The notes beneath the pieces were generated by a model. That model ran no database searches, had not been told where the DNA came from, and was given only the letters and a program-made list of their open reading frames with translations. From contig JAFGGI010000052.1 in assembly GCA_016930635.1 (NCBI GenBank), positions 1-64,000 on the forward strand: a stretch of 64,000 bases of DNA, written 5' to 3'. A program made the translations under genes and the position numbers. This document shows positions 1 to 64,000 of this stretch, in pieces. Source of the stretch: Sedimentisphaerales bacterium. GTDB lineage: Bacteria > Planctomycetota > Phycisphaerae > Sedimentisphaerales > UBA12454. How positions within the stretch are numbered: the first letter of the stretch is position 1; every line of letters starts with the position of its first letter.

Positions 1-30
1 TAAAACAACAATTAAACTTCTTAACTTCAT
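1..30 (-). CDS. 5' end of a CDS running off the window (MKLRSLIVVL..., signal-peptide-like)
   Basis: Reverse complement has GGAG about 7 nt before ATG at 30..28, then a basic/hydrophobic start; only 10 codons visible. Confidence 0.35.
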   Translation of the reverse strand, partial: MKLRSLIVVL

Positions 31-192
31 CTTCTCGCTCCTTAACAAAAAGAACTCATCTTCTTCGTTAAATTAAACTAAACACTAATTGTAACCGTCA
101 TACCAAGAGGTTCTGAATGTTTTCAGGTCACGCACCTGTCCACTCAGACATCCTGATTTTACTAACTTCACCTATGGGCATTATGCCACAAA

Positions 193-325
193 ATAGCCCA
201 AAATAACAAGCTCATCTTGCGCATAAATAAAAATAAAAAAAATCTGTTTTATACCTGATAATGGCCCAAAAAAGCGGTTTCGCGCATAAACAGCAACAAA
301 AAAAACGTGTTTTATACCTATCTGT
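193..325. repeat. Imperfect tandem direct repeat (~60 bp unit, 2 copies) with promoter-like TATAAA boxes on the minus strand
   Basis: Copy 1 tagcccaaaat...gcgcataaataaaaataaaaaaaatctgttttatacct; copy 2 tggcccaaaaa...gcgcataaacagcaacaaaaaaaacgtgttttatacct. Confidence 0.5.
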
Positions 326-375
326 TAAAATAGTAGAAATAAAGCATGAAATATAAAAAAGGTGCTTAAAAAACC

Positions 376-2460
376 TTATTTTGTTTCAAAGTAAGGTTTG
401 CTTTCTTTAAACAGAATCAATCGTTTTTCAATTTCCTCTTTGAACATTTCGTATTCGGCAGATCGGCATAGCTGCAAAGCTTTTTGTGCTGTTTCTACGG
501 CCTTGTCAAAGTCACCTGCCGCAGCATAAGCAACTGAGAGTGTATCCAGCAATTCGGGTTTTTGATAGTTTGCAAGTTCGCAAGCCCGGGCGGCAAGTCT
601 AACTGCTTTTTGCGGATTACGAATTGCGTGGTTTTTATTTGCCGACAGTATCCATGCCAGGTCGTTGAGTACCTGCGGCCAGTCAGGGTCCAATTGAAGT
701 GCCTTTTCAAGATGTATCACAGCAGTATTGATTTTTCCCTGTCTAATCAGAACATGAGAAAAATGATAGTGTGCTTTGACAGAGTCCGGATTGATCCGTA
801 TCGCCTCAGCAAGACGCTCAGCGGCCTGTTCAAGATGTCCTTTTCTTGCCAGGACGAAACCTAAATTGGTATGTGCAGCTTCTAAATCAGGCTTTATCGT
901 TATTGCCTGCATAAAGCATTCGACGGCCTGATCAGGCTTGTTCAGCTGGCCAAGGGTTATACCCAGAGCAATCATCGCATTGGGGTCGTTTGGCTGTTTT
1001 TGAAGATATATTCTATATTCTTCGACAGCTTCCTCGAATCTGCCCGCATCGAAATAGGTATCTGCCAGCCGGCTGTGTACGTTGATATCATCAGGTTTAA
1101 TTTTCTGAACCTGTCTGCAGTGATAAATAGTGCCATCGTAATCATGATGCTTACGCGTATATGTTGCCATACAAAGGTGTGCTATGTAATTATCCTGCGT
1201 TACATCAAGGGCATGCTGAAACAAGCTTGTGGTATTTCGCCAATAGCGAAGATGGAAATGAGTATATATTGACATAACTAAAAGAACTGACACGGCCGCG
1301 GCAGTGAGTACCTGTTTTTTATACTTCCACTTTGCCAGTAATTGCGGCAGAGACCAGGCAATAATGATAAACAAGCCGGTCAAAGTTACATAAGTATACC
1401 GGTCGGCTCTTGCCTGGACGCCAACCTGTACAAGGCCTATGACGGGTACTAATGTGCCCAAATACCAGAACCAGCCCGTAACCAGATATTTGTACTTTTC
1501 GGCAAAACGAAGCACAATACCTGTCAGGGCCAGCAGAATTACGGCCGATATTCCGGCCAAAGGCAATGATACATCCTGGCCCGGATACGGATAGAAAACT
1601 GCCAGCCGAACGGGCCAGAACATTTTGGCAATATACTGCAGATAAGAAATCAGGGCATTAGCGATGCGAACAAACAAAGTATATTCCCCGGACAATCGCA
1701 TGGCTCCAAGTTTTCTCTGAACGATGAAAGTAACCGTACATAACCCGATAACCATTACAAACAACGGGAGCTTCTCAACGACTAAATAAGTGATTGAGCG
1801 TTTCGGGCCGGCTTTTCTGCGTTTCGGATCTCTTGATAAGTCGAGCCTGTTTAAAGGCCAATAATCCAGGAGCAAGAGCACAAAAGGCAGAGTAACTACC
1901 ATCGGTTTTGACATCACCGCAAAGGCAAAAAATACGACCACAATTAAATAACGGGATATTTTCGGCCAACGGACAAAACGGACATAAGCCCAAATTGTCA
2001 GCAGCCAAAAGAACGTGCTCAGAACATCTTTTCGTTCGGCTATCCACGCCACGGATTCGACGTGCAGAGGGTGCAGGGCAAACAGAACAGCGACAAATGC
2101 GCTTGGCCAAAGGGCAGCAGTCATTTGTTTGAGGACAAGGAAAAACAGCAGTGTATTTGCAAGGTGAAAGATGAGACTGGTAATGTGATGGCCGGCGGGA
2201 TTAGAGCCGTAAAGCTGCCAGTCAAGTGCGTGTGAGAGCCAGGTCAAAGGATGCCAGTAGCTGAAATACTGGGCAGTTAAGGCCCATTTGACGGTTTCAG
2301 GCGTAATGCCGTTGTGGATGTTCTCGTTCTCAAGAACGTAGCCGGAGTCGTCATAATCAATGAATTCAAACGTATAGACCTGATAATAAACTGCTGCGGT
2401 AATGACTGTCAGGGCCAGGCAAATTAAAAAAGTCCGTCTCTTATCTGTGTTTTTAACCAT
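376..2460 (-). CDS. Multi-pass membrane GT-C/TMTC-like glycosyltransferase-like protein with C-terminal TPR repeats
   Basis: Motifs YDDSGYV, GHHITSLIFHLANTLL, FALHPLHVESVAWIAERKDVLSTFF, MSKPMVVTLPFVLLLLDYWPL, ADRYTYV; C-terminal TPRs. Confidence 0.8.
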   Translation of the reverse strand: MVKNTDKRRTFLICLALTVITAAVYYQVYTFEFIDYDDSGYVLENENIHNGITPETVKWALTAQYFSYWHPLTWLSHALDWQLYGSNPAGHHITSLIFHLANTLLFFLVLKQMTAALWPSAFVAVLFALHPLHVESVAWIAERKDVLSTFFWLLTIWAYVRFVRWPKISRYLIVVVFFAFAVMSKPMVVTLPFVLLLLDYWPLNRLDLSRDPKRRKAGPKRSITYLVVEKLPLFVMVIGLCTVTFIVQRKLGAMRLSGEYTLFVRIANALISYLQYIAKMFWPVRLAVFYPYPGQDVSLPLAGISAVILLALTGIVLRFAEKYKYLVTGWFWYLGTLVPVIGLVQVGVQARADRYTYVTLTGLFIIIAWSLPQLLAKWKYKKQVLTAAAVSVLLVMSIYTHFHLRYWRNTTSLFQHALDVTQDNYIAHLCMATYTRKHHDYDGTIYHCRQVQKIKPDDINVHSRLADTYFDAGRFEEAVEEYRIYLQKQPNDPNAMIALGITLGQLNKPDQAVECFMQAITIKPDLEAAHTNLGFVLARKGHLEQAAERLAEAIRINPDSVKAHYHFSHVLIRQGKINTAVIHLEKALQLDPDWPQVLNDLAWILSANKNHAIRNPQKAVRLAARACELANYQKPELLDTLSVAYAAAGDFDKAVETAQKALQLCRSAEYEMFKEEIEKRLILFKESKPYFETK

Positions 2461-2542
2461 GCTGTCCTAAAAACAATATTACTATCCAGATATTAAAACC
2501 GGCATTAAGTTTAAAGGCGCTAAAGTTCAAAAACAAATGAAA

Positions 2543-4321
2543 TTATTCTTTGGTACTGTCGGCATTTTTTTTCTGCATTTGTGCCAAGACACTTGCGAGA
2601 TTTTCTTTTGCCAGTTCGAAGTCCGGGTCTATCTGAATGGCCTGATTGAAATGTTCGACGGCCTCGGCGGATCTGCCCTGTCGAAAAAGTATTATGGCAT
2701 AGTCATTATGAGCAATGGCAGATTCAGGATTATCCTTTAGAAACTGCTCATATTCGGCATTTGCCAGGCCGGAATCGCCTGTATTAACCAGCACAGAGGC
2801 GAAAAAGAAGCGTACTTCGTGAAGATCAGGCTTTGTCCGGAGAGCATCGGTAAGGTACTTGACGGCCTGAGAAAACTTTCCCTGCTGAATGAGTATATCA
2901 CAAAGGATCTGCAGGCCTTCGGAATTTACAGGGTCTATCTCAAGGCCCTTTCGATATTCTGCAACAGCTTCATCAAACTTTCGCTGAAGGTACATAACAT
3001 TTGCCACACTGAAGTGAGCGATGTGATTATTCTCTGTCACATCAATTGCATGCTGGAACAGGGCCAGGTCATTTTGCCAGTAACGGAGCTGAACAGAGGT
3101 GCATACAGACATAGCCAGGATAATCAGCAATATCAGTACAGTAATCACGGTTTTTTTACTTCGCAGCTCGGCCGGATGTCTGCGGGCCTGCCTTGATGGA
3201 CAGGCTGATATCCACTTTGCAAATAATTCATTTGCGCCGAAGGCAATAATAATAAAAAGCCCGGTCAGGGGAACATAGGTATAACGGTCAGCCATTGCCT
3301 GGTAACCGACCTGAACGATACCAATAACCGGCACAAGCGTTCCTACATACCAAAACCAGCCTGTGAAGAGATACTTATGCTTTTTAGCAAATAAAAGGAC
3401 AGCGACCGTAATTATCAGTAGTAAAAAGGCTGATATGGCCGCGAACAAGAACGATATATTTTCGCCCGGATGCGGATAAAATACTGCCAGCCGGCTCGGC
3501 CAAAACATTTTAGCAATATATTTCAAATAAGAGATGGGGGCATTGGCAAGGCGAACGACAAGGCCGCAGCCTTCGTCCGAAGGTGCTGTTCTTCCGGCAT
3601 TTTGCACAATAAAAGTAACTACACTTGAAGCAGCAACCATCGCAAACAGCGGTATTTTTTCGATAACTAAATAAACCAATGAACGCTTTGCAGTAATTCT
3701 CTCCAAAGGCCAATAATCCAAAAGCAAAAGCACAAAGGGCAGTGTTACCAGCATAGGTTTTGACATAAGGCCGAGGGCAAAAAACACAACCACAAGCAAA
3801 TACCGCCAAGCTTTCGGCTGCCTGACAAAACGAACATAGGCCCACATCGTAAGCAGCCAGAAAAAGGTGCTCAGGACATCTTTACGTTCAGCTATCCAGG
3901 CAACGGATTCTACATGCAGCGGGTGCAGAGCAAATAGAACAGCTGCAAATGCGCTTGGCCAAAGCATAGAGGTCATCTGCTTTAAAACGACAAACAGCAG
4001 AAGTGTATTTGCAATATGAAAAAGCAGATTATTGATATGATGAGCGGCCGCATCGTCGCCGAAGAGCTGCCAATCCAGGGCATGCGAAAGCCAGGTCAAA
4101 GGATGCCAGTTGCCGACAAGATTATCAGCGGTAAAGGCCCATTTGACGGTTTTAAGCGTTATACCGGCCTTTACATTCTCATTACCTGTAATGTAAGGAT
4201 GGTCGTCATATTTGAGAAAATCAAAACTGCAAACCTGGGCGTAAACTGCTGCGGTAACAATTACCAGAGCAAGGCAAACAAAAAGAGTCCGGTTTTTCTC
4301 TGAGTTTCTATCCATATACAA
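2543..4321 (-). CDS. TMTC-like membrane protein with TPR repeats (paralog 2)
   Basis: Same motif series as 376..2460. Confidence 0.8.
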   Translation of the reverse strand: MYMDRNSEKNRTLFVCLALVIVTAAVYAQVCSFDFLKYDDHPYITGNENVKAGITLKTVKWAFTADNLVGNWHPLTWLSHALDWQLFGDDAAAHHINNLLFHIANTLLLFVVLKQMTSMLWPSAFAAVLFALHPLHVESVAWIAERKDVLSTFFWLLTMWAYVRFVRQPKAWRYLLVVVFFALGLMSKPMLVTLPFVLLLLDYWPLERITAKRSLVYLVIEKIPLFAMVAASSVVTFIVQNAGRTAPSDEGCGLVVRLANAPISYLKYIAKMFWPSRLAVFYPHPGENISFLFAAISAFLLLIITVAVLLFAKKHKYLFTGWFWYVGTLVPVIGIVQVGYQAMADRYTYVPLTGLFIIIAFGANELFAKWISACPSRQARRHPAELRSKKTVITVLILLIILAMSVCTSVQLRYWQNDLALFQHAIDVTENNHIAHFSVANVMYLQRKFDEAVAEYRKGLEIDPVNSEGLQILCDILIQQGKFSQAVKYLTDALRTKPDLHEVRFFFASVLVNTGDSGLANAEYEQFLKDNPESAIAHNDYAIILFRQGRSAEAVEHFNQAIQIDPDFELAKENLASVLAQMQKKNADSTKE

Positions 4322-4393
4322 CGCTGTGGTTAAACCTTAACCAGTTTAAGAATATCAAATCTTTTAACAGAAAAGAAATCATTTCTCCATGTT

Positions 4394-6049
4394 TTAGGGT
4401 ATCGTGTAGTTCGGGTCAATTTGAAAGGCCCTTTCGAAATGCTTCATAGCTTCGGCCTTTTTGCCCTGAGCCTGAAGTGCATAGCCTAAATTGGCGTGAC
4501 AGGCAGCAAAATCAGGATCTATTTTCAGGGCCTTATTAAAATTCTCGACGGCCTGGTCAGTTTTGCCGTTAAGGCTCAGGGCGACACCGATGTTATTAAG
4601 CAGTTTTATATCATTCGGTTCTGCCTTAAGGCACTTTTGATACGCTTCTACAGCTTGGGCGAATCTGCCTGCAGACTGCAAGATATCGCCTTGTCTTCTT
4701 ATCGCCTCGATGCTGTCAGGTCTTATCCTGAGGGCCTCTAAACAATGATACATAGCCTCGTCCAGCATTTGCCTTTCATGCAGATCGCCGGAAAGGCAAA
4801 AGTGTGCCACGTAATTATCCTGCGTTACAGTAACGCTGCGCCGACCAAGCGTTAAGCTGTTTTTCCAGTATGTTTTCTGGACATAGGTACTCATAGCCAA
4901 CATAGCCAAAACTATCAATGAAGCTGTCCAGAGAATCGTTTTGCGCTTGTGCCAATTTGCGAACATATCCGGCATGCCCCAGGCGATCATAATAAACAGT
5001 CCTGTCAAAGTAATATAACTGTAACGGTCAGCCATTGCCTGCGAGCCGACCTGTACAAGACCAATGACAGGCACGAGAGTGCCGAGATACCAGAACCAGC
5101 CTGTAAAAAGATATCTGCGGCTCTTTGCAAACCGAAGTACGACAATCGTTATCGCCAGCAGCAGAACAGTTGATACTGCTGTATGCAAAAGTGAGATGTC
5201 TCTGCCCGGATGCGGATAAAAGGGAGCCAGTCTGCTCGGCCAGAACATTTTGCCTATATAGCCGGTGTAAGAGATAAGGGCATTAAAAACGCGGAATTTT
5301 AAAGGAACTGAAGCTGCGGTTGCCACCGCGCCCCAGTTTCGCTGAACAAAAAACGTAACGACAACTGAAGCTGCCGAGAGAATAAACAAAGGGATCTTTT
5401 CAAGAACAAGCCGTCCAAGGCGGTTATTCTGACAACGCCTGAGAGGCCAGTAATCCAGCAGCAAAAGCACAAAGGGGAGCGTTACCAGCATAGGTTTCGA
5501 CATAAGCCCGAGAGCGAAAAACACAACTACCAGTAAATATCGGAGTATTTTGGGGCGATGAACAAAACGGACATAAGCCCACATTGTAAGCAGCCAGAAG
5601 AAAGTACTGAGGACATCTTTACGTTCAGATATCCAGGCGACTGATTCGACGTGCAGAGGATGCAGGGCAAATAAAGCAGCTGCAAATGCGCTGGGCCAAA
5701 GCGCAGAGGTCATCTGCTTTAGAACGACAAAAAGCAGCAGTGTATTTGCAATGTGAAAGATGAGATTAGTAATGTGGTGGGCGCCGGGATTCGAGCCGAA
5801 AAGCCGCCAGTCAAGCATGTGCGACAGCCATGTTACAGGATGCCAGTTAGCCATATAACCCGTGGTAAAGACCCATTTGACGGCTTCAAACGTTATGCCG
5901 CTGTGGATATCAGGATTACTGCGGACATATTTAAAATCGTCTAAACTGACAAAATCATAAGTCCAGATTTGATAATAAACCGCTATAATGACAATCGTCA
6001 GGGCAAGGCAAATAATAAAAAATAAGGTTTTATCCGGGTTTCTATCCAT
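4394..6049 (-). CDS. TMTC-like membrane protein with TPR repeats (paralog 3)
   Basis: Same motif series; TPRs at C-terminus. Confidence 0.8.
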   Translation of the reverse strand: MDRNPDKTLFFIICLALTIVIIAVYYQIWTYDFVSLDDFKYVRSNPDIHSGITFEAVKWVFTTGYMANWHPVTWLSHMLDWRLFGSNPGAHHITNLIFHIANTLLLFVVLKQMTSALWPSAFAAALFALHPLHVESVAWISERKDVLSTFFWLLTMWAYVRFVHRPKILRYLLVVVFFALGLMSKPMLVTLPFVLLLLDYWPLRRCQNNRLGRLVLEKIPLFILSAASVVVTFFVQRNWGAVATAASVPLKFRVFNALISYTGYIGKMFWPSRLAPFYPHPGRDISLLHTAVSTVLLLAITIVVLRFAKSRRYLFTGWFWYLGTLVPVIGLVQVGSQAMADRYSYITLTGLFIMIAWGMPDMFANWHKRKTILWTASLIVLAMLAMSTYVQKTYWKNSLTLGRRSVTVTQDNYVAHFCLSGDLHERQMLDEAMYHCLEALRIRPDSIEAIRRQGDILQSAGRFAQAVEAYQKCLKAEPNDIKLLNNIGVALSLNGKTDQAVENFNKALKIDPDFAACHANLGYALQAQGKKAEAMKHFERAFQIDPNYTIP

Positions 6050-6120
6050 AGAAATTCAAATCCATCCTTGAGACTACGCTCACACAGTTTAAGGGCGAAA
6101 CAGGGCAAAGACAAACGAAA

Positions 6121-7953
6121 TTATTTGACGCTGTTTTCTGTGTTTTTATTCGGCTGGTGCTGAATGTTCGTCAGAGTAAGTTCGAGATGTTTTTTGGCGA
6201 GATCATATTTCGGGTCGATTTGAACAGCCCGTCTAAAATGTTCCAAAGCCTTATCGAACTGACCCTGCTGGTAAAGTACGACACCAAAATCATTATGAGA
6301 AACGGCATTTTGGGGCTGTCTGCTCAGAAAATCTTCATACTCTTTGACTGCCTGGTCAAACCTGCCGGCCTCGACAAGGGTAAGTGCGAGAAAAACACGT
6401 ATCTCGTTAAGCTCAGGGTTTGCCTGCAAAGCTTTCTTGCAAAGTGAAACGGCCTGGTCAATTTCGCCTTTGTCTGTCAGGAGATAGCAGAGATTGAGAT
6501 AGGCTTCGCTGTCACATGGGTCTATTGCAACTGCTTTTTCGAAACAGTCAACCGCCTGGTCGATCCTGCCTGTACTGATAAGAGCTGTCCCGAGATTATT
6601 CCACACTGTAATGCTCCTGGGTATAATTTTCAGGGCCTGCCTGTCGTGATATATCGCCTTGTCCATACGTCCCTGTTTCAGATAAGTCAGGGCCATACCG
6701 AAATGTATTTTGAAGTTGTTCCCGGTTACTTCAAGGGCATGCTCACTAAGCGTTATAGTATCTTTCCAGTACCTTACCTGCATATGTGTTACTACAGCTA
6801 ATACAGATAAAATTACCAACGCAGAAAACCTAAGTACATCTTTGCGATACCGCCATTTTGCTAGCAGCTCATCTGCAGCCCAGGCAATAATAATAAACAA
6901 ACCTGTCAACGGTATATACGTATATCTATCAGCCAGGGCCTGGTAACCGACCTGAACGATGCCGATGACAGGCACAAGGGTGCCGAGATACCAGAACCAG
7001 CCTGTAAAGAGATATCGATGTTTTTTAGCAAAGAAAAGCACGATAACCGTTATCGCCAACAGCAAAGCAGCGGATATCCCTGCAAAAACAAGTGAAGTTT
7101 CCTCGCCTGAGTGCGGATAAAATATTGCCAGCCTGCTCGGCCAGAACATTTTAAGAATATAACGCAGATAAGAAATAGAGGCGTTAGCAAGACGGGTAAT
7201 AAAATCCAGATGTTCTGCAGGCTGCATCGCCCCGCCTTTTTGCTGAGCGACAAAAGTAATTACACTTGATGCTATAGTCATCACAAACAGCGGGATTTTT
7301 TCAACGAACAAACAGCCAAATGAACGCTTTGAGCCGATTCTTCCCAGCGGCCAATAGTCCAAAAGCAGGAGCACAAATGGAAGTGTAACAAGCATAGGTT
7401 TTGACATCAGGCCCAAAGCAAAGAATACAATTATCAGTATATATCGAAGTATATTTTTACGCCGGACAAAACGTATATAAGCCCAAATTGTAAGCATCAA
7501 GAAAAAGGTGCTCAGGACATCTTTGCGCTCAGCTATCCAGGCGACAGACTCAACGTGCAGCGGATGAAGGGCAAACAAAGCTGCAACGAAAGCGCTTGGC
7601 CAAACGGCGGCGGTCATTTGATTTAAAACAATAAACAGCAGCAGTGTATTGGCAATGTGAAGTACGAGGTTGGTGATGCGATGGCCGGCCGGGTCGCTGC
7701 CGAAAAACTGCCAGTCCAGGGCGTGTGAAAGCCAGGTTACCGGATGCCAGTTGGAGGCATAACCTGCATTAAAAGCCCACTTTATTGTTTCAGGCGTAAT
7801 GCCGTTGTGAACATTCGAATTTTCATGGACATATTCAGGGTCGTCATAATCAAGGAACTCAAAATTACAGACCTGATAATAAACCGCCGAAACAATAACT
7901 GTCAGTACAAGACAAATTAAGACCGGCCGAGTTTTATTCAAGCTTCTATCCAT
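6121..7953 (-). CDS. TMTC-like membrane protein with TPR repeats (paralog 4)
   Basis: Same motif series; TPRs at C-terminus. Confidence 0.8.
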   Translation of the reverse strand: MDRSLNKTRPVLICLVLTVIVSAVYYQVCNFEFLDYDDPEYVHENSNVHNGITPETIKWAFNAGYASNWHPVTWLSHALDWQFFGSDPAGHRITNLVLHIANTLLLFIVLNQMTAAVWPSAFVAALFALHPLHVESVAWIAERKDVLSTFFLMLTIWAYIRFVRRKNILRYILIIVFFALGLMSKPMLVTLPFVLLLLDYWPLGRIGSKRSFGCLFVEKIPLFVMTIASSVITFVAQQKGGAMQPAEHLDFITRLANASISYLRYILKMFWPSRLAIFYPHSGEETSLVFAGISAALLLAITVIVLFFAKKHRYLFTGWFWYLGTLVPVIGIVQVGYQALADRYTYIPLTGLFIIIAWAADELLAKWRYRKDVLRFSALVILSVLAVVTHMQVRYWKDTITLSEHALEVTGNNFKIHFGMALTYLKQGRMDKAIYHDRQALKIIPRSITVWNNLGTALISTGRIDQAVDCFEKAVAIDPCDSEAYLNLCYLLTDKGEIDQAVSLCKKALQANPELNEIRVFLALTLVEAGRFDQAVKEYEDFLSRQPQNAVSHNDFGVVLYQQGQFDKALEHFRRAVQIDPKYDLAKKHLELTLTNIQHQPNKNTENSVK

Positions 7954-8086
7954 AGATATCCGAATGCATATTTGGTTCTATCGGCAAACTGCCTGTCAGT
8001 TTAAGACTATCAAACTTCAAACACAAATTAAATTATCGACGAGTGGCTTTGAAACCATAAATCAACTCGGCAGATATACGGAATAT

Positions 8087-8114
8087 TGACATCCCTGAAG
8101 AAAATGGTAGAATT
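8087..8114 (+). promoter_or_regulatory. Sigma70-like promoter upstream of the first XylR-like regulator
   Basis: TTGACA-N16-TAGAAT. Confidence 0.45.
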
Positions 8115-8196
8115 ACTATTTACCTTTGGTTCACTGCGGTGATATTGACATTTCTGAGAAACCGGGGGCCTTTAGCGTTCATTTAAATGATCTACG

Positions 8197-9390
8197 ATGA
8201 AAGAAAAACCTAAAATCGTCTTTGCACACGACAACATCAACCAAAATACTCTCGGGATAATGGCGGGGATAAATGAATATATCCAAAACGAAGACAGCTG
8301 GCAATTAATCATCTGGCCGGAGAGCTCGGCTCAATCCCTGTCATTCCTCAAGCAAAGAGGCTGTAAGGGCGCTTTTGTAAGCACCGCGACAAGTTCAAAA
8401 GCACAGCAGCTTTTGAAAGTAGGGATGCCCATCATCGCAATGGTGGCAATGCAGGAGACCTTTAACCTTCCGTATATAAGCGCTAATTCCGGAGAAATTG
8501 CCAAACTGGCCTGTGAATATTTTCTGAACAGAAAATTTGAAAATTTCGCATTCTTCGGACTGACCGAGGCAAAATGGTCCCTGGAAAGAATGGAGTTGTT
8601 TTCAAGTTATCTTGCCAAGGCCGGGCACAAAGTTAACATCTTTAAGGAAGATGAGATATTAGCCACAGATAATTTTCTTGCCTTTACGACTTTATGGACC
8701 GATACCACTTTAAAGAAAAAACATCATTTTCAGCTTGCCGAATGGCTCAGGCAATTGCCGAAACCTGTCGCTATACTGGCCAGTTGCGATATACTTGCCT
8801 GTCATTTGACTGATATAGCAAAAGATGTCGACCTGCAAATCCCGAACGAGGTCGCTATCCTTGGAATTAATGACGACCATACAATCTGCAGTATCTGTGA
8901 TCCGCCATTGTCGAGCATTTCGCTTAATTTCAGAAAAGCCGGCTACGATGCGGCCAAACTGCTTGATGAACTGATCCTGGGTGAACAGAGTATGGACGGT
9001 CAGCACATAGAGATTCAACCGATACACATTGAAAGCCGCGGTTCAACAGAGATTTTTGCCATCAACGACCCTGATATTATACAGGTTCTAAGTTATATCC
9101 GGCAAAACAGCAACAAGCCCATGCAGGTAGATGAGATCGCCAATAATGTCTATATCAGCAAGCGGTCTTTGCAGCTTAAGTTTCGTAAAATCCTCGGCAG
9201 GTCAATACACGACGAGATAATAAACGCTCATTTTGAGAATGCAAAAACCATGCTTATCGAGACAAATCTTTCTATCGACAAGATAGCTGTTCAGTCCGGC
9301 TTTGTTAACACCCCTAATATGAGAAGAGCTTTTATACAGCTAACCGGTATGCTTCCGAAACAGTATCGTCAGATACACAGCCTGCAATAA
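8197..9390 (+). CDS. XylR-like AraC-family transcriptional regulator with LacI/PBP1-like sensor domain
   Basis: N-terminal periplasmic-binding-like fold (ILASCDILACHLTDIAKDVDLQIPNEVAILGINDD), C-terminal AraC HTH (VDEIANNVYISKRSLQLKFRKILGRSIHDEI). Confidence 0.88.
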   Translation: MKEKPKIVFAHDNINQNTLGIMAGINEYIQNEDSWQLIIWPESSAQSLSFLKQRGCKGAFVSTATSSKAQQLLKVGMPIIAMVAMQETFNLPYISANSGEIAKLACEYFLNRKFENFAFFGLTEAKWSLERMELFSSYLAKAGHKVNIFKEDEILATDNFLAFTTLWTDTTLKKKHHFQLAEWLRQLPKPVAILASCDILACHLTDIAKDVDLQIPNEVAILGINDDHTICSICDPPLSSISLNFRKAGYDAAKLLDELILGEQSMDGQHIEIQPIHIESRGSTEIFAINDPDIIQVLSYIRQNSNKPMQVDEIANNVYISKRSLQLKFRKILGRSIHDEIINAHFENAKTMLIETNLSIDKIAVQSGFVNTPNMRRAFIQLTGMLPKQYRQIHSLQ

Positions 9391-9405
9391 ACTTAAAGGC
9401 AAATC

Positions 9406-11241
9406 TTACGGGCAGCCTGCAGGGGCAGGATTGTTACCTGCTACCATCATATAGTCGATGCTTGAAAGGCCTTTGCTTGTCGTTGCCAGAAGCTTTATAT
9501 TCCTCACACCCGCAGTTAAAGTTACATCCTGAGACACTGTCTCCCATATCTCCCAGTCACCGGTGTTATGGAAGCTGATACTTGAAATTTCTTCGACATC
9601 ATCTACGAGCAGTCTTGCAGGTGAATCAATAGTACCGTTGGAATGTCTCCATGTAAGGGTATATACACCTGTTGTGGGCACATCTATACTCCAGATAACA
9701 CCGCTGTCGATCATATTAATTGTATTACAAAAACCTGTACCGGTATAGCCGTCATATATCACGCTGAGACTTCCAAAACCGGAAAAGCCACAGAATCCTG
9801 TCTCGCTTTCCTGTATGATAATACTGCCCGGTCCCAGCGGTATTGCTGATGCCTGGTCCGAATAAGCTGATTCATTTTCCGAACTGTCTTCGGCTGTAAC
9901 GACATAGTAATAAACCGTGCCATTGACAACAGTATTATCAATATAATTTGAATTACTCAAAGGCAGGCTGTTCAATTTGATATAATTACCTGCCCATATT
10001 GTTGAACGATACACATTATAGCCTGCCAGGTCAGATGCATCACTGTTGTCCCAGTCAAGCAAAGCTGTCGAATCACCGCTCGTTACCGTCAGATTATTCA
10101 GCTTGAACGGAGCAATAAGGTCGATCTTTTCCCAGTTTTCTGCCAGCAGATTAAGCTCACTTAAATTGACTATACCGTCGAGATTATAGTCTGCATCATC
10201 AATATCTGCAGTCGCCAGCCAGTATTCGTTAATAAACTCTTCCAGGTCTTTCGCATTTACTATGCCGATATCGGTGAAATCACCGTATGCAGCAGGAGCA
10301 CCGGCGTAGGCCATCACTATCGCTTTGACATCTGCACCGGCATCAAGAGTATATGAGTAAGGCGGCGTAAAAATGCTGGCATAGTAGTTCGGCGCCCAGG
10401 TTGGAATTGATGTGCTGTAGAAGATATTGCCGCTGTTCCAGCCGATCCTGCCGGGCGTATAACCACCGGTATTAAAACTGCTCCAGGCAGAATTTACGTT
10501 ATCAAAATAGTTATTTTCAACACGTATCTGACTTACAACACCTACACCTATACAATAGCTGTTGCCGGGACAGCCGTAGTAATTATTATAAACATGCACC
10601 CTGCCGTAACGAACGCGGGGCATTCTCTGGTCGCAGCGTGATGACCACCAGTTGTGGTGCATCGTAACATGAAGTTTGCCTGCATCGTCTGTATGACTGT
10701 CGTCAGCTCCAATAAGATTTACGAACTGATGCTCAGCAGAGCCGGTATAGTAAAACTTGCACCAGGAAATCGTAACATAGTCAGATGCGTTGGTTATATC
10801 CAGACATCCGTCGCCGCAGTCATAGATAGTACATTTAGTAATGAAAACATTCGACACTTTGGGTTTGACAGAGATACCATCGTATGGGTCGCCGGAATAA
10901 GGATTGGTAATGTTCAGGTTCTTGATAATTATATTGTGACCATATTCTATAAACGCAAGTTTTCCTATAATTCTCGGTCTTTTTCCTATGCCTACAATTG
11001 TCTTGTCCGACAGGATTGAAAAGTCTCCGTATATATCACCTAAAACTCGAATAATATGCGGTTCATTTGCCTCAGCATACTTTCGAAAGTCCGTACCGTT
11101 ATCAACGGTAACAACAGTTCCGCCCGCCCCGCCTGTAGTGCCGCCGTTCTCGCTGGCCCAGCCGTCCACAGCAAAAATATCCGATGTGAAAGAGAGTAAT
11201 AAAAGCATGGCCGCCCCGGCCGTCAGAAACGTTCTTTTCAT
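9406..11241 (-). CDS. Secreted PL1 pectate lyase with dockerin-like, FN3 and CBM35/6-like C-terminal modules
   Basis: Signal peptide; DGWASENGGTTGGAGGTVV; RMPRVRYGRVHVYNNYYG; EF-hand repeats; C-terminal module ending CP. Confidence 0.88.
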   Translation of the reverse strand: MKRTFLTAGAAMLLLLSFTSDIFAVDGWASENGGTTGGAGGTVVTVDNGTDFRKYAEANEPHIIRVLGDIYGDFSILSDKTIVGIGKRPRIIGKLAFIEYGHNIIIKNLNITNPYSGDPYDGISVKPKVSNVFITKCTIYDCGDGCLDITNASDYVTISWCKFYYTGSAEHQFVNLIGADDSHTDDAGKLHVTMHHNWWSSRCDQRMPRVRYGRVHVYNNYYGCPGNSYCIGVGVVSQIRVENNYFDNVNSAWSSFNTGGYTPGRIGWNSGNIFYSTSIPTWAPNYYASIFTPPYSYTLDAGADVKAIVMAYAGAPAAYGDFTDIGIVNAKDLEEFINEYWLATADIDDADYNLDGIVNLSELNLLAENWEKIDLIAPFKLNNLTVTSGDSTALLDWDNSDASDLAGYNVYRSTIWAGNYIKLNSLPLSNSNYIDNTVVNGTVYYYVVTAEDSSENESAYSDQASAIPLGPGSIIIQESETGFCGFSGFGSLSVIYDGYTGTGFCNTINMIDSGVIWSIDVPTTGVYTLTWRHSNGTIDSPARLLVDDVEEISSISFHNTGDWEIWETVSQDVTLTAGVRNIKLLATTSKGLSSIDYMMVAGNNPAPAGCP

Positions 11242-11274
11242 TACTCAAACCTCCTATATCTGTTCTCAGTTTTA

Positions 11275-13995
11275 TTACGGACAAGCTGCCGGCTGAGGAT
11301 TATCGCCTGTTACCATTATATAATCGATGCTTGAAAGACCTTTGCTGGTCGTTGCCAGAAGCTTTATATTCCTTACACCCGCAGTCAAGGTTACATCCTG
11401 AGAAACCGTCTCCCAACTCTCCCAGTCGCCGGTGTTGGGGAAGCTTATCGCTGAGACTTCTATAACATCATCTACGAGCAGATTTGCAGGTGAATCAGTA
11501 GTACCGTTGGAATGTCTCCACGTAAAGGTATATACACCTGTTGTAGGTACTTCTATGCTCCAGATAATACCGTTACCGACCATATTATTTGTATTGCAGA
11601 AACCCGTGCCGGTATAGCCGTCATATATCAAACTGACACTTCCAAAACCGGAGAAGCCGCAATAGCCTGTCTCGTTTTCCTGAATGATAATACTGCCTGC
11701 AGGAAGAGGTATGCCTGATACCTGCTCTGACGATGATGAATCATTGCCCGAGGTATCTATCGCTTTGATAAAATAGAAGTATGCTGCGGCATTTACGACA
11801 TTACTGTCCGTGTAATTTGAATCAGTTACAAGCGAGCTGTTTATCTTAGTATGGTTGTCCCATGTCAAAGAGCGATATACATCGTAGCCGGCCAGATCAG
11901 GCTCGCTATTGTCGGACCAGTCCAGCAATATCTGTCCATCACCGCCAACCGCTGTCAAACCCTGCGGAGCTGAAGGCGGCGTAAAATCAGTGTTGCCCCA
12001 ATTCTGCATCATCAGGGAATACTCGCGGAAGTTGAGCGTGCCATCGATATAGTACTCCATCTTAACAACACTATCGAGCCAGTAGTCAGCCATTATCGCA
12101 AGGTCATTATAGTCTATTAAGTTATCACGGTCGAAATCACCGTAGCAATTCGGTGCACCGGCACCGGCGGTTACCATTTCCTTGACATCCTCACCAGGGT
12201 CAAGGACATAGGGATATGGAGGCACAAAAATAGTGTCATATTCATTTGCAGCCCAGGTTGGAACTGCGGTACTATAAAATACATTTCCATTGTTCCAGCC
12301 GATCTTTCCCGGCGTATAGCCGCTGGTACCGTAGTCTTCCCAGGGGTCGTCCACATCATCAAAATAATTATTTTCTACCCTGAGCTGTGATTCAACACCG
12401 ACACCGATACAATAATTATTGCCGCTGCAGCCGTAGTAATTGTTATATACATGAACCTGGCCGAAACGTACGCGAGGCATTCTTTCATGGCACATGGTAC
12501 TCCACCAGTTATGATGGAAAGTAACACGCAAGTGGCCCTGGTCATCACCACCGCTGTCATCACTGTTTCCGATAAGATTTACAAAACGATGCTCAATAGC
12601 CGGATTTGTGTAGTAGAACTTACACCAGGAAACTGTAACAAAGTCAGAGCCTCTGGTTATATCGATACCGCCGTCAGGACAGTTATAGACGTCACATTGA
12701 GTTATAAAGAGATTGGTTATCTGCCACATTACGGTCATACCGTCCCCATCACCGTAACCGTCAGGATTAGTAACAGCCAGTCCCTTTATAATTATATTGG
12801 TAGAGCTGGGCACGAATAACAGGCTCCCTCTTATGGTCGGTTTCATACCCAGACCTTTACCCCTGATCGTTTTATTCGAGGTAATCGAAACCGTTCCACC
12901 GACAGAAGCAAGATCTATAGCACGTGTTACCTCTACGATATAAGGCTCATTCGCTTCGACGTATGTTTTAAAATCCTGGGCACTATCAACTTCAACGACA
13001 GTTCCTCCCGCCCCGCCTGTTGTGCCGCCGTTCATAGAGGCCCAGCCGTCCGGAGGCATTTGTTTAACTAACAGTTCGATAGACCTTGTCTTTTGGGCAC
13101 CAGATGTTGAATTTGTAAATCTTATCGCCCCTTCATAGAGACCGGTAGTGAGACTATCGGCACTGGCGTTAATTAAAGCGGAAACTACAATACTTTCATT
13201 CGGGTCTAATGTGCCGCCGCTCGGTGAAACATCCAGCCAGGGTATATCGTTTACTTCTGCAACTATCCAGCTAATTGAATTAGGTCCTGTATTGGTAAGA
13301 GTATAATGATTGACCTCAGGCTCGAATATTCCTCCTTCGTAACCGGATGAAACAAACTTCAAAAACGGCGTAATAGATAAATCATCTCTCGGCAGGCCTG
13401 TTATCTCTATATCATCAATGCTGATACCGTCTGATGTGACGGGGTAATTGTCATATTGATTAAAACGGATTTTAAAAGTGCTGTTGTAATTGAGTCCGTA
13501 TGGAGCAACGGCAGAATCGAGATCAACAATGATTTGCGAATAGCTGCCGGATAAACTTCGCAAATCCTGCACCTCGTACCAGTTGTTGCCATCCTGACTG
13601 ACCGCGACGCCATCAAAATCATACCCGCCGGTAAATGGAATAGGCGGAGGCCCATGAGGCTCATCACTGAAACTTTTTGCCCAGAATGCCAACTGTATTT
13701 CTTCATAATCAGCAAGGTCAACCGTCAGGGTAACCTCGTTACGGGAGAATAAACCGCCGGCGTTATAATCATCCACTACAAGATGATAGGAACCACCATG
13801 AGGCCCGTTAGATGTTGTAACTTCGGTCCTGTATTCGTTTGTTCCTGTAACTTCCCAACAAGGACCGAGCACAGGCCCGCCTTCAAAATCTTCCGAGAAT
13901 AATACCTCCGCAGCCTGGACATTCATTACGAAAAGGGTTCCAAACGCCAATAATACCAGGAATAAAAATTGCGAAAATCTATCCATATTCATCAC
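11275..13995 (-). CDS. Secreted PL1 pectate lyase with N-terminal MAM/jelly-roll-like and BACON-like domains, dockerin-like, FN3 and CBM modules
   Basis: WLDVSPSGGTLDPNESIVV (BACON-like); RMPRVRFGQVHVYNNYYG; EF-hand module; FN3; CBM. Confidence 0.88.
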   Translation of the reverse strand: MMNMDRFSQFLFLVLLAFGTLFVMNVQAAEVLFSEDFEGGPVLGPCWEVTGTNEYRTEVTTSNGPHGGSYHLVVDDYNAGGLFSRNEVTLTVDLADYEEIQLAFWAKSFSDEPHGPPPIPFTGGYDFDGVAVSQDGNNWYEVQDLRSLSGSYSQIIVDLDSAVAPYGLNYNSTFKIRFNQYDNYPVTSDGISIDDIEITGLPRDDLSITPFLKFVSSGYEGGIFEPEVNHYTLTNTGPNSISWIVAEVNDIPWLDVSPSGGTLDPNESIVVSALINASADSLTTGLYEGAIRFTNSTSGAQKTRSIELLVKQMPPDGWASMNGGTTGGAGGTVVEVDSAQDFKTYVEANEPYIVEVTRAIDLASVGGTVSITSNKTIRGKGLGMKPTIRGSLLFVPSSTNIIIKGLAVTNPDGYGDGDGMTVMWQITNLFITQCDVYNCPDGGIDITRGSDFVTVSWCKFYYTNPAIEHRFVNLIGNSDDSGGDDQGHLRVTFHHNWWSTMCHERMPRVRFGQVHVYNNYYGCSGNNYCIGVGVESQLRVENNYFDDVDDPWEDYGTSGYTPGKIGWNNGNVFYSTAVPTWAANEYDTIFVPPYPYVLDPGEDVKEMVTAGAGAPNCYGDFDRDNLIDYNDLAIMADYWLDSVVKMEYYIDGTLNFREYSLMMQNWGNTDFTPPSAPQGLTAVGGDGQILLDWSDNSEPDLAGYDVYRSLTWDNHTKINSSLVTDSNYTDSNVVNAAAYFYFIKAIDTSGNDSSSSEQVSGIPLPAGSIIIQENETGYCGFSGFGSVSLIYDGYTGTGFCNTNNMVGNGIIWSIEVPTTGVYTFTWRHSNGTTDSPANLLVDDVIEVSAISFPNTGDWESWETVSQDVTLTAGVRNIKLLATTSKGLSSIDYIMVTGDNPQPAACP

Positions 13996-14132
13996 TTATT
14001 CCTCCTTTACTTTGTGATAATAGTTGCAGTTTTATCTATATAGTGGCAAGAACCGGCAAAAAGTCTCAAAAAAAATAAACTTTTTTTCTACAGATGAATG
14101 CGACTTAGCATAAATTGCCCTAATCCCCTATT

Positions 14133-14141
14133 ATACCAAAA
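14133..14141 (-). promoter_or_regulatory. -10-like element TGGTATAAT upstream of 11275..13995
   Basis: Reverse complement tttttggtataatag; same core appears before several genes here. Confidence 0.5.
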
Positions 14142-14159
14142 AGTCCTGCCTTATGCAAC

Positions 14160-14193
14160 AAAAAGGGCTGGCCACAAACGACCAGCCCTTTAC
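14160..14193 (-). terminator. Rho-independent terminator-like hairpin (AAGGGCTGG...CCAGCCCTT)
   Basis: Stem aagggctgg/ccagccctt with A/T-rich flanks, downstream of the minus-strand gene ending at 14213. Confidence 0.7.
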
Positions 14194-14212
14194 TCGTTTA
14201 TTCCTTTCTGTA

Positions 14213-16804
14213 TTACGGACAGGCCGCCGGCTGAGGATTATCGCCTGTTACCATTATGTAATCGATGCTTGAAAGGCCTTTGCTGGTCGTTGCCAGAAGT
14301 TTTATAGTCCTTACACCTGCGGTCAAAGTTACATCCTGAGAAACCGTCTCCCAGTTCTCCCAGCCGCCGGTGTTGGGGAAGCTTATCGCTGAAACTTCTA
14401 TAACATCATCCACGAGCAGATTTGCAGGTGAATCAGTAGTACCATTGGCATGTCTCCACGTAAAGGTATATACACCTGTTGTAGGTACTTCTATGCTCCA
14501 GATAATACCGTTGCCGACCATATTATTCGTATTGCAAAAGCCCGTGCCGGTATAGCCGTCATATATCAAACTGACACTTCCAAAACCGGAGAAGCCGCAG
14601 TAGCCTGTCTCGTTTTCCTGTATGATAATGCTGCCTGCACCAAGCGGTATACCCGATGTCATATCCGAAGAGACTGAATCATTACCTGATGTATCTATCG
14701 CCTTGATGATATAGAAATAGGCCGTTGCATTCACAACATTACTATCCGTGTAGTTTGAATCAGTCACAAGTGAACTGTTTATCTTAGTATGATTATCCCA
14801 TGTCATCGAGCGGTATATATTGTATCCCGCCAAATCAGGTTCATTATTGTCAGACCAGTCCAGCAGGATATGTCCGTCACCGCCGGTCGCCGTCAGGTTT
14901 TGCGGTGCTGCCGGAGCCATAAAATCATCATTTCTCCAATTCCGTGTCAACAAAGCTAACTCACGTACATTGACCATACCGTCAATGTAATAGTCCTCAT
15001 CAACAATGTTTTTCAACCAGTAGTCAGCCAGTTTTGCAATGTCGTTAAAATCGATTACCTCATTACGGTCAAAATCACCATAGCAGACCGGGGCGCCGGC
15101 ATTAGCCATTACCATATCTTTAATATCGGCAGCATAATCAAGCCCATAGGAATATGGCGGGGTAAAAACAACATCGTTACTATCCATTCCGAAACAATTG
15201 ACGAAAACATTTCCGGAAGCATTTATTTTCCCCCATATTATATTGGGGTCTGAATAACTAAAGAAAGTATAAGGAGAATTGACAGTGTCGTAATAGTTAT
15301 TCTCGATAAGTAATTGCGATTCGAGGGCAGCACCGGCGCAATAATAATTGCCCTGGCAACTATAGTAATTATTATAAACATGCACCTGGCCGAAACGTAC
15401 ACGAGGCATTCTCTGGTCGCAGTTCTCTGCCCACCAGTTGTGATGGAAGCTGATTCGGAGATGGCCGCGGTCAGCAGTGTGGACATCATCATGGCCGATA
15501 AGATTTACAAATCTATGGTCAGCAGATGGGTTCGTATAATAGAATTTGCACCAGGAGACAGTGATATAGTCACATTCTCTGGTTATATCAATACAACCAT
15601 CGGGACAGTCATAGATACTGCACTTTGTGATAAAGAGATTGGTTATTCTTTCCGTTGCGGTTATACCATCGCCATCACCATAACCGACAGGATTAGTAAT
15701 ATTCAGACCTTTTATGATTATGTTAGCAGCATCACTTACAAACAGCAGGCTGCCGAGGATAACCGGCTTCGTACCTATACCTTTTCCCCTGATCGTTTTG
15801 TTTGAGGTAATCGACACTGTTCCGCCAACAGCACTGAGGTCTATAGTACGCGTCACTTCTACGACATAAGGCTCAGTTGCTTCTACATATGTTTTAAAAT
15901 CTTCGGCATTATCGACTTCAACGACTGCTCCTGATGCCCCGCCTGTAGTGCCACCGTTCATAGAGGCCCAGCCGTCCGGAGGCATCTGCTTAACCGCAAG
16001 ATTAACAGGCCGGATATGGTTTCGGCCGGAGGTCAAATTTGCAAATATCAGGTCCGTGCCGTAAGTACCGACAGCAAGAGCCTCGACATTAGGATCGATA
16101 GAAACAGAAACCACAGTACTTTCGTTCGGGTCTAATGTGCCTCCGCTCGGCGAGACATCCAGCCAGGGCATATCATTTGCTTCTGCAACTGTCCAGCTGA
16201 CCGAGTTAGTATCTGCATTGCTGATGAGATAATCTTTGGCTAAAGGCTCGAATGGCCCTCCTTCATAACCGCTGCAGGCCAGTCCATCGGCAGGTGTTAT
16301 TTCTATCGTGTCCGGGCAGTTAAGGGTGTTCGAATACGAAGATGTTCCGAGATACCCGTATCCCTCACAAACATCACGATCCTCACAGCTTCCGCCGGTC
16401 ATAAAATCGATGAGGCAGAAAGTTTCGGTGCCGCTTTCGGTGCGATCGATCTCCGCTCGCACATAACCTAAAGCTACATTACCCCCTGAAGGATCCGTTA
16501 AAGTCATACTGATGGGTGTACAGCCTACCTGTTCGATTAAATTGAGTATATTAGGGTCATTCACTGTCACTACAAGCGGGTCGGTATTGCAGACACAGCC
16601 TTGTGTGCTCGGATAAACCCCAACTGATACATCATTGACAAAAAACTCGAACGTCGCGATCCCCCCGCAATCGGCATGACCGACAATAAACCGTATTTGA
16701 TTAGGGTCATCCGCTGCCTGCGCTTCGGGCGCCCCGGCAAGGCCAAATGCGATAAATACTGATAATGCTAAAATAAGAAACCGTGAAAGTCTGCATGTCT
16801 TCAT
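14213..16804 (-). CDS. Secreted PL1 pectate lyase with BACON-like, dockerin-like, FN3 and CBM modules
   Basis: WLDVSPSGGTLDPNESTVV; RMPRVRFGQVHVYNNYYS; C-terminus nearly identical to that of 11275..13995. Confidence 0.88.
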   Translation of the reverse strand: MKTCRLSRFLILALSVFIAFGLAGAPEAQAADDPNQIRFIVGHADCGGIATFEFFVNDVSVGVYPSTQGCVCNTDPLVVTVNDPNILNLIEQVGCTPISMTLTDPSGGNVALGYVRAEIDRTESGTETFCLIDFMTGGSCEDRDVCEGYGYLGTSSYSNTLNCPDTIEITPADGLACSGYEGGPFEPLAKDYLISNADTNSVSWTVAEANDMPWLDVSPSGGTLDPNESTVVSVSIDPNVEALAVGTYGTDLIFANLTSGRNHIRPVNLAVKQMPPDGWASMNGGTTGGASGAVVEVDNAEDFKTYVEATEPYVVEVTRTIDLSAVGGTVSITSNKTIRGKGIGTKPVILGSLLFVSDAANIIIKGLNITNPVGYGDGDGITATERITNLFITKCSIYDCPDGCIDITRECDYITVSWCKFYYTNPSADHRFVNLIGHDDVHTADRGHLRISFHHNWWAENCDQRMPRVRFGQVHVYNNYYSCQGNYYCAGAALESQLLIENNYYDTVNSPYTFFSYSDPNIIWGKINASGNVFVNCFGMDSNDVVFTPPYSYGLDYAADIKDMVMANAGAPVCYGDFDRNEVIDFNDIAKLADYWLKNIVDEDYYIDGMVNVRELALLTRNWRNDDFMAPAAPQNLTATGGDGHILLDWSDNNEPDLAGYNIYRSMTWDNHTKINSSLVTDSNYTDSNVVNATAYFYIIKAIDTSGNDSVSSDMTSGIPLGAGSIIIQENETGYCGFSGFGSVSLIYDGYTGTGFCNTNNMVGNGIIWSIEVPTTGVYTFTWRHANGTTDSPANLLVDDVIEVSAISFPNTGGWENWETVSQDVTLTAGVRTIKLLATTSKGLSSIDYIMVTGDNPQPAACP

Positions 16805-16913
16805 GACTTATTCCTCCTTTATCTTGAGATAACAATTGTAATTTTATCTGTTAGTCGCAGGATTCAGCGAAAAGTTTCATAAAAAATAAAACTTTTTAGA
16901 TGGGTACCTCTCC

Positions 16914-16940
16914 ATAATGCCTCAGAGCATTATTATACCA
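16914..16940 (-). promoter_or_regulatory. Promoter -10 (TGGTATAAT) abutting a 7-bp inverted repeat (ataatgc-N6-gcattat)
   Basis: Upstream of 14213..16804 on the minus strand. Confidence 0.45.
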
Positions 16941-17084
16941 CAGGTGCCGCCTGATTTAAAGTGCTAAATAAAAGAACTTAACCGTTTTCTTAGGCCTGCA
17001 AAATATAGACACAATTAGTCCCCAAAAAATTCAAAGTAAATTTGAAAATGCCTTATTTTATGAATTGTTTTAATACAATTCTAA

Positions 17085-18788
17085 TCAGTTTATAACGATA
17101 TTAGTGCAATTGCTCTGAGTAATACCGCCAACAATCGTACAGCCGGTGAAAGTCGCATTATCCACATAATTCAGTCTGTTCGACAGCGTACCATTAAAGG
17201 CACAGTTGGTAAATTGCAGGTCAGTTATATGGATATTATACTGTCCATAAATGTAAAATCCCTGGGTCGTAGTTGCATCAACATTCAAATTGACGAAAGT
17301 TAAATTTCTACAAATCGGCAGTTCCGGTGCCGGCTCACCGCCCGGATTGCTTGCATAGTTTGTAACAATATGGATTCCTGCGGATGTATTGCCTATAATT
17401 GTCCAGTCTTTTATCGTGATATTTTCGACAACACCGCCTCGGTCCTGATTAGTTTTCATACGAAAGGCTCTTTCATTTCCTTGTGCCACACAATCCTGCG
17501 CGAAGACGTTATTTACGCCGCCTGAGGATTCACTGCCGATAACAACACCGCCATGACCCTGATTGAAAAGACAATTCGTAACTCGGATATTGCTGGATGG
17601 CATGCCAATCAGAAAACCTTCCAGATTTTTGCCTGATTTGATCGCGATACAATCATCGCCAGTATTAAAAACGTTATCGAATATATAAACATTGGTTGAC
17701 GAATCAGGATTACAGCCGTCGCCGTTGTGAATGCCGACAGTATTTGCGGTTATGCCGTTGACAGTGATATATGTGCTGTAAACCGGGTGCACGGTCCACG
17801 CAGGCGGGTTTGTCAGTGTAAGGTCCCGCAGGTTTACATGGGATGCATTGACGATGTAAATCAATCTACCTCGCATTTTGCCGCCGCCCTGGGCATCTCC
17901 GAGAGCCTGACCACCGCCGTTTACGGTTCCTGAGCCGCATATCCTGACATTGGCTATTTCGCCGCCGTAAGTATGGTTAAGCGTATTGCCGACGTTTATA
18001 AGTGATGCATAGCCCAATTGTTCGGTTCCTTCGAAGCGTGTCATTTCCTGCGGATAATCGGCCGGATTCGAAGTGCCCTTCAATATGCCGTCGATCTGGA
18101 GTGTCATATCACTCTTGAGGAAAATCGCCCCGCTTAAAAACGTGTATCCTGATCGCAGATGGACTTTTCCGCCTGCAGAACAGGCATTAATGGCCGCCTG
18201 TATAGCAACAGTATCCAGCGTAACACCATCGCCTGCAGCACCGTAATCTTCAGGATAAAAGACCGCAGGCAAACCGGCTGTCGTTGCATAGCACGTATTG
18301 CTTTGGCCCAGCTCAGTACCAATACCATTAACCGATTTTACAGTAAACGAATACGCTGAGTCAGGACTCAGTCCAGTGGCATAATAGAAAAGACCGGTCG
18401 TATTGCCGATAAGTGAATCACCCTGATAAACATTATAGCTGGCAACATTATAATCATCAGGCTTGTGCCATATCAACGTAATACTCGAATCATCAAAACC
18501 TTCCGGCGGAACCATAAGATATTGAGGTTCTGAAGGAGTTGGTGTATATTCCTGCCTCCAGTTGTCAGCAAAGAAAGACAACTCATAGTTGTCAACTGTG
18601 CAATCGCTATTTAAATCAACCCCGGCAGTCTGATTGCAATCAGCCATTAACCAATAGTCTAAAAAGTAAGGCAGATCATTTATATCTACCTTATAGTCAT
18701 TTGTGAAATCACCGTAGATACCGCCGGCAAATAAATACGAGGTAAAGCACAACAGCAAAACCGCCCCTGCGACAAATCTTCTTTTCAT
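17085..18788 (-). CDS. GH28 polygalacturonase with N-terminal dockerin-like and FN3-like domains
   Basis: GH28 signature NPDSS / GDDCIAIKSG / GHGGVVIGS / RMK; N-terminal YGDFTNDYKVDINDLPYFLDYWL. Confidence 0.9.
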   Translation of the reverse strand: MKRRFVAGAVLLLCFTSYLFAGGIYGDFTNDYKVDINDLPYFLDYWLMADCNQTAGVDLNSDCTVDNYELSFFADNWRQEYTPTPSEPQYLMVPPEGFDDSSITLIWHKPDDYNVASYNVYQGDSLIGNTTGLFYYATGLSPDSAYSFTVKSVNGIGTELGQSNTCYATTAGLPAVFYPEDYGAAGDGVTLDTVAIQAAINACSAGGKVHLRSGYTFLSGAIFLKSDMTLQIDGILKGTSNPADYPQEMTRFEGTEQLGYASLINVGNTLNHTYGGEIANVRICGSGTVNGGGQALGDAQGGGKMRGRLIYIVNASHVNLRDLTLTNPPAWTVHPVYSTYITVNGITANTVGIHNGDGCNPDSSTNVYIFDNVFNTGDDCIAIKSGKNLEGFLIGMPSSNIRVTNCLFNQGHGGVVIGSESSGGVNNVFAQDCVAQGNERAFRMKTNQDRGGVVENITIKDWTIIGNTSAGIHIVTNYASNPGGEPAPELPICRNLTFVNLNVDATTTQGFYIYGQYNIHITDLQFTNCAFNGTLSNRLNYVDNATFTGCTIVGGITQSNCTNIVIN

Positions 18789-18849
18789 CCAACACCTCCA
18801 AAAATATTGAGAAACGCATTATACCATAAACTGTTGGATTTTTAAACAA

Positions 18850-18880
18850 AAAAGGGCTGCCTGTGACAGACAGCCCTTAT
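18850..18880 (-). terminator. Terminator-like hairpin (AAGGGCTG...CAGCCCTT)
   Basis: 8-bp stem downstream of the minus-strand gene ending at 18902. Confidence 0.65.
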
Positions 18881-18901
18881 AAAGCCTTATTTTAGAAAAT
18901 G

Positions 18902-20524
18902 TTACGGCATTGGGTCAACCTTATTATACTTGATTCCTACAGCTGTGTTCGGGTCGATTGTCCATACCGAATCACAGTTTTTGAATGTAACATTATCAAA
19001 TGAAATGTCTTTGCAATGCTTAAGATAGGCGCCGCCTTTTTCAGCATTGTCTATAACAATATTGCTTAGAGAAATTCTGGCATGTTCTGCACCTTCTGTG
19101 CCGTTGATATAAATGCCGTATCTTTTAGTATCCTTGCAGGTAATGTTCTTTACGGTAATATCTTTGAATTGTCCCGGACCTGCTGAAGGATAACTGCTGC
19201 CGTAAGTGCTGTCGAAGAATATCGCATCCTTTATAATGTTTTTCATTTCGATATCTCTGCAAAGGATATTCTTGGCACCGCCGCCTTGCTTTAGACCAGT
19301 CTTGAAGCGAAGGCCCCTGTCGGTTCCATCAAAAACACAATCTTCAACGATGAAATTCTCAAACCATCCTGCTGTAAAGCTTCCCCAGACTGCTCCGCCG
19401 TGACCGCGTTTAGCGACACAATTGAAAACTCTTACATTCTTTGTTGCATATCCGTCTTTGACGCCGCCTTCACCAACACCTGCGTTAAAGTTAATGGCGT
19501 CATCGCCGCAGTCGAAAACAGAATTGAAAATATAAGCTGTATCGGAAGTACAGATATTAACACCATCGGCGTTGTGAATATCATAAGTATCTACATTAAT
19601 CCCGTTTATTGCGATATTCTTGGAATAGCTGATAATCAGGGTGTGCATTGCAGGATTTACAAGCTTAATACCTCCAACATACAAGCCATCAACACCTTTT
19701 ATAGTAATCAGATCAGCTCTGTCGCTGTCATCGCCATAGCTTGCAGCAACCTCATTAGTAGCAAGTTTTGTGATGCCATGGCCTGTGATAGAACCGACCT
19801 CATCTGAAGAGCCGTTGACAGTACCGCTGCCGCAAATCCTGATATTCTGTAAGCTGCCGTAATGTAAAGTGTAGGCATTAATCAGGCCCATAAAATTGTT
19901 GCCGGATTTGTAATACGGAAATCTTGTGCTTGCACGCGGGTAATCGGCAGCATCGTCACTGCCCAGTAGTGTTCCATCGATCTGAAGCGTCATATCATCC
20001 TTCAGGAAGATAGCGCCGCTTAAAAATGTCTTGCCCTTGGGAAGCAATACTTTGCCGCCTTTTGTGCATGCATTAATAGCCTGCTGAATAGCCCTTGTAT
20101 CCAGGGTTTTGCCGTCGCCTACAGCACCAAATTTTGTAACATCAAAGACCTCCATCTCAGGCAGTGCCTTTGCAATAACCTTATTACTCGGCTCTGATTC
20201 ATTACCTTTAGCATCCACGGCTGTTACCCAGAATGAATAAGGCAGGCCGGGCTCTATGAGCTCTTGTGCAATATAGAACAGCTTTGTTGTATTACCAACC
20301 ATCGAACCTTCCTGGTAAACGTTATAGCTGACAACATTCGAATAGTCCTCAGGCTTTTCCCATATGATCACAATAGTTGAATCATCCGCAGCTAAAGGCG
20401 GAACCATCAATCTTTGAGGTGAATCAATTTTCCCACTTCCTGCCTGGGATTGGTCGCAGCCAAAGCATATCAGCAAGGCAATAGCGCTCAATACAGAGAT
20501 AGTAATAAAACTTCTTTTTTTCAT
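18902..20524 (-). CDS. GH28 polygalacturonase, possible lipoprotein, with FN3-like N-terminal domain and no dockerin
   Basis: NADGVNI / CGDDAINFNAG / GHGGAVWGS / RFK; N-terminus ...ALLICFGCDQ resembles a weak lipobox. Confidence 0.85.
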   Translation of the reverse strand: MKKRSFITISVLSAIALLICFGCDQSQAGSGKIDSPQRLMVPPLAADDSTIVIIWEKPEDYSNVVSYNVYQEGSMVGNTTKLFYIAQELIEPGLPYSFWVTAVDAKGNESEPSNKVIAKALPEMEVFDVTKFGAVGDGKTLDTRAIQQAINACTKGGKVLLPKGKTFLSGAIFLKDDMTLQIDGTLLGSDDAADYPRASTRFPYYKSGNNFMGLINAYTLHYGSLQNIRICGSGTVNGSSDEVGSITGHGITKLATNEVAASYGDDSDRADLITIKGVDGLYVGGIKLVNPAMHTLIISYSKNIAINGINVDTYDIHNADGVNICTSDTAYIFNSVFDCGDDAINFNAGVGEGGVKDGYATKNVRVFNCVAKRGHGGAVWGSFTAGWFENFIVEDCVFDGTDRGLRFKTGLKQGGGAKNILCRDIEMKNIIKDAIFFDSTYGSSYPSAGPGQFKDITVKNITCKDTKRYGIYINGTEGAEHARISLSNIVIDNAEKGGAYLKHCKDISFDNVTFKNCDSVWTIDPNTAVGIKYNKVDPMP

Positions 20525-20813
20525 TTTAGACCTCCTGAAAAATTACAGTAATTTCTTTAATTTCGACATACATACAAAAGCGACTCTGCCTATATCACAA
20601 AATCACTTATTTTAACCCTGAAAAGCATTGTTCTTAGTATTCATTCACTCCCATTGATAGAATTATATCCAAAATGGTAAAAAGTCAATTTTTATTTTCC
20701 ATTTTAGCACGTTTATTTGGCAATATCGTCCTTATCAATACTAAAAAAGCCTATTTTTAAACAAATACCAGCTATTAGATAATCTCTATACGCCTAAACT
20801 GACAAAAGGTGTT

Positions 20814-20871
20814 AATTTGCGCAAATTATCTCCGTTTATCCTTGTTTTTTACCCCTGTTTTCTGGTATAAT
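20814..20871 (+). promoter_or_regulatory. Putative operator (perfect palindrome AATTTGCGCAAATT) plus -10 TGGTATAAT
   Basis: Palindrome at 20814-20827, TATAAT at 20866-20871, upstream of 20936 CDS. Confidence 0.6.
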
Positions 20872-20935
20872 AGCAGTGATTATGGGGGTGCGTGAATGGG
20901 GTATATAATTTATTGACCCTTAGGAGTCCAGTGAG

Positions 20936-22105
20936 ATGAAAAGATTTAGTATAACAGGATTAATCATAATTGCAACATTTTGCCTTACGTCTAACGTATT
21001 TGCTCGCGGCGGCTGGGCAGATATGAACGGCGGAACCACAGGCGGCGCAGGCGGAGCGGTCGTTGACGTCAACAACTATACAGATCTCGAAACTTACGCT
21101 GAATCCTCAAGCACATATATCATCCGAATTTCAGGTACTATTGACATCGGCAGCGATGGCTTCGATATCGCGAAGAATAAGACGCTGATAGGCGTAGGTA
21201 CTGATGCAACACTCTCAGGAAATGTTGGTTTTAAAAACCGTGATGGAAATATAATTCTTGAGAATCTACACATCCATAATCCTTACACCTCTGACGAGGG
21301 AGACGGCCTGAGTATAACACAGGATATATATAATGTTCTTGTTACCAAGTGTAGTGTGTATGACTGTGAAGACGGCGGCCTTGATGTATCCAACCGGTCT
21401 GATTTTGTTACCGTCTCATGGTGTAAGTTTTATTATACCCCCGCCACCCCAGATCCAACTCATTGTTTCTCAACTCTTGTGGGAGCCAGGGATAGTTTAC
21501 CCGAAGATGCAAATTATCTTCGTGTTACTTACCACCATAATTGGTGGACAACCGGCGTTAAAGAAAGAATGCCCCGCGTACGCTATGGCCAGGTACACGT
21601 CTATAACAATTATTACAGCGATCTTGTGTACGGTGGTTACTGCATCGGCGTAGGCTGTGGAGCTCGTATTCGTGTAGAGAATAATTACTTCAATGCTGTG
21701 TACACCCCATGGAAAGATTACTACAGCGATGCACCGGAGTGGCCCGTAGGTCACATTGGCTGGAATACCGGCAATATATATTATAACTGTACCCAGCCGA
21801 CCTGGGCAACAAACGAATATGCTACTATATTTGTGCCGCCTTATGAATATGACCTCGATGACGCTGCAGATATCCCGACTTTAGTTCAGGCTTATGCTGG
21901 TGCGGGCACACCTTATCCGCCGCACTGGTATTCAGGTGCTTATGGTGATTTCGACCTGAGCGGAACAGTGGACAGAATCGACCTTGCGACATTTGTCGAT
22001 TACTGGCTGGAAACTACAGGAATTGAGGATGCAGACTACTATCCGGACGGCATCGTCAACTTCCGTGAACTGGCCAAACTGGCTGAAAGCTGGCTCTTAG
22101 ACTGA
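20936..22105 (+). CDS. Secreted PL1 pectate lyase with C-terminal dockerin-like module
   Basis: GGWADMNGGTTGGAGGAVV; RMPRVRYGQVHVYNNYYS; YGDFDLSGTVDRIDLATFVDYWL. Confidence 0.88.
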   Translation: MKRFSITGLIIIATFCLTSNVFARGGWADMNGGTTGGAGGAVVDVNNYTDLETYAESSSTYIIRISGTIDIGSDGFDIAKNKTLIGVGTDATLSGNVGFKNRDGNIILENLHIHNPYTSDEGDGLSITQDIYNVLVTKCSVYDCEDGGLDVSNRSDFVTVSWCKFYYTPATPDPTHCFSTLVGARDSLPEDANYLRVTYHHNWWTTGVKERMPRVRYGQVHVYNNYYSDLVYGGYCIGVGCGARIRVENNYFNAVYTPWKDYYSDAPEWPVGHIGWNTGNIYYNCTQPTWATNEYATIFVPPYEYDLDDAADIPTLVQAYAGAGTPYPPHWYSGAYGDFDLSGTVDRIDLATFVDYWLETTGIEDADYYPDGIVNFRELAKLAESWLLD

Positions 22106-22210
22106 TAAAACAGGCAATATTCAAGGCTTGTCTTTGACCGAAATTTATGATATAATGGCAAGATAAGTAGTTTTTAGGATAATTCGGTCGTTTTTAGGAG
22201 GCCTTGAGAG

Positions 22211-24103
22211 ATGAAAAAGTCGCTTTTTCTATTCGTATCTATCGCAGTTTCACTATTCTGCTTTACCTCTAATACATTTGCTGTTGACGGCTGGGCCAGT
22301 ATGGACGGCGGCACTACAGGCGGCGAAGGCGGAACTGTCGTTGAAGTCAACAACGTTGATGACTTTACTTATTACGCCGAGGACACACATCAGGATCCGT
22401 ACATCATTTATGTCAACGGCAATATTACTCTGAGTAATAATGTCCGCGTCCGAGGCAACAAGACGATCATCGGCCGGCCGGGTTCGCATATTTCCGGCAA
22501 TTTGAAGTGCTATAGGGAAGAAGAAAGCAACAACATCTTCAGATATCTGGACATAGACAACTATAACGAGGTGGGTGACGGCGACTGTATCAGTATTGAT
22601 TCTGCCAATCACATCTGGGTCGACCACTGCACGTTTACCGACGGCGGTGATGGAAATGTCGACATCAAAAACGGCGCCGACTATATCACCATCTCCTGGT
22701 GTAAATTCCAGTACACGCGCGACAGCGGCCACAATTACACCAATCTGATCGGACATTCCGACGACAACGGCAGCACAGACAGAGACCATCTCCTTGTTAC
22801 CGTCCACCACAACTGGTATTCGACTATGTGTAAAGAACGTATGCCCCGCGTCCGTTTCGGCCAGGTACATGTTTATAATAATTATTACAGCGACCTGTTA
22901 ACCGGCGGTTATTGTATCGGCGTTGGTGTCGAAGCACATATTCGTGTCGAAAGCAACTATTTCGATGATGTATATGACCCGTGGAAAGATTATTACACCG
23001 GAAACGGAGCCGATGGACATATCGGCTGGAATACCGACAATATATTTAATGAATGTACAGTTCCGACCTGGGCGACGAACGAGTATGCCACTATATTTGT
23101 GCCGCCTTATGCCTATACGCTTGATAATGGCGCTGATGTGCCGGCTATTGTACAAAACGGTGCAGGTGCAGACGGCAACGACTCAAATCTGCCGCATTGG
23201 GCCTTCGGTCCTTATGGTGATTTCGACCGCAGCGGTTTAGTCGATACTAATGACCTTGCACAATTTGCAGCCTACTGGCTTGAAACCGATTGCAACCAGG
23301 TTTTCGACGCAGATTACGACAGCGACTGCAATGTAAATAATTATGAACTGTCCCTGCTGGCAGAAAACTGGAAAGTAACACCGCCTGATACCACCCCTCC
23401 TGCAGCTCCGGAAAATTTGTGGGCAGCGACCGATATCTCGACAATCCTGCTCGACTGGGCAGATAATAATGAGCCTGACCTGACAGGATATAATCTATAT
23501 CGTTCGACAACCAGCGGCAGCGGATATAGCAAGCTTAATGTTTCACCTCTGACCGATTCGAATTATACAGACAGCAGTTTCACGTATCTTACGACATATT
23601 ATTATGTTGTTACAGCAGTTGATACATCGGAAAACGAATCATCCAATTCTGTTGAAGCATTTGCGATAGCCGACGGCAACACAAGTGTATTTGTCCAGGA
23701 AAACGCTATGGGCTTTTGCAATGTTGACGGGATCGTAGACACTGAAGAGCATTCGGGCTATACCGGTTACGGTTATGCCGATACAGAAAACGCCCTGGGT
23801 AACGGTGTTGACTGGAAAGTGAGCGTTCCTTCGGCCGGTACGTATTATTTCGCGTGGCGATATGCCAACGGCTCATCTGACAGAGGCGCAAGACTGCTTA
23901 TAAACGATGTCGAAGAAGCAGCAAGTATAAACTTCCCTGCCACAGGCGGATGGGAAATCTGGCAATATCTCGAAGTACCCGTAAGTTTAACGACCGCAGG
24001 GATAAAAAATGTGCGTCTCGAAGCAACAGGCTCCAGCGGGCTGGCAAATACCGACTATTTCAGGCTGACAGGTACAAATCCACAAATCGAAATTTGTCCA
24101 TAA
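22211..24103 (+). CDS. Secreted PL1 pectate lyase with dockerin-like, FN3 and CBM modules
   Basis: HIWVDHCTF; RMPRVRFGQVHVYNNYYS; C-terminus ...EICP. Confidence 0.88.
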   Translation: MKKSLFLFVSIAVSLFCFTSNTFAVDGWASMDGGTTGGEGGTVVEVNNVDDFTYYAEDTHQDPYIIYVNGNITLSNNVRVRGNKTIIGRPGSHISGNLKCYREEESNNIFRYLDIDNYNEVGDGDCISIDSANHIWVDHCTFTDGGDGNVDIKNGADYITISWCKFQYTRDSGHNYTNLIGHSDDNGSTDRDHLLVTVHHNWYSTMCKERMPRVRFGQVHVYNNYYSDLLTGGYCIGVGVEAHIRVESNYFDDVYDPWKDYYTGNGADGHIGWNTDNIFNECTVPTWATNEYATIFVPPYAYTLDNGADVPAIVQNGAGADGNDSNLPHWAFGPYGDFDRSGLVDTNDLAQFAAYWLETDCNQVFDADYDSDCNVNNYELSLLAENWKVTPPDTTPPAAPENLWAATDISTILLDWADNNEPDLTGYNLYRSTTSGSGYSKLNVSPLTDSNYTDSSFTYLTTYYYVVTAVDTSENESSNSVEAFAIADGNTSVFVQENAMGFCNVDGIVDTEEHSGYTGYGYADTENALGNGVDWKVSVPSAGTYYFAWRYANGSSDRGARLLINDVEEAASINFPATGGWEIWQYLEVPVSLTTAGIKNVRLEATGSSGLANTDYFRLTGTNPQIEICP

Positions 24104-24174
24104 AAAGACCAATGTATATTTATAAGTTTTTCTAAAACAAAGACTTATAAGATGGGCAATTTCTAAAAGCACTC

Positions 24175-24229
24175 AATTTGCGCAGCTTACCGGATTATTC
24201 TGTAATTTAGCTAAGATTTTTGGTATAAT
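24175..24229 (+). promoter_or_regulatory. Promoter with TTTGCGCA half-site and -10 TGGTATAAT
   Basis: caatttgcgcag followed by TATAAT at 24224-24229. Confidence 0.5.
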
Positions 24230-24292
24230 AATTGATGTATGAATGCTAATTTGGGGGACTTATGAATATTCTTGTTTTATAGGAGTCGAGAG

Positions 24293-25786
24293 ATGAAAAA
24301 TGTATTTTCTCTACTGGGAATTGTCGTAATTTTATTTTCCTGTGTTGCTGCAGCTTGGGCGATTGAGCAAAGACCTATCGGATGGGTTACAGTTACTGAT
24401 GGAAACTTACCATATACCATCACAGGCGGTGCAGCAGGAGCCACCGTTACCGCAACTAATGAAACAGAATTCAAAACCTATGCCGGAAGCACTTCGCCGT
24501 ATGTTATCCTTGTACCTAATATGATAGTAATGACGCGAGGAACCTCATCATCGTATACACCTCAGACAGTTAATGTGGAATCCAACAAAACCATCATCGG
24601 CACAAGTCCCGATGCCGGGATTAACGGCGGTCTGAGTTTTTCAGGCGAATCTAATGTCATTGTTCGTAATCTGACTATATGGTATGAAGACGGCAGCCAA
24701 GGTTACGATAATCCATGGACAGACGGCATTTCAATAAAAGACAGTTCCCATCATATCTGGATAGACCATTGCAGTCTTTACGATTCTCCGGATGGCCTGA
24801 TAGACATAACCAACCAGTCCAACTATATTACGATCTCCTGGTGCTATTTCTACTACCTGCCTACCAGTGAGAACATAAATCACCATTTCACTAATCTGGT
24901 AGGTCACAGTGCTACTAACTATGCCGACCGCGGCAAATTAAAAGTCACTTTCCACCACAACTGGTGGGGCTTAAGATGCAGGGAGCGAATGCCTCGCGTA
25001 CGTTTCGGCCAAGTCCATATTTTCAATAACTATTATTATAATGAGTATGCCACCTGTATCAATAATAATGCTATTCGCTCAGGTATCGAGGCTCAGAACC
25101 TTGTCGAGAATAATTATTTTTACTACATAGATGAGCCTATTGAAGAAAAATATGATCCTACCGCACTAATCGAAGCTGTCGGTAATATTCTCGACAGCTG
25201 CTGCAGCCTTGATGAGTGTGATGACGGCGACGACGATGTGTTCGACCCTCCGTATCCGTATACTCTTGATGATGCAAATGATGTGCCGACCATAGTAACG
25301 GCAGGCGTCGGAGCCGGTTATGATGATGTACTTCCTCCGGCAAAACCGACAATGCTGATGGTGGTATCGCCGACCGGTTATGCAGATATTGAGCTTGAAT
25401 GGAACGACAACAGTGAGCCCGACCTGGCCGGTTATAATGTGTATCGTTCACTGTTTTCCGGCGGCAGCTCATATGTCAAGATAAATACCGCACTGATAAC
25501 CGATTCCAATTATGTTGACGACACTGCCGAAGGTCCGACATATTACTATGCTGTTACAGCAGTAGATACAAATGATAACGAGTCCGGCTATTCCAACGAA
25601 ACGTTCAACTCTTTGTATGGTGATTTCTCAGGAGATTATACGGTAACATGGGCAGATGTTCCTACTTTAGTTAACCTCTGGCTGGAGACAGACTGCGGCC
25701 TGACTGAAGGAATAGATATGGACGGTAACTGCATAATTAATTTCTATGAGTTTTCTGTTTTTGCTAAAAACTGGCATCAATACTAA
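24293..25786 (+). CDS. Secreted PL1 pectate lyase with FN3 and dockerin-like modules
   Basis: ORF opens at 24272; ATG at 24293 (MKNVFSLLG...) follows a better RBS (taggagtcgag). HIWIDHCSLYDSPDGLIDI; RMPRVRFGQVHIFNNYY. Confidence 0.88.
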   Translation: MKNVFSLLGIVVILFSCVAAAWAIEQRPIGWVTVTDGNLPYTITGGAAGATVTATNETEFKTYAGSTSPYVILVPNMIVMTRGTSSSYTPQTVNVESNKTIIGTSPDAGINGGLSFSGESNVIVRNLTIWYEDGSQGYDNPWTDGISIKDSSHHIWIDHCSLYDSPDGLIDITNQSNYITISWCYFYYLPTSENINHHFTNLVGHSATNYADRGKLKVTFHHNWWGLRCRERMPRVRFGQVHIFNNYYYNEYATCINNNAIRSGIEAQNLVENNYFYYIDEPIEEKYDPTALIEAVGNILDSCCSLDECDDGDDDVFDPPYPYTLDDANDVPTIVTAGVGAGYDDVLPPAKPTMLMVVSPTGYADIELEWNDNSEPDLAGYNVYRSLFSGGSSYVKINTALITDSNYVDDTAEGPTYYYAVTAVDTNDNESGYSNETFNSLYGDFSGDYTVTWADVPTLVNLWLETDCGLTEGIDMDGNCIINFYEFSVFAKNWHQY

Positions 25787-25807
25787 CAGGGCAACTGGGC
25801 CCTGATC

Positions 25808-25833
25808 GGGCGTTCGATTTTTATTGGACGCCC
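25808..25833 (+). terminator. Hairpin gggcgttc...ggacgccc downstream of pectate lyase
   Basis: Inverted repeat with one G-U pair in the intergenic space. Confidence 0.5.
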
Positions 25834-25864
25834 ATATTATATAAATCTTTAAAGGAGTAGTTTC

Positions 25865-27760
25865 GTGATGAAAAGAACATTGTTTCGCTCAATCCTCGCT
25901 GTAATTTTATTATCGTGTGCCTCTGCAGCCCAGGCATTCGAGCACTACCCCATCGGCTGGGTTACTGTTGACGACGGAAATGTGCCTTATAACCTCACAG
26001 GAGGCTCGGCAGGAGCTGTTGTTACCGCTACTAATGAGACAGAGTTTAAGACGTACGCAGAAAGTCCTGTACCTTACGTAATCCTTGTGCCGAATACAAT
26101 AGTGATGACACGGGGAACCTCATCATCGTGGACGCCTCAGACGGTAAGTGTCCAATCTAATAAAACTATTATCGGTGTCGGTCCAAACGGAGCTATTAAC
26201 GGAGGCCTGGAAATCTCAGGCCGAACTAATGTCATCATCCGAAATCTGACCATATGGTATGAAGACGGCACCCAGGGCAGTTCCGACCCATGGACAGATG
26301 GTATTACGATAAAGTACTCAGATCACATTTGGGTAGATCATTGCACCCTTTATGATTCGCCGGATGGATTGATAGACACAACTAATGGGTCCAATTATAT
26401 CACTATATCATGGTGCAGGTTTGGTTATACCCCCACCAGCGAGAATACACAACATCATTTTACTAATCTGGTAGGCGGGTCAGACAGCGCAACAGGTGAC
26501 CGCGGCAAACTCAAAGTAACATTTCATCATAATTTGTGGGGGCCAAGCTGCAAGGAACGAATGCCCCGTGTACGTTTCGGTCAGGTTCATATTTTCAATA
26601 ATTACTTCGATACACAATCCAATAGTTACTGTGTTCGTTCGGGTATAGAAGCTCAGAATCTCATAGAAAACAACTATTTCAATGAATCAGTTGAGCCCAT
26701 CGAGGAAAAATATGACCCTACCGCACTGATAGAGGCTCATGGCAATATTCTCTACAACTGTAAATGCTCCGGCACATATTCGTGTGATGACGGCGACGAT
26801 GATGTTTTTGATCCTCCGTATTCTTATACACTTGACGATGCAAATGATGTGCCGGCCATAGTATCAACAGGTGCCGGTGCTTCGGTATGCTACGGTGATT
26901 TCGACCGTAATGAGCTGGTAGACTACAAAGACCTTGCAGTAATAGCTAATCACTGGCTCGAAGATGATGTTGATATAGAGTACTACCTCGATGGTATAGT
27001 TAACTTCCGTGAATGTGCCTTGTTGATACGGAATTGGGGCACAAATTGTTTTACTCCTCCGGCAGCACCGCAGGATTTGACGACAGCATTCGGGGATGGA
27101 CAGATACTGCTGGATTGGTCCGACAATAACGAGCCTGATTTGGCAGGCTATGATGTATATCGTTCAGAAACATGGAGTAATCACACGAAGATAAACAGCT
27201 CGCTTATAATTGATTCGAATTATACAGATAGTAATGTCGTAAATTTAACAGCATATTTCTACACAGTTGTAGCAATAGATACATTGGGTAATGATTCAGA
27301 ACCATCAGAGCAAGTATCAGAAATACCTGTTCCTGCAGGTGGCACTGTCATACAGGAAAATGAACTCGGTTATTGTCGCATATATCCTTTTGGAAGTATC
27401 AGCAAAACATATAACGAGTACACCGGTAATGGTTATTGTGATACATTTGATTTTAATGGCAGCGGTATCGAATGGAGCATAAGCGTACCTTCGACTGGGT
27501 CATATACCTTTATATGGAGGTATGCCAATGGTGCCCTTGACAGGCCTGCAAAACTGCTTGTAGATGATATTGAAGAAATCTCGAGTATCAATTTTCCGGT
27601 TACCGGCAGTTGGTCAAACTGGGAAATGATTTCACAGAGCGTAACTTTATGTGCTGGTACAAGAAGTATAAAACTTCAAGCGACAAATAGTAAAGGTCTT
27701 GCCAATATTGACTGTACGATAGTAACAGGCGATAATCCTCAACCAGCGAGTTGCCCGTAA
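25865..27760 (+). CDS. Secreted PL1 pectate lyase with dockerin-like, FN3 and CBM modules
   Basis: HIWVDHCTLYDSPDGLIDT; RMPRVRFGQVHIFNNYF; C-terminus ...ASCP. Confidence 0.88.
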   Translation: MMKRTLFRSILAVILLSCASAAQAFEHYPIGWVTVDDGNVPYNLTGGSAGAVVTATNETEFKTYAESPVPYVILVPNTIVMTRGTSSSWTPQTVSVQSNKTIIGVGPNGAINGGLEISGRTNVIIRNLTIWYEDGTQGSSDPWTDGITIKYSDHIWVDHCTLYDSPDGLIDTTNGSNYITISWCRFGYTPTSENTQHHFTNLVGGSDSATGDRGKLKVTFHHNLWGPSCKERMPRVRFGQVHIFNNYFDTQSNSYCVRSGIEAQNLIENNYFNESVEPIEEKYDPTALIEAHGNILYNCKCSGTYSCDDGDDDVFDPPYSYTLDDANDVPAIVSTGAGASVCYGDFDRNELVDYKDLAVIANHWLEDDVDIEYYLDGIVNFRECALLIRNWGTNCFTPPAAPQDLTTAFGDGQILLDWSDNNEPDLAGYDVYRSETWSNHTKINSSLIIDSNYTDSNVVNLTAYFYTVVAIDTLGNDSEPSEQVSEIPVPAGGTVIQENELGYCRIYPFGSISKTYNEYTGNGYCDTFDFNGSGIEWSISVPSTGSYTFIWRYANGALDRPAKLLVDDIEEISSINFPVTGSWSNWEMISQSVTLCAGTRSIKLQATNSKGLANIDCTIVTGDNPQPASCP

Positions 27761-27793
27761 TAAAGCTAAGAACGAATATAGCAGGTTAAAGTA

Positions 27794-30301
27794 ATGAAAA
27801 GAATACTTTTATTAAGCGTAATTGTTGTCATATTTTCATTACTCTACTTCACATCTGATGTCTTTGCTGTAGATGGCTGGGCATCTATGAACGGCGGCAC
27901 CACCGGCGGCGAAGGCGGAACTGTCGTAACGGTAAGCACACCTGAAGATTTCAATAACTATATTACAGCATCAGGCCCCTATATTGTGCAGGTCTCAGGT
28001 ACTATAGATCTCAGTTCGATCGGCTATATGGTCCATATCGCCTCGGATAAGACTATCAAGGGTATCGGCCTCGATTCATTAATCATAGGAGACCTCAGTT
28101 TCCAGCAATATGCCTCAAATGTAATTATCAGAGATTTGTCTATAACTAACCCTACCTCCGGCGAAGACAATTCCGATGGTATTGCTGTAAAAGAAAATAT
28201 AAGCAATGTCTATATTACTCAGTGTACCCTTTATGACTGCGGTGACGGATGCATCGATATAACTGAAGAATCTGATTATGTTACCGTTTCCTGGTGTAAG
28301 TTTTATTATGTTTCTCAGTTAAGTCATCGTTTTCCGAACCTTATTGGGCACAACGATACTAACTATGACGATCGCGGCCATCTCCGTGTGACAATGCATC
28401 ATAACTGGTATTCAGACCTGTGCACCGAAAGAATGCCTCGCGTACGTTTCGGCCAGGTGCATGTATATAACAACTACTACGGCTGTGCCGGCAACAATTA
28501 TTGTATCGGTGTCGGTGTAGAAAGTAATATTCGAGTTGAGAACAACTATTTTGATAACGTAAATCAGACATGGTACAACTGGAGCAACTCCGGCACTCCC
28601 GGAATAATCGGCTGGAATACCGGCGCTGTCGGCAATCAATTTGTCAACGGCACTACACCTGCAACCTGGGCTACAAATAACTATGTTACAGTTTTTACTC
28701 CTCCATATTCTTATACAATGGACGATGGGCCGGATGTCAAAGATATCGTAATGGCCGGTGCCGGCCACATAGTTACCGACGCAATTCCGCCTGATGCGCC
28801 GACTGGTTTGGCTGCAATCAGCAGCGAGTCAATAATATCACTTGATTGGGATGACAACAGCGAACCTGACCTGGCCGGTTATAATGTATATCGAAGCGAA
28901 ACTTCCGGCACAGGTTATGTGCAAATAAACAGTACACTTGTAACAAACTCCGACTATATTGATAATATTATCAGCAATGGCGTAACTTATTACTATGTCG
29001 TCAGCGCTGTAGATACCGCCTTAAATGAGTCTGATGACTCGACTGAGGTATCAGCCATAGGAATCGATACTACACCACCAGCCGCTCCGACAGGCCTTGC
29101 TGCAAGTGCCAGCGATTCAATGGTTGCACTTGACTGGGACGACAACAACGAATCAGATATTGAAGGTTATAATGTATATCGTTCAACAACTCACGGCGCA
29201 GGTTTCGTTCAAATAAACAGCGTACTCGTAACCAGCTCAGATTATATCGACAATACCGTTGTTAACGGCACAACATATTATTATGTCGTCACCGCTGAAG
29301 ATATTTCTGCTAATGAATCCGGCAATTCAAATGAGGCTTCTGCCGAACCTTACGACCAACTGACTGCAGCCGATTTTGAGAGCGATTTTGGCGACTGGAT
29401 AAATGTCATCGGCGACGATTATGACTGGTTCCGCAATTCAGGCCCAACACCTTCGGCTAGTACAGGGCCTTCCTCGGGAGCAAACGGAAGCAATTGGTAT
29501 GTCTATTTTGAAACATCGTCAGGATACGCAAATATTGCCGGTGACACAGCTTATCTTGAAGGTCCTGATATTGAAGGTGTTAACCGTCAGCTATCGTTCT
29601 ACTATCACATGTACGGAGCACATATAGGCACGCTCTATGTTGATGTATATAACGGCGTCTGGAATGAGGGCGTCTGGTCTATCAGCGGCCAGCAGCATGA
29701 TTATCCCGAAGACCCATATACACGGGCAATAGTAGACTTAAGCGGTTTCATCGGCACGATTAGAATTCGTTTTCGTGCGGTAGCAGCCGGTGGTTATCAG
29801 GGTGATATAGCTATTGATGATATCGAAATAGTTGAAGACCTAACTGACACAACACCTCCCGCCCCGCCGACAGGCCTGACAGCAATATTGCCGGGCGAAA
29901 CAGATGTCCCGCTTGAATGGAATGCTAACACTGAGGTTGATTTAGCCGGCTATAATTTATACCGTTCCCAAACCAGCGGCGCAGGTTTCGTACGGCAGAA
30001 TGTCTCTCTCATTGTTGATTCAAATTATATCGACGATGTCATCAATCATTATACAACATATTATTATGTTGTCACTGCACTGGATACAACTTTAAATGAA
30101 TCCAGTTATTCCAATGAAGTCTTCGGCGGTCTTTACGGCGACTTCACAGGTAATGGTATAGTAGAAATAAACGACCTGCCTGACCTGCTGGATTTCTGGC
30201 TGGAAGATGATTGCAATACAACTGATGGGCTGGATTTGGACGATAATTGTATTGTCAATTTCTATGAATTCTCAGTATTGGCTAACAACTGGCTGCAATA
30301 A
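27794..30301 (+). CDS. Secreted PL1 pectate lyase with multiple FN3 domains, MAM domain and C-terminal dockerin-like module
   Basis: RMPRVRFGQVHVYNNYYG; FN3 repeats; MAM-like ADFESDFGDWINV...AIDDIEI; dockerin-like end. Confidence 0.88.
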   Translation: MKRILLLSVIVVIFSLLYFTSDVFAVDGWASMNGGTTGGEGGTVVTVSTPEDFNNYITASGPYIVQVSGTIDLSSIGYMVHIASDKTIKGIGLDSLIIGDLSFQQYASNVIIRDLSITNPTSGEDNSDGIAVKENISNVYITQCTLYDCGDGCIDITEESDYVTVSWCKFYYVSQLSHRFPNLIGHNDTNYDDRGHLRVTMHHNWYSDLCTERMPRVRFGQVHVYNNYYGCAGNNYCIGVGVESNIRVENNYFDNVNQTWYNWSNSGTPGIIGWNTGAVGNQFVNGTTPATWATNNYVTVFTPPYSYTMDDGPDVKDIVMAGAGHIVTDAIPPDAPTGLAAISSESIISLDWDDNSEPDLAGYNVYRSETSGTGYVQINSTLVTNSDYIDNIISNGVTYYYVVSAVDTALNESDDSTEVSAIGIDTTPPAAPTGLAASASDSMVALDWDDNNESDIEGYNVYRSTTHGAGFVQINSVLVTSSDYIDNTVVNGTTYYYVVTAEDISANESGNSNEASAEPYDQLTAADFESDFGDWINVIGDDYDWFRNSGPTPSASTGPSSGANGSNWYVYFETSSGYANIAGDTAYLEGPDIEGVNRQLSFYYHMYGAHIGTLYVDVYNGVWNEGVWSISGQQHDYPEDPYTRAIVDLSGFIGTIRIRFRAVAAGGYQGDIAIDDIEIVEDLTDTTPPAPPTGLTAILPGETDVPLEWNANTEVDLAGYNLYRSQTSGAGFVRQNVSLIVDSNYIDDVINHYTTYYYVVTALDTTLNESSYSNEVFGGLYGDFTGNGIVEINDLPDLLDFWLEDDCNTTDGLDLDDNCIVNFYEFSVLANNWLQ

Positions 30302-30436
30302 CAGCAATATACGCTGATATCCGCCGGGCAGTCAATTTCCCATTGGCTGGGCGGTTTTATCATAATATGGTAAATACCCTTTAGATTATCTCATAAAAAC
30401 CCGCTTTTTCAGCTATATTCAGCCTAAAATTAGTGT

Positions 30437-30493
30437 TAATTTGGGTAAATTTCTAACTATAACCTTGTATATAGACCCAATTTATGGTATAAT
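30437..30493 (+). promoter_or_regulatory. Promoter resembling the 20814 element, with -10 TGGTATAAT
   Basis: gtgttaatttgggtaaatt followed by TATAAT at 30488-30493. Confidence 0.45.
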
Positions 30494-30571
30494 ACAGGTC
30501 TTGTGTACCGGAGTTGCGTAGTTAGGGGTAGGAATTATAAATCAATCCCTATCAATACGGAGGAAAAAGTG

Positions 30572-33500
30572 ATGAAAAGAACGTTCCTATTATTTAGTCT
30601 CGCTGTAATTTCGTTAATCTGTTTCACATCGAATGCTTTTGCTGTTGACGGCTGGGCAAGTGAAAACGGCGGTGTTACAGGCGGCGAAGGCGGTACTGTT
30701 GTTACGGTCGATAATGTTACAGACTTCAATACTTACATTACGGCCACGGGTCCGTACATCGTACAGGTTTCAGGTACTATTAACCTTTCGTCAATCGGCT
30801 ATAAGGTTTATATTACCTCGGACAAAACCATTAAGGGTGTAAATGCAGACTCGACAATTATCGGAAATCTCGCCTTTCAGCAATATGCTTCCAATGTGAT
30901 TATCAGAGATTTGAATATTACCAATCCCACCAGCGGCGAAGATAATTCAGACGGTATCTCTGTTAAGGAGAATGTAAGTAACGTCTGGATAACCAAGTGT
31001 ACTTTCTACGACTGCGGCGATGGAAGTGTGGATGTTACCGAAGAGTCTGACTTTGTAACAGTTTCCTGGTGCAAGTTCTACTACGTTAATCAAACAAGCC
31101 ATCGCTATGTAAATCTCATTGGACACAGTGATACCAATTACGATGACCGCGGTCATCTTCGTGTTACAATGCACCATAACTGGTATTCAACTAACTGCAC
31201 CGAAAGAATGCCTCGCGTTCGTTTCGGTCAGGTTCATTTTTATAACAATTATATCTATGCTCCCGGCAATAATTACTGTGTCCGCCCTGCTGTCGAAGCC
31301 CAGGTTCTTGTCGAAAACAACTATTTTCAGCAGGCGGATGAGCCCATCGAGGATTATGATGCAAGCGCATTGGTAGAAGCTCACAATAATATTTATGATA
31401 ACTGTACTAATATACAGAATCCAGGTACTGATACCGTTTTTGATCCGCCATATTCCTACTCACTTGATTCTGCTTCGAGTATCCCAAGCATAGTTACAGC
31501 AGGTGCCGGCAATGTAGGACCTTTTGATACAACTCCTCCCGATGCGCCAACAGGTTTGACCGCGACAGGCGGCAGCTTAACAGTTTCTCTCGATTGGAAT
31601 GACAATAGTGAAGGCGACCTGGCAGGTTATAATGTATATCGCTCAACAACTTCCGGCAGCGGATATACTCAAATAAACAGTTCGCTCGTGACTACTTCGG
31701 ACTATTCCGACAACAGCGTCACAGGCGGCATAACATATTATTATGTCGTTACAGCTTTAGACACAGCCTCGAATGAATCCGGAAACTCAAATGAAGATTC
31801 AGCCACACCTACTACTCCGGATGTTACCGTGCCGGATGTAGTCGGTATGAGTCAATCTGCAGCAAGTACAGCTATTACATCAGCAGGTCTTGTTGTTGGA
31901 ACAGTAACTACTCAATGCAGCGATACAGTTCCTGCAGGTGAGGTTATAAGTCAAAGTCCGACCGGCGGAAGTGTTGTACCGGCCGGCTCTGCTGTTGACC
32001 TGGTTGTATCTTCAGGCCAACCAAGTGTACCTGATGTAACCGGTATGACTGAAGCGGTTGCGATAGCTGCGATCAATGCAGTTGATGATATAAGCTACGG
32101 CTCAAGTACTACAGAATACAGCGATACAGTACCGGCCGGCGATGTTATAAGTCAGTCCTCAGTTGGCACAGTTCCATGCGGCACTGTAGTTAACCTGGTA
32201 GTTTCTTTAGGACCATGTACGGCTGTGGTGCCTGATGTAACAGGTATGGACGAGGCCAGCGCTATAGCAGCAATTAATGCTGTGGCAAATATAAGTTATG
32301 GAACAAGTACTTATGAAAACAGTGCTACTGTTCCGGAAGGTGACGTTATAAGTCAGTCCGCTACAGGCACAGTTGCCTGCGGTACCGTCGTTGACCTGGT
32401 AGTATCTTCCGGCCAATGCGTAGTTACAGCTCCCGATGTAATAGGTATGGATGAAGCTTCTGCGATAGCTGCGATTAACGCAGTTACGGATTTAAGCTAC
32501 GGCACAAGCACTTACGAATGTAGTGATACGGTTCCTGCAGGTGATGTAATAAGTCAGTCAGCTGTTGGTTCGGTCCCATGCGGCACTGTTGTTGATCTTG
32601 TAGTTTCCACCGGCCAGCCTACGGTACCAAATGTAGTCGGTATGACTGAAGCGGCTGCGATAGCTGCGATCAATGCAGTTGATGATATAAGTTATGGCAT
32701 AAGCTATTACGAATGCAGCGATACAGTTCCAGCAGGAGACGTTATCAGTCAGACTGCAACAGGTACAGTCCCTTGCAGTACTGTTATTGATCTTGTTGTC
32801 TCCACCGGCCAGCCGAGTGTACCTGATCTAACATTACCGGGAATAACACAAGCAAACGCAATAGCAATACTCGATGGTATCGATGATATAAGCTACGGTT
32901 CAAGTACTCTTCAATGCAGCGAAACCGTACCGGCAGGTGAGATTATTGCTCAGTCTGCAATAGGTACAGTTCCCTGCGGCACAGTAGTTGACCTGGTAGT
33001 TTCTTCCGGTTCATGTTATCCGGCAGCACCTACAGGTCTGACTGCAGTTGGCAGCGTTGGAATAGTCGAACTTGACTGGGATGAAAACAGCGAACCGGAT
33101 TTGGCAGGCTATAACGTATATCGCAGTGAAGTTAGCGGCAGCGGCTATGTCCAGATAAACAGCTCGCTGGTAACAAGTCCGCTTTATGATGATATCGATG
33201 TCGTCGGCGGCACAACTTATTACTATGTCGTTACGGCAGTAAATACCGGTGACTATGAATCGGACAACTCGAATGAAGCATCTGCTACTCCTCAGATATA
33301 CGGCGACTTTACTGAAAACGGCAGTATAGATTTTGCAGACCTCGATTATCTCGGCCAGCTCTGGCTGATAGAAGACTGCAACGCAACTGCTGATGCAGAT
33401 TTGAATGACGATTGTGTGCTTAACTTCTACGAGTTTGCTGCATTTGCCAATAACTGGCGAGAATTGATAGATACAACTCCGCCCGAAGCTCCTACAGGTT

Positions 33501-34192
33501 TATCAGCGACAGGTGGTGATGCAACAGTATCTGTCAATTGGGATGATAACAGCGAAGCCGATTTAGCAGGTTACAATATATATCGCTCGACAATGTCCGG
33601 CAGCGGATATGTTCAGCAAAATGTAACGCTGCTGACCACTTCAGATTACACTGACAACAGTGTAGTAAACGGCACTACATATTATTATGTAGTAACAGCA
33701 GTTGACCTGCTTAATAATGAATCAGGGTATTCAGCAGAAGCATCTGCAGCTCCACAGGCTCCACAATCCAGCCTTACTTTACAGGAAAACGAAGCAGGCT
33801 ACTGCGGTGTAGACGGCCCTATCGAAGATGAGTGGTCCGGATATACCGGTGACGGCTATTCGAATACAGACAATGCTGTTGGTAATGGCGTTGACTATAG
33901 TGTAGAAATACTTACCGCCGGCCAATACAGTTTCGTGTGGAGATTTGCACACGATGGCGGCTCCGACAGGCTCGGCGATCTAATCATAAACAGCACCACT
34001 GAGGCTTCCGGGATAAGCTTCCCCGACACGGGCGGCTGGTCAAGCTGGGAAATAACCACAACAACAGTTAACGTAACTTTGACTGCCGGTGTAAAGAGTA
34101 TACGTCTTGAGGCCACAACCAGCGGCGGCTTGGCTAATATCGATTATATGGAAATAACCGGCCCGAATCTGACAACAGCAGCTTGTCAGTAA
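30572..34192 (+). CDS. Secreted PL1 pectate lyase with FN3, six PASTA-like repeats, dockerin-like and CBM modules
   Basis: ORF opens at 30503; ATG 30572 (MKRTFLLFS) follows cggaggaaaaagtg. RMPRVRFGQVHFYNNYI; repeated VPDVxGMxxxxAxxAI...VISQSxxGTVPCGTVVDLVVS. Confidence 0.88.
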   Translation: MKRTFLLFSLAVISLICFTSNAFAVDGWASENGGVTGGEGGTVVTVDNVTDFNTYITATGPYIVQVSGTINLSSIGYKVYITSDKTIKGVNADSTIIGNLAFQQYASNVIIRDLNITNPTSGEDNSDGISVKENVSNVWITKCTFYDCGDGSVDVTEESDFVTVSWCKFYYVNQTSHRYVNLIGHSDTNYDDRGHLRVTMHHNWYSTNCTERMPRVRFGQVHFYNNYIYAPGNNYCVRPAVEAQVLVENNYFQQADEPIEDYDASALVEAHNNIYDNCTNIQNPGTDTVFDPPYSYSLDSASSIPSIVTAGAGNVGPFDTTPPDAPTGLTATGGSLTVSLDWNDNSEGDLAGYNVYRSTTSGSGYTQINSSLVTTSDYSDNSVTGGITYYYVVTALDTASNESGNSNEDSATPTTPDVTVPDVVGMSQSAASTAITSAGLVVGTVTTQCSDTVPAGEVISQSPTGGSVVPAGSAVDLVVSSGQPSVPDVTGMTEAVAIAAINAVDDISYGSSTTEYSDTVPAGDVISQSSVGTVPCGTVVNLVVSLGPCTAVVPDVTGMDEASAIAAINAVANISYGTSTYENSATVPEGDVISQSATGTVACGTVVDLVVSSGQCVVTAPDVIGMDEASAIAAINAVTDLSYGTSTYECSDTVPAGDVISQSAVGSVPCGTVVDLVVSTGQPTVPNVVGMTEAAAIAAINAVDDISYGISYYECSDTVPAGDVISQTATGTVPCSTVIDLVVSTGQPSVPDLTLPGITQANAIAILDGIDDISYGSSTLQCSETVPAGEIIAQSAIGTVPCGTVVDLVVSSGSCYPAAPTGLTAVGSVGIVELDWDENSEPDLAGYNVYRSEVSGSGYVQINSSLVTSPLYDDIDVVGGTTYYYVVTAVNTGDYESDNSNEASATPQIYGDFTENGSIDFADLDYLGQLWLIEDCNATADADLNDDCVLNFYEFAAFANNWRELIDTTPPEAPTGLSATGGDATVSVNWDDNSEADLAGYNIYRSTMSGSGYVQQNVTLLTTSDYTDNSVVNGTTYYYVVTAVDLLNNESGYSAEASAAPQAPQSSLTLQENEAGYCGVDGPIEDEWSGYTGDGYSNTDNAVGNGVDYSVEILTAGQYSFVWRFAHDGGSDRLGDLIINSTTEASGISFPDTGGWSSWEITTTTVNVTLTAGVKSIRLEATTSGGLANIDYMEITGPNLTTAACQ

Positions 34193-34221
34193 TAGATAGA
34201 ACACGGGTCAATAAATCAATT

Positions 34222-34256
34222 ATGCCGGACGCTCATGTAAAGTGGGCGCCCGGCTT
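34222..34256 (+). terminator. Terminator-like hairpin (gccggacgct...gggcgcccggc)
   Basis: GC inverted repeat followed by ttttaatg. Confidence 0.5.
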
Positions 34257-34300
34257 TTAATGATTATAAATTATAATTTTACATTTTTCGGAGACACAAG

Positions 34301-37030
34301 ATGAAAAGAAGGATTTTCCTGCTCGGAGGAATAACTGTAGTATCATTTCTATTCTTTGCTGCAAATTTACTTGCCGCACCGGCTTTTCCCGGCGCCGAAG
34401 GTTCGGGGAAATGGGCAACAGGCGGCAGAGGCGGCGACATTTATGAAGTAACTAATCTTACTAACGATGCTAACGTCGGATCCGGCTCGATTGTTGATGC
34501 TTTAAGAGTCGGAAATCGAACTATCGTTTTTAGAGTCTCCGGTACAATCGAACTTAACGGCACAATGTTATATCCCAAATCCAATACAACGATCGCGGGG
34601 CAAACCGCACCGGGAGACGGCATCTGTATCAAGGGCCGTATTCATATAAAGGATAACGTACACGATATAATTATCCGTTACATCCGCTTACGTGTGGATG
34701 AAGGTGCCCCTAATTCTGAAGGCGATGCGATTGATATTGATCACGGCTATAATATCATTATCGACCATGTCAGCGCTTCGTATGCTCGCGATGAAACAAT
34801 TTCCTGCCAGGAAGATTCTAACAACGTTACTGTACAATGGTGTATTATGAGCGAGGCATTGAAACTCGGAGAAGGGCATAGTTACGGTTCTCTTGTCCGC
34901 GGTGAATACGGCCAGGAAAAAACGTTTCACCATAATCTCTATGCACATAATCTAAGCCGAAATCCAAGACCTGGAAATTACACCTCCTCCAGCAGCGACC
35001 CCGAAGGGCTTCATTTCGATTTTCGTAATAACGTAGTTTATAACTGGGAAAAAACTGTTCCTGGGTATGGCGACAGCGCCGATTGCATCAGCAGATATAA
35101 CTTCATAGGTAATGTTTATATCACCGGCCCTGAATCAACGAATAATGGATATGGCTATCGCGAGTTAAGCAATGTCAATTATGGTTATTTTACTGATAAT
35201 TCATACAATGATGTTATCCCCGGCGACCCATGGAGTATAGTTTATTTTGACGGTCTGAGTTCCGCTGAGATAGACGCATATAAAGCAAGGTCTTATCTTT
35301 TACCAATGGAGGATGTAACAACAACTTCGCCGGCCCAGGCTAAAATCGATGTACTTGCAGATGTCGGTGCAAGCTATCCTACACGTGATGCGGTTGATAC
35401 TCGAATAATCAATGATGTAATCAATCAAACAGGTGGTTCCATTGATTATACAAGCGATTTAGCCGATCCCTGGCCGACGCTTAGTTCTCTGCCGGCGCCG
35501 ACAGATACAGACCACGATGGTATGCCGGACAGTTGGGAGACATCTCACGGGCTGAACCCGGCAGATGCTGCGGACAGAAACGACTACACACTCAGTATTG
35601 ACTACACGAATCTTGAAGTGTACCTGAACGGCATTTTAACCACTACAGACACCACGGCTCCAGAACCGGATCCGATGACATGGCAAAGTGCTCCTGCTGC
35701 CGTAACAGGCACTTCGATTACTATGACTGCAACAACAGCGATTGATGACACCAGCGCCGTTGAGTATTTCTTTGCTAATATTACCGATGCCAATCACGAT
35801 TCCGGCTGGCAGAGCAGCACGACTTATACGGATACCGGTCTTGAGCCCCTTACGACCTACACTTACCAGGTAAAGGCACGTGACTTGAGTGTGAACTACA
35901 ATGAGACAGATTATTCGGACCCCGCCGATGCGAATACACCTGACGACCTTGATCTTTCAGCACCGACGCCCGACCCGATGACATGGGCTACTGCACCGTA
36001 TGCCACAGGAACAGACACTATTACTATGACAGCCACGACTGCTACTGACATAAGCGGAGTCGAGTACTATTTTGCCAATATTACCGATGCCAATCATGAC
36101 TCCGGCTGGCAGGACAGCACAAGCTTCACAGATACCGGTCTTTTGAATAACACTACATATACCTATAGCGTAATGGCACGTGATAAGAGTACAAACCGGA
36201 ATGAGACTGACTGGTCGGTCGATGCAAATGCCACGACGATTCATTATACCTGTACCGCTGCAATAGATGGAGACCTGAACTCAGACTGCAAGGTGGACTT
36301 TATGGACTATGTAGAGTTGGCCGGTGCATGGGGTGCCGGCGAGGCGCCTGCAAACCTCATCAGCAACGGCACTTTTGATACGGTTCTGTATCCCTGGGCG
36401 TTTGTCGCTTTGTCCAATGCGACAGGAACAATGACCGTATCGTTTGACGGCACTGCCGGCGAACCGGCAGGAGCGGCACTCATCGAAGCAGACAATACGG
36501 TAGCTACAAACCACCATCGGTTTTATCAGATATTCAGCGTAACTTCAGGCCAGCAGTATACGTTCGCGGGCCGCTGGTCGGGTAATATTGTAGGTACCGT
36601 AACCGACCCTACGGGCGGCAGCCTGCGGAACTGGGCGGAGGTGATAATTTCATTCGAAAGCAGTACTACGCCTTCGAACTGGACAGCCTCAAGTGCCATC
36701 GTATACAAGAAAGCATACGGGGCTGGCACCACCAATACATCAACGGGTATATGGGACTGGGAACCGATGACTGACTCGCCTGAGAACGGGCCGACGGACG
36801 GTGTGTTCACGGCGACCGACTCATATATGGTCGTCTCGTTCAACCTGGGCGGCAGAGTAAGCTCCGGTACGACACATTTCCATGTGGATAACATCAGCGT
36901 AACAGAGACCGTACCCTGCCCAGAATATGATATTACCGGTGATTGTGTGCTGGACTGGCTCGATATGGAACAATTAGCAGCAGACTGGCTGACTTGCAAC
37001 CGCAGTCCCGCCGAAGCATGCTGGGAATAA
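34301..37030 (+). CDS. Secreted PL1-type pectate lyase (different subfamily) with FN3-like repeats, CBM-like module and split dockerin-like motifs
   Basis: AFPGAEGSGKWATGGRGGDIYEVTNL; SRNPRPGN; GDLNSDCKVDFMDYVELAGAWG; C-terminal DITGDCVLDWLDMEQLAADWL. Confidence 0.82.
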   Translation: MKRRIFLLGGITVVSFLFFAANLLAAPAFPGAEGSGKWATGGRGGDIYEVTNLTNDANVGSGSIVDALRVGNRTIVFRVSGTIELNGTMLYPKSNTTIAGQTAPGDGICIKGRIHIKDNVHDIIIRYIRLRVDEGAPNSEGDAIDIDHGYNIIIDHVSASYARDETISCQEDSNNVTVQWCIMSEALKLGEGHSYGSLVRGEYGQEKTFHHNLYAHNLSRNPRPGNYTSSSSDPEGLHFDFRNNVVYNWEKTVPGYGDSADCISRYNFIGNVYITGPESTNNGYGYRELSNVNYGYFTDNSYNDVIPGDPWSIVYFDGLSSAEIDAYKARSYLLPMEDVTTTSPAQAKIDVLADVGASYPTRDAVDTRIINDVINQTGGSIDYTSDLADPWPTLSSLPAPTDTDHDGMPDSWETSHGLNPADAADRNDYTLSIDYTNLEVYLNGILTTTDTTAPEPDPMTWQSAPAAVTGTSITMTATTAIDDTSAVEYFFANITDANHDSGWQSSTTYTDTGLEPLTTYTYQVKARDLSVNYNETDYSDPADANTPDDLDLSAPTPDPMTWATAPYATGTDTITMTATTATDISGVEYYFANITDANHDSGWQDSTSFTDTGLLNNTTYTYSVMARDKSTNRNETDWSVDANATTIHYTCTAAIDGDLNSDCKVDFMDYVELAGAWGAGEAPANLISNGTFDTVLYPWAFVALSNATGTMTVSFDGTAGEPAGAALIEADNTVATNHHRFYQIFSVTSGQQYTFAGRWSGNIVGTVTDPTGGSLRNWAEVIISFESSTTPSNWTASSAIVYKKAYGAGTTNTSTGIWDWEPMTDSPENGPTDGVFTATDSYMVVSFNLGGRVSSGTTHFHVDNISVTETVPCPEYDITGDCVLDWLDMEQLAADWLTCNRSPAEACWE

Positions 37031-37073
37031 AAATAACAGATTAGCCCTGAAAACAGCTATAATAGATTTACTA

Positions 37074-37098
37074 TAACATCTTTAAAACAAAGATGTTA
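37074..37098. repeat. Perfect 10-bp inverted repeat (taacatcttt-N5-aaagatgtta)
   Basis: Read directly, between 34301..37030 and 37218..42401; no U-tract. Confidence 0.6.
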
Positions 37099-37133
37099 CG
37101 CTAAATAGTATTGATTTTTGACGTAAAAAATGG

Positions 37134-37139
37134 TATAAT
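37134..37139 (+). promoter_or_regulatory. -10 element in TGGTATAAT context upstream of the 1727-aa protein
   Basis: aaaaatggtataattta. Confidence 0.45.
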
Positions 37140-37217
37140 TTAGTATCAGCTCGAAAGAGGTCTTTTTGCACACAAGGAGGTGATATATCGCCAGATAATA
37201 AGAAAGTGAGAAAATAA

Positions 37218-40200
37218 TTGCTAAGCAGTATTCGATTAAAGAATAATCTATCCTGTGCAGTTATCTGCGCAGGATTTCTCATTTTCATATTTTCTGCCGT
37301 CCCCTGCTTTGCAGAGAACACACAAAATATAATGCTGACCGGATATTGGCCCCCTACCAATGAGATGCTTCGTCAGTTCAGCACCGACCCGGTTCAGAAT
37401 CCCGGCGGTTGGCAGGGACAGAACTGGGAAGGCAGAGGTTATGATATTTATGCTTTCTTTCCGGAATTCCCCGGCGGTACCGGCAGCAATCCGAAAGGTG
37501 ACGGTGATTTCGAAGTAGATTACCAGGATGTTTCAAACGACTTCTGGCTTATTACCGAGCAAATCCATCCCGTCGCGATTATGAGTTATGGAGCAGGTGC
37601 AGGACCATGGGAAATAGAATATAACGCCCGAAACCTTTCAAGCTGGAGCAATGATTATCTTACTCCAAAACAGCCGACGCCCTCTCCTCCTGACAGCAGT
37701 CAATCAACCGGATACGTTCGTAACTCTACTTTACCTGTGCAGGATATTGCTGATGCCATTAATGCTTCCGGTTTAGGGATATCGGCATGGGTTGACTGGA
37801 GCGGCAATCCCGGTGCATTTCTCTGTGAATATATGGCGTATCACGATGGGTGGTACCAGGATATTCACAGCAATCCGAATGATGCGTATTATTGTGCAGC
37901 AGCAGGTTTTACTCATCTGTCAAACTCCATAAGTGTAAGTAATGCCACCGAAGGTGTTGAAGTTGCCTTGCGGGCAACTATCGCTTATCTGGATTCCATA
38001 CTTATTGAGGACAACAATGCACCTGTGCCGGATCCGCTTGTCTGGGCATCTGTGCCTACCGCAACCGGTTCGGGTACGATAACAATGACAGCAACAACTG
38101 CGACCGACGATACTTCATCTGTAGAATATTATTTCGAATGTACAACTGATGCCAATGCCGACAGCGGCTGGCAGGCAGATACAACCTATGTTGCAAGCGG
38201 GCTTAATCCTTCAACTTCATACACATTCAGAGTCAAAGCACGCGATTTGAGCAGTAATCATAATGAAACCGGATGGTCAACTGCTGAATCCGCAACTACA
38301 ACAAGCGGTCCTATTGAATCACAAGATTTTGAGGCAGGCCTCGGCAACTGGAGTAATGTAACCGGCGACGATTATGACTGGACTCGCGATTCAGGAGGCA
38401 CACCATCATCAAACACCGGACCTTCAAGCGGAGCAAACAGCAGTACATGGTATATGTATCTGGAGACCTCAGATGGAAGCGGTGCATATGATGCCGGTGA
38501 TACCGCCTTTTTAGAAGGACCTGACCTTGATGCAGATGCATATGATATGAATTTGAGCTTTTATTATCATATGTACGGCGCAGATATGGGAACGTTATAT
38601 GTTGATGTTTACAACGGCAGCAGTTGGGATAGCAGCGTTTGGAGCATCTCCGGCCAACAGCATTCATCATCAAGTGAAGCTTATACCCAGGCAAATGTTG
38701 ACTTAAGCTCTTATTCCGGAAATATCAAATTACGGTTCAGGGCTGTCGCAGCAGGCGGCTACATGGGTGATATGGCTATCGATAATATTGAAATTACAGG
38801 CTCGCCTATCAGCAGTGTAACCGTTCCGGATATAACAGGTATGAGCCAAGCCGATGCTAATACAGCGATTGAAGCGGTCGGTCTTACTGTCGGAATTATA
38901 ATTACTCAATGCAGTGATACGGTTCCTGCCGGAGATGTAATAAGCCAGGACCCGAATGCCGGAACTTCTGCACCGATCGGTTCTGCTGTTGACCTGTTAG
39001 TATCTTCCGGCCAACCAAGTGTACCTGATGTGACCGGTATGATTGAATCTGCTGCGATTGCAGCAATCAGCGCAGTTGCAGATATAAGTTACGGTTCAAG
39101 TTCTACCACCTGCAGTGATACGGCCGGGCCGGGTGAGGTAATAAGCCAGTCCGAGACAGGCACTGTTGCCTGCGGAACAGTTGTTGACCTGGTAGTTTCT
39201 TCCGGGCAGCCTTCGGTGCCGGATGTAACCGGTATGGACGAGGCCGGTGCAATAGCACTAATTAATTCTGTTTCATATATAAGCTACGGCTCAAGCAGTA
39301 CTCAATGCAGCGATACAGTACCCGCAGGCAATGTAATAAGTTATTCTCCGACAGGTACGGTTCCATGCGGAACAGTTGTTGACTTTGTAATATCACGCGG
39401 TCAGCCTGTGGTGCCGAACGTAGCAGGTTATATGACTCCAGAAGAAGCTTGTGATACTCTCGATGCAATACCTGATATAAGCTGCGGAACAATTACTTAC
39501 CAGTGCAGTGATATAATTACTGCCGGCTATGTAATAAGTCAATCTGTAACTGGTACAGTTCCCTGCGGTACGGCTGTTGATCTTGTAGTATCTTCCGGCC
39601 AGCCAAGCGTTCCTGATGTAACTGGTATGGATGAAGCGGCTGCTATAGCCGCAATCAATGCGATCGCAGACATAAGCTATGGTTCAAGCAGTACCACCTG
39701 CAGCGATACGGTTGGCGAAGGAGATGTAATCAGTCAATCTATTACTGGTACAGTTCCATGCGGAACTGTTATCGACCTTGTAGTATCAAGCGGTCAGCCA
39801 AGCGTACCTGATGTAACAGGTATGGATGAAGCGGCTGCGATAGCCGAAATCAATGCAGTTGCGGATATAAGTTACGGCTCAAGCTATTACGAATGCAGTA
39901 ATACATTTGGTGCAGGAGTCGTTATAAGTCAGACTTTAACAGGTACAGTTGCCTGCGGGGCTGTAATTAATCTGGCAGTATCTTCCGGCCAGCCAAGTGT
40001 GCCTGATGTAACAGGCATGGACGAAGCGGCCGCAATAGCAGCTATTAATGCAGAGCCTGATATAAGCTATGGAATAAGTACTACAGAGTACAGCGATACT
40101 GTCAGCGAAGGAGATGTGATAAGTCAGTCTGCAGCAGGAACAGCTGCCTGCGGCACTGTAGTTGACCTGGTAGTTTCTTTAGGACCATGTACTGCCGATG

Positions 40201-42401
40201 TGCCGGACGTTACCGGCATGAGCGAACCTGCGGCTATATCAGCAATTAATGCAGTTGCTTATATAAGCTATGGAACAAGCTCAACAGTATGCAGCGATAC
40301 GGTCGGCGCAGGAAACGTTATAAGTCAATCTGTAACAGGAACTGTCGACTGCGGTACTATAGTCGATTTAGTAATATCTTCCGGCCAGCCCGAAGTGCCG
40401 GATGTTATAACCCTGAGCGAAGCTTCTGCTATATATTTAATCAATCAGGTTGACGGTATAAGTTACGGTTCAAGTTCCACTGTCTGCAGCGATGGTATTC
40501 CTGCAGGAGATGTGGTTAATCAGTCTGCCACAGGTACCGTTGCCTGCGGCACTATAGTTAACCTGGTAATATCTTCCGGCCAGCCTTTGGTACCTGATGT
40601 AACAGGTATGGACGAGGCTATCGCGATAGCAGCAATTAACGCAGTTGCTGATATAAGTTATGGCTCAACTACCACCGAGTACAGCGATACTGTCGGCGCA
40701 GGAGATGTGATAAGTCAGTCTGCAACAGGCACGGTTGCCTGCGGTACTGTAGTTGACCTGGTAGTTTCTTTAGGTTCATGTACCGCTGATGTGCCTGATG
40801 TAACAGGCATGAGCGAAGCGGCTGCGATAGCAGCAATTGACGCAGTTGCAGATATAAGCTACGGCTCGAGCTCTACGGAGCACAGCAGTACTGTACCGGC
40901 AGGTGATTGTATAAGCCAGTCTGCGACAGGTGCTGTTCCATGCGGCACTGTTGTTGATCTTGTAATATCACTTGGACCGAATCTGCGAACTATTTCCGGA
41001 TACATAATCGAAGTTGACGCCAATATGCCATTCGAAGATGTCTCTGTAATCGCCAGCAACGGCGGAGGTTCAGATATAACTGATGTTAACGGCTACTATG
41101 AAATAACCGTTGACTACGGCTGGTCAGGAACAGTTACGCCGACAAAAATCAGCTATATGTTCACTCCGGCAGACAGGACATATACCAATGTCACCTCAGA
41201 CCAGACAGAACAAAATTACACCGCAGTCTATACGATCACAGTAATACTTGAATCTGAAGACTTCGAGAGCGGCTTTGGCAACTGGAGCAATGTCTCAGGA
41301 GACGATGCTGACTGGACAAGATATCAGGGTTCTACCCCATCAAACGGCACCGGCCCTGACCATGATAATACTATCGGCGATGAGACCGGATGGTATTTGT
41401 ATATGGAATCATCAAATCCCGTCGCCAACGGAGACGAAGCTTATTTGGAAAGCCCGGAATTCGATGCAGATACATACAGCATAGAACTAAAATTCTACTA
41501 TCATATGTACGGCTCGGCAATGGGCAGCCTTAATGTCGATATCTTCGACGGTGTATGGAACAACAGCGTCTGGAGCGTATCCGGCCAGCAGCATACTTCG
41601 TCCAGCGATAATTATGCTCTCGCTACCGTTGACCTCAGTGCTTATACAGGAATGATCAAAATAAGGTTCAGAGGTATTGACAGTACCAGCTATACAAGTG
41701 ATATGGCTATCGACGATATTACCGTTGCCGGAACGCTCGATGACACCCAGATGACTATATCAGGCTATGTTACCGAGCCTAATGCTAATCCTATTGAAGG
41801 CGTATCGATAGATGCAAGCAACGGCGGCAGTTCAGGTATGACCGATGCTAACGGATATTATGAAGTACTGGTCGATTATAACTGGTCAGGAACAATTACT
41901 CCTTCCAAATATGCTTACGGCTTTGAACCAAACAGTATAACCTATACCGATGTTACCGAAAATACATTCGAGACACAGGATTATATCGGCACATTGCTGA
42001 CATACAAAATTACGGGCTATATTAAAAATGAATGCGCAGTACCTATAGCAGATGTAGCTGTTGACGCAAATAACGGCGGCAGTTGGGATACTACCGATGC
42101 CAACGGCTTCTACGAGGTATGGGTTGACTATGACTGGTCAGGCACAATAACTCCAAGTGATTCTCTTTATGTATTCGAGCCGAACAGCACAGCATATATC
42201 AATATTCTTGCGGATGTAACAAACCAGGATTATACCGCAAATAACATCTATGACCTCGACTGTGACGGCTTCATCGGTTTTGGAGACGTTGCGGTAATGG
42301 GTGATAACTGGCTTCTGACCGGACCAAATATCCCGGGTGATTTCTATGATGATGATATTCTCAATTACCTGGACTTTAGCGATTTTGCCGAGGTGTGGTA
42401 A
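37218..42401 (+). CDS. Giant secreted multidomain protein: pyroglutamyl-peptidase-I (C15)-like head, FN3-like, MAM, 11 PASTA-like repeats, carboxypeptidase-regulatory-like domains, second MAM, C-terminal dockerin-like module
   Basis: Domain motifs read from translation; TTG start; C15-like segments ENTQNIMLTGYWPP / GAGAGPWEIEYNARNL / NPGAFLCEYMAYH / AAGFTHLSNS. Confidence 0.78.
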   Translation: MLSSIRLKNNLSCAVICAGFLIFIFSAVPCFAENTQNIMLTGYWPPTNEMLRQFSTDPVQNPGGWQGQNWEGRGYDIYAFFPEFPGGTGSNPKGDGDFEVDYQDVSNDFWLITEQIHPVAIMSYGAGAGPWEIEYNARNLSSWSNDYLTPKQPTPSPPDSSQSTGYVRNSTLPVQDIADAINASGLGISAWVDWSGNPGAFLCEYMAYHDGWYQDIHSNPNDAYYCAAAGFTHLSNSISVSNATEGVEVALRATIAYLDSILIEDNNAPVPDPLVWASVPTATGSGTITMTATTATDDTSSVEYYFECTTDANADSGWQADTTYVASGLNPSTSYTFRVKARDLSSNHNETGWSTAESATTTSGPIESQDFEAGLGNWSNVTGDDYDWTRDSGGTPSSNTGPSSGANSSTWYMYLETSDGSGAYDAGDTAFLEGPDLDADAYDMNLSFYYHMYGADMGTLYVDVYNGSSWDSSVWSISGQQHSSSSEAYTQANVDLSSYSGNIKLRFRAVAAGGYMGDMAIDNIEITGSPISSVTVPDITGMSQADANTAIEAVGLTVGIIITQCSDTVPAGDVISQDPNAGTSAPIGSAVDLLVSSGQPSVPDVTGMIESAAIAAISAVADISYGSSSTTCSDTAGPGEVISQSETGTVACGTVVDLVVSSGQPSVPDVTGMDEAGAIALINSVSYISYGSSSTQCSDTVPAGNVISYSPTGTVPCGTVVDFVISRGQPVVPNVAGYMTPEEACDTLDAIPDISCGTITYQCSDIITAGYVISQSVTGTVPCGTAVDLVVSSGQPSVPDVTGMDEAAAIAAINAIADISYGSSSTTCSDTVGEGDVISQSITGTVPCGTVIDLVVSSGQPSVPDVTGMDEAAAIAEINAVADISYGSSYYECSNTFGAGVVISQTLTGTVACGAVINLAVSSGQPSVPDVTGMDEAAAIAAINAEPDISYGISTTEYSDTVSEGDVISQSAAGTAACGTVVDLVVSLGPCTADVPDVTGMSEPAAISAINAVAYISYGTSSTVCSDTVGAGNVISQSVTGTVDCGTIVDLVISSGQPEVPDVITLSEASAIYLINQVDGISYGSSSTVCSDGIPAGDVVNQSATGTVACGTIVNLVISSGQPLVPDVTGMDEAIAIAAINAVADISYGSTTTEYSDTVGAGDVISQSATGTVACGTVVDLVVSLGSCTADVPDVTGMSEAAAIAAIDAVADISYGSSSTEHSSTVPAGDCISQSATGAVPCGTVVDLVISLGPNLRTISGYIIEVDANMPFEDVSVIASNGGGSDITDVNGYYEITVDYGWSGTVTPTKISYMFTPADRTYTNVTSDQTEQNYTAVYTITVILESEDFESGFGNWSNVSGDDADWTRYQGSTPSNGTGPDHDNTIGDETGWYLYMESSNPVANGDEAYLESPEFDADTYSIELKFYYHMYGSAMGSLNVDIFDGVWNNSVWSVSGQQHTSSSDNYALATVDLSAYTGMIKIRFRGIDSTSYTSDMAIDDITVAGTLDDTQMTISGYVTEPNANPIEGVSIDASNGGSSGMTDANGYYEVLVDYNWSGTITPSKYAYGFEPNSITYTDVTENTFETQDYIGTLLTYKITGYIKNECAVPIADVAVDANNGGSWDTTDANGFYEVWVDYDWSGTITPSDSLYVFEPNSTAYINILADVTNQDYTANNIYDLDCDGFIGFGDVAVMGDNWLLTGPNIPGDFYDDDILNYLDFSDFAEVW
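38818..40980 (+). repeat. In-frame tandem repeat tract encoding 11 PASTA-like repeats (~65 aa each)
   Basis: Repeated protein unit VPDVTGMDEAAAIAAINAVADISYGSSSTxCSDTVxxGDVISQSxTGTVPCGTVVDLVVSSGQPS. Confidence 0.85.
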
Positions 42402-42411
42402 ACTCAGTAAT

Positions 42412-43749
42412 TCAATCCTTGGTTTGTGTAACAATATCTGAAGCAGCCTGCAGACCCTGGGCAACTTCCGGAATAATTCCCTTACGGACATATATCGGGT
42501 GTATCATCCGCTGTATGTGAGGAAGTTTTTTCGCAAAAGATATTATCACGACAATGCCCAAAAGGCTGCTCAACAGCAGAGTATGCGGGGCGCCGAGGTA
42601 TTCTGCTATAAATCCTATCAGAAGACTACCAAAAGGCATCGTACCTAAAAATGCCATTACAAGAAGACTTAGAACCCTTCCACGCTTATCATCATCTACT
42701 ATCATCTGCAGAATTATATTAATCGAAGCTATTTGCACCATTACTCCGAATCCCGGCAGGACCATCAGGAAAATCGACAGCCAGGGATTTCGTGAAAATG
42801 AGAATCCAATAATACCCGCTGTAAAAATACATCCTGCGATAACCATTACTTTTTCGAGACCCTGTACACTTTTCCGCCGGGCAAGGAAAATTGCGCCAAT
42901 AAGCGCCCCTGCACCAATCGCACCCAGAAGAAAACCCAGAGTTTTCGGCCCACCCTGCAAAATATTTTTTGCGAAAGCAGGCATTAAGACCATATATGGA
43001 AATGCAACAAGGCTCATCACAGCGGCATAAACAAGAACAGCTCTTATCGGCACAAAGCCAAACGCATAATCCAGACCGTCTTTTAGTCCGTCAAGCACAG
43101 CCCCTTCGTGCCGGGGACCCGCTGAGCGGGTCTGCTTCATTGCCGCAAGAGCAAAAATAATTGTAACAAAGCTTATAGCATTAACAAAGAAACAAGTCGC
43201 CTCACCTGCCAGTGCGATTATAAAACCTGCTATTGAAGGACCTGCCAGTCTTGCCATATTCAGGATAAGAGAATTAAGGGCAATAGCATTGGGCAAATCT
43301 TCATCGTTATCAACCATTTCATATACAAAGGCCTGTCGAGATGGAATATCAAATGCATTGATCACGCCTCGAAATAAGCTAAGCAGAACAATTAAAAACA
43401 CCGTGATATTATCAGAAGCCACAAGCACGGCCAATATAAACGCCTGTATCATGGAGAATATTTGTGTGAACATAATTATTCTGCGTCGAGGCCATTTATC
43501 AGCCAGGACTCCGGTAATCGGAGAGCCTAAAAATACAGGTATGTGATTGCAAAATGCGACCAGGCCCAGATAAAATATCGAATCGTCAGTCAATCTGTAA
43601 ACCAGCCAGCTTACCGCTACCATTTGCATCCATGTGCCGATGAGAGATACACCCTGGCCGAAGAAGAAAAGCCTGTAATTTCTGTGCTTCAATGCCCGCA
43701 GGAAAAAACTCAGGCCGTTTGTCTGTTGAGAAATATCGTTATTTGTCAC
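42412..43749 (-). CDS. MFS transporter (MFS_3/enterobactin-exporter-like)
   Basis: LKHRNYRLFFFGQGVSLIGTWMQMVAVSWLVYRLT; about 12 hydrophobic segments. Confidence 0.88.
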   Translation of the reverse strand: MTNNDISQQTNGLSFFLRALKHRNYRLFFFGQGVSLIGTWMQMVAVSWLVYRLTDDSIFYLGLVAFCNHIPVFLGSPITGVLADKWPRRRIIMFTQIFSMIQAFILAVLVASDNITVFLIVLLSLFRGVINAFDIPSRQAFVYEMVDNDEDLPNAIALNSLILNMARLAGPSIAGFIIALAGEATCFFVNAISFVTIIFALAAMKQTRSAGPRHEGAVLDGLKDGLDYAFGFVPIRAVLVYAAVMSLVAFPYMVLMPAFAKNILQGGPKTLGFLLGAIGAGALIGAIFLARRKSVQGLEKVMVIAGCIFTAGIIGFSFSRNPWLSIFLMVLPGFGVMVQIASINIILQMIVDDDKRGRVLSLLVMAFLGTMPFGSLLIGFIAEYLGAPHTLLLSSLLGIVVIISFAKKLPHIQRMIHPIYVRKGIIPEVAQGLQAASDIVTQTKD

Positions 43750-43753
43750 TATA

Positions 43754-44515
43754 TCACCTTGCCAGCCAGCCGCCGTCGACAGGTATTATAGTGCCGTGTA
43801 AAAACTCTGATGCCGCAGAAGCGAGAAATACGACAATACCTTTAAGGTCTTCAGGATTTCCCCATCGGCCAAGCGGAATCCTTTCAAGAATAGCTTTGTT
43901 CCTTACCGCATCTTTTTGAAGTGGAGCCGTAATATCCGTGGCCATATAGCCCGGCGCTATGGCATTGACGTTTATATTATGCTTTGCCAGCTCATTGGCC
44001 ATTATTTTGGTCAGGCCTGCGACAGCGCTTTTGGAAGCTGTATATGACGATATAAGAATGCCGCCCTGGAAACTCATCATAGAGGCGGTATTAATAATTT
44101 TTCCTCCCCTGCCCTGTTTGATAAATATCTTTGCAACCTTCTGACTCAAAAAGAAAAGTGTCCTGACATTGACGTTCATCACATCGTCCCAATCCTTTTC
44201 GCTGAACTCGACGACAGGCGCCCTGCGGGTTATGCCTGCGTTATTTACTAAGATATCAATCCCGCCAAACTTTGCGATGGCAGCAGTTACTATTTTATCC
44301 ACATCTTCTGTCGAGCTTAAATCCGCGTTTATCGCGATGCACCTTCTGCCGAGCTTTTCTATCTGCTGATGGGTCTGGCTCATATCGCTTATGCCGACAA
44401 GAGCGATATCAGCGCCGGCTTCGGCTAATCCTATTGCCATCCCCTGGCCCAGGCCCCGGGAGGTGCCGGTAACGATCGCAACTTTGCCGTTGAGTTTAAA
44501 ATCATCTAAAATCAT
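43754..44515 (-). CDS. kduD: SDR-family 2-dehydro-3-deoxy-D-gluconate 5-dehydrogenase (KduD-like)
   Basis: VTGTSRGLGQGMA, NNAGITRRAP, SYTASKSAVAGLTK, NVNAIAPGYMATDITAPLQ, PLGRWGNPEDLKGIVVFLAS. Confidence 0.82.
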   Translation of the reverse strand: MILDDFKLNGKVAIVTGTSRGLGQGMAIGLAEAGADIALVGISDMSQTHQQIEKLGRRCIAINADLSSTEDVDKIVTAAIAKFGGIDILVNNAGITRRAPVVEFSEKDWDDVMNVNVRTLFFLSQKVAKIFIKQGRGGKIINTASMMSFQGGILISSYTASKSAVAGLTKIMANELAKHNINVNAIAPGYMATDITAPLQKDAVRNKAILERIPLGRWGNPEDLKGIVVFLASAASEFLHGTIIPVDGGWLAR

Positions 44516-44527
44516 TTTCCTTTTCCC

Positions 44528-44911
44528 TTATATCATTGACTTTGCTCTTTTGCATAACTGGAAAGGCACACCCCATGGGTCGCGAAATGTTATTATACAT
44601 GTGCCGTCTTCTAAATTCAATTCCTCAAAAACCGAAGCACCGGCAGCGGTCAGTTTATCCTTCATTGCGACAGGGTCGTCTGCGGCAATAGCGATGTGAA
44701 AGCAAAGCGGATGCTGCGATGAGTAATCCGGAACAGGAGCACCGGGATTAGTGTATATCTCCATACATACCCTGCCCTTTTCATCGGCAAGAAAATATGT
44801 CTGATTCGCCTCGGGCATAGCACGGACGATTTTCATATTGCAGTTCTTTACATACCACTCGGCCATCTGGGTCCCGGCCGGGACGTTAATACCAAAATGT
44901 TCAAATTGCAT
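44528..44911 (-). CDS. VOC (glyoxalase/bleomycin-resistance) family protein
   Basis: FEHFGINVPAGTQMAEWYVKN; DGTCIITFRDPWGVPFQLCKR. Confidence 0.8.
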   Translation of the reverse strand: MQFEHFGINVPAGTQMAEWYVKNCNMKIVRAMPEANQTYFLADEKGRVCMEIYTNPGAPVPDYSSQHPLCFHIAIAADDPVAMKDKLTAAGASVFEELNLEDGTCIITFRDPWGVPFQLCKRAKSMI

Positions 44912-44929
44912 AATGACCTTTCTGTAATT

Positions 44930-45006
44930 GTCATTGCGAGGCCTTTAGGCCGCGGCAATCTTAACTTCATCGTAAAATAGATTGCTTCGCTTCGCTCGCA
45001 ATGACG
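44930..45006. repeat. REP-like palindromic intergenic repeat (gtcattgcgag...ctcgcaatgac)
   Basis: Inverted termini tcattgcgag / ctcgcaatga with internal gcggcaatc / gattgcttcgc. Confidence 0.75.
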
Positions 45007-45011
45007 GTTTT

Positions 45012-46151
45012 CTATTTACCATTATTAATATGCAGGATTTTCGCACCTTCAAAGCCGTTGAATCTCGTCGCAGCGGCGATACTGTAGGCGCCAATATTTT
45101 CGGTATAAAGTAAATCACCAAGTTTTAGGTTGTTCGGCAGCTGCTCTGAAACCGAAATCTTATCGAAACTGTCGCAGGTGGGCCCGACAACAGCGCACAC
45201 TTCTATTTCACCTTCTCTGAATGCTCTAAAATTCGGGATCCAGTGGTCAAAGACAATGCCGGAGAACGTATGATAGACGCCATCGTTTATATGATAGAAG
45301 ATTTTGCCGTCCCGTCTTGCCTTGCCGATGATTTCCGAGATTAGCGATGCAGCGGTAGCAATCATAAACCTGCCGGGCTCTGCGATAACTTCCACATCTT
45401 CGGGGAACAGCCTTTTTATTTCGGAGTTTATTATCTTCGCCAGCTTCTCGAACCGGGGCACAGCAGAATCATAAGCCGCTGGAAATCCGCCGCCGATATC
45501 GATTATCTTAAGCTCATAGCCTTTTTTACGGGCCTCGTTGAAAATTTCCGATGTTATCTGCAAAGCGGCCGTGTAATTGTCGAAATTGGTACATTGGCTG
45601 CCGACATGGAAACTGAGACCCTCGACGGCCAGGCCGTTGTCGAATACTCTTTGTATCAGACTGGCTGCATCGGCAGGTTCTGCTCCGAATTTTGAGCTCA
45701 TTTCTATCTGCGAACCTATATCGGGAACTTTTAATCGCAAAACCAGTCCTGCGGTGCTGCAGTGTTCTTTTATCTTGTCCACCTCTTCTGCGTTATCGTA
45801 TGTAACGAGGGGTTTATATCTTTTGATTTTTCCCAAGGTTTGGCGGTCTTTGATGGTATTGGAGAAGATTATCTTGTCCCAGATGAAAAAGTCTTTTTCC
45901 GCCTTTTTAAACCCTTTTATCTGATTATAAATCTGAATAAATTCATTATACGAGGCAACGTCGAAGCTTGCGCCCTCGTTGAACAGCGTTTTTATTATTT
46001 CCTGATTGGAATTCGCCTTTACCGCGTAATAGGCCTGGACGTTGGGCAGGTTTTCCTTAAAGACGCGGTAGTTCTGACGCAATTTATCGTGGTCGATAAT
46101 AAATAAAGGCGTCCCGTGCTGCTCGGCCAATTTGATAAACTCTTCTTCCAT
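45012..46151 (-). CDS. Type III PLP-dependent decarboxylase (ornithine/lysine decarboxylase family)
   Basis: YYAVKANSN PLP-lysine motif; VEGLSFHVGSQ; IDIGGGFP; AEPGRF; VVGPTCDSFD. Confidence 0.88.
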   Translation of the reverse strand: MEEEFIKLAEQHGTPLFIIDHDKLRQNYRVFKENLPNVQAYYAVKANSNQEIIKTLFNEGASFDVASYNEFIQIYNQIKGFKKAEKDFFIWDKIIFSNTIKDRQTLGKIKRYKPLVTYDNAEEVDKIKEHCSTAGLVLRLKVPDIGSQIEMSSKFGAEPADAASLIQRVFDNGLAVEGLSFHVGSQCTNFDNYTAALQITSEIFNEARKKGYELKIIDIGGGFPAAYDSAVPRFEKLAKIINSEIKRLFPEDVEVIAEPGRFMIATAASLISEIIGKARRDGKIFYHINDGVYHTFSGIVFDHWIPNFRAFREGEIEVCAVVGPTCDSFDKISVSEQLPNNLKLGDLLYTENIGAYSIAAATRFNGFEGAKILHINNGK

Positions 46152-46174
46152 AATTATCTCTCAATCACTTAATT

Positions 46175-46603
46175 TTACTTGTTTACACGACAAATCTCAT
46201 TAAACGAAAAGATATCTTTCAGTTCATTCTTAGCTTGTTCTCCAAGATCAACACATACATCTTTACGATCATTCCAAACTTCATAAACCTTTGCAACCTG
46301 CCCCTGATACTCACCAATAAGAATATAAACGGTATCGTCCTTATAAAATGGGGCGCCATTTATCTTCGCTCGAAGAAGATAAAAACTATGAAGAGAAAAA
46401 TAGCTAATTGATACACCAACAACTGCTCCTGTAAGAACTGCCGATATCAATCCTCCCTTGGAAGTATAAAGGTACGTGGCAAAACCAGTCCCAATCAATA
46501 GCGGGCATATCCAAAAAGCAATACCCCACGGCCAGCGTTTTGCGAATAATATTTGTAATTTTGATGGCTTCATAGCCGCTATCCAATATACACACTCTAC
46601 CAC
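46175..46603 (-). CDS. Hypothetical membrane protein
   Basis: ORF with two hydrophobic segments; no recognised family. Confidence 0.55.
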   Translation of the reverse strand: MVECVYWIAAMKPSKLQILFAKRWPWGIAFWICPLLIGTGFATYLYTSKGGLISAVLTGAVVGVSISYFSLHSFYLLRAKINGAPFYKDDTVYILIGEYQGQVAKVYEVWNDRKDVCVDLGEQAKNELKDIFSFNEICRVNK

Positions 46604-46620
46604 ATTCTTTGCTTACATAT

Positions 46621-47799
46621 TTACAACTTTTTAATCAGGTCTGTGAGCATATCTATTTCATTATTATTTTCGAGGTATGATTCGATAAGTTTTTTTCTCA
46701 GTTCATCGCCTCGGTCGTAGAGTCTTTTGAACTTTTTTGGTTTTGTCGATTGTATCGTATAGGCAGTCAGTAAAGGGAACGCTGCGGTAACATCGAGATA
46801 GGCGGTTACGGTCTCATCGAGTTTTGTCGGGTCAATCTTGCCCCAGCTTGCCGCCTCTGATGGCGGAGCACCGGACAGGCCGCCGGTATCGGGCCGGGCA
46901 TCGGTGATGTTTATATCGTAATCCTGCCCCATTTCCGGAATCATCAGAATTTCCTGAATCTGCGGCTCGGTCTGGAGCATAAAATTCTTCGGGCTTCCGC
47001 CGCCGATAAGCAATACAGCTGTCTTGCCCTTTTCATATCTTTTAGCGTTCAGGACTATCGCTGTCGAGTCGTTTACATCGATGCTCGGATTTATCTTGAG
47101 TTTGAATTTATCCTGAAGGCCCTTTGCCTCGGCCAGAAGTTCAAGGCCTGTAATGTTCATACCGATAGTCGAATCGCCCGGCGAGGATGTAAAGACAGGA
47201 ATACCGTTTCTAAAAGCGGCGGCAAGGACGCTTACCTGGCCGAGGTTATGTTTCTTTTCAAGCTCATCGAGGATCTTGCCGAGGTGATGATAAAATTCGC
47301 GTGTGCCCATCTCCTTTTGGAACTCTGGCCGAGTAAGAATCTGTCTGAGCCTCCTGTCGGTCTCCATAAGCACATCTTCATAATCGAAAAGGATATCGTA
47401 AATCCGGGTTACGCCTTTGTCGCGCAGATCGGCATCATCGACATTATGACTGCCGCGGAACATCGGCAGGTTAAAGGCATAATGCAAATCGTGATACATA
47501 TTGGCCCCTGTCGCTGAGAGCCAATCGACAAAGCCGTGATTCATTAATGGGACAATCGTCGATGGCCCCAGCCCGGCCGGCGTCAGAGCACCCGCGATAC
47601 TCAGGCCTATGGTAACATCCTCTTTCGAATAGCTGTCGCGCATCAGATGACAGGCAGCGCGGAGACGGCCGCCGTTGTAGGCGTCCATATTGTCTATCAG
47701 CGCTACGATATCGGTGTCTTTATCAATAGGTTTGGGGAGGATTCGTTTTCCCGACAGGTATTTCGCCTTGCCGGGGCAGTTTTGCTTGTTATGTGCCAT
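46621..47799 (-). CDS. Deoxyhypusine-synthase-like (SpeY-like) protein
   Basis: GLSIAGALTPAGLGPSTIVPLMNHGFVDWLSATGANMYHDLHY; FTSSPGDSTIGMN; VLLIGGGSPKNFMLQ. Confidence 0.88.
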   Translation of the reverse strand: MAHNKQNCPGKAKYLSGKRILPKPIDKDTDIVALIDNMDAYNGGRLRAACHLMRDSYSKEDVTIGLSIAGALTPAGLGPSTIVPLMNHGFVDWLSATGANMYHDLHYAFNLPMFRGSHNVDDADLRDKGVTRIYDILFDYEDVLMETDRRLRQILTRPEFQKEMGTREFYHHLGKILDELEKKHNLGQVSVLAAAFRNGIPVFTSSPGDSTIGMNITGLELLAEAKGLQDKFKLKINPSIDVNDSTAIVLNAKRYEKGKTAVLLIGGGSPKNFMLQTEPQIQEILMIPEMGQDYDINITDARPDTGGLSGAPPSEAASWGKIDPTKLDETVTAYLDVTAAFPLLTAYTIQSTKPKKFKRLYDRGDELRKKLIESYLENNNEIDMLTDLIKKL

Positions 47800-47888
47800 T
47801 TTTTATTCCGTTTTAAAGGTTAATATTTCCGTATTTTGACCAGGGAAGTGATAATATAGTTCAGAAGAGGCTTTTGGACAACAAAAAA

Positions 47889-47919
47889 CCGGGCGTCGAC
47901 TTTCTCACTCAACGCCCGG
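47889..47919 (-). terminator. Hairpin terminator ccgggcgt...acgcccgg downstream of PL1 gene
   Basis: 8-bp GC stem; minus-strand copy followed by ttttttgttg. Confidence 0.75.
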
Positions 47920-47942
47920 CAGCATTCGATTATATTTCTGTG

Positions 47943-49394
47943 TTATTTACGCCAGTTATTGCCCAGCACGGAAAATTCGTAGGCATTGACTATACAGTCG
48001 TCATCCAGATCCAGCCCGGCGGTCAGGCCGCAATCACTTTGGAGCCACAAATCAAGTAAATCGGGCAGGTCGTCTATCTCTACTATGCCATTACCTGTGA
48101 AGTCGCCGTAAAGACCGCCGAAGACTTCACTGGAATCGTCCGATTCGTTCGAATTCGTATCTACCGCTGTAACGACATAGTAATACATTGTATCGTGAGT
48201 GGTAATATCGTCGGTGTAATCCGAGTTGGTCAGAAGCGAACTGTTTAACTTGATATGGTTGGCATCTGCATCTGTCCAGCTATAAACATTATAGCCTGCC
48301 AAATCGGGTTCACTGTTGTCGTTCCAATCGAGAGGGACATTCGCTTCGCCGGGTGCTGTTACTGTCAGACCTGTCGGCGCTGCAGGCGGTGTCGTATCAC
48401 CACAGAATACATTACCGGCACAGGGCATTACGATATCTTTGACATCCGGCCCATCATCCATCGTATAAGGATAAGGCGGCACAAAGACGCTGTTATAGTC
48501 ATTAGGCGCCCAGGTAGAAACAGTTGTGCCGTTGACGAACTGATTGCCGGTAGGACCGGTGTTCCAGCCGATTATCCCCATAGGGTACGTTGGGTAATTG
48601 TTCCAGTTATACCAGGTCTGATTTACATTATCGAGATAGTTATTTTCGTATCGAATCTGGCATCCTACACCTACGCCAACACAATAGGTATTGGTGTGGC
48701 AGTCGTAGTAATTGTTATAAACATGAGCCAGACCGTAACGTACACGGGGCATTCTTTCCATACATTTGGTTGACCACCAGTTATGATGGAAGGTAACACG
48801 TAGATGGCCGATATCATCGGTGTTATCGTTGCTGTGTCCTACGAGACATGAATTGTTATGCCAAAGCTGATTGACATAGTAAAACTTGCACCACGAGACG
48901 GTAACAAAGTCGGATTCTTCGGTTATATCAAGGCATCCATCGCCGCAGTCGTAGAAGGTACAATGAGTTATAAAGATATTGCTTACATTTTCCTTTACGC
49001 TGATACCATCTGAGTGGTCCTCACCGACAGTGGGATTGGTAATAGTAAGATTTTTGATAATAACATTGGAAGCATATTGCTGAAAGGCCAGATTTCCTAT
49101 GATCTTCGAATTTGTATCTGTACCCATGACAGTCTTGTTCGAGGCGATATAAACTTTATAGCCGATGGGAGTAAGGTCGATAGTACCGGAGACCTGCACA
49201 ATATAAGTGTCCGGCGACGAGATATAATCGTTGAAGTCCCCAGGTGTGCTAACTGTAACAACAGTTCCGCCTGCCCCGCCCGTTGTACCTCCGTTCATAT
49301 CTGCCCAACCATCTGTAGTTACCGCGAAAGCACTTGATGTTAAATAGAATAACGAAATTACAATAAGACCTATGACTAAAAATGTTCTTTTCAT
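47943..49394 (-). CDS. Secreted PL1 pectate lyase with FN3 and dockerin-like modules
   Basis: DGWADMNGGTTGGAGGTVV; RMPRVRYGLAHVYNNYYD; YGDFTGNGIVEIDDLPDLLDLWL. Confidence 0.88.
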   Translation of the reverse strand: MKRTFLVIGLIVISLFYLTSSAFAVTTDGWADMNGGTTGGAGGTVVTVSTPGDFNDYISSPDTYIVQVSGTIDLTPIGYKVYIASNKTVMGTDTNSKIIGNLAFQQYASNVIIKNLTITNPTVGEDHSDGISVKENVSNIFITHCTFYDCGDGCLDITEESDFVTVSWCKFYYVNQLWHNNSCLVGHSNDNTDDIGHLRVTFHHNWWSTKCMERMPRVRYGLAHVYNNYYDCHTNTYCVGVGVGCQIRYENNYLDNVNQTWYNWNNYPTYPMGIIGWNTGPTGNQFVNGTTVSTWAPNDYNSVFVPPYPYTMDDGPDVKDIVMPCAGNVFCGDTTPPAAPTGLTVTAPGEANVPLDWNDNSEPDLAGYNVYSWTDADANHIKLNSSLLTNSDYTDDITTHDTMYYYVVTAVDTNSNESDDSSEVFGGLYGDFTGNGIVEIDDLPDLLDLWLQSDCGLTAGLDLDDDCIVNAYEFSVLGNNWRK

Positions 49395-49423
49395 GACCTT
49401 ACCCTCCTGAGAATTAATAAGAA

Positions 49424-49454
49424 CCGGGCGTCCACTTTCTCACTGAACGCCCGG
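49424..49454 (-). terminator. Hairpin ccgggcgt...acgcccgg, near-identical to the one at 47889
   Basis: Same stem and nearly the same loop (ccactttctcactga vs cgactttctcactca). Confidence 0.65.
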
Positions 49455-49481
49455 CAGGACCTATTTATCTATCCGGCTTTG

Positions 49482-52466
49482 TTACGGACAACTTGCAGTT
49501 ATCAGATTCGGGCCGGTAATTTCAATATAATCGATATTAGCAAGAGAGTTACTGGTTATACCTTCAAGCCTTATAGTCTTTACTCCGGCTGTTAAACTTA
49601 CACCAACAGAGACCGTTTCCCACGTGTCAAAATCGGCTGTCGGCGGGAAAGTGATACTCGATATGACTTCAGAGCCGTTGACAAGCAGTCTCGCGGACCT
49701 GTCATCTGTTTTGCCATGTGCATACCGCCAGGCAAAAGTATATGATCCGCCTGTAATTATCTCTACGCTCCAGTCAATGCCGGTACCTATGACATTGTCT
49801 GTATTGAAAAAACCATCACCGGTATATCCGGCATGGTCAGTGTCGATGCTTCCGTCCACATCGCAATAGCCTGCCTCATATTCCTGTATAAGAATATTAG
49901 TTACAGGAGCGGCGGGAGTGGCTGAAACCTGGGCCGAGTAGTCTGACTCATTGTCAGACATATCAACTGCGAGGACAACATAATAATATGTCACACCGTT
50001 GACAACCGTGTTATCGGTATAATCTGAACTGGTCAAAAGCGAGCTGTTTTGCTGGACATATCCGCTGCCGCTTGTCACGGAACGATATATATCGTAGCCG
50101 GCCAAATCGGCTTCGCCGTTGTCATCCCAGTCGAGCGAGACGGTTGCATCTCCAGCCGTTGCTGAAAGTCCCGTAGGTGCCCCAGGCGGAGTAGTATCGG
50201 GCTGAATTGCCCGCCAATTATTGGCAAATACTGATAATTCGTAGTTATCGACTACACAATCATCATTCAAATCAACACCATCTGTAGCGTTGCAATCATC
50301 TACCAGCCATAACTGGCAGAAGTAATCAAGGTCATAGACATCTACCACGCCATTAACTACAAAGTCGCCGTATATCTGAAGAGCCGCCGATACCTGAGTT
50401 GACTGCAGCGATTCATTAGAATAAATATCAACCGCTGTGACGACATAGAAGTATGCCGTATCGTAATCAACATCATTATCATCATAATATGGGTTAGCCA
50501 GCAGAGAGCTGTTCAATTTGACCTGGTTTGCATCTGAGTTCGTCCAGCGATATACATTGTAGCCTGCAAGGTCTGGTTCGCTGTTTTCATCCCAGTCGAG
50601 CTCTATCACTTCATAGCCTACTGTTGCCGTAAGACCTGTAGGTGCATCAGGCGCAGTTGTGTCAGGATTAGTAGTTGCTGATGCGGGACTTGACGGGCTG
50701 GTTTCATTATTAGCAGGACTGAGGTCGCGAGCTGTGACGGTGTAAGTATACATTGTGTCCGGCGTAAGACCGGTATCTGTATATATCCTGCTCGACTGCC
50801 AGCCGGAACTATTTCCGCCCCCTGCCGTGCAGATAAAGCGGTATTCAACACCATAAGCATCATCAGTCGCTACTGAGGCAATCATAGTAATAGTTGATGA
50901 ACTTGCCGCATAAGGCAAAGTTGAAAATGTCATCGGGTCCGGTGTTGGGGCTGTTGTATCAGCATCGGTTGTTGCAGAGGCCGCCCCTGATGCTGCGGTT
51001 TCGTTATGATTGCTGCTTGTATCACGGGCCGTTACGGTATAAGTGTACATCGTGCTCGGCGTCAGGCCTGTATCGGTATAGCTTGTACCTGACTGCCAAT
51101 TGGAACTATGTCCGCCTCCTGCCGTGCAGATAAAGCGGTATTCAACACCATTTTCAGTGTCGGTCGCGGTCGTAGCAACCATTGAAATAGATGTAGAACT
51201 TACCGCATAAGGCGGTGTTGCAAATGTCATCGGATCCGGAGTCGGAGGTGTCGTATCCGTGCTGGGCTCGGACCACTCAAACGCTCCAAGGTCGGGAGCA
51301 GAACCGTTATAAGGTTCACCTACGTCAATACCGGCATCTATTAATGAACTGGTTTCAACAAGTTTAAGGAAATCGAGGTCGGGCAAACTGCCGTCCGGCT
51401 GACGAGGGCCGTCAATACCGGTGGGGTCAAGACTTACAAAGTCGGAACTGCTGACTGAAAAACCAGAATTCCAGGAATTATACTGGTCATCAACCTCAGC
51501 ATAAAGATTTTCCCCGCCCACATATGAGATATTATTGCGCAATACCGAAGCTATATGTTCATCAAAGTAATAATTAGTTCCGCAATCATATACAGTGCAG
51601 TTGTAAACCTCAACTGGAAGCGTATCGCCGTTTATATCTATACCATTATGATACTGGTCATAAGCCATACAGCGAATCAAGACATGATTACCGGCACTCG
51701 ATCCTAATTTATAGCCGTTTCCGTCTCCGTTCCATGATGAATCGCCCCAGCGATTTACGCCGTTGCCCCAGGCCCAGCAGTCCTCAAACGTGATAGCGAT
51801 CTGGGTATAATATAAATCAAAGCCGTCATCGGCATTGTTCCACGCCCGACAGCCCCTGAATACGTTGCCCGGGCCGATATCTGACGATTTCGATGCGAAA
51901 CCATCCGCGTTTTCGCCATGATTTGGAGCGTCATAATTCAAATAGGAATCGCAGTTCAGTATCAGGTTGTAGGAAGCACCTGCGCCGCCAAACTGAATTC
52001 CGGAATCTCTATTCATTCGTGCAACAATTTGTTCTGCGATATTATAATTGCCGCCGAGATTCAAGCCGTTGTCGCCGGCATTTTGAATGATAAAACCCTT
52101 CAGGTGCCAATAATTGCCGGTCACGAGAATCCCCCTGCTGCTGGTGCCATAAGGCTGCGCGGTATAATCTAAGACAGGGACCTCGTCCTGATAAGCCTGT
52201 AATGTAATATAGTCTGACGATGTGCCGCTCGTTGCTATCGAAATAGTTGACGAATAGTCATGCTGGCCGCCGCGAAGATAAATTGTATCGCCCGCTACCG
52301 CTACACTTACAGCCTGAGTAATTGTCGCAAAAGGAGTGCCTATTGAACCGTCATTGCCGTCATCTCCGCCGGGATCGACATAATAGTTAGCAGCATATGC
52401 CGGGCAAGCTATAAAAATTACAAATACAATGAGAAAATACTTTACTGCTTTACTGCTTCTTTTCAT
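49482..52466 (-). CDS. Secreted PL9-like beta-helix pectate lyase with FN3-like domains, dockerin-like and CBM modules
   Basis: NYYVDPGGDDGNDGSIGTPFATITQAV; GDTIYLRGG; NADGFASKSSDIGPGNVFRGCRAWNNADDGFDLY. Confidence 0.85.
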   Translation of the reverse strand: MKRSSKAVKYFLIVFVIFIACPAYAANYYVDPGGDDGNDGSIGTPFATITQAVSVAVAGDTIYLRGGQHDYSSTISIATSGTSSDYITLQAYQDEVPVLDYTAQPYGTSSRGILVTGNYWHLKGFIIQNAGDNGLNLGGNYNIAEQIVARMNRDSGIQFGGAGASYNLILNCDSYLNYDAPNHGENADGFASKSSDIGPGNVFRGCRAWNNADDGFDLYYTQIAITFEDCWAWGNGVNRWGDSSWNGDGNGYKLGSSAGNHVLIRCMAYDQYHNGIDINGDTLPVEVYNCTVYDCGTNYYFDEHIASVLRNNISYVGGENLYAEVDDQYNSWNSGFSVSSSDFVSLDPTGIDGPRQPDGSLPDLDFLKLVETSSLIDAGIDVGEPYNGSAPDLGAFEWSEPSTDTTPPTPDPMTFATPPYAVSSTSISMVATTATDTENGVEYRFICTAGGGHSSNWQSGTSYTDTGLTPSTMYTYTVTARDTSSNHNETAASGAASATTDADTTAPTPDPMTFSTLPYAASSSTITMIASVATDDAYGVEYRFICTAGGGNSSGWQSSRIYTDTGLTPDTMYTYTVTARDLSPANNETSPSSPASATTNPDTTAPDAPTGLTATVGYEVIELDWDENSEPDLAGYNVYRWTNSDANQVKLNSSLLANPYYDDNDVDYDTAYFYVVTAVDIYSNESLQSTQVSAALQIYGDFVVNGVVDVYDLDYFCQLWLVDDCNATDGVDLNDDCVVDNYELSVFANNWRAIQPDTTPPGAPTGLSATAGDATVSLDWDDNGEADLAGYDIYRSVTSGSGYVQQNSSLLTSSDYTDNTVVNGVTYYYVVLAVDMSDNESDYSAQVSATPAAPVTNILIQEYEAGYCDVDGSIDTDHAGYTGDGFFNTDNVIGTGIDWSVEIITGGSYTFAWRYAHGKTDDRSARLLVNGSEVISSITFPPTADFDTWETVSVGVSLTAGVKTIRLEGITSNSLANIDYIEITGPNLITASCP

Positions 52467-52505
52467 CTTTATCTCCCTGCTTCCTTAAGATTAGTTTCAT
52501 TTAAT

Positions 52506-53903
52506 TTATTGCATCCAGTTATCCGCTACTACGGCGAGGTCCATAAAGTTCACTGTATCATCATCATAAAAATCGGCGCCGCCGCAGGTACCGCAATTAT
52601 CATCCAGCCAGTTATCTGCAAGACATTTTAAATCAGCCAAATCTACTCTGCCGTCCGGCTGGCAATCACCGTCTATATATTCAAACGCTCCCAGGTCAGG
52701 TGCATCATAATGATATGGCAGGCCGACATCAGTTCCCCCATCAATTAAATCGCTTGTACCCACAAGCCGCATAAAAGAAATGTTAGGCAAACTGCCGTCA
52801 GCATTTCGCGGGCCGTAAGCTGCAGATGGGTCGATGCTTGCAAAATCTGCACTTGTCACAACAAAGGGACTCTGCCAGCTATTCGTCGTTTGTGTAGCAT
52901 AAGCAAGACTCACTGAGCCTGAAAAACTGACACAATTGGTAACTATTGCCGTCTTACCGCTGGCCATTGCTTCTGAGATTTCAAAATTGTTGCTGCCATT
53001 GCTGAACGCTGTGCAATTGTATAGAGTCATAGAACCTTTATTGTGATTTTGGTCAAATCCTTCCTTCAGATTGGAAAATGACAAGCAGTTTTTCAGAATA
53101 ACATTATGTCTCAACAATCGCGGTGTATCGCTTCCGCCCATCTTAAATCCATTCCCGTTGCCGCTACAAGGGCTTCCATCTTTGAGATAACCAGCCTTCA
53201 TAGCCCAGCAGTTCTCATAAGTGGTGGTTATATCATCCGATGGTCTCAAATATCCATCATAATCATCATCTGAGTTGTTCCACGCCCGACAGCCATAGAA
53301 ATAATTGCCTGTGCCGACATCTATCTTGGGCGCAAAACCATCCGCATTGCCTTGAGTATAATCGCAATTATAATAGGAATCGCAATTTATGATTTGATTG
53401 TATGCTGCCCCGCCGGCAACCCCCACGCCGGTATTCCTGTTTTCGTATGAGCTGCAAAATTCGACAATATTATAGGTTCCGGTAACTCTTATTCCGTTAT
53501 GCGGTGCACCTTTGCAGTCTATTCCTTTGACATACCAATAACTGCCTGTGATTAACAAACCTTCGGCAGATGTGCCTGTCATCGCTGAGAAATCCAGCAG
53601 AGGCCGTTCACCATTATAGCCCATTAAATAACATCTATTGCTTTCACTTGCCCCGCTTTTAGCAGGAAGAGTAACCGGTGTGGTTGAGCCTGTATATGTA
53701 AACGTTCCTGCCCGCACATAAATAGTATCACCAGCGCCTGCCGCCGTTACTGCTTTGGGAATCGTTTGCCAGGGATTGCCTATGGAACCGTCGCCGGTGG
53801 TATCATTGCCGTTCGGGTCGACAAAATAATCATCTGCATATGCCGGACAAATCGAAAAAAGTATCAGCAGAATGAAAGAATACCATTTTATTTTTTTATC
53901 CAC
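52506..53903 (-). CDS. Secreted PL9-like beta-helix pectate lyase with dockerin-like C-terminus
   Basis: DDYFVDPNGNDTTGDGSIGNPWQTIPKAV; NADGFAPKIDVGTGNYFYGCRAWNNSDDDYDGY; C-terminal EF-hand pair. Confidence 0.85.
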   Translation of the reverse strand: MDKKIKWYSFILLILFSICPAYADDYFVDPNGNDTTGDGSIGNPWQTIPKAVTAAGAGDTIYVRAGTFTYTGSTTPVTLPAKSGASESNRCYLMGYNGERPLLDFSAMTGTSAEGLLITGSYWYVKGIDCKGAPHNGIRVTGTYNIVEFCSSYENRNTGVGVAGGAAYNQIINCDSYYNCDYTQGNADGFAPKIDVGTGNYFYGCRAWNNSDDDYDGYLRPSDDITTTYENCWAMKAGYLKDGSPCSGNGNGFKMGGSDTPRLLRHNVILKNCLSFSNLKEGFDQNHNKGSMTLYNCTAFSNGSNNFEISEAMASGKTAIVTNCVSFSGSVSLAYATQTTNSWQSPFVVTSADFASIDPSAAYGPRNADGSLPNISFMRLVGTSDLIDGGTDVGLPYHYDAPDLGAFEYIDGDCQPDGRVDLADLKCLADNWLDDNCGTCGGADFYDDDTVNFMDLAVVADNWMQ

Positions 53904-53936
53904 TTGTATTATTACCTCCTTAATTATCTATCTGGT

Positions 53937-55409
53937 TTACTGCATCCAGTTATCCGCCAGGATGCTATAATCGATAAAATCTACATTATTATCATCGTTC
54001 AAATCGGCCCCGCTGCAATAGCCGCAGCCGGTATCGAGCCAGTTATCGAGAAGACAGGCCAAATCGGCCCAGTCAATATCGCCGTCAGGCTCACAATCGC
54101 CAACTAATTCTGCACGTTCAAATGCTCCCAGTTCGGGCCCGCTTCCAACAAAAGGCTCGCCTACGTCAGTCCCTGCATTTATCATTGAACTGCCGTCGGC
54201 TAAACGGAGAAACCCAAGTTTTGGCAATTCGCCGTTCGGTCCTCTCGGACCGTCGATACCAGTGTGATCAAGGCTTACAAAATCGGAGCTGCTGACTGAA
54301 AAACCGTTCCAGGAATTATATGTGTCATCAATCAATGAACCGATATTTACCGAACCTGTATATGAAATATTATTGCGCAACACATGAATCGCACCGGTAG
54401 TCGGATTAAGGAAAGTAAAATTGCTGCTGCTGTTATTATAGGCGGTACAATTATAAAGAGTAACACCTGTCGCATCTGTTGTAGAGCGGTTCAGGTCAAA
54501 CCCTTTTGCCGGGAGGTCAAAAGCAATACAGCGAATCAGGACGTGTTCGCCGCCGCCCTGCCCGAGTTTAAAGCCGTTGCCATCACCATTGAACGGCGAA
54601 ACAGACCAGATATTTATGCCGTTACTCCAGGTCCAGCAATCCTCGGCTAAAACGCCGCTGCCTGCATACCAGAAATCCCAGCCGTCATCAGAATTACTCC
54701 ATGCCCGACAGCCGCGGAATACATTGCCCGGCCCGATATCACGTTCGTCAGGGGCCGGAGTAGGACCTTTCGCCGCAAAGCCGTCGGCATTTTCACCATT
54801 TTTATACGGGTCATAATTAAGATAAGAATCACAGTTTATTATCTGGTTGTAAGAAGGATAGGTACCGGAACTTGCGTATATTTGAATGCCGGAATCTCCG
54901 TTTTCATATACAACTATCTGTTCAAGTATATGGTATGAGCCATCAATAAATATCGCGTTATCTGCCGAACGCCGAATGGTAAAACCCTTAAAGTGCCAGT
55001 AATCTCCATGTAATTCAATTCCCCTGTAGTTGCTTACCCTTTGTTGGTCCGAGAAATCGATAATGGCATTTTCATCCTGATAATTCTGCAGAGTTATTCT
55101 GTTTGACGATGAGCCGCTTGTCGTAATCGAGATAGTTGATGAATAGTCATGCTGGCCTCCGCGGAGATAAATAGTATCGCCCGCTACCGCTATTGATACT
55201 GCCTTGGGAATCGTCTGCCAGGGATTACCTATGGAGCCGTCGCCGGTGGTATCATTGCCGTTGGGGTCAACAAAATAATCATCTGCAACTGCCGGACAAA
55301 GAGCCAAAAGCAGACAAAGAATTAATGCCAGTACAAAAAGATTGCGCCATTGGTCTAAAACTTGTAAAATCGACGTCCGTATCAACGATTGATGTATCTT
55401 CAAAACCAA
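53937..55409 (-). CDS. Secreted PL9-like beta-helix pectate lyase with dockerin-like C-terminus
   Basis: DDYFVDPNGNDTTGDGSIGNPWQTIPKAV; GDTIYLRGGQHDYSS; GNVFRGCRAWSNSDDGWDFW; start codon uncertain. Confidence 0.85.
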   Translation of the reverse strand: MVLKIHQSLIRTSILQVLDQWRNLFVLALILCLLLALCPAVADDYFVDPNGNDTTGDGSIGNPWQTIPKAVSIAVAGDTIYLRGGQHDYSSTISITTSGSSSNRITLQNYQDENAIIDFSDQQRVSNYRGIELHGDYWHFKGFTIRRSADNAIFIDGSYHILEQIVVYENGDSGIQIYASSGTYPSYNQIINCDSYLNYDPYKNGENADGFAAKGPTPAPDERDIGPGNVFRGCRAWSNSDDGWDFWYAGSGVLAEDCWTWSNGINIWSVSPFNGDGNGFKLGQGGGEHVLIRCIAFDLPAKGFDLNRSTTDATGVTLYNCTAYNNSSSNFTFLNPTTGAIHVLRNNISYTGSVNIGSLIDDTYNSWNGFSVSSSDFVSLDHTGIDGPRGPNGELPKLGFLRLADGSSMINAGTDVGEPFVGSGPELGAFERAELVGDCEPDGDIDWADLACLLDNWLDTGCGYCSGADLNDDNNVDFIDYSILADNWMQ

Positions 55410-55583
55410 ATATCACCTGTCAGGCTCAGTATGAATGGCTAGAGCTTTATTATACCAAAAATAGAGCGTTAAAACAACTAAAATTACCTATTTTTACTTA
55501 CTCGTAACTTATTTTACGGCAAGTAATTACATCTCGCTATGCAGCGTCTAAACTTACCCAGCCTACCTTGAAAATCAAATTGT

Positions 55584-55652
55584 ATTATACCAGTATAGAC
55601 GAGCCGGATGATAGTGCGTTTTGCGCAAATTAATTACATAATTGCGCAAGTC
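55584..55652 (-). promoter_or_regulatory. Operator/promoter element copy D (toward PL9 gene 53937..55409)
   Basis: Minus strand: cttgcgcaattatgtaattaatttgcgcaaaacgcactatcat...tactggtataat. Confidence 0.75.
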
Positions 55653-55664
55653 ATTTTTCCAGAA

Positions 55665-56864
55665 TTAGATAACGCTGTGTGTCTTTCTGAAAGCGTTGGG
55701 CGGAAGCCCTTTGTGTTTCTTGAATACCCTTATTAGATGACTGACCGAATCAAAAGTCGAGGCCCTGGCGATCTGGTCTATGGACAAATCAGATTCAAGA
55801 AGAAGAGAAGCAATGTGTTCGACACGCACACGTATCACCTCTTTCAAAATGGAACGGCCGAGAAATTTTTGGAATTTGCTCTCCAAAGACCTCCTTGAAC
55901 ATGCCGCCGAATCGACAATATCTGCAACCTGGATATGCGAATTGAAATTCTTCCGTATAAAATTAACTGCACTTGCAACATTTTTGTCTTCTATAGCCAT
56001 TATATCGGAAGACTGCCTGACAACAACATGGGTAGCAGGAGCAAGAATTGCCTGGCTTGCCATTTTTTCCTCGCCAATAATAATACTATTTAATAAATGA
56101 GCCGCTCTGTATCCTGCTAATTCAAGATTTATGGAAACGCTCGAAAGAAGCGGTTTAGCAGCATTACAGAGCACATCGTCATTAAAGACCCCTACTACGG
56201 CAACTTCCTCAGGAATATGTATGCCGGCCTCCTCCGCAGCCTCTAAAAGGTCATATCCGATAGTATCATCGCAAACCATCAGACCTGCCGGCTTCGGCAG
56301 AGAATGCAGCCATTCGACAGGTTCCTTAAGTCCTTTCATCCACGTTCGTCCTGACTGCCAGTCGTACTGGTCACGTTTTTTCGCTTTAACCGAGGGCTTA
56401 TAAACACTGGTCGTATAGCCGGCCTGACGAACTGACTGGCTGAATCCTTCCATTCTCCAATTCGACCAGAAATAACTGCTGGCGCTGTAATAAGCAAAAT
56501 GCCTGAATCCTCTTTCAAGAAAATGTTCAGCGGCAAGTTTTCCCGCCTGGAATGAATCGGCCGTCAGATATGGAAAAACATCCGGTATCTGGAGGCAGTC
56601 CATGCCTATACAGGGCAGTTTCATCTCGGTAACATCAGATACGATTTTCTTCGAATGCATCGCAACGAACATACCGTCGATACCTGTCTTTTTCAGTGAA
56701 GGCAGAACACGGCTCGGCACCCCGCCGGCAATACGAAGATGCCAGTTGGTATTGCCCTTTGTATAACGGCATACTCCCCTTAAAATATGCCTCAAATTGA
56801 GGCTTATGCCAGGTACAACAAAGGCAACTTTAATATCACTTTTTTGTTTATTGCGTCTTGGCAT
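55665..56864 (-). CDS. XylR-like AraC-family transcriptional regulator with PBP1-like sensor domain (second copy)
   Basis: VAFVVPGISLNLRHILRGVCRYTKG; VCDDTIGYDLLEAAEEAGIHIPEEVAVVGVFND; AraC HTH VADIVDSAACSRRSLESKFQKFLGRSILKEVIRVR. Confidence 0.88.
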   Translation of the reverse strand: MPRRNKQKSDIKVAFVVPGISLNLRHILRGVCRYTKGNTNWHLRIAGGVPSRVLPSLKKTGIDGMFVAMHSKKIVSDVTEMKLPCIGMDCLQIPDVFPYLTADSFQAGKLAAEHFLERGFRHFAYYSASSYFWSNWRMEGFSQSVRQAGYTTSVYKPSVKAKKRDQYDWQSGRTWMKGLKEPVEWLHSLPKPAGLMVCDDTIGYDLLEAAEEAGIHIPEEVAVVGVFNDDVLCNAAKPLLSSVSINLELAGYRAAHLLNSIIIGEEKMASQAILAPATHVVVRQSSDIMAIEDKNVASAVNFIRKNFNSHIQVADIVDSAACSRRSLESKFQKFLGRSILKEVIRVRVEHIASLLLESDLSIDQIARASTFDSVSHLIRVFKKHKGLPPNAFRKTHSVI

Positions 56865-56914
56865 ATTAAAATAATAACCAAATAAGGGGAAAATATCAAG
56901 TACTTCGAAAAAAA

Positions 56915-56984
56915 TATTGCGTAATTATGCAATTTTATTGCGCAAAACGCACTATTATACACTGTATTATATATGTAATAATAG
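56915..56984 (+). promoter_or_regulatory. Operator/promoter element copy A (toward SGNH esterase)
   Basis: attgcgtaattatgcaattttattgcgcaaaacgcactattatacactgtattatatatgtaataatag. Confidence 0.8.
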
Positions 56985-57073
56985 GATAGTAGCTTTTGTA
57001 TTCAGGAGCAGATTTGGGGATCGGCCTCAAATTACAGAGTCGTTAAATTCACTAAAATAAGGATTCATAGCTT

Positions 57074-59116
57074 ATGTTTAATTTCTTTACAAGTAGATCA
57101 AAGAGTACCGGCAGAACAATAATGATGATTAAGTCCCGGCGTTTTATTTTATTATTAGCCCTTTGGCAAACTATTATTTTTACGGCTGGCGTCAGTTCTG
57201 TTCTGGCAAATAATGAGGACGCTAACGTATCTGACAATACTTCCAATATTGCTATAGAACTAAATACTTCAGCTCTTACTTTTGCCAGGCCCGACTTATC
57301 CCAACAACTGACAGCAATAGTAACAGGAACTTCTATAACAGATGTAACGTGGACTTGCGCAGATGAATATATCGCTTCAGTCAGTTCGGATGGAACAGTC
57401 ACCTCTGTCGCAGGAGGCACAGTTGCAATTACCGCAACATCAACAGTTGACAGCTCAAAATCTGCCGTCTGTATGGTTACTGTAAATGAGCCGAATCGTG
57501 CAGAAACAACAGATGTTACAGCACCTGATACAATATCGGGTAGTAATATAGAAATCATTATGTGCGGCGACTCTCTCATGCGGACTTATTCAACCAGCTA
57601 TGGCGCCGACCAGTGCGGCTGGGGGCAGATGCTGCAGGATTTTTTCGACAACAATGTTACTGTAAATAATACCATTTCCGAGGGAGGACGAAGCACCAGA
57701 AGTTTTTATAATGAGAATGTCCGCTGGCCGGCAGTCAAGAGCATTCTGGCAGCAAACAAATCAGCCGGCAAACCCTCATTTGTCTTTTTCCAGTTTGGTC
57801 ATAACGACCAAAAACTGGCCACCGGCAATGGGCATGAATATCTCACATTTGCCATGGCCAATCAAAACGGTACTGTTGCAGGTACCTATTATGATTATCT
57901 GGAGCGTTATATTGTGGAGACAAGACAACTGGGCGGAATTCCTGTCTTTTTTACACCATTTGTCCGCAGATACTACAGCAATGGTGAAGTAACTGAGAAG
58001 GGAAAACATAATCTCCTTGAAGTATACTCCGGCGAATCAAAATGCCGCGGAAATTATCCTGCAGCTATGAAGGCTGTTGCGGCAAAACACAGTGTGCCGG
58101 TTATTGACATCACTGGCTGGAGTGAAGAATTGATTGAAGATCTTTACGCCAGTGAGGGAGAAGACAGTGCTGCTGATTTTATTTACAGCTCCGACAATAC
58201 CCATACCCGGACGCTGGGAGCTATCAAGCACGCTGAAGCGGCTGCCCAGGGATTATACGACCGGGGCATCCTCGACCAATATATTATTAAACCTGACCCA
58301 AGACTGATGCTGGATGCCGGCAAAAAGGCATTCGGTAATCTCGTTATAGGCAAAGTAAATCCGTTGAAGAATTATAAAAATTTTAAAATGACAAACTATA
58401 AGGTAACGGATGGAACACTGACCATTTCGTCGGATTCGCCATACTTTACTATAAGTGACAACAAGGACGGCACATACAGCAATGAGTTGACTATTGACTG
58501 CTCTTTAACAGGCAAAACGGTTTATATCAAATTTGTTCCCGATGCCGCCATCGATTATACAGCAACACTGAGAGCAACTTATAGCGGAACAAAAACCATT
58601 ATTCCCGACTTCGGGACATCAACTCCCGGGACTATCGACGGCACAAGTGCCTGTATCGCTCTTTCCGGAACCGGCATAGAATATATCCCCTATACCGGCA
58701 GTAAGTATATTTTAAATGTGGGCGATTTGGAGCCGGAGACTTTACAAGACGGTTTAACTCTTGGAACAGCAGATTATTATACTATTAATGGAACTCCCGT
58801 AGCACAGGTAAATAAAAAGACCGTAAACGGTGTGACCTATACCAAGAGATTAAAGACTGCAAATCCGTCTAACAGTATTTCCTTTACAACATCAAACAAA
58901 GCTTCTGTTTATACAGTCTGTATCAGCTCGAGCAGCAGCGCTATCAGGATACTGAATGTATTCGACAGATTAAACAATATCCTGGAGACATTTGAAATTC
59001 CCGGTCATTCTGCTATCGGCATTACTTTTACTGTCCCGGCGGCAGGAACTTATACACTGGCATCGGCATTCGGCGGAATCAATTTTTATTATTTTGAGGT
59101 TAATGAAAATGAGTAG
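57074..59116 (+). CDS. Secreted SGNH hydrolase, rhamnogalacturonan-acetylesterase-like (CE12-like), with Big2-like N-terminal domain
   Basis: CGDSLMRTY, NNTISEGGRSTRSF, FFQFGHNDQK, DNTHTRTLGA; Big2-like VTWTCADEYIASVSSDGTVTSVAGGTVAITA. Met at 57122 is an alternative start. Confidence 0.82.
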   Translation: MFNFFTSRSKSTGRTIMMIKSRRFILLLALWQTIIFTAGVSSVLANNEDANVSDNTSNIAIELNTSALTFARPDLSQQLTAIVTGTSITDVTWTCADEYIASVSSDGTVTSVAGGTVAITATSTVDSSKSAVCMVTVNEPNRAETTDVTAPDTISGSNIEIIMCGDSLMRTYSTSYGADQCGWGQMLQDFFDNNVTVNNTISEGGRSTRSFYNENVRWPAVKSILAANKSAGKPSFVFFQFGHNDQKLATGNGHEYLTFAMANQNGTVAGTYYDYLERYIVETRQLGGIPVFFTPFVRRYYSNGEVTEKGKHNLLEVYSGESKCRGNYPAAMKAVAAKHSVPVIDITGWSEELIEDLYASEGEDSAADFIYSSDNTHTRTLGAIKHAEAAAQGLYDRGILDQYIIKPDPRLMLDAGKKAFGNLVIGKVNPLKNYKNFKMTNYKVTDGTLTISSDSPYFTISDNKDGTYSNELTIDCSLTGKTVYIKFVPDAAIDYTATLRATYSGTKTIIPDFGTSTPGTIDGTSACIALSGTGIEYIPYTGSKYILNVGDLEPETLQDGLTLGTADYYTINGTPVAQVNKKTVNGVTYTKRLKTANPSNSISFTTSNKASVYTVCISSSSSAIRILNVFDRLNNILETFEIPGHSAIGITFTVPAAGTYTLASAFGGINFYYFEVNENE

Positions 59117-59158
59117 AGATGTAATTTCAGGAGCAATATCAAGAGTTTTAAAAAATCT

Positions 59159-59228
59159 ATTGCGTAATTATACAATTTTATTGCGCAAAACGCACTATTA
59201 TAAAATCCCGCTGTTATGCAATAATAAC
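59159..59228 (+). promoter_or_regulatory. Operator/promoter element copy B (toward pectin methylesterase)
   Basis: attgcgtaattatacaattttattgcgcaaaacgcactattataaaatcccgctgttatgcaataataac. Confidence 0.8.
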
Positions 59229-59293
59229 AGCAATAACGATGTTCATATTCAACTATTTGGGGCAGTTCAAGGTGAGAAAGGAAAAGTGAGATT

Positions 59294-62062
59294 ATGTTCA
59301 GGAAATTAACAAGCCGAAGTATTTATTGCATTTTAGCAGTTATCATTTTTGGTTTGGGGCAAAATTCAACTGTCCGGGCAGCCGACATGATGATTACCAA
59401 TCTTTTTCCCGATAACAACGATGTAAATGTATGTGCAGATACGAAGCTGTGGATAACATTCGACGCGGCACCGATAATGTCAACAGACAGTAATATGCAT
59501 CTGCAGATATGCCAAGTCTCGGACGATTCGGTAGTTTATCAGCTCGATCTGCAGGAGCTGCCTACTAATTATTACGGGCCGATTGGGACAGGATGGCCTT
59601 ATAAAATTTCCTTGCCCGAAGTAACGTTAAACTACCAACCTTTTGATGTAGTCGGTAATGTATTGGAGATATACCCATCAACATCTCTGGATTACAACAC
59701 CGAATACTATGTAAAGATGACAGCCGGTTTCTGCAGTGATGCCAACGGCAACACCTGTCCCGATATCAATGACAATACAACCTGGCGATTTACAACCAAA
59801 CCGGCCGCACCTGCAGCAGACCATGACTATACAGTTGCACTTGATGGAAGCGGAGATTTCTGCACAATGCAGGGTGCTGTTGACGCTGTAGCTAATTATG
59901 ACTCGACTAGGACACTAATAAGGATCAAAAACGGTAATTACAGAGGTGTGGTCTACATACCATCATACAAGCTCAATATAACCTGGCTCGGCCAAGACAG
60001 GGATGAAACTGTTGTATACGCCTATAACCGCGAGATCTTCAATCCGGGAAGTGATGCGCGTATGGTGGTTAGAAGCTATCCAGATGGATTCAGGATGTAT
60101 AACCTGACACTTCATAATACAGCGCCGGATAACTCGGGGCAGGCGGAAACGATAAAGCATTCAAATATTTACAGCATTGTGGAAAATTGTAAATTCAAGA
60201 GTTATCAGGATACGCTCTGTCTTAACGGGCATATGTATATGAAGGACTGTTATATCGAAGGAGATACGGATTATATCTGGGGATATGGAACTGTATACTT
60301 TGATCAGTGCGAATTGAGATATTTAAGTTCAGGGTCACATTTAACACAACCGAGAACAGCAAACGGCGCCAAAGGATTTTTCTTTGTAGATTGCGTTATG
60401 ACCGCATCGGGTGGAGTGGCAAACTGTGATTTCGGACGACTGTTTAATGGTTACGGTTATGCACAGGTTGTGCTGATAGACTGTATTATGCCAAGTTCTC
60501 TAATTGTTCCTGTAGGCTGGCTCCAAAATACCTTGACGGACCTGAGCAACGTAAGACTATGGGAGTATAAGTCAAGAGACCCGTCCGGCAGTCTTATCGA
60601 TGTAAGCGGCAGGTTAGAAGCTTCTGTACAACTGTCCGACGCCGAGGCAATAACGTGGAGAGATGTAAACAATGTTTTCAATTCGTGGAATCCCAAGGTA
60701 CCTGCTGAGGCTCCCTCATGTTCATGGCAGCCTCAGCCGGCAGACGGTGCCACAGATATAATATCGGCAGAATTAGCCTGGGCAGCAGGTGCAGGAGTTA
60801 CATCTCATATGGTATATTTCGGCGAGACTAATCCGCCGGCATTCGTGGAGGAAATAACAGAATTATCCTATGTTGTGACACAGATTATGGATGCGAATAC
60901 AACTTATTACTGGAGAATCGATGAAAAGAATTCGGCCGGTACAACAACAGGAGATGTATGGAGTTTTACTACTTCGTCAATATTAGACACAACACCACCG
61001 AGCCCGAATCCGCTTGTCTGGGCGATCGAGCCCAATTCAACCAGTACTGACACTATTACAATGACTGCAACAACGGCAACTGATGAATCCGGCGTTGAAT
61101 ACTACTTTACAAATGTAACAGATTCTAATCACGATTCAGGCTGGCAAAACAGTGAAGAATATACTGATACCGGTCTGGACAATGACACAACCTATACCTA
61201 TAAGGTCAAAGCACGAGATAAAAGTATTCGTCATAATGCTACCGCAGATTCCAATGAAGCATCAGCTGCAACTTTAAGATATATCTGCGGTGAACCACTC
61301 ATTCCGGACCTGGATGGAGACTGCCAAGTTCACTGGGATGATTACATAATTTTCGCTGACGGCTGGATGGTTTCAAGAGTAAAAACAGAAGATATAAACA
61401 ATGGTACATTCGATACTGAGCTTGACCCATGGGCACTTGTCGATGCTGAAGGCGTTCAGGGTACGATGACAGTAACATTTGACGGCTCTTACGGCCAGCC
61501 TGCAGGCTCAGCTCTTATACAGGCTGATACGACCGGAACCGCAGTTAATCATCATCGTTTCTATCAGGTAATACCTGTAATCGTCGGCGACAGATATAAG
61601 TTTTCAGGCCAATGGAGCGGAGCTTTATATGATCCGAATTCTACCACACGACGCAACTGGGCTGAAGTTTTTGTAGGATTCAGTCCCGACGATACCCCAT
61701 CGGAATGGGGCACTATAATGTATAAGAAACGGTTTATCTCCGTCGGCAGCAGCAGCAACGTAAACTTCGATCCTAACTCCGACGGCACCTGGGAATGGGA
61801 AGAGATCACAGATTCTCCAGAGGCAGGTCCGGCCGATGGGCTTTTCGTAGCCAGTCAGCCATATATGGTTGTATCCTTTAATCTCGGCGGTAATTCTAAT
61901 GGCGGAGCAAGCTATATTAATATAGACAACATCAGCATTGCTGAATGTCCGATGACAGCAGATCTCAACGGAGACTGCGAACTGGATATGGCAGACCTTG
62001 AAGAAGTAGCTGAACAATGGATGGTGTGCAACAGAACTCCTATAGAGGAATGTTGGCAATAA
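59294..62062 (+). CDS. Secreted CE8 pectin methylesterase with Big5-like N-terminus, FN3-like domains and C-terminal CBM/dockerin-like cassette
   Basis: YTVALDGSGDFCTMQGAVDAV; KFKSYQDTLCL; CYIEGDTDYIWGYGTVYFDQCEL; C-terminal DLNGDCELDMADLEEVAEQW. Confidence 0.87.
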   Translation: MFRKLTSRSIYCILAVIIFGLGQNSTVRAADMMITNLFPDNNDVNVCADTKLWITFDAAPIMSTDSNMHLQICQVSDDSVVYQLDLQELPTNYYGPIGTGWPYKISLPEVTLNYQPFDVVGNVLEIYPSTSLDYNTEYYVKMTAGFCSDANGNTCPDINDNTTWRFTTKPAAPAADHDYTVALDGSGDFCTMQGAVDAVANYDSTRTLIRIKNGNYRGVVYIPSYKLNITWLGQDRDETVVYAYNREIFNPGSDARMVVRSYPDGFRMYNLTLHNTAPDNSGQAETIKHSNIYSIVENCKFKSYQDTLCLNGHMYMKDCYIEGDTDYIWGYGTVYFDQCELRYLSSGSHLTQPRTANGAKGFFFVDCVMTASGGVANCDFGRLFNGYGYAQVVLIDCIMPSSLIVPVGWLQNTLTDLSNVRLWEYKSRDPSGSLIDVSGRLEASVQLSDAEAITWRDVNNVFNSWNPKVPAEAPSCSWQPQPADGATDIISAELAWAAGAGVTSHMVYFGETNPPAFVEEITELSYVVTQIMDANTTYYWRIDEKNSAGTTTGDVWSFTTSSILDTTPPSPNPLVWAIEPNSTSTDTITMTATTATDESGVEYYFTNVTDSNHDSGWQNSEEYTDTGLDNDTTYTYKVKARDKSIRHNATADSNEASAATLRYICGEPLIPDLDGDCQVHWDDYIIFADGWMVSRVKTEDINNGTFDTELDPWALVDAEGVQGTMTVTFDGSYGQPAGSALIQADTTGTAVNHHRFYQVIPVIVGDRYKFSGQWSGALYDPNSTTRRNWAEVFVGFSPDDTPSEWGTIMYKKRFISVGSSSNVNFDPNSDGTWEWEEITDSPEAGPADGLFVASQPYMVVSFNLGGNSNGGASYINIDNISIAECPMTADLNGDCELDMADLEEVAEQWMVCNRTPIEECWQ

Positions 62063-62100
62063 ATAACTACCCACTACGAACCGGTCATCCGGTGAGGGAA

Positions 62101-62130
62101 AAAGGCAGGCTTACGGACCTGCCTTTTTCT
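62101..62130 (+). terminator. Rho-independent terminator aaaggcaggc-ttacgga-cctgcctttttct
   Basis: Strong stem followed by a T-tract after the CE8 gene. Confidence 0.85.
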
Positions 62131-62176
62131 ATATTTGTTTTGTAATATCAGAATAATTATTTGTTTTTAACAAATC

Positions 62177-62246
62177 ATTACGCAATTATGTGATTTTTTT
62201 GCGCAAAACACGCTATTACAACATTCCGTTATTATGTAATAATAGC
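62177..62246 (+). promoter_or_regulatory. Operator/promoter element copy C (toward SSS transporter)
   Basis: attacgcaattatgtgatttttttgcgcaaaacacgctattacaacattccgttattatgtaataatag. Confidence 0.8.
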
Positions 62247-62329
62247 GTCTGCCTTTTCCTATATTTGTTTTAAAAAATTATTGGGTTCGTTATAATAGCC
62301 CACCTGACAGATTGAAAGGAGTCGCTCTT

Positions 62330-64000
62330 ATGTTCGGACTTGCCATAGCAGATATTATCGTCATCGTTATTTATTTCACAGTTGTAATCGGCATCGGTTA
62401 TTGGGCTTCAAGGCGTATCAAGAATCAGGAGGATTACTTCCTGGCAGGCAGACGGTTCGGCAAGCTGGTACAGACCTTCGCAGCGTTCGGCCAGGCAACC
62501 AGTGCCGACAATGCCGTAGGCGTAACCACGACAACATTTAATAACGGCATCGCAGGTATCTGGAGCTCACTACTTTATTTATTCGCAACACCGCTTTACT
62601 GGGTGGCGACACACTGGCCGAGGCGTATGCGAATATTGACACTGGGGGATTACTTTAAAGAACGATATCACTCCACGAGTATGGGAGCGGTTTATTCTGT
62701 TATCGGTTCCATCGGTATGATGGCATTTATCGCTCTCGGATTCAGCGCAATGACAAAGACTATTATCGCGATGACGCCAAAGGCAGCCTCCATATACAGC
62801 CAGGGCGAACAGGCAGAATACAACAAAGCTTACGAAATCGAAAAACTCACGGCAGAATCTCAAGGCAGGACATTCGGTGTATTAAGTTACAGCGAGCTGA
62901 TTGAACGTCAGGAGCTTCAAACTAAAGAGCAGCGAAGCGAAACAGAAAGTACTCGCCTGGTATATCTGGATTCAATGCGGCCGGCGGCGGCATTTTCACA
63001 TATCTCCAAGGAATCACTCATATGGATCGTTTGTATTGTCGTGCTTATCTATGCCGTACTGGGCGGCCTGGAAGCAGCATTCATATCCGATATGATACAG
63101 GGGATGTTTATTATTCTTCTCTCTATTATTCTGATTCCATTCGGATGGAGCAAAATAAACAGCATCCACGGCGGCAGTGGCATAATCGGCGCAATGAGTA
63201 CCGTTCATCAAAAACTGCCGGAGACCTTTTTTCAAATCTTCGGCGCACCGCATACACCAGATTTTACATGGTATTATATCATCACACTGTCATTTATGGC
63301 TACTATAACTGTTATGGTTCAGCCAAACGGCACTGTCCTGGCAGGCTCCGCAAAAGATGAGCTGTCCAACCGCACTGGTGTGGTAATCGGCAATTTTATA
63401 AAACGTTTTTGCACAGTTTTCTGGGCAATCTTCGGTTTAGCTGCTATTGTGCTCTACAGCGGAAAAGTCATACACTCAGATTTAGTATGGGGTTATGCAA
63501 CACTTGACCTGCTTGGCCCGCTTAAAATCGGACTGGTCGGTCTGATGATTGCCTGTCTTATGGCAGCACTGATGTCCACAGCAGATTGTCTGATGATTAC
63601 CTGCTCAAGCCTGCTGACACATAACCTTTATGCCCCGCTGCTGCCAGGCAAAAGCCAGAATCACTATATCTGGGCAGGAAGATTCTTCGGAGCAGCAGTA
63701 TTACTACTCAGCACATGGATCGCGCTGCAGTTTGATACTATCCTGCAGATCCTCAAGTTTATCTGGGAACTTAACGTAATGCTCGCACCTGCTTATTGGC
63801 TCGGTATTAAATGGCGGCGTGCAAACAAAATCGGGGCGTGGACTTCAATTAGTATCGGTGCATTACTGTTTTTGATAATTCCTGTCCTGCTGCCGATGGT
63901 TGTTCCAGATATGCGATATAACGATAACCTGCTGCGTATGACCAATCCTAAGCCTTGCAGTCAGATAGAACGTGCATCTGAATATGATGTTGATAAACGA
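62330..64000 (+). CDS. Sodium:solute symporter (SSS family), C-terminus truncated by window end
   Basis: Not in ORF track. Translates without stop from ATG 62330: MFGLAIADIIVIVIYFTVVIGIGYWASRRIKNQEDYFLAGRRFGKLVQTFAAFGQATSADNAVG...; upstream RBS attgaaaggag. Confidence 0.88.
   Translation, partial: MFGLAIADIIVIVIYFTVVIGIGYWASRRIKNQEDYFLAGRRFGKLVQTFAAFGQATSADNAVGVTTTTFNNGIAGIWSSLLYLFATPLYWVATHWPRRMRILTLGDYFKERYHSTSMGAVYSVIGSIGMMAFIALGFSAMTKTIIAMTPKAASIYSQGEQAEYNKAYEIEKLTAESQGRTFGVLSYSELIERQELQTKEQRSETESTRLVYLDSMRPAAAFSHISKESLIWIVCIVVLIYAVLGGLEAAFISDMIQGMFIILLSIILIPFGWSKINSIHGGSGIIGAMSTVHQKLPETFFQIFGAPHTPDFTWYYIITLSFMATITVMVQPNGTVLAGSAKDELSNRTGVVIGNFIKRFCTVFWAIFGLAAIVLYSGKVIHSDLVWGYATLDLLGPLKIGLVGLMIACLMAALMSTADCLMITCSSLLTHNLYAPLLPGKSQNHYIWAGRFFGAAVLLLSTWIALQFDTILQILKFIWELNVMLAPAYWLGIKWRRANKIGAWTSISIGALLFLIIPVLLPMVVPDMRYNDNLLRMTNPKPCSQIERASEYDVDKR

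Follow-up and report, generated by a model that had tools for sequence, protein, structure and literature searches.

A four-copy tandem element and its probable XylR-type activator in a pectin gene island of a Sedimentisphaerales bacterium

Four copies of one promoter element (sites A to D, Table 1) face the genes of a pectin island in a Sedimentisphaerales bacterium, and the XylR-type protein encoded within the island is very probably their binder. There is good reason to regard A to D as two-half-site operators through which this protein would activate the pectin genes in class II fashion. The window, that is the whole stretch of DNA analysed, comprised the initial 64 kb of a contig of 79 kb in a 2.45-Mb assembly with 96% completeness. 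The island covers approximately 48–64 kb of the window and consists of minus-strand lyases, a minus-strand regulator and, on the plus strand, an esterase, a CE8 gene and a symporter. Adjoining it at 45012-47799 (-), a deoxyhypusine-synthase-like gene (PF01916) lies beside an ornithine/arginine-decarboxylase-like gene.

Table 1. Positions in the window of the element copies, the proposed regulator and the pectin-related genes
Feature	Position	Strand	Details
Site A	56916-56957	+	half-site 1 56916-56936, half-site 2 56937-56957
Extended -10 of A	56974-56982	+	TGT AATAAT
Site B	59159-59200	+	half-site 1 59159-59179, half-site 2 59180-59200
Extended -10 of B	59217-59225	+	TGC AATAAT
Site C	62177-62218	+	half-site 1 62177-62197, half-site 2 62198-62218; most diverged of A-D
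Extended -10 of C	62235-62243	+	TGT AATAAT
Site D	55609-55650	-	half-site 1 55650-55630, half-site 2 55629-55609
Extended -10 of D	55584-55592	-	TGG TATAAT
XylR-type regulator gene, proposed binder	55665-56864	-	LacI/GalR-type sensor and AraC-type double HTH
PL9-type lyase gene opening the probable D operon	53937-55409	-	PF22842, E 9e-19; start codon uncertain
Second PL9-type gene, 33 bp after the first	52506-53903	-	PF22842, E 6e-20
Third PL9-type gene (also CBM6/35, fn3), 39 bp after the second	49482-52466	-	PF22842, E 9e-22
PL1-type pectate lyase gene, 87 bp after the third PL9-type gene, possibly last in the operon	47943-49394	-	PF00544, E 3e-26
SGNH/GDSL esterase gene with CBM77 (pectin-binding module), putative target of A	57074-59116	+	PF13472, E 5e-10; PF18283, E 1e-5
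CE8 pectin methylesterase gene, putative target of B	59294-62062	+	PF01095, E 1.5e-30
SSS-family symporter gene, putative target of C	62312-64000	+	PF00474, E 2e-24; runs past the window end, full ORF in L043

A preliminary description of the DNA had claimed four copies in front of pectin genes, each with a -10 hexamer at a fixed place and variable bases in between. All four copies were present and oriented into the genes, and in each the distance from the start of TTGCGC to that of the hexamer was 39 nt. Every -10 was also preceded by TGn (4/4 sites), forming an extended -10 that was absent from that description. The mean pairwise identity among A to D was 0.79 in half-site 1, 0.90 in half-site 2 and 0.85 in the TGn/-10 block. 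It was 0.36 in the 16-nt spacer and approximately 0.3 both upstream and downstream of the element, so that conservation is confined to the element. Since identity was found only in the half-sites and the -10, at fixed spacing, these pieces must be under selection, and the copies are more than duplicated DNA.

Mismatches to the consensus of the preliminary description numbered 0 in A, 1 in B, 1 in D and 4 in C, and a scan of the window at ≤3 mismatches consequently missed C. None of 100 dinucleotide-shuffled versions of the 64-kb window contained even one match to the core consensus. The genome-wide motif scan that had been suggested as a check returned four sites, all at pectin genes: the 20-mer TTGCGCAAAACGCACTATYA with ≤3 mismatches occurred in exactly four places of the assembly (A to D), its reversed control gave 0 matches, and no further close copy was found. 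Within the window, CGYAA-N16-CGYAA occurred at sites A to D only. The genome-wide scans were pattern searches plus one profile, and weak sites may be missed at this completeness.

By its sequence, the core of the element consists of a tandem pair of 21-nt half-sites, which read approximately ATTGCGYAATTATGYAATTTT and WTTGCGCAAAACGCACTATTA and whose strongly conserved common part is CGYAA, with the two boxes 21 bp apart. The 42-bp core had previously been described as two tandem dyads; a 21-bp tandem direct repeat fits better. The palindrome TTGCGCAA was perfect in A to D (4/4 pairs). In half-site 2 of the diverged copies (site E, the G010 element and the two G008 copies G008a and G008b, described below), only 1–2/4 of its pairs were present and CGYAA was kept; one box of site E reads CGTGA where the other diverged copies keep CGYAA. 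The dyad model was rejected, as the palindrome breaks in the diverged copies while the CGYAA boxes and their spacing largely persist. A palindromic operator of the LacI type, with an inverted repeat retained in diverged copies, was thus not what we found. The imperfect 18-bp dyad in half-site 1 kept 4–8/9 pairs across the copies, and local dyad symmetry there may still carry meaning. The likeness between half-sites 1 and 2 over 21 nt was 0.42 vs 0.28 in permuted sequences (p = 0.026), a modest value that would fit a degenerate second box in each half-site.

The -35 position falls within half-site 2, and the extended -10 follows at a fixed distance. In E. coli, AraC acts at araI1-I2 on two half-sites in direct repeat with a spacing of 21 bp; the proximal one overlaps -35, and activation is of class II. 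The element has the same two direct half-sites approximately 21 bp apart, the proximal one at -35 and at a fixed distance to the -10, a layout that points to an activator site of the ara/xyl type. The sensor differs: a cupin-type arabinose domain in AraC, a LacI/GalR-type domain here. The regulator combines both XylR-type domains in one protein, the sensor (PF13377 at residues 112-286, E 5e-33) followed by the AraC-type domain (PF12833/PF00165 at 318-394; PF12833 E 1.5e-18).

For binding, dimer geometry, activation and induction we infer the following scheme. A dimer of the regulator would place its two AraC-type domains head-to-tail on the half-sites, 21 bp or two helical turns apart. Of the two HTHs in each DNA-binding domain, one would contact a CGYAA box and its partner the less conserved second box. 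At the promoter-proximal half-site (-35), the bound regulator would recruit RNA polymerase to a promoter that otherwise has an extended -10 only. On sensing a sugar derived from pectin through its LacI/GalR-type domain, the regulator would become active and turn on four targets: the operon of PL9 and PL1 lyases behind D, the acetylesterase behind A, the methylesterase behind B and the transporter behind C. Autoregulation of the regulator gene is likely because site A lies in its own upstream region.

The same regulator might instead act on the same sites mainly as a repressor, with half-site 2 covering -35 until the inducer releases it, or with an AraC-like alternation of repression and activation. 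We consider this improbable. A LacI/GalR-type sensor would fit LacI-like logic, an extended -10 can work without a -35, so that an activator is perhaps unneeded, and site A is located in the regulator's own upstream region. However, characterised relatives with the same domain pair activate (PMC12125979, PMC7567609), and no -35-like hexamer is conserved. Furthermore, the distance from half-site to -10 is equal at all four sites and mostly agrees within a few nt in unrelated XylR-like loci, which speaks against repression because repression would need no such spacing.

The preliminary description had placed a PL9 gene, the esterase, the methylesterase and uptake under one regulator. This is supported by the genome scan, by co-occurrence and by the gene order in G010 (below), except that site D faces a probable four-lyase operon and not a single PL9 gene. 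From the short gaps of 33, 39 and 87 bp, D probably drives a PL9-PL9-PL9-PL1 operon, in which the PL9 genes are Pel9A-like. Between D and the first PL9 gene, the leader of that gene (55440-55465, -) contains another extended -10-like sequence, TTTTTGGTATAAT, together with a CGTAAAA box; these are possibly a second promoter. The SGNH/GDSL esterase had a weak PaeY pectin acetylesterase match, below the cut-off. Three GH28 genes follow the transporter past the window end, and a scan of locus L043 found no element at them.

Elsewhere in the genome, a candidate site E (G000:C9:32801-32861, -) has 3 mismatches to the degenerate element pattern and a TATAAT in register. It lies upstream of a DUF1559 gene that is followed by a second CE8 gene (PF01095, E 2e-65). 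Its profile E-value of 0.007 (model R1), taken by itself, falls short of significance: with this model, genomes lacking a close orthologue of the regulator gave best E-values of 0.005-0.4, and most weak R1 matches were dismissed as chance since such genomes score alike. Site E remains a candidate on account of the CE8 operon that it precedes and its TATAAT in register, and the regulon may extend to this distal operon.

Of 162 genomes from the order, three encode a close orthologue of the regulator (≥58% identity): G000, the window's own (100%), G010 (70%) and G008 (58%); the next best protein was approximately 43% identical. The degenerate element pattern matched in the same 3/162 genomes only, and its reversed control gave 0 matches in the 162. 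The three genomes belong to one family and are not phylogenetically independent. In G010 the element is located between the regulator and the CE8 orthologue; the proteins there are 59-70% identical (CE8 59%), and the -10 is out of exact register. In G008 one copy lies divergently beside the regulator, ahead of a gene for a secreted protein without a Pfam match, and a second copy on C144 precedes another secreted protein of similar look, also without a Pfam match. The G008 elements thus face no recognisable pectin gene, which counts against the proposed scheme. Co-occurrence and the conserved regulator-element-CE8 order in G010 both support the regulator as the candidate binder, as had been proposed. 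In named genomes, the regulator had distant relatives only, two of them in Sedimentisphaerales MAGs.

In the genome G005, all that is left of a regulator 76% identical to this one is a 55-residue C-terminal piece (C12:6037-6201, locus L042), which adjoins a PL9-like gene, and a lone half-element (C73:218, L044) precedes a gene for a secreted protein; the two are a possible relic of a lost regulon. With the 20-mer alone, other genomes of the family gave scattered matches with 2-3 mismatches at about the control frequency, which are uninformative except possibly the one at G005:C73.

It is very unlikely that another protein is the main binder of A to D, such as the second XylR-like protein (8197-9390) or a LacI-type reader of the perfect palindrome that all four sites carry. 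The genome does encode further AraC-type proteins. Yet that palindrome is lost from diverged copies, and the element tracks the orthologues of the island's regulator across the 162 genomes. In the 8197-9390 protein both HTH1 (KRSLQLKF) and HTH2 differ from those of the island's regulator, and no CGYAA pair was found near its gene; its operator is probably of a type other than that of A to D.

Weak profile matches in G008 on C153, C195, C220, C1 and C171 were rejected as regulon sites and proved to be a dispersed intergenic repeat (C153:38331, C195:4795, C220:421, C1:3968 and C171:4765; loci L093-L096 and L098). The repeat begins TTGCGCAATTRTGCAATTTnnTGACGCA and continues with units like AAGTGCRAAAA of approximately 10–11 bp. 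It possibly represents decoy sites or a repeat that captured an operator. That A to D are themselves just a repeat scattered through the genome, or promoter DNA copied recently and without a regulatory role, is scarcely credible: the G008 repeat does open with half-site 1 plus the initial box of half-site 2 and lies near unrelated genes, but it lacks ACTATT and the -10, the window's genome has no extra close copies, and all four sites face genes of one pathway with half-sites and -10 alike and near-random spacers. Upstream of the CE8 orthologue of G008 (56% identical), there was an ATGG-type CGYAA element (C193:9638-9698, L162) and not the element of this clade, which suggests that another XylR-type regulator controls CE8 in that genome.

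The 21-bp spacing recurred around 46 XylR-like loci sampled family-wide, with regulators approximately 31-43% identical and orthologues excluded. In a lag test that used no motif, lag 21 was the single top direct-repeat lag, both upstream (z 5.5-6.6) and downstream (z 4.8-5.2) of the genes. Lags 20 and 22 were near background in these flanks, and the peak was absent from the coding DNA of the 46 loci. Some other multiples of three were mildly raised, a codon effect that does not explain lag 21. Pairs of CGYAA boxes at spacing 21 numbered 8, in 7 of the 46 loci, compared with 0-2 at each other spacing from 14 to 34, an excess with a Poisson probability of approximately 1e-6 for a box that was learned from the window. 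In 6/8 pairs, a TATAAT match of ≥5/6 followed 33-37 nt after the second box; the distance in the window is 36. The same lag test was tried on E. coli xylA-xylF, where lag 21 was the best of lags 15-27 but the top window was not tied to a mapped XylR site; the result was not used as evidence.

A pattern of two CGYAA boxes and TATAAT matched 46 times in the 162 genomes vs 17 times in the reversed control. Nine of these 17 came from G160 alone, where they are probably a repeat family, and other genomes gave 0-1. Many of the matches read CGCAAAATG(G/A) at one or both boxes. By eye, several preceded secreted, sulfatase-like, dehydrogenase-like or transporter-like genes, and some of the genes that followed start with a prepilin-type signal, like the DUF1559 gene after site E.

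The two HTHs of the regulators may relate to the two boxes. CGYAA pairs occurred in 7/27 loci whose regulator has RRxLExxF in HTH1 and in 0/19 without it (p = 0.017, for a contrast drawn post hoc). The HTH2 helix HLIR[VA]F was found in this regulator's clade and in 0/46 of the other XylR-like proteins, and the second box reads GCACTATT in this clade vs ATGG in others (HTH2 such as HI[AS]RYF). These observations led us to hypothesize a code in which the box read by HTH1 is constant and that read by HTH2 varies. An order-wide operator grammar, for and against which the case is about balanced, would then consist of a near-invariant CGYAA box, presumably under HTH1, occurring twice at a distance of 21 bp, and a -10 approximately 36 nt past the second copy; the box under HTH2 would be specific to each regulator.

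E. coli XylR (PDB 4fe4, 4fe7) has the same domain pair, and 4fe4 matched residues 25-397 of the regulator (phmmer, E 1e-38). Two XylR sites are present at each of xylA and xylF, both of which XylR activates (PMC7567609), comparable to the two half-sites per target promoter here. By eye, the two proteins share approximately 20-25% identity, which makes a different inducer probable, and five candidate sites stand against two operons. Strictly, a regulator of the E. coli XylR type would go with xylose isomerase, kinase and transport genes; the four sites face pectin-related genes, and the protein should not be called a xylose regulator.

XylRA of Vibrio, with the same domain pair, binds direct repeats in electrophoretic mobility shift assays (EMSA) and activates (PMC12125979). 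Its regulon likewise joins a LacI-type sensor and an AraC-type domain to several adjacent polysaccharide genes and a motif of two direct repeats. It differs in its substrate (xylan/xylose), its affiliation (Gammaproteobacteria) and its AT-rich motif; binding and inducer were measured in Vibrio. AraC-type hybrid regulators of Bacteroides use direct repeats averaging 21 bp, including those of two pectin regulons (PMC3878776). Like the regulator described here, HTCS_Rgu-1 and HTCS_Rgu-2 have an AraC-type domain and ~21-bp direct repeats; they also place pectin lyases, esterases and uptake under one regulator, as proposed here. Unlike it, they are membrane sensor kinase hybrids accompanied by SusC/D, in place of a one-component LacI-type sensor and an SSS symporter. 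The pectin switch thus appears to belong to the known AraC-style sugar switches, from which it differs in substrate, phylum and probably inducer.

Sedimentisphaerales have among the richest polysaccharide-degrading gene sets of their phylum (PMC11131199). In the literature searched, coverage of which was incomplete, we found no regulon or operator for the order. A defined operator and a named regulator make pectin control in Sedimentisphaerales directly testable. The operator layout recurs across an order whose gene regulation is largely unstudied, and with the 21-bp CGYAA grammar found at unrelated XylR-like loci, many other sugar regulons of hardly culturable bacteria could be predicted. If the order-wide grammar is true, sequence alone could suffice to assign regulons to dozens of polysaccharide regulators that are as yet uncharacterised.
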